This document shows, piece after piece, positions 1 to 35,017 of a stretch of DNA of 35,017 bases. Under the pieces are notes generated by a model, which had not been told where the DNA came from, did no database searches, and saw only the letters and a list, made by a program, of their open reading frames with translations. This stretch comes from Magnetococcales bacterium (GTDB lineage Bacteria > Pseudomonadota > Magnetococcia > Magnetococcales > Magnetaquicoccaceae). Location of the stretch: contig JADGAY010000020.1 in assembly GCA_015231775.1 (NCBI GenBank), positions 1 to 35,017 on the forward strand, written 5' to 3'. Every line of letters starts with the position of its first letter. The stretch's first letter is position 1. The translations under genes were made by a program, and so were the position numbers.

Positions 1-100
1 CACAATTGACCCTGTTGCGCGACACACCCCGCACCACCCCCGCCAGCGCAACCACAGCATCAGCCATTTTGCGCTGATCCTGGATGTGCGGCTTTGACAT
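1..100 (-). CDS. Start of an unidentified gene, cut by the window edge
   Basis: On the minus strand an ATG at 100-98 opens a frame that stays open to the window edge and gives 33 residues, beginning MSKPHIQDQRKMADAVVALA. The start lies two bases after the TAG (105-103) that ends a decayed TPR reading frame, so the two may once have been translationally coupled. The ribosome-binding site is weak: GGCGGA lies about 11 bases upstream. I do not recognise the product, and 33 residues are too few to exclude a chance frame. Confidence 0.35.
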   Translation of the reverse strand, partial: MSKPHIQDQRKMADAVVALAGVVRGVSRNRVNC

Positions 101-102
101 GT

Positions 103-192
103 CTATTTTGTCCGCCCATCCGCATCATTCTGTTGACTTATAATAAAAGTTTCGTTTAGCATGGCCGCTGTGACCTTTTCAGCAAAGCGTTC
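103..192 (-). pseudogene. Decayed TPR unit downstream of the TPR gene
   Basis: Read on the minus strand, this stretch encodes ERFAEKVTAAMLNETFIIS followed by QQNDADGRTK and a TAG stop. It resembles the units of the neighbouring TPR protein (IAEKVAKAMLNKAVVLGERDD). It is in a different frame from that gene, has no start codon of its own, and lies beyond that gene's TAA at 244-242. I read it as a relic of a further repeat unit or of a sister TPR gene that decayed by frameshift. The resemblance over about 20 residues is direct; the history is inference. Confidence 0.5.
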
Positions 193-241
193 CCACCCAG
201 CGCGAGATTACAGCAATGTTTGGTTAGCGGCTGGCTTTAAT

Positions 242-991
242 TTAGTTCAAGCGTAAATGGAGAAGATCCATAATATAGATTTTGACCTCATGAGCCCTGG
301 CCACCCATTCGGCAAGCTCGGCCTCAGGATGATCCTGGTATCGCGTAATCACCTGGTCACAAAGCGCCAGTCCCGCCTTGGGTTGATCCTGTAGTAATAA
401 AATAACTGCTTTATAGAGCATAGCCATGGCGACCTTTTCGACAAGCACGGTCTCCGAACGATCCTGGTATCGCGCAATCACTTGGTCACAGAATGCCGTC
501 GCCGCTTCATGTTCATCTCGACGTTTTAAATGAATGGCTTTCTTTAACTTGGAATTGACCACCTGTTCAGCAAGCCCGACGTCTGGGTGATCCTGGTAAC
601 GGGCAATCACCTGATCATAGAGCTCCATCTCCTCCTCGGATTCATTCCTCTGACCTAAAACAACAGCCTTGTTGAACATGGCCTGAGCGACTTTTTCGGC
701 AATCCCGGCCTCCGGGCGTTCCTGGTAGCGCTCTAGCAACGCATCATAAAGCGCCAGTGCTCCCTCGGGGTCATCCCGTTCGCCTAATACAACAGCCTTG
801 TTGAGCATGGCCTTGGCGACCTTTTCGGCAATCCCGGCCTCCGGGCGTTCCTGGTAGCGCTCCATCAACGCATCATAAAGCGCCAGTGCTCCCTCGGGGT
901 CATCCCGTTCCCCTAAAACAACAGCCTTGTTCAACATGGCCTTGGCGACCTGTTCGGCAATTCCATCCGCCCAATTGAACAATAGCATCAT
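242..991 (-). CDS. TPR-repeat protein built from 43-residue units
   Basis: The protein has about 249 residues and is almost entirely tandem 43-residue TPR-like units at roughly 10-52, 53-95, 96-138, 139-181 and 182-224, with a partial sixth unit. A typical unit reads IAEKVAKAMLNKAVVLGERD, then a second helix ending YDALxERYQERPEA. TPR helices form protein-binding superhelices, so a scaffold role is likely, but the partner is unknown. No signal peptide or membrane segment is seen. The first two units differ at only about 8 of 129 bases, which suggests a recent duplication. ATG codons at 991-989 and 988-986 are alternative starts; GGAT about 8 bases upstream is a weak ribosome site. The N-terminus enters the repeats after nine residues, so the gene may be 5'-truncated. 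Confidence 0.75.
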   Translation of the reverse strand: MMLLFNWADGIAEQVAKAMLNKAVVLGERDDPEGALALYDALMERYQERPEAGIAEKVAKAMLNKAVVLGERDDPEGALALYDALLERYQERPEAGIAEKVAQAMFNKAVVLGQRNESEEEMELYDQVIARYQDHPDVGLAEQVVNSKLKKAIHLKRRDEHEAATAFCDQVIARYQDRSETVLVEKVAMAMLYKAVILLLQDQPKAGLALCDQVITRYQDHPEAELAEWVARAHEVKIYIMDLLHLRLN

Positions 992-1152
992 CAATGAATA
1001 TCCAAAAGCATTTTTTGGATGCCAGGCTCATGGATCCGTGGCGAAGAATCCGTGATGCGTTGTGACTGGCGGCGATGCAACCAAACGTGCGCCTGACTGT
1101 GTGCGCAAGGGGGTGGTTCGCTGACGCTACGAAGGGGGAATCGGCGAGGAAC

Positions 1153-1228
1153 TGGCGCGCCCGGCAGGGGTCGAACCTGCAACCACCGGCTTAGAAGGCC
1201 GATGCTCTATCCATTGAGCTACGGGCGC
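1153..1228 (-). tRNA. tRNA-Arg (anticodon TCT)
   Basis: The minus strand folds as a complete cloverleaf. The acceptor stem is GCGCCCG paired with CGGGCGC, the D arm contains AGCTCAATGGATAGAGC, and the anticodon stem TCGGC/GCCGG encloses loop CTTCTAA with anticodon TCT. The T arm is GCAGG-TTCGACC-CCTGC. The discriminator base is G and the 3' CCA is encoded. Length is 76 nt. It reads AGA codons. Confidence 0.96.
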
Positions 1229-1391
1229 GAGGAGGGCGCGGGACCGCGCCAATTTGACCAGGATGGGGGAGAGATCCCCGTCTCAAACCGTGCCGATCGT
1301 CCAGGACGGGACACGATCAAACCTGCATGAAGGGGGGAGAACCCCCTCACCACCCGAGGAGATCCCTTGCGGGCGTTCCACGGTTAAAAAA

Positions 1392-1468
1392 TGGTCGGGG
1401 CGAGAGGATTCGAACCTCCGGCCCTCGGCACCCAAAGCCGATGCGCTACCAGACTGCGCCACACCCCG
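1392..1468 (-). tRNA. tRNA-Pro (anticodon TGG)
   Basis: The minus strand forms a full cloverleaf of 77 nt. The acceptor stem is CGGGGTG paired with CGCCCCG. The D arm contains GGCGCAGTCTGGTAGCGC, the anticodon loop is TTTGGGT with anticodon TGG, and the T arm is CCGGAGG-TTCGAAT-CCTCT. Discriminator A is followed by an encoded CCA. It lies 163 bases upstream of tRNA-Arg on the same strand, so co-transcription is possible. GC-rich hairpins near 1331-1348 lie between the two. Confidence 0.96.
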
Positions 1469-1475
1469 ACTGACC

Positions 1476-1595
1476 TGACCAAACCGAGGAAATTCCCGGC
1501 CAGCCAAGCTTACTCCCGATTGGGCATTTCATCACTGACCAAACCGAGGAAAATCCCCGCCGGCCAGGTAAACTCCCGCGTGGGCGTTTCACCCA
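1476..1595. repeat. Two degenerate 60-bp tandem repeats upstream of tRNA-Pro
   Basis: Two direct units, 1476-1535 and 1536-1595, both begin TGACCAAACCGAGGAAA and share CTCCCG and TGGGC blocks further in. I count about 13 mismatches in 60 positions, roughly 78% identity. They end seven bases before the 5' end of tRNA-Pro, so on the minus strand they occupy its promoter region. Whether they carry promoters or are a neutral duplication cannot be told by eye. Confidence 0.6.
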
Positions 1596-1965
1596 CGCTT
1601 CCGAATGGGGGAAAGGCCCCTCCCATCCTCATCGGTCATTCCACGCCAAGAGATGACCCTTGTGGGAACTGCCGTTCCACCCTTCCACACGCGTTCGAAA
1701 GGAGGGAAAAAAACGCCTTCCAGGACCGTGGATCTCCCTTGCCGGGGGTCCGACGGTAAACAGCAGAAAATCGTAACCCAAAACCGCCTCCCTGGGCAAT
1801 GGCCCAAGCATGAAAAATATGCGCTCTTTTTCTCGGAACAGGGCACGGAACGATGGAAATCCGACAATTTTGGAGCTATGATGACCGATTGCGGCGGCTT
1901 GAGTTGAAAACGAGCCGCGCTCGGCGACTCGCGGCACTCGAAGCGGAATGATTGAAACGGCATTC
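1596..1965. other. Intergenic region upstream of hemA, nothing recognised
   Basis: These 370 bases contain small open frames on both strands but none with a ribosome site, a recognisable domain or a plausible start. Short G-run/C-run hairpins occur near 1607-1622. The hemA promoter should lie here, but I could not assign -35 and -10 boxes with confidence. Confidence 0.4.
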
Positions 1966-3231
1966 ATGAAGATCGTCATCGTTGGCTTGAGCCACAAAAC
2001 CGCGCCCGTGGCCGTTCGGGAACGCCTCGCATTCTCCAACGAGGAGCTGCCCGGCTGTCTGGCCGAGTTGCGCGCCATGCCCGGTCTGCACGAGGTGGCC
2101 CTGCTCTCCACCTGCAACCGCGTGGAGATCTATGCCGCGGGTATGCAACCCGACAAAATCGCCGCCTCGATCCGTGCCTGGCTGGCCCAAAGCCGCGCTC
2201 TGGAGGCCGACCAGCTCGAGGCCCATCTCTATCAGCTCGATGACCGGGACGCGGTTCGACACGGCTTTCGGGTCGCCGCCAGCCTCGACTCCCTGGTGGT
2301 CGGCGAGGCCCAGATCCTCGGCCAGATGAAACAGGCCTATCAACTCGCCAACGAAAACACCACCTCCGGCCCGATCCTCGAAAAGTTCTTCCAGCACGCC
2401 TTTCACGCCGCCAAACAGGTGCGCAACGAAACCGGCATCGCCCGCAATCCGGTCTCCATCGCCTCGGCGGCGGTGTCGCTGGCGCGCCGCATCTTCGGGG
2501 AACTCAAGGGGTGTCGTTGTCTGCTGATCGGGGCCGGGGAGATGTGCGAACTGGCCGCGCGCCATCTGGTGACCGATGGGGTGTCGATCCTGGTCGCCAA
2601 CCGCACCCTCTCCCGCGCCGTGGCGTTGGCCGATGCCTTCGGCGGCGAGGCCTTCGTCCTCGCGGAGCTGGAAGCCCATCTCGACCGCGCCGACATCATC
2701 CTCTCCTCGACCGGGGCCAGCGGACACGTGGTCACCGCGCCGATGATCAAGGCCGCCTTGAAAAAACGGCGACAAAAACCGCAATTCCTCATCGACATCG
2801 CCGTGCCTCGCGATCTGGATCCGGCCATCGGCGATTTGGACAACGCCTATCTGTACGACATTGATGATCTGACCCGGATCGTTGAAAATAACCTCAAGGA
2901 CCGCGGACGGGAGATGACCGCCGCCGAGGTGATCGTCGAGCAACGCTGCCTGGAGTTCATGCGTTGGCTCGAAACCCTGGATCTGGCGCCGGTTCTGACC
3001 TCGTTGCGCGAGAAACTCGAAGGGATCCGCGATCAGGAGGTGGCCCGCACCCTGGCCACCTGGCCGAACATCTCTCCCGACGAGCAAAAGAAAGTCGAAC
3101 AGCTCGGTCGGCTGCTGGTCAACAAAATCCTGCACGCGCCGTTGAGTCGCCTGCGGCATCTGGCCGCCGAACCGGATGGGGATCTCTACGTGGACGCGGC
3201 GCGTCAGTTGTTTCAATTGGATCGGACGTGA
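1966..3231 (+). CDS. hemA: Glutamyl-tRNA reductase HemA
   Basis: HemA reduces glutamyl-tRNA(Glu) to glutamate-1-semialdehyde with NADPH, the first step of the C5 route to tetrapyrroles. The 421-residue protein opens [19 protein letters not shown], and the catalytic cysteine of [11 protein letters not shown] falls at residue 50, where it lies in the E. coli enzyme. That agreement is the reason for choosing the ATG at 1966 over an in-frame ATG at 1948. [15 protein letters not shown], the nucleotide-binding block [17 protein letters not shown] and a C-terminal dimerisation helix region follow. It heads a tight cluster with prfA four bases downstream and hemL, the next enzyme of the pathway, further on. 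Confidence 0.96.
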
Positions 3232-3235
3232 TGGG

Positions 3236-4327
3236 ATGAGCGATTCGTTGTTGCGGAAATTCGATACCTTGCGGCGTCGCCATGCCGAGTTGAGCGCCTT
3301 GCTGGGACAGCCCGCCACCCGCGAGAACACCAGTGAATTCGCGCGCCTGAGCAAGGAGTACTCGGATCTCGACCCCCTGGTGGAGGCCTGGCTTGATTAT
3401 GTGAAACTCGAGGCCGAAATCCGCGATACCGAGGCCATGCTGGAGGATCCGGAGAGCGATCCGGAGATGAAACGGCTGGTGCGCGAGGAGGTGGATCGGC
3501 TCAAAACCCGGCTGGAAGAGAAAATCCCGGAATTGCGGCTCCTGCTGATCCCCAAGGATCCCCACGAGGGTCGCAACGTGATCCTGGAGATCCGCGCCGG
3601 CACGGGTGGCGAGGAGGCGGCGTTGTTCGCCGGCGACCTGCTGCGCATGTACGGTCGCTTCGCCGAACAGAACCGTTGGCGCCTGGAACCCCTCTCCAGC
3701 AGCCCCACGCCGTTGGGCGGCTTCAAGGAGGTGATCGTCATGATCTCCGGCAAGGGGGCCTGGTCGGCCTTCAAGTTCGAATCCGGGGTGCATCGGGTGC
3801 AGCGTGTCCCGGTCACCGAGGCGGGTGGACGCATTCACACCTCGGCCTGCACCGTGGCGGTGCTTCCCGAGGCGGACGAGGTGGAGGTGGTCATCAACGA
3901 ACGGGACGATCTGCGCATCGACGTGTTCCGCTCCTCCGGACCCGGCGGACAGAGCGTCAACACCACCGATTCGGCGGTGCGCATCACCCATCTGCCCACC
4001 GGCATCACCGTCACCTGTCAGGACGAGAAATCCCAGCACAAGAACAAAGCCCAGGCATTGAAAGTGCTCAAGGCCCGGCTTTTCGACATGGAACAGCGTG
4101 CCGTCGATGACGAGCGTTCCCGCGACCGACGGGATCAGGTCGGCTCCGGAGACCGTTCCGAACGGATCCGCACCTATAATTTTCCGCAGAATCGCATCAC
4201 CGATCACCGGATCAATCTGACATTGCACAAGCTCGACAGTATGATGCAAGGGGAGTTGCGCGAGATGGTCACCACCCTGATCGCGCATCATCAGGCAGAA
4301 CAGTTGGCACGCATGGCCGAGGAGTGA
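3236..4327 (+). CDS. prfA: Peptide chain release factor 1
   Basis: RF1 reads UAA and UAG stop codons and triggers peptide release on the ribosome. The 363-residue product has the PVT codon-recognition motif at 192-194 (RF1 type, not the SPF of RF2) and the catalytic GGQ at 237-239 in [18 protein letters not shown]. The N-terminal coiled coil spans about 1-100. The start at 3236 ([10 protein letters not shown]) matches the family length; a longer in-frame start at 3176 would lie inside hemA. The gap to hemA is four bases, so translation is probably coupled. The prmC (hemK) gene that often follows prfA is absent here; a small exported-protein gene takes its place. Confidence 0.97.
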
Positions 4328-4334
4328 CCCAACC

Positions 4335-4823
4335 ATGATACGCTCCACCGCGATTCGAATCGGCTTGGCCTGGTTGCTCGGCATCGGAACGTGGTTGACG
4401 AGCGACACGGTTTTGGCCAAAAGTTTCCGTCAGTCGGCCTACATCGCCAATGCCTACTTCTCGGATCGCATGGTGCAGAAGGGGGAAACCATGCAGCCCA
4501 TGTCGGTGGTCAAGACCCTGCGCGCCAACACCAACGGCATGGCCGGCTATTTCGTGCTCGATCTGGTTCTGACCGTGCGCGGGGAGCACCATTTCAAGGT
4601 GGATGTTCTGGATCAGGATGGCAAGGTGGTCACCCGGCTCGATTACCCCCCGGTCAAAGCCGCCAAGGAGGATCATCTGCCCATGTACACCGCTGCTGGC
4701 GCCATTACCGGCAAGTTCACCCCAGGGTTGTGGTTCTTCAAGGTGTATGATCAACTCGACCGGAACAAGTGGGAACATCTCGGCACCTTCGGGGTGTTGG
4801 TCGCCCCACCGGCGGGTGAGTAG
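4335..4823 (+). CDS. Small exported protein of unknown function
   Basis: The 162-residue product has a clear Sec signal peptide: positive start MIRSTAIR, hydrophobic [13 protein letters not shown], and a likely cleavage after VLA near residue 28. The mature part ([20 protein letters not shown] onward) looks like a single beta-rich domain, with alternating strands such as [12 protein letters not shown] and [15 protein letters not shown] and a C-terminal [20 protein letters not shown]. It contains no cysteine and no recognised catalytic motif. It starts seven bases after prfA and lies 61 bases before hemL, so it is probably co-transcribed with haem genes. A periplasmic role is inferred from the signal peptide only. 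Confidence 0.8.
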
Positions 4824-4884
4824 ACAAAACCGCGTCGCACTTCAAAAATTCACGCGGAATGGCATTCAACAACGGGAGACAATC

Positions 4885-6174
4885 ATGTCGCGTTCCGAAG
4901 AGCTGTTTCTCAAGGCAAAAACCGTGATTCCCGGCGGGGTCAACAGCCCGGTGCGCGCCTTCAAGTCGGTGGGCGGAACCCCGCCCTTCATCCGCTCCGG
5001 CCAGGGGGCTCGCATCATCGACGCGGATGGCAAGAGCTACATCGATTATGTGGGCTCCTGGGGTCCGCTGATCGTCGGCCATGCCCACCCCCACGTGGTG
5101 GATGCGATCCAACGCGCGGCGGAGAGCGGCTGTTCGTTCGGCGCCCCCACGGAGGGGGAAATCACCCTCGCCGAGCGCATCATCGAGCGGTTTCCCGGCA
5201 TGGAGATGGTACGCCTGGTCAACTCCGGCACCGAGGCGGTGATGAGCGCCATCCGTCTGGCCCGCGCCGCCACCGGACGGGACGTGCTGGTCAAGTTCGA
5301 GGGGTGCTATCACGGCCATGCCGATGGTCTGCTGGTGGCGGCGGGATCGGGTCTGGCCACCTTCGGCGTGCCCACCTCGCCGGGCATCACCCGCGCCGCG
5401 GCCCGTGACACGCTGGTCCTCCCCTTCAACGATCTGGCGGCGGTGGAGGCGTTGTGGGCCGAACGCGGGAGCGAAATCGCGGCGGTGATCGTCGAGCCGG
5501 TGGCCGGCAACATGGGATGCGTGTTGCCGGTGCCCGGTTTTCTCGAGGGTCTGCGCCGCGTCTGTGATGCGCATGGTTCGTTGTTGATCTTCGATGAGGT
5601 GATGACCGGGTTGCGGGTGGATCGGGGCGGGGCCCAGACCCTCTACAACATCCGTCCGGATCTGACCACGCTGGGCAAGATCATCGGCGGGGGTCTGCCG
5701 GTCGGCGCCTACGGCGGTCCGGCTCAATGGATGGAGATGATCGCGCCGGCGGGCCCGGTCTATCAGGCCGGTACCTTGTCCGGCAATCCGCTGGCTGTTG
5801 CCGCCGGTCTGGCCACCCTCGATCTGCTCGACGCGCCCGGCGCCTATGCCACCCTTGCGGCCAAGACCCGCTATCTGGTCAAGGGGTTGGACCAGGTGAT
5901 GTGCGCCAACAACATTCCCTGCCTGATCAACCATGTGGGATCGATGTTCGGTCTGTTCTTCACCAGCGCCCAGACGGTCGCCAACTTCACCGATGTCTCC
6001 AACGGTGACATCAAGCGGTTCAACCGTTGGTTCCACGGCATGTTGCAAGAGGGGATCTATCTGGCGCCGAGTGCCTTCGAGGCAGGATTCGTGTCGTTGG
6101 CCCATGATGAAGCGGCGTTGGATCTGACCTTGACCATGGCCGAGCGGGTGGCCGGTCAGTTGCGCGAGGCGTGA
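4885..6174 (+). CDS. hemL: Glutamate-1-semialdehyde 2,1-aminomutase HemL
   Basis: HemL is a PLP enzyme that moves the amino group of glutamate-1-semialdehyde to give 5-aminolevulinate, directly following HemA in the pathway. The 429-residue protein starts [20 protein letters not shown], has [19 protein letters not shown] and the FDEVMTG aspartate of class III aminotransferases. The PLP lysine is K265 in TLGKIIGGG, the same number as in E. coli. GGGAG at 4874-4878, six bases before the ATG, fixes the start. Its clustering with hemA suggests coordinated synthesis of the pathway. Confidence 0.97.
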
Positions 6175-6195
6175 CGGAACAGGTGGACGTGGGGT

Positions 6196-6218
6196 CCGGG
6201 GGCGATCATCGCCCCCGG
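6196..6218. repeat. Solitary perfect palindrome related to the repeat-island ends
   Basis: An 11-base arm CCGGGGGCGAT (6196-6206) and its exact complement (6208-6218) flank a single C. The terminal hairpin of repeat copy D at 34614-34636 has the same design: arms CCGGGGGGGAT around a single T. The one differing stem position is compensated on the other arm. Both are preceded by GGT. It sits between the convergent hemL and kinase genes and could stop transcription in both directions, although it has no clear T-tract and no second hairpin. Confidence 0.6.
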
Positions 6219-6278
6219 TGGCGGTCTGAAGGTGAACATCCGGGCGTGTGCCGGAAACCTTGCGGTCCCGACTCCCTT

Positions 6279-8957
6279 TCACCCCCCACCCGACTCATCC
6301 ACCACCTTCTCCAAGCCGATAACCCGAACCAGCCGCTGCAATATCCCGCGGGCCTCCAGGAAATCCAGGCGGTCCAGGCACGCCCCCAACTCCTGAATCA
6401 GATTCGAACAGTCGTACTCCGACGCCTCCAACATCGGCCTTAAACGGTCGAACAGAATGCAGGCATCGAAATCCTGTTGAATCAGCATCGGATTGAGTTG
6501 ACGCAGCAACGCCCCAACCGCCTGGGCATCGAATCCATGCGCCTCCTCTGTCACGCCCACCTCATGGTTCTCCCAGGCGCGCACCTCGGCCACCAGGTGC
6601 TCCAGGGCCCGTTCCAGATCGTCCAACAACGATGACCTCGCCGTGCTGACGGCCCCGGCGCGCAAAGCCATCTCCAGAGCCCGCGCCGATTCGAATACCC
6701 GATTGGCGGAGAGATTCCCAGCCATGCCTTTCAACGAATGGACCAAACGCATGGCCCTGGTTTCATCTTCCGGATCGCCGCTCTCCAGCCACGACCGCAA
6801 CCGCGGCACCGACTCCTCCTGACCGCGAACGAACTCCTTCAACAGAATGCGCGCCAACTGCTGGTTGTGATTGACCCGATCCAGAAGCTCCTCGATCTCG
6901 ATGCAGGTCAATCCTTCGAAGCTTGGACCGCCCCGCGTTTCCACCATCACCTCGGGTACGCGGACGCGCTGAGCCCGAGGCGCGATCCAGCGGGTCAGTT
7001 GCACGAAGAGTTGCCCGGAGTCGATGGGTTTGGTGATGTGTTCGTTCATGCCCGCATTCAGGCTCTCCAGGCGATCCTCATGCATGGCATGGGCACTCAT
7101 GGCCAGAACGGGCAACTCCCGCCAACGGGCATCGGCTCGCAACGCCCGGGTGGCCGACAGACCATCCATGATCGGCATCTGGATATCCATCAGCACCAGA
7201 TCAAAGGAGCCCTGTTCCAGCTTGTCGAGAGCCATCTGGCCATTGTCGGCGCTCTCCACGATCACACCCACGCCGGTGAGCATGGCCTCGGCCACCTGGC
7301 GATTGATCGGTTGATCCTCCACAAGCAGCACCCGTGCCCCACCCAGATGATTCACCAGGGTTTCGCGACTCAACGGCGTGCGTCGTTGCGCGGTGCAGGC
7401 GCGAGTTGACGACGCTTCACCGGTGGGTTGACCGATCTCCAGCAGCACGATGAAATGAAAGGTGCTGCCGCGGCCTGGGGCGCTGCGCACCCAGATTTCA
7501 CCTTCCATCATCTCCACCAGACGTTTGCAGATCGCCAATCCCAGACCCGTACCCCCGAAGCGGCGTGTGGTGCTCTCATCGGCCTGGGTGAAGGGGGCGA
7601 ACAGGGTGGCCTGTTTTTCCAGCGGGATGCCGATCCCCTCATCCATCACCCGGAATTGAATCCGCTCCTTGCCCGCAGTCCGACCGAGCGCCTCGACGCT
7701 CACCGTGATGCGACCGCGTGGGGTGAATTTGACCGCGTTGCCCACCAGGTTGAACAGCACCTGTTGCAGCCGCAGCGGATCACCGATCAGCCATTCGATC
7801 TTGCGGGGAGGGGTGATGATATCCAGGCGCAGATCCTTGTCCGCGATGTTGGGTGCGAACAGATCCGCCACATCGGCCAGGAGATCGGGCAGGCGAAAGG
7901 GGATCCTTTCCAGGGTCAGGGCCCCCTGTTCGATCTTGGAGAAATCCAGGATATCGTTGATCAGCCGGAGCAGGGTAAGCGACGAGGCCTGGGCCTTGAA
8001 CAGATACTCACGGGTGGTTGGCGAGATGGCGACGTTCAGGGCCAGCTCGATCATGCCGAGCACGCCATTCATCGGCGTGCGGATTTCGTGGCTCATGTTG
8101 GCCAGAAAGGCGCTTTTGGAGCGGTTGGCGGTCTCCGCCTCCTGGCGTGCCTGTTTCAGCTCCAGGGAGACGATGAGGATACTGATCAAAAGCCCGATCA
8201 ATACGCACAGGTAGCTGATCTGTTTCAGGAAATGTCCAAGGTCAAACATTGGGTCGTACAGGTGTCCGGAAGAGGCCATGAACATGGTCTCGCCCCAGAA
8301 ATTGACCAGCAGCGCCAGCACCAGCCAGTGTTCGAAGATGTTTTCCCGCCAGTTTCCCCTTTTCAGAAACCCGATCAGGGCGATCAGGAACAAGAGGGCT
8401 GGAATCCACTCTTGCGGTCTTGGCAAAATCCATTCCGGATAGATGGCCCGCGGCAGGGGCATGAGGATGAAAAACAGCAGGTTGGCCAGGGTGAACAGCC
8501 CCATGCCCCAGAAGACCCAATGGGGATTCAACCGTGATTGTTGCGCGCGTGTGTCATGACGGGTGAAAAACCAGCTCAACACCAGGAAAAAGGCGAGGAA
8601 GAAGCGTGACGAAAACCAGCTCCAGGGGAGGAGCGTGGCGTAATCCGACGGCATGGCACGGATGAAGAGCGTTGACGTGACGATGACGTGATACAGATCC
8701 AGAAACGCGGTACCCAGGAATCCCGCGCCAATCAGCAGATAGAGATCCTCTTTTTCGGTATGGTGGCGCATCAGGGCGAGCACGCCGACCATGAAGGCAA
8801 GCGTGGTGGCCACGGTTTCGAGCAGGGTATGCAGGTGAGTCGAGCTGGTCCAGGTGGACTGGCGCACGAGCAAAAGGCCGATTACCAACACCAGGGAGAC
8901 GATTCCGTATTGACGGCCACGCCTCGGTGCTCGGTTCGAGGATGCGGTGGTGGTCAT
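6279..8957 (-). CDS. Hybrid sensor histidine kinase with MASE3, receiver and Hpt domains
   Basis: The 892-residue protein starts MTTTASSNRA at 8957. About eight hydrophobic segments between residues 17 and 263 resemble the membrane sensor domain MASE3 (GFLGTAFLDLYHVIV). The kinase core follows: H290 in NMSHEIRTPMNG, N box FNLVGNAVKF near 407, and G boxes DEGIGI and GGTGLGLAI. A receiver domain has phosphoacceptor D591 in LVLMDIQMPIMDG. An Hpt domain has H740 in LVHSLKGMAGN. This makes a complete internal phosphorelay at the inner membrane. No DNA-binding regulator lies nearby, so the output is elsewhere. The upstream PAP2 gene ends 28 bases before this start, so the two are probably co-transcribed. 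Longer in-frame starts would overlap that gene. Confidence 0.93.
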   Translation of the reverse strand: MTTTASSNRAPRRGRQYGIVSLVLVIGLLLVRQSTWTSSTHLHTLLETVATTLAFMVGVLALMRHHTEKEDLYLLIGAGFLGTAFLDLYHVIVTSTLFIRAMPSDYATLLPWSWFSSRFFLAFFLVLSWFFTRHDTRAQQSRLNPHWVFWGMGLFTLANLLFFILMPLPRAIYPEWILPRPQEWIPALLFLIALIGFLKRGNWRENIFEHWLVLALLVNFWGETMFMASSGHLYDPMFDLGHFLKQISYLCVLIGLLISILIVSLELKQARQEAETANRSKSAFLANMSHEIRTPMNGVLGMIELALNVAISPTTREYLFKAQASSLTLLRLINDILDFSKIEQGALTLERIPFRLPDLLADVADLFAPNIADKDLRLDIITPPRKIEWLIGDPLRLQQVLFNLVGNAVKFTPRGRITVSVEALGRTAGKERIQFRVMDEGIGIPLEKQATLFAPFTQADESTTRRFGGTGLGLAICKRLVEMMEGEIWVRSAPGRGSTFHFIVLLEIGQPTGEASSTRACTAQRRTPLSRETLVNHLGGARVLLVEDQPINRQVAEAMLTGVGVIVESADNGQMALDKLEQGSFDLVLMDIQMPIMDGLSATRALRADARWRELPVLAMSAHAMHEDRLESLNAGMNEHITKPIDSGQLFVQLTRWIAPRAQRVRVPEVMVETRGGPSFEGLTCIEIEELLDRVNHNQQLARILLKEFVRGQEESVPRLRSWLESGDPEDETRAMRLVHSLKGMAGNLSANRVFESARALEMALRAGAVSTARSSLLDDLERALEHLVAEVRAWENHEVGVTEEAHGFDAQAVGALLRQLNPMLIQQDFDACILFDRLRPMLEASEYDCSNLIQELGACLDRLDFLEARGILQRLVRVIGLEKVVDESGGG

Positions 8958-8985
8958 GCGCCCGACAGTGTTGGAGATAGGGTTG

Positions 8986-9681
8986 TCACGGGGGTGAGGG
9001 GGATTTTCCCCCATCAGGCACGTTTTGATCGAATAGTAGCATGATTCCTTCGATGAGCAACCAGGCAAGCAGCATGGAGACGATGACATGGCTTAAATAG
9101 TGCGCGCCTTTCATCATCTGGTAGAGTCCCATGATCCAACCGAGGGTGACGCCCGTGGCCAGTCCGACCCAGCGCCAACCTGCCGGGAGCAGAAAAAACA
9201 GCACCATGAAGGCGAAGCCGCCGGAGGGGTGGCCGGCGGGAAAGCATTTTCCCGGACGTTTGGCGGGAAAATCATCGGGATTGGTGGCCAGAAACGGCAC
9301 ATGGGGCAGATCCCCGCCGTAGCGGGCCAGGGACCAGGGGCAATGAACATTGGAGATGTTTTTCAACCCCGAGATCGTTCCTGGCACGACGATCAGGGTT
9401 ACCAGGAGCAGGGCGAGTTTGCGGCGCCAGTGGATGTGGGTATGGAATCTCCAGGAATAGAGGAGTGCGAGCAGTGTGAGGATGCCCACGATGGCGATGG
9501 CGCGTTTGGCCCCGGTATAGAAGATGGCGCGCCAGAAGGGATCGTCCTTGTCGATCCACCATTGATGGGTATCGAACTGGAAGAACAGATCCTGGAAGAT
9601 CAGATCCACGCCCGTGGTTTCGAGCAGCAGGATCAGCAGCAGGGAGAGTGAGACCCAGAGGATGGATGGTTTGATGCGCAC
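8986..9681 (-). CDS. PAP2-family membrane phosphatase
   Basis: The 231-residue protein has about five or six membrane segments and the blocks of the PAP2 (acid phosphatase/lipid phosphatase) family. Block one is KNISNVHCPWSLARYGG, with Cys where classical members have Arg. Block two is FPAGHPSGGFAF. Block three is KGAHYLSHVIVSM, carrying the nucleophilic histidine. This variant pattern is familiar from envelope PAP2 proteins of Gram-negatives that act on lipid or isoprenoid phosphates, but the substrate cannot be read from sequence. The gene precedes the hybrid kinase on the same strand, and repeat copy A lies just upstream of it. Confidence 0.85.
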   Translation of the reverse strand: MRIKPSILWVSLSLLLILLLETTGVDLIFQDLFFQFDTHQWWIDKDDPFWRAIFYTGAKRAIAIVGILTLLALLYSWRFHTHIHWRRKLALLLVTLIVVPGTISGLKNISNVHCPWSLARYGGDLPHVPFLATNPDDFPAKRPGKCFPAGHPSGGFAFMVLFFLLPAGWRWVGLATGVTLGWIMGLYQMMKGAHYLSHVIVSMLLAWLLIEGIMLLFDQNVPDGGKSPSPP

Positions 9682-9710
9682 GGTGGGGCGGTGTTGATGG
9701 AAAACGTTTG

Positions 9711-10100
9711 CGGGGGACCGAGGGCCGAAGGTCCCCGGCGGGGGCGGGGCAGCGCCCCGCGACTTTTCTTTTGACTTTAGCGCGCTCTACAGAAAAGCGT
9801 TTTTTGCGAAAAAACGCGGCGCGCGTGCCTTGGAAGCGCCCTCCCTGGTCGTTTCAGGGAGGGCGCTTCATTTGCCATGAAACCAATCGCCTCCGGCGAC
9901 CCATTCTTGGGCCATGTTCGTGGGATCGTTTCGCAAACAACGCGAAACGATCCCACAGCCAAGGCAGGCGCGCAAAAAATTTTACAAAAGACGTGAAATT
10001 TTTTCCTCTGTAAAAGCGCGCCTTAAAGACAAAAATCAAAAGATAAAGTCCCAAGGGCTTTGCCCTTGGATCCCACCAGGGGCCAGGGGCCCCTGGACCC
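9711..10100 (+). repeat. Repeat island, copy A
   Basis: This multi-hairpin island fills the gap between the PAP2 start and the LTA-synthase-like stop. The left terminal module has stems GGGGACC/GGTCCCC (9713-9719, 9730-9736) and GCGGGGC/GCCCCGC (9744-9760), followed by a T-rich linker with TTTTGACTTT. The core holds a 9-bp stem at 9797-9817, a 15-bp stem with 7-nt loop (9833-9847 with 9855-9869), a small CGCC/GGCG stem near 9888-9899, a second 15-bp stem with 7-nt loop (9920-9934 with 9942-9956), and an A/T-rich hairpin 9974-10004 inside GGCGCGC/GCGCGCC (9967-9973, 10016-10022). The right module carries CCAAGGGC/GCCCTTGG (10051-10069) and CCAGGGGCC/GGCCCCTGG (10076-10096). Frames inside have no recognisable protein. 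Confidence 0.85.
10031..10096 (-). terminator. Candidate terminator of the topA/LTA-synthase-like operon
   Basis: Read on the minus strand, 42 bases after the stop codon come a 9-bp stem (10076-10096) and an 8-bp stem with a 3-nt loop (10051-10069), then GACTTTATCTTTTGATTTTT. A GC-rich stem followed by T-rich DNA is the form of an intrinsic terminator. The T-tract is interrupted, so efficiency is uncertain. It is the right terminal module of repeat copy A. Confidence 0.5.
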
Positions 10101-10137
10101 CACCAGTTGTCAAGGCCTTCCCATCTACCCGCCATTC

Positions 10138-12111
10138 TCACGGGATCTTCTTGTCCAACCCCTTCTTGCGCATGGTATTGGCGGTCTGATAGAAGGCAAT
10201 CGCATCCCGCAACCCCTCCCCATCCTCTTCCTTCTGCAACACCTGCCGCTCATCACCCATTTTACGCTCAAACCGATAAAAACTCGCCTGATGCTGCGGA
10301 CTGAGCACGGTCAACCGATCCCCAACGATCAAACCCAACTTCTGATAGGTGCCGATGAAGGCACGCCGCGCCTCGGGGGGGGTCTGGAAGATGTCCTGCC
10401 CAAAAAAACGACTGGTGTAGCTGAAATTCAACAAACCCAGAATCGTCGGCGTGATGTCGATCTGACTCATCAACGCGGACTCGAACCGGGCCGGCACATG
10501 CTTGGGCGCATGGATCATCAACGGAATGTGATAACGATGCACCGGCAATTCGGTCTTGCCGGCACTCCCCGCACAGTGATCCGCGGTGATCACGAACACC
10601 GTATCGTCAAACCAAGGCCGCTTGCGCGCCTGGGCCAGAAACTCCCCAATGGCCCAGTCGGTGTACTTCACCCCACCCTGACGCCCACCCGGCGCGGGGA
10701 TGTCGATGCGACCCGCCGGATAGGTGAAGGGACGATGGTTGGAGGTGGTCATGACAAAGTAATAAAACGGCTTGCCATCCGCATGGGCCCGATCGGCCTC
10801 GCGGATGGTGCGCCGGAACAGATCCTCGTCGGCCACCCCCCAGATGTTCTCATGGGTGATCTCGCTGGCGTCAAGCAGGGTGCGATCCACCACCTCGAAA
10901 CCGTTGTGACCGAAAAAGTGGTTCATGTTGTCGAAATAACCATACCCGCCGTAAATGAAACGGGTATCGTAACCACGCCGCTTGAAAAGATCCCCGGAGG
11001 AGAAGAGATCCTCGTTGTCGGGTCGCTTCACCTTGCTGCGGCCCGGCGTGGGCGGAACCGACAACACCAGACTCTCCATGCCGCGATCGGTACGGTTGCC
11101 GGTGGCATACAGATTGGTGAAGGTGAGGGACTCGTTGGCCAGTCGATCCAGATTCGGGGTGATGTGCTCCTGGTTCCCGTACAGAGCCATGTACTCGGCG
11201 CTCATCGATTCGATGGTCAACTGGATCACGTTGAGCCGCTTTTCCGCTCCCGGATGGACAATGGCACGGGCGATGTCCAACGGATCGATCGCATCGAGAG
11301 GCTTGGTGTCCGGCGATACCCGCAACCGCTCGCGCACCTGGGCCGCCATCTCCCGGTCGTCGTGTTGCAGATAGAACACCTCGTAAGGCAATTCGTTGTG
11401 GATAAAGGCTGAAAAAAGCGAATAGATGCCGTTCTTGGCCAGTTCGTTGTGGTAACGGTTATTGGAGACCTCGGAGAGATCCTGATCGATGGCGACAAAG
11501 GCAACCAGGGGGACGATCAGATAGAGCGACCCCTGACGACCCCGCTCCCGAAGCGTGGTGATGGCCGAAAAGGTGGGCTCGAGCCAGCCACGACGCTGGA
11601 TCAGCCAGCCAATGGCGAGCGTGGCCACCAGGATGGCCGAAAGCAATTTCGGCACCGGGTAGGATTGGCGGATGTTGCCGATCACCTCGTGGGTGTAGAC
11701 CAGATAATCCACGGCGATGAAGTTGTAACGCACCCCGAATTCGTCCCAGAAGATCCACTCCGAGACGCCGTTGAAGATCAACACATACAGGGCGCAAAAA
11801 TAGACCAGCTTGAACAACACACCTTGCACCGGATGGCGCAGGATCCGATCGGGCAGGGCGATCAGATAGAGGATCAGGGGAATGGAGAAATAAAAGGCCG
11901 CGAGGGTGTCAAAGAGCAGCCCGCTCGCTTCGATCATCACCAGGTTGATCAACGAGGGGTCCAGGGTATCGAACGTTTTGACGCTCAGAATAACCCGAGT
12001 CACGAACGACAGAACCAAAAACAGCAGAATGAACAGATGCAGCGCGCCAAAACGCGAGGCGAGCAACCGAACGCCTGGCACGGTCCGGGGTTCGGTTGCC
12101 AAGGCGATCAT
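10138..12111 (-). CDS. LTA-synthase-like (MdoB/OpgB-type) phosphoglycerol transferase
   Basis: The 657-residue protein has five hydrophobic segments in the first 210 residues and then a large extracytoplasmic alkaline-phosphatase-fold domain of the LTA-synthase sulfatase type. Candidate metal and catalytic residues are E301 in QLTIESMSAEYMALYG, the nucleophilic T341 in ATGNRTDRGMES, TTSNHRPF near 456, and D511-H512 in ITADH. In Gram-negative bacteria such enzymes transfer phosphoglycerol or phosphoethanolamine to periplasmic glucans or lipid-linked glycans; which applies here is not visible. Its ATG overlaps the topA TGA by four bases (ATGA), so it is translationally coupled to topA, an unusual partner. 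Confidence 0.88.
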   Translation of the reverse strand: MIALATEPRTVPGVRLLASRFGALHLFILLFLVLSFVTRVILSVKTFDTLDPSLINLVMIEASGLLFDTLAAFYFSIPLILYLIALPDRILRHPVQGVLFKLVYFCALYVLIFNGVSEWIFWDEFGVRYNFIAVDYLVYTHEVIGNIRQSYPVPKLLSAILVATLAIGWLIQRRGWLEPTFSAITTLRERGRQGSLYLIVPLVAFVAIDQDLSEVSNNRYHNELAKNGIYSLFSAFIHNELPYEVFYLQHDDREMAAQVRERLRVSPDTKPLDAIDPLDIARAIVHPGAEKRLNVIQLTIESMSAEYMALYGNQEHITPNLDRLANESLTFTNLYATGNRTDRGMESLVLSVPPTPGRSKVKRPDNEDLFSSGDLFKRRGYDTRFIYGGYGYFDNMNHFFGHNGFEVVDRTLLDASEITHENIWGVADEDLFRRTIREADRAHADGKPFYYFVMTTSNHRPFTYPAGRIDIPAPGGRQGGVKYTDWAIGEFLAQARKRPWFDDTVFVITADHCAGSAGKTELPVHRYHIPLMIHAPKHVPARFESALMSQIDITPTILGLLNFSYTSRFFGQDIFQTPPEARRAFIGTYQKLGLIVGDRLTVLSPQHQASFYRFERKMGDERQVLQKEEDGEGLRDAIAFYQTANTMRKKGLDKKIP

Positions 12112-14462
12112 GAGACGCCCGGCTGACTGGTGACCACCTTGACCCGATAGTCACACCCCTCCGTGGCGCACAAGAGTTCGGTGCCGAAGCGCTTGGTGAC
12201 CTTTTCGGTGACAAAGGGGGCGTTGCATTTCGGACAGGGGGTGTTGGGCAGAGGCTTGTTCCAAAGGGCGTTCTTGCACTTGGGATAGGCGGAACAGGAG
12301 TAGAAGATCTTGCCGTAGCGGGATTTTTTCTCCAAAAAGGTTCCCTTGCCGCAGGCCGGGCAGACCACGCCGGTATCGACGGGCTTGGAGAGGGGTTGGA
12401 TGTTGCGACAGCCCGGATAGCCGGAGCAGGCCAGATACTTGCCAAAGCGACCGCTCTTGATGAGCATCGGCTCGCCGCACTTGTCGCACTTCTCATCCGA
12501 CACCTCGGGCGGGGCGACTGGTTTCTCCTCCTCGCCCTCTTTTTTCAGATTCTGGGTGAAACGACACTCAGGATAGTTGGAGCAAGCCAGAAAACGCCCG
12601 AAACGTCCGAGCTTGATGAACAGTGGCTGCTGACACTCCGGGCACTTCTGATCCGTGGCCTCGCTGGTGATGTCGGAACGTTTGGTGGTGCTCTCCTTCT
12701 CCTCGATCTGACTCTTGAAGGGGGACCAGAAGGAGTCGAGCAGCGGCACCCAGGCCTGCTCCCCCCGGGACACCGCGTCGAGATCATCCTCGAGATGGGC
12801 GGTGAAGTGATAATCCACGTACTTTTCGAAGTGCTCCACCAGAAAACGGTTCACCACCTCGCCCACATCCTCGGGCACGAACTTGCGGGCATCCAGCTTC
12901 ACATAACCGCGTTCCTGAAGGGTGGACATGGTGGGGGCGTAGGTGGAGGGACGACCGATGCCGAAGCTCTCCAGGATCTTCACCAGCGACGCCTCGGTAT
13001 AGCGGGGCGGGGGTTCGGTGAAGTGCTGACGGGGCGTGACCGCGCGCATGGCCAGGGAGTCCCCCTGATCCATGGGCGGGAGCATGGTATCGGTTTCGTC
13101 CTCGTTGCGCTCCTGCTCGGGCTTGGCATCGGTGCTTTCGCTGTAGACCTCCATGAAGCCGGGAAAGGCCACCGAGGAGCCGTTGGCGCGCAGTTGATAC
13201 GGCGCGTGGGCATCCGCGCTTCCCACCGAGATGGTCACCGCCACCTGATCGATCTGCGCCGAGGCCATCTGACAGGCCATGGTCCGCTTCCAGATCAGCT
13301 CGTAAAGCCGGAAACCGTCCCGATCCAGACTCTTGCGCAACTGCTCGGGAAGGAGCGACGGTTCGGTGGGACGGATCGCCTCATGGGCCTCCTGGGCATT
13401 TTTGGCCGAGGATTTGTACTTGCGCGGGGTCTTGGGCACATAATCGGCGCCATAACGATCCTTGATCAACTGGCGCATGGCATTGACCGCCTCGTTGGCG
13501 AGCTGCACCGAGTCGGTACGCATGTAGGTGATCAGACCCACGGTCTCTTTCGAGCCGTCCGCCATGGTGATCTCGATCCCTTCGTAGAGCTTTTGAGCCA
13601 CCATCATGGTCTGACGGGCGGAGAAGCCGAGCTTGCGCGACGCCTCCTGTTGCAAGGTCGAGGTGATGAAGGGGGGCGAGGGGTTGCGCGCCACCCGTTT
13701 CTTTTCGATGGCGGCCACGTAGAGCGGTTGACCCTCGATGGCGGCCACCAACTGGCGGGCACGCGCTTCGTTGGGGATGTCGTAGCGGTCGAGTTTCTTT
13801 CCCTCGGCCACCGCCAGACGTGCCTCGAAGGGACGCGCACTCCCCTCCTGGGCAGCACGGATCAGATCCGCGGAGATGCTCCAGTACTCCCGCGTCTTGA
13901 AGGCACGGATCTCGTTTTCGCGCTCGCAGATCAAACGCAGGGCCACGGACTGCACCCGTCCGGCGGAGAGGCCGCGTCGCACCTTTTTCCAAAGGAGCGG
14001 ACTCAAATTGAATCCCACCAGATAATCCAACGCCCGCCGCGCCTGTTGGGCATTGACCAGATTCATGTCGATGTCGCGGGGATTGGCGATCGCCTCCAGG
14101 ATGGCCCGTTTGGTGATCTCGTGGAACACCACCCGTTTGCAGGGGATCTTGGCCAGCTCCTTGCGACTTCTGAGGGTCTCGAGCACATGCCAGGAGATCG
14201 CCTCGCCCTCGCGATCGGGGTCGGTGGCCAGCAACAGCATTTCGACGCCCTTGGCCGCCTTGGCCAATTCGGCCACATGCTTGGTCGAGTCGGAAGAGAC
14301 CTCGTAGTGCATCCGGAACTGATCCTCCGGATCCACGGAACCGTCCTTGGAGGGCAGATCACGAATATGGCCGTAGGTGGCGGCCACGGTATACTCCTTG
14401 CCAAGGAACTTATTGATCGTCTTGGCCTTGGCCGGAGACTCCACGATGACGAGAGTGGTCAT
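12108..14462 (-). CDS. topA: DNA topoisomerase I
   Basis: TopA relaxes negative supercoils by a type IA strand-passage reaction. The 784-residue protein opens MTTLVIVESPAKAKTINKFL with a TOPRIM domain including DPDREGE at 81-87. The catalytic tyrosine is Y313 in GLITYMRTDSVQ. The C-terminus has four cysteine-rich units, beginning CPECQQP, CDKCGEP, CPACGKG and CPKCNAP; the first three are clear zinc ribbons, typical of proteobacterial TopA. The gene follows dprA by 89 bases on the same strand, a common arrangement, and overlaps the LTA-synthase-like gene by four bases. Confidence 0.97.
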   Translation of the reverse strand: MTTLVIVESPAKAKTINKFLGKEYTVAATYGHIRDLPSKDGSVDPEDQFRMHYEVSSDSTKHVAELAKAAKGVEMLLLATDPDREGEAISWHVLETLRSRKELAKIPCKRVVFHEITKRAILEAIANPRDIDMNLVNAQQARRALDYLVGFNLSPLLWKKVRRGLSAGRVQSVALRLICERENEIRAFKTREYWSISADLIRAAQEGSARPFEARLAVAEGKKLDRYDIPNEARARQLVAAIEGQPLYVAAIEKKRVARNPSPPFITSTLQQEASRKLGFSARQTMMVAQKLYEGIEITMADGSKETVGLITYMRTDSVQLANEAVNAMRQLIKDRYGADYVPKTPRKYKSSAKNAQEAHEAIRPTEPSLLPEQLRKSLDRDGFRLYELIWKRTMACQMASAQIDQVAVTISVGSADAHAPYQLRANGSSVAFPGFMEVYSESTDAKPEQERNEDETDTMLPPMDQGDSLAMRAVTPRQHFTEPPPRYTEASLVKILESFGIGRPSTYAPTMSTLQERGYVKLDARKFVPEDVGEVVNRFLVEHFEKYVDYHFTAHLEDDLDAVSRGEQAWVPLLDSFWSPFKSQIEEKESTTKRSDITSEATDQKCPECQQPLFIKLGRFGRFLACSNYPECRFTQNLKKEGEEEKPVAPPEVSDEKCDKCGEPMLIKSGRFGKYLACSGYPGCRNIQPLSKPVDTGVVCPACGKGTFLEKKSRYGKIFYSCSAYPKCKNALWNKPLPNTPCPKCNAPFVTEKVTKRFGTELLCATEGCDYRVKVVTSQPGVS

Positions 14463-14551
14463 GAATCTTTCAGTGACACTTCACGATGGGGGTTGGAAGT
14501 CGAGAAAACCGTTTCCGGCTCTTGTCGATTGCTTGGATGGCGACGCGCCGT

Positions 14552-15700
14552 TCAACCGGGTCGCGTGGTGACGTAACGACCACCGGGCAACCTTTGCACC
14601 AGACCAGATAGTTCAAGATGCAGTAAGATGCGTGAAAGTGCGGTCACTGTCAATTGACAACACCGAGCCAGATCATCTTCCTGGGAGGTTCCGGCCTCGA
14701 TGAGGGTCAGAATCGTCGCCGCGTCGCCGGTACACCGGCTCGCGGGCGGGGCGTGAGCGCCGGAAGATGGCAACCGGGAAGGGGGAAGCGGTGGCGCGGG
14801 ACGACTCCAGCACAGCTCCTCGAGGATATCCTCGGCCCGTTCCACCAGACGTGCCCCCTGGCGCAGCAGGTTCAGATTGCCCCGCCGTGCCGGATCGTTG
14901 GGCGCGCCCGGCACGGCGAACACCTCGCGTCCCTGTTCGAGGGCCATGCGGGCGGTGAGGAGCGCGCCGGAGTTCTCCGGCGCCTCCACGATCACCACGC
15001 CGCGCGTCAGACCCGAGAGGATGCGGGCACGGGGAGGAAAGGCCCAGGAGATCGGTTGCAGTCCGAGGGGGGCCTCGCTCACCAGGCACCCTTGCTCCGC
15101 GATGCGCTGCTGCAACGCCTGATGTTCCCGCGGATGTACCACATCCAGGCCGGTGGCAAGCACCGCCACGGTGGGACCATCGGCCTCCAGGGCGCCCAGA
15201 TGGGCCGCGGCGTCGATGCCGCGCGAAAGACCGCTGACCACGACGATGCCGACACGGGTGAGTGCGCTGGCCAACTCCCGAGAAAATCCCTGCCCCCTGG
15301 GGGTGGTCCAGCGGGTACCGGTGATGGCGATCGCGGCTTCGGTGTTGAGGTGACGCAGGTCGCCAAGCACGAAGAGGGCAGGGGGCGGATCGTGGATGGC
15401 GGCCAGCAGGGGCGGATAGTCGGGGGTGCCGAGCATGATCATGCGACCGCCCAGGTCATGCAGGCGATCCAGTTCACGGGCGATCGGTTCGCTGGGGGTG
15501 TCGCGGCGGAAGCTCTCCAGAATCTTGATCAAGGCCGGGCGGATGCCGGGAATGGTGGACAAGCGACCGCGCGAGGCGGAAAGCACGGCCTCCGGGCTAC
15601 CCAGATGTTCGATCAATTCCGCGATCTGGACCGGTCCGATGCGCGGCGAACGGATCAGGCGCAACCAGTCGATGAGGCATTCGTTGTTCGGATTGTTCAT
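14552..15700 (-). CDS. dprA: DNA-processing protein DprA
   Basis: DprA binds incoming single-stranded DNA during transformation and loads RecA. The 382-residue protein has an N-terminal helix-hairpin-helix-like region (RLIRSPRIGPVQIAELIEHL), then the Rossmann-like DprA core with ITGTRWTTPRG, VVSGLSRGIDAAAHLGAL, VAVLATGLDVVHP, SEAPLG and SGLTRGVVIVEAPENSGALL, and a C-terminal winged-helix-like segment from about residue 320. The start at 15700 (MNNPNNECLIDWLRLI) suits the family. It is the first gene of a dprA-topA-transferase set. Its presence does not by itself prove natural competence. Confidence 0.94.
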   Translation of the reverse strand: MNNPNNECLIDWLRLIRSPRIGPVQIAELIEHLGSPEAVLSASRGRLSTIPGIRPALIKILESFRRDTPSEPIARELDRLHDLGGRMIMLGTPDYPPLLAAIHDPPPALFVLGDLRHLNTEAAIAITGTRWTTPRGQGFSRELASALTRVGIVVVSGLSRGIDAAAHLGALEADGPTVAVLATGLDVVHPREHQALQQRIAEQGCLVSEAPLGLQPISWAFPPRARILSGLTRGVVIVEAPENSGALLTARMALEQGREVFAVPGAPNDPARRGNLNLLRQGARLVERAEDILEELCWSRPAPPLPPSRLPSSGAHAPPASRCTGDAATILTLIEAGTSQEDDLARCCQLTVTALSRILLHLELSGLVQRLPGGRYVTTRPG

Positions 15701-15774
15701 GTCGTGGTGTACTGATCCGTATGTTGATTCGCGGGCATCAGCACGCGGTATGGACTGTTTAAGGACGGGGTCTC

Positions 15775-15884
15775 ATACCAATTCGCAGTCAATGGAGGAA
15801 CAAGGCGACAACAGGAGACGACCAGTACGGCGAGGAGCGAGCGACGCAGCCAACGCAGTTACTCCTATGACTGTGAGTTGGTAT
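15775..15884. mobile_element. 110-bp MITE-like element with imperfect terminal inverted repeats
   Basis: The ends ATACCAATTCGCAGTCA (15775-15791) and the complement of TGACTGTGAGTTGGTAT (15868-15884) match at 15 of 17 positions. Similarity continues a further ten or so bases inward (ATGGAGGAAC against TAGGAGTAAC). The interior has no gene. The ends can be read as TA plus inverted repeats starting CCAA, as for elements of the IS630/Tc1 type that duplicate TA; that assignment is inference. The right end lies inside the 3' end of the neighbouring methyltransferase frame and supplies its last codons and stop. Confidence 0.7.
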
Positions 15885-16698
15885 CCGGTTTACCTCCACA
15901 CACCGACCAACTGTATCCTTTGTACTGATAAATTTGGATATCCTCGAAACCCGATGCCCGCAAAAGCTCCATTGCCTCCTGTTTGGTATAATATTTGGCG
16001 TGACGGGGGTCGAGTTGATCGTAAATGGCCACCAACCGTCGCTCCGGGGTGAACCGGCTGAAGGTCTCGACAAAGTAATGACGCAGCGGCAGGGGCAGAT
16101 AGCGGCAAAAGAAGGTGTAAACATCCGTCAGTTTCACCAGCCAGCCTGACAAGGTGGTCAACCAGGCGTGGGGCATGCGCACGGTGAGCCAACGCAAAGG
16201 AAGGGTGAAGCACAGGTAGGCCCGGTTTCCTTCGTAACCATAGAGCCAGATGATCATGCGACCGCCAGGTCGCAGAGCGCGCCAGGCGGCATCGACAACC
16301 GGGCGCGGGTCTGGAATGTGATGCAGCACTCCAATGGAAAAGATTATGTCCAGATCTGCGTCCGCCGGGAGTTTGTCGCCCCGTTCATTGAGATAGGTGA
16401 TGCGGTCTGACCAGGCTTTGGTATTCTCCTTGAGGGCCTGGAATCCCCCGGAAGAGGGTTCCAGGGCAAGGACAAAACTGGCACCGCATTCACACAGTTG
16501 ACCGATCAATCGACCACTGCCACTGCCGATTTCCGCCACGCGCTTGCCGGGCAGGTCGGCGCGGAGGTTGATCAAGGGGCCCAATTTCTCCTGCGACCAC
16601 TCAACGGAGGCGTGATACCCTTCATTGGTTTGAAAATTATCCCATTTTTCACTGAAATCGCGTATCGTTTGATCTCTACGCGCGGTTTGTTCACTCAT
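15865..16698 (-). CDS. Class I SAM-dependent methyltransferase
   Basis: The 277-residue protein carries the SAM-binding motif VAEIGSGSGRL, the acidic block FVLALEPSSGG, and the post-motif DLDIIFSIGVLHHIPDP, as in methyltransferases of cofactor, lipid or glycan pathways. The target cannot be inferred. The start at 16698 (MSEQTARRDQTIRDF) is chosen over an in-frame ATG at 16737 because AGGA lies seven to eight bases upstream. The last residues, DTNSQS and the stop, are encoded by the right end of the MITE-like element, so the native C-terminus has been replaced. The AT-rich stretch 16740-16870 upstream differs from the GC-rich neighbourhood, consistent with an inserted segment. Confidence 0.82.
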   Translation of the reverse strand: MSEQTARRDQTIRDFSEKWDNFQTNEGYHASVEWSQEKLGPLINLRADLPGKRVAEIGSGSGRLIGQLCECGASFVLALEPSSGGFQALKENTKAWSDRITYLNERGDKLPADADLDIIFSIGVLHHIPDPRPVVDAAWRALRPGGRMIIWLYGYEGNRAYLCFTLPLRWLTVRMPHAWLTTLSGWLVKLTDVYTFFCRYLPLPLRHYFVETFSRFTPERRLVAIYDQLDPRHAKYYTKQEAMELLRASGFEDIQIYQYKGYSWSVCGGKPDTNSQS

Positions 16699-16875
16699 GA
16701 GCGTTCCTGATGGATGTCTGATAATGGATTTCTGCACACCTGTCCAAAACAGCCTGATGGCCGTGCGCCCTCCTGATAAAAATGACCAAACGGGGTTAAT
16801 GTTTTGTTGTTTATAAAATTCATGCTATATTTTATTTGAAATATTTTTATACATGCCATTCATTAAACATTAAAA

Positions 16876-17472
16876 TTATTTCTTGCCGATGCGTGGTTCG
16901 GTCCCGGCGAGCAACCGTTGGATATTGGCCCGATGGCGCCAGAAGACCAACAGCGTGATCACGCCATGGATGGCGGGTGCCAGGGCCGGGGCGGGCAGCC
17001 AGAACAGGGAGAGCGGACCAACCACGAAGGCGATCAGGGCCGAGAGTGAAGAGATGCGCAGCCATTTGGCCATGCCGACCCAGGTGAGCACCATCAGCAG
17101 ACCCGGCCAGGGGGTCCAGGCCAGCAGGGCGCCGAGGGCCACCGCCACCCCCTTGCCACCCTTGAAGCCAAGATAGACCGGATACAGATGGCCCAGAAAG
17201 GCGCACACCACCGTGGCGGCGGTGATCGGGGCATGCACGCCATGCAGCCAGATGGCGATCCCGACTGCCAGGGCCCCCTTGCCGATGTCGAGCAGCAGGG
17301 CGATGGCGCCGGCCTTGCGGCCCGCGACCCGCAGCACGTTGGTGGCGCCGATGTTGCCACTGCCTTGGGCGCGGATGTCGCCGACCCCGGCCAGACGGGC
17401 CACGATCAGGCCGAACGGGACCGCGCCCAACAGATAGGCGCCGATCAGGGTGGCGAGTTCCAGGAGGTTCAT
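16876..17472 (-). CDS. plsY: Glycerol-3-phosphate acyltransferase PlsY
   Basis: PlsY is an inner-membrane enzyme that moves an acyl group from acyl-phosphate to glycerol-3-phosphate, the first acylation in phospholipid synthesis. The 198-residue protein has about five membrane segments and the family motifs: GSGNIGATNVLRVAGRKAG near 38, YLGFKGGKGVAVALGALLAW near 100, and FWRHRANIQRLLAGTE at the C-terminus. Its ATG overlaps the stop of the upstream binding-protein gene by four bases (ATGA at 17472-17469), so expression is coupled. Confidence 0.96.
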   Translation of the reverse strand: MNLLELATLIGAYLLGAVPFGLIVARLAGVGDIRAQGSGNIGATNVLRVAGRKAGAIALLLDIGKGALAVGIAIWLHGVHAPITAATVVCAFLGHLYPVYLGFKGGKGVAVALGALLAWTPWPGLLMVLTWVGMAKWLRISSLSALIAFVVGPLSLFWLPAPALAPAIHGVITLLVFWRHRANIQRLLAGTEPRIGKK

Positions 17473-18641
17473 GGCTTGGGTGTTGCCTTGCTGGCCGGTT
17501 CGGAACCGGAGGGTTGCGTGGTATTTTTGGGTGACGCGGCTTTTTTGTTCTTGGCCGGATCGCCCTCCTTTTTGCCGGACGACTCCCGTTTGGCTGGTGC
17601 CGGCGGTCCCTGATTGAACGATGCCGCCTGGGCCACCACACCGGGTTGATTGAGGTGCGTTTCGCTCGCTTGAATGGTTTTCTGGCTCAGGGCCTTGAGG
17701 GGTTCCGTGGCCAGTTCCGGATCGGTTGGGGTCGGGGTGGCGACGTGGTATTCAGCGGACCACTTATCCAGAATCTTCTTCTCCTGGGAGAAGGCCTGTT
17801 CCATGACCCGTGGCAGAACCGAGGCGGCGGCGTGGGTGATCCCCTCTTGCAGCGTCTGGGGGAGTTTGTTGAACCACTCCAGGTTAACCACCAGCACCAT
17901 CCAACCGTGCAGGTGGCGGGTTTGGTGAAACGCCTTGGCGTTGGCATTGGCGAAGGCGGTGCGGTTGAGCATCTCCGGGGTGGCGGCGATCCCCTGGACC
18001 CAACCCGTGCTGATCGCCTCGGTGAGGTCGGAGGCCGGCATGGAGGAGGGTTGCAGACCGAGGGCCTGGTGAACCTCGATCATCCAGGGATCGTTGGGCA
18101 CGCGCGTTGGCAGGCCGTTCCAGGTAGGCGTGCCGCTGGCGGCGGCGCGGAAGTTGAGCACGCCATAAAACCCATACGAGCCATACCCGAGCACCAGGAG
18201 ATTCTTCCCCTTGGCCGCTTCGCGCAGGGCGGTATCCAGCGCGGATCCGGTGAGTCCGCGCACCTGTTCCGGGCGGGTGAAGAGGCGTGGCGTGACCAGT
18301 GCGCGAAACGGCGCCACTTGACGCGCCAGGGTGATGGGGGAGAAGAATCCCCCTTCGAGATTGCCGGCGAAGAGTTCCTGCAAGGCGGTCTCTTCAGCCC
18401 CCTTTTTGCCATTGGTGAGCAGTTCCGGGCGGATTTTCTTGCCCGAACTCTCTTCGAGCGTCTTGGCGAATTGGGAGAGGGCCTGCACATAGACCACATC
18501 CCCCTTGTGGATGGCCGCCAGGCGCATGGGAATGGTCTCGCCGGCATCGGGTGGCGGCGTGGCCGGTTCGGCGTGGAGCGGGGCGATGCAGGCCGAAAGG
18601 ATCCAGATCAAAAAGGCGATCAGCGGCTTGGGGTGGTGCAT
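17469..18641 (-). CDS. TRAP-like (DctP-type) periplasmic solute-binding protein
   Basis: The 390-residue protein has an export signal with a possible lipobox (LSAC at about 15-18) or alternatively signal-peptidase-I cleavage after LHA. The body resembles DctP-type TRAP binding proteins: AIHKGDVVYVQALSQFAKTL, GGFFSPITLARQVAPFRALV, GYGSYGFYGVLNFR, GWVQGIAATPEMLNR, and LEWFNKLPQTLQEGI, the helix typical of the family. From about residue 340 it ends in a low-complexity Lys/Pro/Ala/Ser tail, which is unusual. No TRAP permease genes lie nearby. It is translationally coupled to plsY. The ligand is unknown and a role linked to the envelope is only inferred from the neighbour. Confidence 0.75.
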   Translation of the reverse strand: MHHPKPLIAFLIWILSACIAPLHAEPATPPPDAGETIPMRLAAIHKGDVVYVQALSQFAKTLEESSGKKIRPELLTNGKKGAEETALQELFAGNLEGGFFSPITLARQVAPFRALVTPRLFTRPEQVRGLTGSALDTALREAAKGKNLLVLGYGSYGFYGVLNFRAAASGTPTWNGLPTRVPNDPWMIEVHQALGLQPSSMPASDLTEAISTGWVQGIAATPEMLNRTAFANANAKAFHQTRHLHGWMVLVVNLEWFNKLPQTLQEGITHAAASVLPRVMEQAFSQEKKILDKWSAEYHVATPTPTDPELATEPLKALSQKTIQASETHLNQPGVVAQAASFNQGPPAPAKRESSGKKEGDPAKNKKAASPKNTTQPSGSEPASKATPKP

Positions 18642-18685
18642 GGCGAAACGTTCTCGATGAAAGGAACATGGTCGGTGGGGGATGC

Positions 18686-18714
18686 TTGCAAAACCGACTG
18701 TTTTTTTCTATTGT
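18686..18714 (+). promoter_or_regulatory. Candidate sigma-70-type promoter of ssb
   Basis: TTGCAA at 18686-18691 and TATTGT at 18709-18714 are separated by exactly 17 bases, which include a T-run. They lie about 60 bases before the ssb start, in the gap between divergent genes. The match to TTGACA and TATAAT is moderate, four of six in each box. Confidence 0.45.
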
Positions 18715-18774
18715 GCCATGAAGGCGCGTCACAATACACGGCGAAATTTCTCGAAGGCAAGGGGGTGTTAACGA

Positions 18775-19311
18775 ATGTCCAGATCATTGAACAAAGTGCA
18801 GTTGATCGGCAATCTGGGTTCGGATCCGGAGGTGCGTTTCACCCAGGATGGGCGTCCCATCGCCAATCTGCGCATTGCCACGTCCGAATCGTGGAAGGAT
18901 CAGCAGGGGCAGATGCAGGAGAAGACCGAGTGGCATCGGGTGGTGATGTTCGGCAAGTTGGCCGAGATCGCCCAGCAATATTTGCGCAAGGGTTCCAAGG
19001 TTTACATCGAGGGTCAGTTGCAGACCCGCAAGTGGACGGACAATCAAAACCAGGAGCGTTACACCACCGAGGTGGTGTTGCAGCCTTACAATGGTCAGAT
19101 GGTGATGTTGGACTCCCGTCCCGCTGGCATGGGTCCGCAGGCTGGGAGCGGTTATGGTGGTGGCGCGGGCGGGCAGGAGCATGGGTCGAGCGAGTATCAT
19201 CGTCCGGCACCGGCTCCGGCGGCGGCGGGACGTGGGGGCGGTGGTGCCAGTCATCCGCCGTTGGATGATTTTGCCCAGCCCCCGAGTTTCAGTGATGATA
19301 TCCCGTTCTGA
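18775..19311 (+). CDS. ssb: Single-stranded DNA-binding protein
   Basis: SSB coats single-stranded DNA and recruits repair and replication enzymes through its acidic tip. The 178-residue protein has an OB fold in about residues 1-108 ([56 protein letters not shown]), a Gly/Ala/Pro-rich linker, and the C-terminal tip FSDDIPF. A G-rich ribosome site (AAGGGGG) lies about ten bases before ATG 18775. It is transcribed divergently from the plsY operon and is followed by repeat copy B. Confidence 0.97.
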
Positions 19312-19337
19312 TTGAAAAATTGAAAAGTTGGCGGGGT

Positions 19338-19402
19338 CCAGGGGCCAATGGCCCCTGGTGGGATCCAAGGGCAAAGCCCTTGGGACTTGTCCTTTGACTT
19401 TG
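19338..19402 (+). terminator. Candidate terminator of ssb
   Basis: Twenty-six bases after the ssb stop come a 9-bp stem with loop AAT (19338-19358) and an 8-bp stem with loop AAA (19365-19383), followed by GACTTGTCCTTTGACTTT. The form is that of an intrinsic terminator with an interrupted T-tract. It is the left terminal module of repeat copy B. Confidence 0.5.
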
Positions 19403-19741
19403 CCTTGATTTTCTTGCCTTTATCTTTATTCTTTTTCTTTTAGGCGCGTCTTCAAAGAAAAAATTTTTCACGTTTTTTGTGAAAAATTTTCGCGCCAGCC
19501 TTGGCTGCTGTCTCGTTTGGCGCCTTTGGCCAAACGAGACAGCGAACATGGCCCAAATTGCGGCATGGGGAGAGAACCCCCCAACAGGCCACCGAAGGCA
19601 GCTCTCCCGCCTCAAGCAATTCGCCCCGGATCGTTGCCCAAAAGCGGCAACGATCCGGGGCACATGAGACCGCGCGCTTGCGCACTTTTTCGCAAAAAAC
19701 GCGAAAAAGTGCTTATCGTGAAGAGCGCGCGAACGTCAAAA

Positions 19742-19778
19742 TCGTCAAAGTCAAAACCCTGGGAGAGGAATCTCCCAG
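19742..19778 (-). terminator. Candidate terminator of nrdJ
   Basis: On the minus strand, 48 bases after the nrdJ stop, an 8-bp stem CTGGGAGA/TCTCCCAG with a 4-nt loop is followed by GG and TTTTGACTTTGACG. On the plus strand the same stem is followed after a few bases by seven T, so it could act in both directions. It forms the right end of repeat copy B. Confidence 0.5.
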
Positions 19779-19826
19779 ACGCTATCTTTTTTTCAACAAT
19801 AAAAAACATTCATTCCTGGCTGGATC

Positions 19827-21956
19827 TCACAGCTTACCGTAATATCCTTCCTTCAACGCATCATACAGATTGGCCGCCGTGTGGATCTCCCCGTCATACT
19901 CCACCTCCTCATCCCCACGCAACTCCACACGCTCACCACTCTCCAACACGAAACGATAGGTGGTGCTGGCCAGATCCTGATTCTTCACCAAAACCCCCTG
20001 GAACGCCTCGGGATTGAACCGGAAGGTGGTACACCCCTTCAAACCACTCTCGTAAGCCTTGAGATAGATCTCCTTGAACCGGTCATAGGGGAAATCGGTG
20101 GGCACGTTGATGGTCTTGGAGATGGATGAATCGATCCACTTCTGCGCGGCAGCCTGAATCTCCACATGATCCTCGGGCGCGATGGCACTGGCATCCTGGA
20201 AATTGGCCGGCAAACGGGCCGACTCATCCGTGGCGAACGGATCAGCCTTGGGATTGATCAAGACACGATAGGCCAGAAGCTCGTAGGAGAATACGTCCAC
20301 CTTCTCCTTGGTCTTGCGCCCGGCCACGATCACGTTGCGGGAGTACTTGTGGGAGAAACTCGGCTCAATGCCGTTGGAACAGTTGTTGCCCAACGACAGG
20401 GCAATGGTGCCGGTGGGCGCGATGGAGGTGTGATGGGTGAACCGACAACCGTGTTCGGCGATCCTGGCCCGCAACGGCTCGGGAAACTGCGCCATGTACC
20501 GGCTGTAACGGGCCAACAACACCTTGCCAGGCACCTGATCCCCCACGCGAATGCCATCGGCAGCCATCTCGGGACGCTTGACCATCATGGCGGCATCCAC
20601 GGTGAACAACTCCTCCATGATCGGGGCCGCACCCTTCTCCAGGGCCAACTCCACACCACACTCAAAGCCGATGATCGCCATCTCCCGTGAGACATCCTCG
20701 GTGAAACGGACCGACGCGGCATCGCCATAGCTCATGTTGAGCATGACGATGGTCGAACCCAAACCCATGAACCCCATGCCGTGACGCCGCTTGCGGGCGA
20801 TCTCGGCGGCCTGGGGGGCCAAGGGCAATCCGTGGATCTCCACCACGTTGTCAAGCATGCGGGTGAACACCCGTACCACCTCGCGGAATCGCTCCCAATC
20901 AAAAACAGCCCGATCGGTGAACGGATCACACACGAAACGGGTCAGATCGATCGAACCGAGCAGACAGGCCCCATGGGGCGGCAAGGGCTGCTCTCCGCAC
21001 GGATTGGTGGAACGGATCTCCTCGCAGAACCAGTTGTTGTTCATCTGGTTCACTTTGTCGATGAGAATGAACCCCGGTTCGGCATAGTCGTAAGTGGAGG
21101 TCATGATCAGATCCCACAACCGCCGCGCCGGCAGACGACGATAGACCCGACAGGCCACCTCGCCGCGCTCGTTGAGTCGATAGGTCGGGGCAATCACCGG
21201 CCAGGGACGGTAGACCAGCTCGATGGAGGGATCTTGCAACTCGCGGGCATTGGCCGGGAAGACCAGATCCCACTCGCGATCCTCCTTGACCGCCTCGATG
21301 AAGGGGGTGGTGATCAGACACGACAGGTTGAACTGACGCAAACGACCATCCTCGCGCTTGGCGCGGATGAAGTCCAAAACGTCGGGATGGGAGATGTCGA
21401 AGGTGGCCATCTGCGCGCCACGCCGTCCGCCGGCGGAGGAGATGGTCTTGCACATGGCGTCGAAGATGTCCATGAACGACAACGGCCCCGAGGTGCTGGA
21501 ACCGGCACCCGCCACATAGGCCCCGCGCGGACGCAAGGTGGAGAACTCATAACCGATGCCGCAGCCGGCTTTCAAGGTGAGGCCCGCCTCGCGCACCATG
21601 TCGAGGATCTCGACCATGGAGTCGCCCACGATACCCGAAACCGTGCAGTTGATGGTGCTGGTGGCCGGCTTGTGATCGCCGGCACCGGCATTCGAGACGA
21701 TGCGCCCGCCAGGAATTGCCCCCTGACGCAGGGCATCGAGAAAACGGTGCTCCCATTCGGTCCGCTTCTGATCGGATTCCACCGCCGCCAGAGTGGCGGC
21801 CACCCGTTTCCAGGTATCCTCCAGATTCTGATCCACCGCTTCACCGCTGGAGGTCTTGAGACGATACTTGCTGTCCCAGATGGCCAGCGAGGCGGGTTGC
21901 AGATCAATGCCCGTTGACGGACAAGGGCTTGTTTTTGCAAAATCTTCCGTGGGCAT
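19827..21956 (-). CDS. nrdJ: Adenosylcobalamin-dependent ribonucleotide reductase (class II), NrdJa-like
   Basis: Class II enzymes reduce ribonucleotides to deoxyribonucleotides using a radical made from adenosylcobalamin, with or without oxygen. The 709-residue protein has the active-site loop STNPCGEQPLPPHGACLLGS with N318, C320 and E322, and C104 (STINCTVSG) as a likely active-site disulfide partner. The finger-loop region HGMGFMGLGSTIVMLNMSYG and the phosphate-binding APTGTIALSLGNNCSNGIEP are present. The protein ends YDALKEGYYGKL with no C-terminal cysteine pair. Such a pair usually re-reduces the active site. In split class II enzymes (NrdJa plus NrdJb) it lies on a separate small protein, which I do not see here. 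AGGA eight bases before ATG 21956 supports the start. I see no cobalamin riboswitch upstream. Confidence 0.93.
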   Translation of the reverse strand: MPTEDFAKTSPCPSTGIDLQPASLAIWDSKYRLKTSSGEAVDQNLEDTWKRVAATLAAVESDQKRTEWEHRFLDALRQGAIPGGRIVSNAGAGDHKPATSTINCTVSGIVGDSMVEILDMVREAGLTLKAGCGIGYEFSTLRPRGAYVAGAGSSTSGPLSFMDIFDAMCKTISSAGGRRGAQMATFDISHPDVLDFIRAKREDGRLRQFNLSCLITTPFIEAVKEDREWDLVFPANARELQDPSIELVYRPWPVIAPTYRLNERGEVACRVYRRLPARRLWDLIMTSTYDYAEPGFILIDKVNQMNNNWFCEEIRSTNPCGEQPLPPHGACLLGSIDLTRFVCDPFTDRAVFDWERFREVVRVFTRMLDNVVEIHGLPLAPQAAEIARKRRHGMGFMGLGSTIVMLNMSYGDAASVRFTEDVSREMAIIGFECGVELALEKGAAPIMEELFTVDAAMMVKRPEMAADGIRVGDQVPGKVLLARYSRYMAQFPEPLRARIAEHGCRFTHHTSIAPTGTIALSLGNNCSNGIEPSFSHKYSRNVIVAGRKTKEKVDVFSYELLAYRVLINPKADPFATDESARLPANFQDASAIAPEDHVEIQAAAQKWIDSSISKTINVPTDFPYDRFKEIYLKAYESGLKGCTTFRFNPEAFQGVLVKNQDLASTTYRFVLESGERVELRGDEEVEYDGEIHTAANLYDALKEGYYGKL

Positions 21957-22093
21957 GCGTGGTTTCCTGATGCAAAATTTTTAAGCAAAACAATTGATTA
22001 ACATGAATCCCCACTCTATCACGAATGGATTCGACAAGGAAGGGAGAACCGTTTCACAAGAGGGGGGAGGCCCGAAATTTTATCTTTTTTTAA

Positions 22094-22121
22094 TTGCATT
22101 CAGCTAAATTGATGTTACCAT
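22094..22121 (+). promoter_or_regulatory. Weak candidate promoter of the rhodanese gene
   Basis: TTGCAT at 22094-22099 and TACCAT at 22116-22121 are 16 bases apart in the AT-rich gap between divergent nrdJ and the rhodanese gene. Each box matches consensus at only four of six positions, so this is a low-confidence call. Confidence 0.3.
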
Positions 22122-22199
22122 ACGTTTATTTGATTGAGTGTCGCACAAAACTCGCGGCCCGAGCCACTCCGAACTCACCGCAATGAAAGGAACCGTCTC

Positions 22200-22868
22200 A
22201 TGCATCCCTCGCGCGTTTGGAAATTCTCGTTCGTGCTCTTGCTGGTATCCTGGCTGATACCGATCGAATCCAGTCTGGCTCAACCTGTCAACATCACCAA
22301 GGATCTCGAAAAATTCACGGTCAAACACGGCAATCAGCAGGTCACGGTCATGCGCAATCAGGATACCCGCGCCGTGATCGAACCCGATTTCGCCAAGGTC
22401 GCCCGCAACTGTCCGCCGTTCTGCATCCAGCCCATGGAGGCGGCACCGGGTGTCAAGACCATCGAGGAGCTGGAGTTGATCGATTTCATGATGCGTGAGG
22501 TCAACAACGGAACCGGTCTCCTGATCGATGCCCGCACCCCGGATTGGAATGCCCAAGGGGTGATTCCCGGTTCGATCAACATCCCCTACTCGGATATCTC
22601 CCCATCCATGGGAGCCAACCCCATGGAGGTCGAACGGGTTCTCAAGCCAATCGGTGTGATGGCCATGGATTCAGGTCAACTGGATTTCGCCAAGGTGAAA
22701 AAGGTGGCGATCTGGTGCAACGGTCCGTGGTGCGGACAGTCCCATGCGGCCATCCGTGGCTTGATCGAACTCGGATTTCCGGCGGAGCAGATTTTATATT
22801 ACCGGGGCGGCATGCAGATGTGGAAGCTGTTCGGTTTCACTGTGGTGCCACCGGTGGATGAGCTGTAA
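22200..22868 (+). CDS. Exported rhodanese-domain protein
   Basis: The 222-residue protein has a signal peptide (MHPSRVWKFSFVLLLVSWL, cleavage probably after LAQ near residue 25), so it acts in the periplasm. The C-terminal half is a rhodanese domain: LLIDARTPDWNAQGVIPGSI and the active-site loop AIWCNGPWCGQSHAAI, where the first cysteine is the expected sulfur carrier and a second lies four residues on. The N-terminal half contains a separate NCPPFC pair near residue 62. The cysteine pairs suggest thiol or persulfide chemistry, but the substrate is unknown. The start at 22200 is chosen for AAAGG nine bases upstream and for the signal peptide. Confidence 0.85.
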   Translation: MHPSRVWKFSFVLLLVSWLIPIESSLAQPVNITKDLEKFTVKHGNQQVTVMRNQDTRAVIEPDFAKVARNCPPFCIQPMEAAPGVKTIEELELIDFMMREVNNGTGLLIDARTPDWNAQGVIPGSINIPYSDISPSMGANPMEVERVLKPIGVMAMDSGQLDFAKVKKVAIWCNGPWCGQSHAAIRGLIELGFPAEQILYYRGGMQMWKLFGFTVVPPVDEL

Positions 22869-23035
22869 TTCAAGTTCCTTCACCAGAATTCGTGCGATCC
22901 CGAATGCGATGGATGGTCGCATCGGTCCATGTACTCCTTTTGACCGCTCTGAATGGCGTGAACGGCTGAACGAAAGATCCGCGCCCTGGATCACGACAGC
23001 ACGGCTCGATCATCCGAATTACAAGGAATCCATGC

Positions 23036-24085
23036 ATGCCAAACAGTTCACCCCAAACCCGCTATTCCAAATCGTCCGATTTTTATCTGGATGTCAAACG
23101 CAGCTTCTTTGACAACAACGCCTCCCTGCTCCACAAGGCGCATGCCCAGAATGCCATCTATGCCGCGCAGCCACGACGGACGCACTGCAAGATTTGTGAG
23201 ACCGTTTTGCCACAACAGGTCGATTTTCATTCCCACGGTGTGGACTATCTCTTCTGCACGGCCTGTGGCCATCTCAACGGCGCTCACGAAGAGACAGAGG
23301 CCTTCGTGGAACAGATTTACATCGCTGATTCCGGCAGCAGTTATGCACAAACCTACATCGACGACCAGTATCAACGCCGCGTGCGGGATATCTATCTGCC
23401 GAAGGTGGATTTCATGCTGGAATTCCTGCCGCCCGAAGTGCGAAACGAGGTGTTGTTGGATATCGGGTGCGGGGGCGGACATTTTGTCTACGCCGCCCTG
23501 GAACGCGGGTTGAACGCGCGGGGCATCGATGTCAACAAGAGCATGATCGAGTTCGGCAACCATCAAATCGCCAATCTTCGGGCTGGATCAACCCCCCTGA
23601 CCTACACGCGTGAGGAGGATTTTCTGGCCATTCTCGCCAACAGCGATGCCCGGATTCTCTCCACCATCGGCGTGATCGAGCATCTACGCGAACCGGTACG
23701 TTTTTTTGAGGCGTTCAGGGCGAGTCGGGCAGAGTATCTGTTTTATTCCATTCCGATGTTCTCGATGTCGGTGATTTTTGAAAATCTGTTTCAGACAGTT
23801 TTTCCGCGTCAATTATCCGGTGGCCATACCCACATGTTCACCGAAACATCGTTTCTCAAGCTCAATGCGCGGTTGGGGGTGACTTCGGTGGCCGAATGGC
23901 GCTTCGGGGTGGACATCATGGATCTGTATCGCTGCTGTCTGACCACTCTGATGAACACCGGCGCCTCGGAGCGGTTGATCAGCCATCTGAAAGAGGGATT
24001 TGCGCCGCGCATCGATGCCATGCAGACCCAGCTTGATCAGCACCATTTCTGTTCCATTCTCCACTGCCTGGCGCGCAAGGGGTAA
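23036..24085 (+). CDS. SAM-dependent methyltransferase with N-terminal zinc-type cysteines
   Basis: The 349-residue protein has an N-terminal CKIC...CTAC cysteine arrangement (about residues 51-77) resembling zinc sites of sugar C-methyltransferases. The SAM-binding motif VLLDIGCGGGHFVYAA follows, with GIDVNKSMIEFG and STIGVIEHLREPVRFFEAF typical of class I methyltransferases. AAGGA lies about nine bases before ATG 23036; another ATG at 23032 is out of frame. It abuts the glycan gene block, converging on the GT2 fusion gene with 37 bases between stops, which suggests a glycan or aglycone target, as inference. Confidence 0.8.
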   Translation: MPNSSPQTRYSKSSDFYLDVKRSFFDNNASLLHKAHAQNAIYAAQPRRTHCKICETVLPQQVDFHSHGVDYLFCTACGHLNGAHEETEAFVEQIYIADSGSSYAQTYIDDQYQRRVRDIYLPKVDFMLEFLPPEVRNEVLLDIGCGGGHFVYAALERGLNARGIDVNKSMIEFGNHQIANLRAGSTPLTYTREEDFLAILANSDARILSTIGVIEHLREPVRFFEAFRASRAEYLFYSIPMFSMSVIFENLFQTVFPRQLSGGHTHMFTETSFLKLNARLGVTSVAEWRFGVDIMDLYRCCLTTLMNTGASERLISHLKEGFAPRIDAMQTQLDQHHFCSILHCLARKG

Positions 24086-24122
24086 CGGCTCGTCCCGAAC
24101 CGCCCCGACGTTCAGACGCGAC

Positions 24123-25514
24123 TCATGCCGATCTGGATGAGACGGTTTCCGTGCCGTGCCGCGCGTTCCAGTGACCTTCCAGCGCGGTGAGGATATCGAG
24201 CGTCTGCTTGGTATAGCGCATCGTATACAGCGGATTGTCAAATGGCAAAATACCGATGCGCCCGCCCACCAGCTTGCCCGAGCGGATGATTGGCGCGCGA
24301 GTCAGACACCCCAGACCATACAAGGCACGATACAAGGGATCCTTGTGAGCGCGCGGCATGAGTCCCTCGCCGACCTGGGTGAACTGACCCGCGCCATGCC
24401 GCCACCAGGTGTTGCCGTAGTCCGGATAGCAGGGAAAGATCGTATCCAACCCCTTGAATTGGGCATCACGTACCAGTTCATCCCATAAGCCGTCTGGACG
24501 AAACGGATACAACGGATTGGCGAACAGCACGGCATCCGGATTCTCTCCGCCCTCTTCAATGACTGCCAGGACATGGACAAGCACATCTTCGATGCTCTTG
24601 TCATCGGACAAAAACTCCGCTGGTCGGGGGATGAAACGTACCCCTTGAGCAAGGGCGATCTGTTCCACCTCGGGATTTTCTGAAAACAGACAAACCGATT
24701 CAACATATCGCGCGGATTTGAGACTGCGTACCAGATCGGTCACCAAATCCCGTCCGGCCAGGAGTGGAATCCCGCCCAATATCGGCACCACGGCCACTAC
24801 GTGGGTGGCCTCCGGGAGCATGGAACCGGGCAATCCACGCAGCACCTCCGAACCATCCACCTGTTCGATGATCGAAATCACCCCTTTGGCCCGCTCGGCA
24901 TCGTTGCCCTGATGCAATCCATGATGATGGAACACCGCGGCTTCCGGTTCGTAGACCAGGCGATATCCCGCCTCGATCATCGCCTTGCCCCACACCCGAT
25001 CCTCGATGTTGGATACCAGAGGGTCGAAGGGGATCCTCTCCCACAGTTCACGGCGCAGCATGCTGTTGGCGTTATGGAAGAAGTAATCCCTGATCTGCAC
25101 GCGCCGATCCAGCCCGAACACGATCATCAAATCGCGTTTGTCCACGTCATCACTGAAGGCCACGGGAATCTGGCGACCGTAGACGCCAGCCACGAGCGGA
25201 TCGTCGAAATTGCGGCGCAGCGTGTCGAGCCAGGTGCGTTCCTGGGGCACGCAATGGGCGGAAAGGCAGACGATGAACCGTCCCTTGGACTTTTCGATAC
25301 CGCGATTCAAAGCCAGTCCGGGACGATAATCATCGATCTGGACCACCTGGGCGAGGGGAAAGCGACTCGCAACCTCCACGGTACGATCCCGGCTATGATT
25401 ATCGACCAGAATCACCTCGAAATCCCGATAGGTCTGTTCGAAAATCGCCTGCAGGCAGTGACGGATCCAACGCTCCTCGTCACGGGTACGCACGATGATG
25501 GAGATTTCGGCCAT
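24123..25514 (-). CDS. GT2 glycosyltransferase fused to a degenerate NeuA-like domain
   Basis: The 463-residue protein opens with a GT-A family 2 domain (about 1-225): ISIIVRTRDEERWIRHCLQA, VILVDNHSRDRTVEVA, LALNRGIEKSKGRFIV and NIEDRVWGKAMIEAGYRLVY. From about 233 a second domain resembles CMP-sugar synthetases: SLKSARYVESVCLFSENPEV, FIPRPAEFLSDDKSIEDVLV, DAVLFANPLYPFRPDGLWDE. The nucleotide-binding signature ARGGSKSVPRKN of the intact NeuA nearby is replaced by PILGGIPLLAGRDL, so cytidylyl transfer is doubtful. The start at 25514 (MAEISIIVRT) is preferred; 25523 is in frame. The neuB stop is 12 bases upstream, so the genes are co-transcribed. Confidence 0.8.
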   Translation of the reverse strand: MAEISIIVRTRDEERWIRHCLQAIFEQTYRDFEVILVDNHSRDRTVEVASRFPLAQVVQIDDYRPGLALNRGIEKSKGRFIVCLSAHCVPQERTWLDTLRRNFDDPLVAGVYGRQIPVAFSDDVDKRDLMIVFGLDRRVQIRDYFFHNANSMLRRELWERIPFDPLVSNIEDRVWGKAMIEAGYRLVYEPEAAVFHHHGLHQGNDAERAKGVISIIEQVDGSEVLRGLPGSMLPEATHVVAVVPILGGIPLLAGRDLVTDLVRSLKSARYVESVCLFSENPEVEQIALAQGVRFIPRPAEFLSDDKSIEDVLVHVLAVIEEGGENPDAVLFANPLYPFRPDGLWDELVRDAQFKGLDTIFPCYPDYGNTWWRHGAGQFTQVGEGLMPRAHKDPLYRALYGLGCLTRAPIIRSGKLVGGRIGILPFDNPLYTMRYTKQTLDILTALEGHWNARHGTETVSSRSA

Positions 25515-25526
25515 GCCCTGCATCCC

Positions 25527-26534
25527 TCAGGAGAACATATCGGGTTCGATCAGAAGATCCGCCTGGACATCCCGCGCCAGCTTCCGACCCAAGTAAAGTG
25601 GGGCCTGCTTCGGAGGGATACCAGTGCCGGGGTTGCGATAGACCACATCCCCTTCGGTGAGCGTCTCCCCCTGGGAGAGTGCCCGTGCGGTCACCATGGA
25701 GACATGATATTTGTCGCGTGTCACCTGCTCTCGTTCCGAAACCCGCTTTTCGCCATCACCACGCATTTGTTCAATGGCGCGGATATCGCGAATCATGGCG
25801 GTCAGCTCTTCGGGTTCCAGGGAGATCTTATGATCGAAGCCGGGCAGGGTACGATCCAGCGTGAAATGGCGTTCCACCATGCGCGCGCCCATGGCCGTGG
25901 CCGCCAGGCTAGGCAAATATCCGATCTCGTGGCCAGAAAATCCCACCGACACGCCATAACGGTCACGCAATTGGTCGATCATGGTCAGATTGCACAGCTC
26001 GGGCGGCGTCGGATAGACCGACACGCAGTGCATGAGACTCAAGGGGGCGCGGCGGCGGGTGAAGATCTCCACCGCGCGGTCGATCTCCTCCCATTCGGCC
26101 ATGCCGGTGGAGAGGATGACCGGTTTGCCCAGTTCCGCCAGATGTTCCAGCAGCGGCAGATTGCCGAGGGAGTGGCTGGCCAGTTTGTAGCGGGCGACGC
26201 CCAGTTCCTCGAGAAAATGGACCGCCGGGATGTCAAAGGCGGTGCAGAGGAATTCGATTCCGCGTTGCTGGCAGTGATCACGGATGGTTTGATACGCGGA
26301 AAAATCGAACTCGATGTGTTCGCGAATTTGTCGATAGGTGGTTCCGAACTCCGGGAACCGGCTATCCGGGGCATCGAGCACCGCGCCGATGGCTAGGATG
26401 CCAACGGTTCGTTTCTGAAATTTAATCACGTCCGCGCCAGCGTCCGCCGCGGCATCGATCATGCGCAGGGCCAGATCCAGGGAGCCGTTGTGGTTCAAAC
26501 CGGCTTCGGCAATCACTTCAACGGAATGGTTCAT
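25527..26534 (-). CDS. neuB: NeuB-family nonulosonate (sialic acid-type) synthase
   Basis: NeuB enzymes condense phosphoenolpyruvate with a six-carbon sugar to make nine-carbon nonulosonic acids such as N-acetylneuraminate, legionaminate or pseudaminate. The 335-residue product opens MNHSVEVIAEAGLNHNGSLD, has VIKFQKRT, PVILSTGMAEWEEI, HCVSVYPTPPELCNL, FSGHEIGYLPSLAATAMGAR and ERHFTLDRTLPGFDHKISLE. A C-terminal SAF (antifreeze-like) domain spans about 280-335. The sugar cannot be fixed from these motifs. AGGTGAT lies just before ATG 26534; a longer frame runs back into repeat copy C and is rejected. Downstream comes the GT2 fusion gene, while the CMP-activating gene lies beyond copy C. Confidence 0.92.
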   Translation of the reverse strand: MNHSVEVIAEAGLNHNGSLDLALRMIDAAADAGADVIKFQKRTVGILAIGAVLDAPDSRFPEFGTTYRQIREHIEFDFSAYQTIRDHCQQRGIEFLCTAFDIPAVHFLEELGVARYKLASHSLGNLPLLEHLAELGKPVILSTGMAEWEEIDRAVEIFTRRRAPLSLMHCVSVYPTPPELCNLTMIDQLRDRYGVSVGFSGHEIGYLPSLAATAMGARMVERHFTLDRTLPGFDHKISLEPEELTAMIRDIRAIEQMRGDGEKRVSEREQVTRDKYHVSMVTARALSQGETLTEGDVVYRNPGTGIPPKQAPLYLGRKLARDVQADLLIEPDMFS

Positions 26535-26571
26535 ATCACCTCGGTTGAAAATTGGGGGGTTGTAAGGTGAT

Positions 26572-26920
26572 GGGGTCCAGGGGCCCATGGCCCCTGGTGG
26601 GATCCAAGGGCAAAGCCCTTGGGACTTGTTTTTTGACTTTCGCGCGCTTTTTGCGAAAAAGGCGCAAGCGCGCGGGGCACATCGCTCGCGACGAACAAGC
26701 CGCCCACGGCGGCCAGTTTGGGGCAAGGCGAAGAGGCGTCGTTTTGCCAACAACGCAAAACGACGCCTCTTCCAAGGCTGGCGCGAAATTTTTTCACAAA
26801 AAACGTGAAAAAATTTTCTTTTAAGGATGCGCCTGAAAGTCAAAAGCAAAAATCAAAAATTCAGAACCTCGGAGGCTCTGCCTCCGAACCTCCGCCGGGG
26901 ACCTTCGGTCCCCCGTCCCC
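26572..26920 (+). repeat. Repeat island, copy C (short form)
   Basis: This copy separates the dehydrogenase stop from the neuB start. The left module is CCAGGGGCC/GGCCCCTGG (26577-26597) and CCAAGGGC/GCCCTTGG (26604-26622), then TTGTTTTTTGACTTT. The core has the GCGCGC section with a TTTTTGCGAAAAA hairpin, a GCCGCC/GGCGGC stem near 26699-26713, and an 18-bp perfect stem with 7-nt loop (26730-26747, 26755-26772). CCAAGGCTGGCGCG and the A/T-rich TTTTTTCAC hairpin follow. The right module has CGGAGGC/GCCTCCG (26870-26886) and GGGGACC/GGTCCCC (26897-26913). The first long variable hairpin of copies A, B and D is missing, with a short TCGCTCGCGA in its place. Confidence 0.85.
26840..26913 (-). terminator. 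Candidate terminator after the dehydrogenase gene
   Basis: On the minus strand, about 30 bases past the dehydrogenase stop, stems GGGGACC/GGTCCCC and CGGAGGC/GCCTCCG with 3-nt loops are followed by GTTCTGAATTTTTGATTTTT. If active, it would separate neuA-dehydrogenase transcription from neuB and the GT2 fusion gene. It is the right module of repeat copy C. Confidence 0.45.
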
Positions 26921-26943
26921 TGTGACCATTTTTACCGCCCTGG

Positions 26944-27900
26944 TCACGCCCCACCCAGAAAACTCCGCAACAACCCAGCCGCATGTCCATAGGCGATCTC
27001 CTGCCCTTCACGAGTCATGCCACCCGTATGCGGGGTAATCAAAATGCGCGCATCCCGCCGCGCCCGATCGATCAGAGGATTGATCGCCTTGGCGCGTACC
27101 TCATCGGCCAACACATCGGTGGCCAATCGTGCCAACGGATTGGCATCGAGAAAAGCCATCAGAGCACTCTCGTCCACCACGTCCCCACGCGCGGTGTTGA
27201 CCAACACGACATCCGGCTTCATGCGCGCAAACCAACTCCCATCCACCATGCCCTGAGTCGCCTCGGTGGCATGCACATGCAAACTGATGACATCCGACTC
27301 GGCCAACAGACGATCGATCCCCACCTGCTCGATCCCAGCCTCCGCAACCGTCTTGAAGGGATCAACCACCAAAACCCGCGCGCCAAATGCACGACAATAA
27401 CGGGAGAACATCCCACCCAGACGACCATACCCCACCACGCCGATGGTCAGATGATCCATCTGCCGACCAATGAACCGGGTGTAATCCCACTCCCCGGCCT
27501 TGACCGAATCGAACGAGGCCGGCACATGCCGCAGCGAGGCCATCATCAAGGCAAAGGCATGCTCGGCGGTGGAAGAGATACGATTGATGAAACTCCGTTC
27601 TTCGGTCAGGGAGATGATCCGGATGCCCCGTGCCGCCGCCAGAGGCTTATCGATATGATTGGTGCCGGTCGAAGCGGTACAGATCACGGCCAGATCGGTT
27701 CCGGCGTCAAAAATCTCCTGGCCCAGAAAGACGTTTGACTTGTTCGGATTGGTGAACAACGCCCGCTGTCCGGGCAGGGCGGCGATCACCTCCGCGGAGG
27801 TCGGATGATCCAGATAGGTTACATGGCCACAGGATTCAAGAATCTCGGGTACACCGCGAATGTGACGCACGGGGGTGATGACGAGAATGGACGGTTTCAT
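26944..27900 (-). CDS. D-isomer-specific 2-hydroxyacid dehydrogenase
   Basis: The 318-residue protein is an NAD-dependent D-2-hydroxyacid dehydrogenase. It has the Rossmann motif IGVVGYGRLGGMFSRYCRAF with acidic VVDPF after it. The catalytic triad is the Arg of VNTARGDVVDE, the Glu of DVLADEVRAK and the His of ILITPHTGGM. Its ATG overlaps the stop of the CMP-sugar synthetase gene by four bases, so the enzymes are made together. Its substrate is unknown; a role in making or modifying a 2-keto or 2-hydroxy acid of the surface glycan is inferred from the overlap. Confidence 0.9.
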   Translation of the reverse strand: MKPSILVITPVRHIRGVPEILESCGHVTYLDHPTSAEVIAALPGQRALFTNPNKSNVFLGQEIFDAGTDLAVICTASTGTNHIDKPLAAARGIRIISLTEERSFINRISSTAEHAFALMMASLRHVPASFDSVKAGEWDYTRFIGRQMDHLTIGVVGYGRLGGMFSRYCRAFGARVLVVDPFKTVAEAGIEQVGIDRLLAESDVISLHVHATEATQGMVDGSWFARMKPDVVLVNTARGDVVDESALMAFLDANPLARLATDVLADEVRAKAINPLIDRARRDARILITPHTGGMTREGQEIAYGHAAGLLRSFLGGA

Positions 27901-28637
27901 GCGTGAGGGTTCCTTTCCGAATCAGAAGCGGACAACAACAGTTCGGCGATCTTGAAGTCAAGCCAAGAGTCGATGTTGACCGCCTTTTCCGGTGCAAGGA
28001 TCCAAGGTCGGCTCTCCCTGGACCCGTAACGGAGCCCCTGAATCATCAGGCAGTCCCGTTTCAGGGCATAGATCGCACCACTGCGAATGTAGGCATCGGG
28101 TTTGAGATCCTGTCGTCGGCTCTCGGGAATCTCCGGCAGACAAAAATCGACGATCCGGTCATCGACGATTTTCTTGATCCGGATCGGATGGTGATCTTCG
28201 AGCCGATGAACGGCAATGACCGAATCAGCGCCCGTGGTCAGGAGTTTCTCCAACACGCCGTCAATATCTCCAACGGTTTTCATCGGGTTGGTGCACATCA
28301 GTTCAATGACGTAATCATACGGTTCCCCCTCGTCGGTTTCGGCCCAGGTGACGGCATGCCGCAAGGCCGCAAGCGAACTGGCCGTGTCGCTGGCCAGCTC
28401 GGCGGGTCGCGAAAAGGGGGCCTCGGCGCCATGCTCGATGGCCACCGCGCGAATCTCCGGATCGTCCGTGGAGACGAGATAACGGGTGATGTAACGGCTT
28501 TTCAACGCCTCGCGAATGGTCCAGGCGATCAACGGCAAACCGTGGATCGGCAAGACGTTTTTGCGAGGCACGCTTTTGGAACCGCCACGCGCCAGGGTCA
28601 GGGCGAGAATACGCGGTTTCCGCTCCGATTGGAACAT
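27897..28637 (-). CDS. neuA: CMP-nonulosonate synthetase (NeuA-type cytidylyltransferase)
   Basis: NeuA-type enzymes activate sialic-acid-like sugars as CMP derivatives for glycosyltransferases. The 246-residue protein has the full CTP-binding signature LTLARGGSKSVPRKNVLPIH, then GLPLIAWTIREALKSRYITR, VSTDDPEIRAVAIEHGAE, RPAELASDTASSLAALRHAV and a metal/sugar site region ELMCTNPMKTVGDIDGVLEK. GGAG lies 12 bases before ATG 28637. It is the first gene of the minus-strand glycan block and is divergent from the exporter genes. The exact sugar is unknown. Confidence 0.9.
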   Translation of the reverse strand: MFQSERKPRILALTLARGGSKSVPRKNVLPIHGLPLIAWTIREALKSRYITRYLVSTDDPEIRAVAIEHGAEAPFSRPAELASDTASSLAALRHAVTWAETDEGEPYDYVIELMCTNPMKTVGDIDGVLEKLLTTGADSVIAVHRLEDHHPIRIKKIVDDRIVDFCLPEIPESRRQDLKPDAYIRSGAIYALKRDCLMIQGLRYGSRESRPWILAPEKAVNIDSWLDFKIAELLLSASDSERNPHA

Positions 28638-28876
28638 GATGGTTGATGACTCCTTGACCAGGACGAAGGAAGCGGATATTGCAGTTATTGAAAGATGGAA
28701 TGGTCTCGGGAATGGTCGGAATTGTCAATGGCCGGGAGATTCGATTCCCCATTTTCCAATGTTTTCCGACACGCTTGACAACAACGCACAAACATGGCCT
28801 CATGATCATCCGACCCGATATCAACGCAACACGATGCGGATGCATCCCCGCCAAACCTTAACGAGACCCACCACCC

Positions 28877-29743
28877 ATGTCCGATCATCCAGGGATTGTT
28901 CCTTTGGAAGAAACCATCCACACATCCGATTCAAACGTCATCCATCCAATCACGATTTTGCGTTCCGTGCTGCACAATTTCTGGAAATCACGTGAATTGG
29001 CATGGCTGTTGATTGTTCGTGAAAACAAGCAACGCTACAGACAATCCAAATTTGGTCTTCTTTGGGTGTTGATAACCCCTTTGCTTTCAACTTTGATTTT
29101 TGCATTTCTTTTGCATAAAAAAATATTAAATATCGAATCCACCGAAATTCCCTACCCGATTTATGTCATGCTTGGAACCATGTTGTGGCAAATTTTTTCC
29201 GAAAGCGTCACGACACCCTTGAAAACGTTCAACACGTTCGTTCCCATCATGATCAAGATCAACATGTACCGGGAAGCGCCGATTTTATCCGGTCTGGTGC
29301 AGGTGCTCTTTCTCATGGTCTTGCAACTGCTATTGACCGGGATGCTGTTGGCCTTTTTTCATGGAATCTCACCAACCATTCTGCTCGCTCCACTCCTGAT
29401 TCTGCCACTGATCATTTTTGGTACGGCCATTGGCATTCTTCTGGTCCCTCTCGGCATTCTTTACAAGGATGTCGGCGAGGGCAGCAACGTGCTGCTGCGC
29501 ATTGGTTTCCTGGTGACCCCCATTGCCTATCCGGCCCCACAAGAGTGGCCGTGGTCCCTGTTGGTGACACTCAATCCGGTTGTTCCGTTGTTGCAGGGGT
29601 GTCGGGATTGGATGGCCAAGGGGGTCATGAGCGATCCGTTCGCCTATGGGATGACCTGTGGTGGCACGTTGTTAATTTTGATGGTTGCGCTGATTTTTTA
29701 TCACATCACCATACCGGTGGTCCTGGAAAGATTAGGCGCCTGA
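28877..29743 (+). CDS. wzm: ABC-2-type polysaccharide exporter permease (Wzm-like)
   Basis: The 288-residue protein has six hydrophobic segments of the ABC-2 permease type. It begins with a soluble helix then LLIVRENKQRYRQSKFGLLW, a sequence typical of Wzm/KpsM/TagG permeases, followed by LLSTLIFAFLL, YVMLGTMLWQIF, LIIFGTAIGILLVPLGILYK and TPIAYPAPQEWPWSLLVTLN. It would form the inner-membrane channel with the ATPase encoded 12 bases downstream. The first part of the gene is visibly richer in A and T than the flanking genes, a sign of separate acquisition. The ribosome site before ATG 28877 is weak. Confidence 0.9.
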   Translation: MSDHPGIVPLEETIHTSDSNVIHPITILRSVLHNFWKSRELAWLLIVRENKQRYRQSKFGLLWVLITPLLSTLIFAFLLHKKILNIESTEIPYPIYVMLGTMLWQIFSESVTTPLKTFNTFVPIMIKINMYREAPILSGLVQVLFLMVLQLLLTGMLLAFFHGISPTILLAPLLILPLIIFGTAIGILLVPLGILYKDVGEGSNVLLRIGFLVTPIAYPAPQEWPWSLLVTLNPVVPLLQGCRDWMAKGVMSDPFAYGMTCGGTLLILMVALIFYHITIPVVLERLGA

Positions 29744-29755
29744 GGAACGATTCCC

Positions 29756-31036
29756 GTGAACGATGAACTGGTTCGGGTGGAGAACGTCTCCAAGAAGTTC
29801 TGCCGCGATTTGAAACGCTCCCTGCATTACGGCATCACGGACATGATGCGCGCCGTTCGTGGACTGGGTCGAGAGCACCAGTTGCGCAAGGATGAGTTCT
29901 GGGCCATCCGGGAGGTCTCCTTTTCCCTCAAGCGCGGGGAGATCGTCGGCATCATCGGACCCAACGGGGCGGGGAAAACCACCCTGCTGCGCCTGATCAA
30001 CGGTTTGATACTACCGGATCAAGGAGAGATCCACCTGCGTGGCCGAATCGGCGCCCTGATTCAACTGGGAGCCGGTTTCAGTCCGATTTTAAGCGGTCGG
30101 GAGAATATCTTTGTGAATGCGGCCATTCTTGGCATGTCCAAGAGTGAGATCCAACACAAATTGGAACAGATCATCGAATTTGCCGATATCGGGGAGTTCA
30201 TCGACGCACCGGTACAATCCTACAGCTCCGGGATGCGGGCGCGCCTGGGTTTCGCCGTGGCCATCCACATGGATCCGGATATCCTGCTGGTGGATGAAAT
30301 TCTGGCCGTGGGCGACATGATCTTTCGCAACAAAGCCATGGCGCGCATGCAACAGCTCGCCCAATCCGGCATGGCGATCATCTTCATTTCCCACAATCTC
30401 GATCAGGTGGACCGCCTGTGCAACCGCGCCATTTTCTTCAAGAGTGGCCAATGCATCGCCGATGGTCCAACACGGAAGATCATTACCCGCTATGTCGCGG
30501 CCTGCACGCCTCAGGTCACGGGGCCCCAGTTTCTTCACCATCCCGGCACCGAACAGACCCTGTGGGTCGAACAGGTCACCTTGCATGACAGCTCCGGTCA
30601 AACGATTGAGCAGCTTGAATCCTGTGCGCCGCTGATTATTCGCATGACCTTTGAGGCCAGAATCGATCTGGAAGCGCCGATTTTTTCCTTCATGATCGAA
30701 GCTCCGGCACGGCAAATCATTGCCGCGATCGTCACCCAGAATTCCGACCATCTGGAACGCCCCTCCTTCACGCGAGGGCGTCATGTCCTGGAAACACGCA
30801 TTGCCAATTTATCTTTGTTACCTGGTCATTATACGTTTCGTGTATCTGTCTACAAGCAAGGTAATGTCGAATTTTTAGGTCGAATCACACAACTGGCTGA
30901 TTTACAGGTCATACCCCATTCCAAGCAGAACATTATTTCCAATGAGAGTGTTTTTGTCGAACTGGGTTCCTCATGGCACGCCTTCGAACCATGCCATCCC
31001 GAGGCGCAACGGGAGGTGAAGCGGGAAGACGGGTAA
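29756..31036 (+). CDS. wzt: ABC polysaccharide exporter ATPase with C-terminal binding domain (Wzt-like)
   Basis: The 426-residue protein has an ABC ATPase domain (1-240): Walker A GPNGAGKTT at 68-76, the Q-loop region LIQLGAGFSPILSGREN, signature SYSSGMRARLGFAVA and Walker B DILLVDEILAVGD. A C-terminal domain of about 175 residues follows, as in Wzt proteins that recognise the non-reducing end of an O-antigen before export. It starts with GTG at 29756, supported by GAGGA nine bases upstream. Wzt tails are glycan-specific, so this one should match the locally made polymer. Confidence 0.92.
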   Translation: MNDELVRVENVSKKFCRDLKRSLHYGITDMMRAVRGLGREHQLRKDEFWAIREVSFSLKRGEIVGIIGPNGAGKTTLLRLINGLILPDQGEIHLRGRIGALIQLGAGFSPILSGRENIFVNAAILGMSKSEIQHKLEQIIEFADIGEFIDAPVQSYSSGMRARLGFAVAIHMDPDILLVDEILAVGDMIFRNKAMARMQQLAQSGMAIIFISHNLDQVDRLCNRAIFFKSGQCIADGPTRKIITRYVAACTPQVTGPQFLHHPGTEQTLWVEQVTLHDSSGQTIEQLESCAPLIIRMTFEARIDLEAPIFSFMIEAPARQIIAAIVTQNSDHLERPSFTRGRHVLETRIANLSLLPGHYTFRVSVYKQGNVEFLGRITQLADLQVIPHSKQNIISNESVFVELGSSWHAFEPCHPEAQREVKREDG

Positions 31037-31351
31037 TATTTATAAAAACAAATGAATATCCAATAATCTGGCGTCACGGCAGATCCTTATTGAAAATAAA
31101 TTTGATTTACCATATTCTTGATACTGGCATCCATCATCGCGTCAGGTTCAACCAAAAAAACTCCATTAAATAAGTTATCAACCATTTCAAAATAAAACGA
31201 ATTAAGGTATTTTGCGTCGCCTGCCGACGCAAAAACCTGGTTGAATTGAGCGCGGTGGGGAAATGACGGGCCTTGGAGCTGATATGGAGTTTTCAGGTTG
31301 GCCGGGGAGGAAGATGATCGGCAGTCCGCTGTTTGCCCTGGATGTCAAAGT
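31037..31351. other. AT-rich gap after the exporter genes, with one strong hairpin
   Basis: The first 170 bases are AT-rich with no plausible gene. A perfect 10-bp stem, TTTTGCGTCG (31210-31219) and CGACGCAAAA (31225-31234), has a 5-nt loop and could end wzt transcription, though it lies 170 bases from the stop. CGGCAGTCCG at 31319-31328 is inverted at 31373-31382, straddling the truncated edge of the IS91-type relic. Confidence 0.45.
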
Positions 31352-31763
31352 TCATCGAGAGGCACTTTTCAACGGACTGCCGCCTATTATGGCCTCGGCG
31401 CAGGTCAGCATGAACAGATGGTAGAGGTCAAGCCGGTTGGCGTGAAACAGAGGTCGAAGGGCCTCTGGGATGGTGATGGTGACATGAAAATAGGGGGCAG
31501 GTAAAAGTTCTTCACACCTGTTTTCCAGCCATTGCCTTGTTTGCTGGGTGTGGCACTTTGGGCAATGCCGGTTTTTTGCAGGAGTGGTAACTGAAGATTG
31601 GTTTGTGGCAGGTGTCGCATTGGTAGTAGTCGCCACCCAGCGCCTCAGTGCGGCAGTTGGTGATGTCATTGACGGCTCGCCGGTGGGACGGCAACATGGA
31701 GTCGCCGAAGGCATCCAGGTGTTCCCTGCCAAAGCGATGGAAGATGTCCGAGACCTCGATCAT
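31352..31763 (-). pseudogene. Truncated, frameshifted IS91-family transposase
   Basis: The minus strand starts MIEVSDIFHRFGREHLDAF after AGGAG. It runs through YQCDTCHKPIFSYHSCKK and then continues in another frame as NRHCPKCHTQQTRQWLENRC and PYFHVTITIPEALRPLFHAN. Together these rebuild the N-terminal zinc-binding region typical of IS91/IS801-type transposases (YxCxxC, SCxNRHCPKC). The frame breaks near 31572. Similarity ends at about 31388, after CAEAIIGG, so the catalytic two-tyrosine domain is lost. The gene cannot be active. Confidence 0.75.
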
Positions 31764-31778
31764 GGCTGTTCTCCTGAA

Positions 31779-32038
31779 TCAAAGAGCAGTCATGACGCGG
31801 TCGAGGACATCACGTAGCGCCGGTTCGGTGAAATGGGTGTAAATGGAGGTTGATTGGATACTGGAATGGCCGAGCAGGATCTGCACCACTCTGGTATCTA
31901 CCTTGTTTTCCATTCCTCAATGGATCGCCAGGATCGGGCTGCCAGCCTGTCGATAACGTTCAGATAGACTTGCTGACTGCGCGGAGCCAAACCGACCACT
32001 TTCAGTTCGTCGGTCATACGTTGGCGCAAAGTATTCAT
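31779..32038 (-). pseudogene. Internally deleted tyrosine integrase of the IS91-type element
   Basis: From ATG 32038, preceded by GGAG, the minus strand encodes MNTLRQRMTDELKVVGLAPR and SQQVYLNVIDRLA, the N-terminal SAM-like domain of tyrosine recombinases. After SIEEWKTR a stop appears. In the next frame comes the extreme C-terminus of the same family, KVDTRVVQILLGHSSIQST, IYTH with the catalytic tyrosine, and a TGA at 31781-31779. The central catalytic part is deleted, probably well over 100 residues. It stands just ahead of the transposase relic on the same strand; some IS91-type elements carry such an integrase. Confidence 0.75.
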
Positions 32039-32331
32039 GATCAGTCTCCTCTTCCAAAGGTAATGAGATCTGGCCCGATGCCAGATGGATGAAGAGAATA
32101 CTCGAAAAGAGGAGGGAGTACCAAAAGCGGAGGGAAAGTCGCAAGAGGCGCGATTACGCTCAAGCTGCGGCGCAGTCGCTCAGTTCAACTGTTTGAAGCG
32201 GTCAGACACTAAAATTCCCAATCTACCGTGAAACTCCCGAAAGAAGCTCCACGGTTGGGGGTGAGGGGTGCTCCCCCCTTCATGCAAGGTTACGTCTGGC
32301 ATATCCAACCGTCTGGCACGCCCTGCCCGCC
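32039..32331. other. Gap between the IS relic and the transferase gene
   Basis: About 290 bases without a convincing gene. A minus-strand frame ending RLGILVSDRFKQLN lies across 32180-32416 but overlaps the next gene and has no domain I recognise. G-run/C-run pairs at about 32256-32279 could form a hairpin. The stretch may include the lost outer end of the IS91-type element. Confidence 0.35.
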
Positions 32332-33741
32332 ATGCCCACTGCCGTCCATCGTCTGAAATCAGACTTTGGAAAGGCGGAACCCTGGAAAGGGGATTCCCTT
32401 GATCGTGAGCGTTCATTCGTGAAATTACAACGTGTTCTGCTTTTATCGGGACGATACCTGAAGGAGAATCCCTATCGCGAGTTGAACATCAAACGCCTGC
32501 TGGAACAACGTGGCGTGAAGGTGAAATTCGCCGTACCTGGGCGCGGACTCAACAAAAGCGTCACCACTGAACCGGTCCATGGCGATCCGGTCTTGATGCG
32601 CGAGGGGGCCATCCAACTGGATGGTGAGTGGGATTTCCGGCTGGCGATGCGTGGTTGCCAGATGGTGGTATTCAGTACCTGGCGCAGTTATCTCTCCTTG
32701 ACGCAACTGGCTCGGGCGGAAGGTCGCTTGACCATCAACTTTTGCGCCTCCTCTGGATTGGATCACTGGACCCATGGGGTGGAGCGTTGTCTGATCCGCA
32801 GCCGATTCATCGCCCGGCAGTTGCATTACATGGAGCAAATGTTCAATCTGCCCGTTCTTCCGGATGATCAACTGCGCGTTGTCGGCTCCATCCAGTACGA
32901 ATATCCCAAGGATCATCAACCCCCCGAGTTTCCCGATCGCGAAGCGTTCTGTCGCCATTATGATCTGGATCCCTCGCGTCCCATCGCGGTTCTGTTTCCC
33001 AAGGGAATCGAATCATTCCACAAAAAGGTGGCCCTCTGGCTCCCACATTTGAACAAACAACAGGTAGATGCCTATAACCAATGGTTTTTGGATAAATACA
33101 CCGCCATCTGTGATCAGGCCAGGAAGGCCCATTGCAACCTGTTGATCAAAATGCACCCTTCCGCCTATGCCAGCTACAACTGCGAAGTCAGTTCCGAAAT
33201 CCGGTATTGGCAACGTTACCCCTGGACGCGCATTCTGGAGGTGGAACATACCATGCCCATGTATCGTTACATGGACGTGGGTCTGGGCATCAACTCCCAC
33301 TCCGCGCTGGAAGCCGGGCTGTTCAACAAACCATTCATTTATGTCGATTCCGATCAGCAATCACCCCCGGATACACCACATTTCAAAAATATCCAGCTTT
33401 GTCAATTGCCTCCGGGTCCATCCATGCGTTGGCACGACAATCCTTCCGAGGTCAATCCCTGGTTCTGGTCCTGGCTGGGTGATTTTTGTCGTGTCGAGGA
33501 GCTTGCCGAAAAGCTGGTTGATCCGATCAAGGCGGTTCCGATTCGCGCCGAGGATCGTCAGGCCTTCATCGACGAGTTCTGGGGCATGGATGACCACATG
33601 GCCTCGGAACGAATTGTCGATGAGATCATTCGCTTTGGCGAGGAGCGGATCGGCGCCGGATCACGTTGGTTCTCCAAGCCCCATTGGCGCGGTTTGATGG
33701 TGGATGGATTGCATCGGTTGCGGGGTCGTCACGACTGGTAG
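32332..33741 (+). CDS. GT-B-like surface-glycan transferase (CDP-glycerol-transferase-like)
   Basis: The product has up to 469 residues. A GT-B-type N-terminus begins LQRVLLLSGRYLKENPYREL. In the C-terminal half, LLIKMHPSAYASY and DVGLGINSHSALEAGLFNKPFIYVD match the KxHP and SxSxxEAxxxKPxI patterns of glycerophosphotransferases and related GT-B glycan enzymes. Substrate unknown. The first 29 residues precede the recognisable fold and may be junction sequence left by the neighbouring insertion; a GTG at 32419 (VKLQRVLLLSGRYL) is an alternative start, and neither has a good ribosome site. Its 3' end overlaps the convergent mutM by 13 bases. Confidence 0.7.
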   Translation: MPTAVHRLKSDFGKAEPWKGDSLDRERSFVKLQRVLLLSGRYLKENPYRELNIKRLLEQRGVKVKFAVPGRGLNKSVTTEPVHGDPVLMREGAIQLDGEWDFRLAMRGCQMVVFSTWRSYLSLTQLARAEGRLTINFCASSGLDHWTHGVERCLIRSRFIARQLHYMEQMFNLPVLPDDQLRVVGSIQYEYPKDHQPPEFPDREAFCRHYDLDPSRPIAVLFPKGIESFHKKVALWLPHLNKQQVDAYNQWFLDKYTAICDQARKAHCNLLIKMHPSAYASYNCEVSSEIRYWQRYPWTRILEVEHTMPMYRYMDVGLGINSHSALEAGLFNKPFIYVDSDQQSPPDTPHFKNIQLCQLPPGPSMRWHDNPSEVNPWFWSWLGDFCRVEELAEKLVDPIKAVPIRAEDRQAFIDEFWGMDDHMASERIVDEIIRFGEERIGAGSRWFSKPHWRGLMVDGLHRLRGRHDW

Positions 33742-34559
33742 GATTCGGGCTGGCAGCGTGGGCAAAAAAAGGCGGAGCGCTGGCCCAGCCGTTGGGACCG
33801 GATGGGGGTGGCGCAGGTGGGACAGGTTTGGCCGGTTCGACCATAAACATTTAGTTCAATGGAAAAATATCCTGGTTTTCCATCGCTTTGTCGATAATCC
33901 CGCAAGGTGGTTCCCCCTTGGCGGATGGCTGCTTCCAGCACCTGTTTGACGGTTCCGGTCAAGCGTGTGCACTCGGCGTGGCTCAGGGATCCGGCGGGTC
34001 GGGCCGGATGCAAGCCGGCCAGAAAGAGGGCTTCGTTGGCGTAGATGTTGCCTACCCCGACCACCACGGCACCTTGCATGATCAAAGATTTAATCGCCAT
34101 GCGGCGTCCTTGGCACCAGGCGGCCAGGTGATCGGCATGAAACGTTGGTTCCAGGGGTTCGGGTCCGAGGTCGGCGAGAAGGGGATGGTGGTGCCAATCG
34201 CCATCGATCCAGAGCAGGGCGCCGAAGCGACGCGGATCGCGAAGCAGCAGGTGGGTTTTGTCGTCGAATGTCCAGATGACGTGATCGTGGCGTGTGGTGG
34301 GGGTTGAGGGGGTGTGGATGAGCAGTTGTCCCGACATGCCCAGGTGGATCAGTTGGTGACCGGTATTCATGGACCAGAGCAGGTATTTTCCGCGCCGGTG
34401 CAGGCCATGGATGGTTTGGCCGATGAGGGTTTGGCCCAGGTCGGTTGGGATGGGCCAGCGCAATTTAGGGGTATGGATATGGATTTCTGTCACGGTTCGG
34501 CCAAGCAGGTGGGGGGTCAGGCCGGCGCGGATGGTTTCGATTTCAGGGAGTTCGGGCAT
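33729..34559 (-). CDS. mutM: Formamidopyrimidine-DNA glycosylase MutM
   Basis: MutM removes oxidised purines such as 8-oxoguanine and cuts the abasic site. The 276-residue protein opens MPELPEIETIRAGL; after Met removal the catalytic Pro is the N-terminus, with Glu next, which fixes the start at 34559 rather than 34607. HRRGKYLLW carries the conserved lysine. The helix-two-turn-helix is GVGNIYANEALFLAGLHPAR. The C-terminal zinc finger is CPTC, 16 residues, then CPRC. It converges on the transferase gene with a 13-base overlap of coding ends. Confidence 0.96.
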   Translation of the reverse strand: MPELPEIETIRAGLTPHLLGRTVTEIHIHTPKLRWPIPTDLGQTLIGQTIHGLHRRGKYLLWSMNTGHQLIHLGMSGQLLIHTPSTPTTRHDHVIWTFDDKTHLLLRDPRRFGALLWIDGDWHHHPLLADLGPEPLEPTFHADHLAAWCQGRRMAIKSLIMQGAVVVGVGNIYANEALFLAGLHPARPAGSLSHAECTRLTGTVKQVLEAAIRQGGTTLRDYRQSDGKPGYFSIELNVYGRTGQTCPTCATPIRSQRLGQRSAFFCPRCQPESYQS

Positions 34560-34611
34560 GGGGGTCAAAAGTTGATTGAGTGGCCAAATCAGGTTACCAA
34601 GTATCAAGGAG

Positions 34612-35017
34612 GTCCGGGGGGGATTATCCCCCCCGGCGGGGGCGGGGCAGAGCCCCGCGACCTTGATTTTTTGTCTTTAATGACTTATCTTCTTTGTCGC
34701 ACGTTTTTGGCGAAAAATCGCGCAAGCGCGCGGTCTCATGTGCCATGAATCGTTGCCGCTTTTGGGCAACGATTCATGGCGAATTGCTCACGAAACCAGC
34801 CGCCTCCGGCGGCCTGCTTGGGGCAAGGCGAAGCCGGGTCGTTTTGCCAACGACGCAAAACGACCCGGCTTCCAAGGCTGGCGCGTAAAAATTTTCACAA
34901 AAGGCGTGAAAATTTTTTCCTGGAAAGACGCGCCTTAAAAAAATCTATAAAAACAAAGAAAGGTCCCAAGGGCTTTGCCCTTGGATCCCACCAGGGGCCA
35001 TGGGCCCCTGGACCCCG
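34612..35017 (+). repeat. Repeat island, copy D (reaches the window end)
   Basis: It begins about 50 bases upstream of the mutM start. The left module has CCGGGGGGGAT and its complement around a single T (34614-34636), then GCGGGGC/GCCCCGC (34642-34658) and a T-rich linker. The core has a GCGCGC section, a 16-bp stem with 7-nt loop (34742-34757, 34765-34780), a GCCGCC/GGCGGC stem (34799-34813), and an 18-bp stem with 7-nt loop (34830-34847, 34855-34872). CCAAGGCTGGCGCG follows, then an A/T-rich TTTTCAC/GTGAAAA hairpin closed by GCGCC. The right module has CCAAGGGC/GCCCTTGG (34966-34984) and CCAGGGGCC/GGCCCCTGG (34991-35011). It looks complete, so the next gene should begin just beyond the window. 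Confidence 0.85.

Follow-up and report, generated by a model that had tools for sequence, protein, structure and literature searches.

A quasi-palindromic multi-hairpin repeat family of Magnetococcales, probably a non-autonomous mobile DNA element

Introduction

BIMEs of Escherichia coli bind gyrase and IHF, and binding of gyrase, IHF, or Pol I is a mark of BIMEs. BIMEs resemble the composite repeat described here, being intergenic head-to-head dimers with structured spacers. BOX elements are built of A-B-C modules (boxA-boxB(n)-boxC) and, to our knowledge, are not known as inverted pairs of multi-hairpin halves, which sets them apart by description. Some BOX copies are reported to be expressed (PMC3049150). 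REPIN units are described as 16-mer ends that commonly stand 71 or 110 bp apart, and inverted doublets together with singlets are regarded as their marks (PMC3116915). CGTC REPs apparently have no dedicated transposase, and Magnetococcus is absent from the main text of the study concerned (PMC3733652). Template switching has been discussed as a cause of paired changes, in that case for RNA genes (PMC8794818). Titles and abstract openings from the literature on repeats of Magnetococcales and Magnetococcus and on MITEs and hairpins, with few subscription journals covered, contained no account of the family reported below.

The window analyzed here is a stretch of 35,017 nucleotides (contig JADGAY010000020.1, assembly GCA_015231775.1) from the MAG of a Magnetococcales bacterium (3.82 Mb, 389 contigs, 89% complete; designated G000, with related genomes numbered in the same way and loci given L numbers). 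An earlier note on its sequence had pointed to four intergenic multi-hairpin islands, named A to D here, and had offered a non-autonomous mobile element, a structured RNA, or a DNA structure for chromosome organization as explanations.

Results

Four islands in the window

Inspection of the sequence together with a hairpin list showed that the features noted earlier are present at their coordinates in all four islands (Table 1). The islands belong to one family, as had been claimed, but copy B is oriented oppositely to the other three. The shared plan needs correction in two further points: the "one or two long hairpins" hold except that copy C has no long hairpin (H2) in its left half, and copy A carries CCAAGGCAGGCGCG in place of the CCAAGGCTGGCGCG of the plan. 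In copy D, H1 was not recovered as a separate stem in the hairpin scan. When copies C and B were folded as single-stranded DNA, z-scores of -10.3 and -11.0, respectively, were obtained against 100 shuffles each, and thus their structure is far beyond chance. The proposed nested pairing of TTTGACTTT with AAAGTCAAA appears in the predicted DNA folds of both copies. A tRNA-Phe called by ARAGORN on the minus strand (26845-26935), overlapping the right terminal module of copy C, is probably false because Rfam gave it no support. Elsewhere in the window (1475-1591), a 57-bp direct repeat with 60-bp spacing lies beside a tRNA-Pro gene.

Table 1. Positions of the four composites, their parts, and their neighboring genes in the window
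Feature	Position	Strand	Evidence
Copy A, whole composite	9711-10100	+ (right-type half on + strand)	Sequence, R1, hairpin list, Pfam
Copy A neighbors: PAP2; sulfatase	8986-9681; 10138-12111	-; -	Pfam supports both on - strand
Copy A left terminal module, two GC hairpins; inner stem 9744-9760 terminator-like, inward	9712-9760	+	Hairpin and terminator scans
Copy A left half, GCGCGC-closed hairpin H1; stem-loop 9797-9817	9780-9825	+	Sequence, hairpin list
Copy A left half, long hairpin H2	9833-9869	+	Hairpin list; R1 match 9760-9872, - strand
Copy A right half: H3 9920-9956, CCAAGGCAGGCGCG, A/T hairpin H4 9974-10004, GCGCGCC, A-rich linker	9917-10041	+	R1, 115.1 bits
Copy A right terminal module, hairpins 10051-10069 and 10076-10096; terminator-like on - strand, inward	10051-10096	-	Hairpin and terminator scans
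Copy B, whole composite, inverted relative to A, C, and D	19333-19780	-	Sequence, R1, hairpin list
Copy B neighbors: ssb; ribonucleotide reductase	18775-19311; 19827-21956	+; -	
Copy B left terminal module, two GC hairpins; inward terminator-like site 19364-19384	19338-19383	+	Hairpin and terminator scans
Copy B right-type half; H4 19460-19490, H3 19507-19543	19424-19546	-	R1, 121.3 bits
Copy B left-type half; H2 19623-19661, H1 19682-19712	19620-19750	+	R1, 73.1 bits
Copy B other terminal module, single hairpin, inward terminator-like	19759-19778	-	Hairpin and terminator scans
Copy C, whole composite, H2 missing	26572-26920	+	Sequence, blastn, hairpin list, congener comparison
Copy C neighbors: neuB-like gene; 2-hydroxyacid dehydrogenase	start upstream of about 26530; 26944-27900	-; -	Congener comparison (neuB-like start)
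Copy C left terminal module, two GC hairpins, inward terminator-like	26577-26622	+	Hairpin and terminator scans
Copy C GCGCGC-closed hairpin H1 (26644-26665)	26640-26674	+	Sequence, hairpin list
Copy C right half: H3 26730-26772, CCAAGGCTGGCGCG, H4 26786-26816, closing GCGCC, start of A-rich linker	26730-26852	+	R1, 117.0 bits
Copy C right terminal module, two hairpins; inward terminator-like site 26880-26862, an alternative stem overlapping the module	26869-26915	-	Hairpin and terminator scans
Copy D, whole composite, right end at the contig end; left neighbor fpg 33729-34607 (-)	34612-35017	+	Sequence, R1, Pfam
Copy D left terminal module, two GC hairpins	34614-34658	+	Hairpin list
Copy D left-type half; H2 34742-34780	34679-34783	-	R1, 34.0 bits
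Copy D right half; H3 34830-34872, H4 34885-34919	34830-34953	+	R1, 120.3 bits
Copy D right terminal module, two hairpins	34966-35011	-	Hairpin list

Architecture of the composite

The composite is a quasi-palindrome of about 350-490 bp, in which two homologous halves face each other in inverted orientation. From the outside inward, a half consists of one or two GC hairpins, an A/T linker, a GCGCGC-closed hairpin, and a long hairpin, and leads to the common center, a small hairpin of the GCCGCC/GGCGGC type. The linkers are T-rich on the left or A-rich on the right, most of them with TTTGACTTT or its complement AAAGTCAAA, and the long hairpin of the right halves in G000 has a 7-nt loop. The halves are regarded as homologous because a nucleotide profile made from right halves also matches the left halves on the other strand; this homology and inversion had been missed in the first reading. 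One locus (L007) is a pair of two right-type halves.

Several loci depart from this plan. The terminal module of L124 (G002, contig C63, 22500-23700) is expanded in tandem, with four hairpins at one end and six at the opposite end, and L138 (G039, contig C23, 25100-26400) has an extra long inverted repeat beyond the terminal modules, of more than 50 bases per side by eye. In three loci of G003 (L184-L186), terminal modules of the same type surround a different, small interior, a hairpin rich in AACCAA/TTGGTT, which suggests that cores are interchangeable between terminal modules.

Copies in the genome of origin

The core recurs throughout G000, where a blastn search with copy C gave at least 67 matches (40 of 149 candidates scored). 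From an alignment of 34 right halves, a covariance model (R1) of this half was built, which gave at least 140 half-element matches in the same genome (150 of 1469 candidates scored). Among the R1 matches listed, 36 of the 37 pairs of neighboring halves less than 500 bp apart are inverted with their inner ends facing, and the gap is 40-53 bp in 27 of these 36. By manual count of the same matches, 31 of the 36 inverted pairs have just one half above 100 bits, so that a pair usually joins a left type with a right type. Halves with no partner within 500 bp make up 66 of the 140 listed, some of them at contig ends. The note had allowed for a chance assembly, with generic end hairpins and cores not found together elsewhere; the 36 inverted half-pairs among the listed matches show the cores together, and what survives of the "generic" end hairpins is that terminal modules are in wider use than the core, as in the R1-negative G003.

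Copies were observed at the ends of eight G000 contigs (C53, C115, C193, C357, C122, C32, C114, and C119), and the family therefore probably breaks assembly. In G012, two copies at different loci have left halves that are 99% identical (blastn 90% over 378 bp). In G027, a single contig of 4.72 Mb, a 97% identical stretch of 772 bp containing the element occurs at L140 (C1, 447800-449100) and L141 (C1, 316000-317300), and these loci also show tandem duplications of about 126 and 374 bp.

Distribution

With strict filters, under which weak matches are lost, R1 matched 29 of the 61 genomes in the set of relatives, namely, 29 of 48 members of the order and none of 13 beyond it. In a draw from the phylum, under the same kind of filters, 26 of 299 genomes matched, all of them among the 46 order members listed; of the 253 genomes not listed, all without a match, at most two (G022 and G043) can be order members. 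A pattern scan of named genomes found the Magnetococcales isolates YD0425bin7 (25 stretches) and nHA4bin8 (6). Four pattern matches outside Magnetococcales (L050, L051, L054, and L055) were attributed to chance, the H1 stem being missing by eye, and the only match on a viral contig (L073) was also taken as chance because it is 100% identical to L050 over two stretches. Copy C had no match in the plasmid and phage collections. The composite repeat is thus real, high-copy, and so far found only in Magnetococcales.

Among the loci listed from other genera, the plan is kept and the sequence is largely different; in G027, it is mainly the right half that is recognizable. R1 had no match in G001, G003, or G008, which belong to the genus of the window. 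At a contig end, G001 has a terminal module followed by the beginning of a GCGCGC section (L189), G003 has terminal modules around another interior, and G008 and G009 have reduced remnants, which indicates that R1 does not catch every member.

Evolution of the stems

In the alignment of 34 right halves, 98.3% of the stem cells are standard pairs, and double changes are seen in 16 of 31 pairs. On four of five pairing measures, none of 500 shuffles reached the observed value; on the fifth, which counts further pair types, 43 of the 500 were as high. Of 1050 stem cells, 1025 are Watson-Crick, and the remaining ones comprise 7 G-U, 2 A-C, and 16 other mismatches. Double changes outnumber single ones by 170 to 7; the 170 include differences between subfamilies and, since the copies form subfamilies, are not 170 independent events.

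On its transcribed strand, an RNA is expected to tolerate G-U pairs well. SRP RNA from the same order, used as a control (30 loci of 42 SRP matches, one per genome), had 59 G-U and 7 A-C among 869 cells and a double-to-single ratio of 80:51; the SRP set consists of orthologs with 80% mean identity and the element set of paralogs with 72%. A larger alignment fitted by the covariance model contained 6 G-U and 5 A-C in the best 44 hits and 14 and 26, respectively, in hits 45-110, with no excess of wobble in the orientation of the model. Stems that stay Watson-Crick with hardly any G-U, though the copies differ, fit DNA palindromes better than RNA. This pattern is what template switching within the palindrome, or the exchange of whole hairpins between copies, would leave. 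The islands had no Rfam match at the gathering score; with E-values up to 5, only a weak Leu_leader match was obtained in copy D (E 1.1, 23.2 bits versus a cut-off of 50).

Terminator-like modules and gene context

Predicted terminator-like sites directed inward fall on every one of the six terminal modules in copies A, B, and C. Five of these sites are the inner hairpin of the module itself, and one (right side of C) is an alternative, overlapping stem. The scan spanned 9600-27000, and its total of 22 sites is within chance (16.4, sd 4.6). Promoter-like sites in the same region were not in excess (4 found versus 5.2 expected). Among 57 halves of G000 with a placed module (four without a module and four too short were left out), the 25 bases just inside the module are A-rich (≥40%) in 48 and those just outside are T-rich in 7. 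Together with the scarcity of G-U wobble in the stems and the Rfam result above, these inward terminator-like modules weigh against the "structured RNA" of the earlier note, which we regard as disfavored.

The orientation of neighboring genes was assigned with a codon-usage model at 39 of the 41 loci in G000 (L004 and L032 left out), 14 of which had no usable flank. The 25 readable copies lie between tandem (14) or convergent (11) genes and never between divergent ones, with a coding signal on both flanks in 22; dropping L010, L025, and L037, in which one or both flanks score negative for coding, leaves 12 tandem, 10 convergent, and 0 divergent. A count based on the longest ORF (11 tandem, 10 divergent, 4 convergent, and 4 unknown of 29) was rejected because it made copy A divergent, while Pfam places both of its neighbors on the minus strand. 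REPs, too, are reported mainly from between tandem and convergent genes (PMC3733652).

Filled and empty sites

Comparison of orthologous sites revealed presence and absence of an island at two intergenic positions, those of copies A and C. At the copy A site, the PAP2 and sulfatase genes abut or overlap, with no island, in eight congeners (G001, G002, G004, G005, G006, G008, G009, and G010); G003 has another insertion there, and G007 is rearranged. The copy C site is empty in G009, has one terminal hairpin with a T-rich linker in G004, carries a related composite of another subtype in G002, and shows terminal modules up to the contig end in G001. According to the locus listing, the genes next to copy B are on separate contigs in 8 of 10 congeners, and in G006 and G010 they lie well within long contigs, which makes a real synteny breakpoint at copy B in these two genomes. 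Orthology of copy B with L065 was rejected, as the element at that site in G007 is a different and shorter one. G000 and G007 share, in one orientation, a copy next to a miaA-like gene; between the two genomes, the hairpins of this copy have changed in both arms, and its terminal module is similar.

Of the three options in the earlier note, the non-autonomous mobile element is the best supported. The dispersed copies and the presence or absence at the A and C sites speak for it; movement itself was not observed, and at least one copy, the one beside the miaA-like gene, occupies the same place in G000 and G007.

Candidate enzymes and insertion ends

At 20 chosen Y1_Tnp loci (17 genomes, 57,273 bases, some clipped by contig ends; ten further loci, L074-L083, were outside the flank test), no half was found nearby, the one match having an E-value of 0.15. 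G000 has one Y1 match, a 109-aa frame near a contig end that lacks model positions 1-27; given this partial frame and a MAG that is 89% complete, a complete Y1 gene is possible in this genome. Within the order, Y1_Tnp was present in 24 of 29 R1-positive and 9 of 19 R1-negative genomes (p = 0.013, uncorrected for phylogeny), and RAYT-length genes, by a rough classification, in 9 of 29 and 4 of 19 (p = 0.52, likewise uncorrected). The five R1-positive genomes with no Y1_Tnp match include G002 (28 R1 hits, 93% complete) and G036 (100% complete).

By eye, neither a GTAG nor a CGTC tag is present in the 8-base flanks of the listed hairpins of copies A-D. A MITE of a DDE transposon would have target-site duplications and terminal inverted repeats in common with an autonomous element. 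Such duplications were sought in the 12 of 32 copies whose ends could be placed by pattern, with some ends misplaced (at least L004, L018, and copy A badly); the mean longest direct match was 4.5, compared with 4.05 in mismatched pairs, and these copies share a short terminal sequence with no clear duplication. An autonomous version was sought in five regions where inverted halves are 0.3-3.6 kb apart and was rejected, as these hold ordinary genes (gyrB-, MlaD-, cytochrome-, and AAA-ATPase-like, from translations read by eye) and no transposase. The gene between two single halves at L128 reads, by eye, as an RNA methyltransferase. Integron attC-like sites were also considered and set aside.

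Discussion

Based on the architecture, distribution, and stem evolution, the islands are likely to be a non-coding, REPIN/BIME-like, non-autonomous mobile element that is larger than the known ones and acts as DNA. In the mechanism that we propose, hairpins in single-stranded or extruded DNA would be bound by a hairpin-recognizing enzyme supplied in trans, which would bring about movement. Template switching in replication, together with exchange between copies, would keep each stem perfect, and the inward terminators may keep the transcripts of neighboring genes out of the core. We advance only tentatively the stronger proposal that the family forms a class of its own: a palindrome assembled from seven to nine hairpins and shielded by its own inward-pointing terminators. 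Its structure, and not its sequence, would be what is passed on across the order; template switching and module exchange would keep it perfect, and an enzyme other than a REP-associated Y1 transposase would move it.

The same logic of extragenic inverted doublets, with singlets as decay products (PMC3116915), and the association of Y1_Tnp with the family would also follow if the islands were REPINs proper, moved by a RAYT or by a Y1 transposase of the IS200/IS605 type. We consider this unlikely, as no half lies near the chosen Y1_Tnp loci, RAYT-length genes are not associated with the family, the flanks of the four copies carry no GTAG/CGTC tag, and several positive genomes, G002 and G036 among them, have no Y1_Tnp match. 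A further reading takes the conserved fold as that of a structured non-coding RNA that many loci encode and that regulates in cis or acts in trans. The strong compensatory pattern and the deep folds agree with it, and REPs and BOX are partly transcribed elsewhere (PMC3733652, PMC3049150). The scarcity of G-U and A-C cells relative to SRP RNA, the model-fitted alignment with no wobble excess, and the Rfam result, in which the Leu_leader match of copy D is weak, argue against an RNA; moreover, the inward terminator-like sites would stop read-through, and promoter-like sites are not in excess between 9600 and 27000. An RNA is accordingly quite improbable.

Selection for a DNA landmark useful to the host, one that binds nucleoid proteins or gyrase or takes part in chromosome folding, could have spread the islands to many sites. 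The plan is retained in 29 of 48 genomes of the order despite strong sequence change, and BIMEs of E. coli bind gyrase and IHF. Such a role is nonetheless rather improbable in view of R1 counts that range from 0 (in G001, G003, and G008, R1 missing diverged members) to 140 listed in related genomes, of the copy A site with no island in eight congeners, and of the internal deletions and solo parts that exist. The islands could also be domesticated bidirectional terminators, with useful terminal modules and a core that is mere baggage. This would account for the inward terminator-like sites at the six modules of A-C, for the position of the readable copies 3' of one or both neighboring genes (none of the 25 divergent), and for the terminal modules around other interiors in G003. 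It leaves unexplained the conserved multi-hairpin core, the heterotypic halves, and the near-constant center, and between genes that abut or overlap in eight congeners, as at copy A, a terminator would be harmful rather than useful; we regard it as very improbable.

The family adds to the magnetotactic cocci a high-copy repeat whose size and architecture are unusual. With its many copies in each genome, it offers a natural experiment on the survival and evolution of long perfect palindromes in a chromosome, and the coupled changes in its stems, where wobble intermediates are all but absent, allow a direct test of the template-switch model. Copy A brings terminator-like modules to a place where, in eight congeners, two genes abut, so the family may rewire expression. 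Contig ends also carry copies, and copy B is at a synteny breakpoint.

Template-switch hairpins, as presented in PMC8794818, would account for stems that are perfect and that change on both sides at once with no G-U intermediates; they represent a mutation mechanism and not an element family, unlike the Magnetococcales repeat. With BOX of S. pneumoniae (PMC3049150), the composite shares an interspersed distribution and extensive secondary structure, and BOX is regarded as parasitic. The composite also resembles GTAG/CGTC REPs and their HH heterodimers (PMC3733652): both are intergenic, lie mostly between tandem and convergent genes, and form head-to-head dimers and heterodimers with structured spacers. 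Unlike those REPs as described there, the composite has no tag in its 8-base flanks and is a far larger unit.

With REPINs (PMC3116915), the family has in common inverted repeats with a near-fixed spacer, an extragenic position, many copies, compensatory hairpin changes, and the coexistence of singlets and doublets. The homologous repeats are inverted in 36 of 37 pairs with a near-constant gap (40-53 bp in 27 of 36), and the at least 140 half matches are dispersed over many contigs and mostly extragenic, with a coding signal on both flanks in 22 of the 25 readable copies. No linked RAYT gene flanked by the repeat was seen at the 20 Y1_Tnp loci examined, and no half lies beside them. The element thus works like a REPIN but is not filed as one, because of these Y1 loci, the lack of tags, and the ordinary genes enclosed by wide pairs. 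It also differs from REPINs as described (PMC3116915) in that each half carries three to four hairpins of its own and the whole extends over about 350-490 bp.
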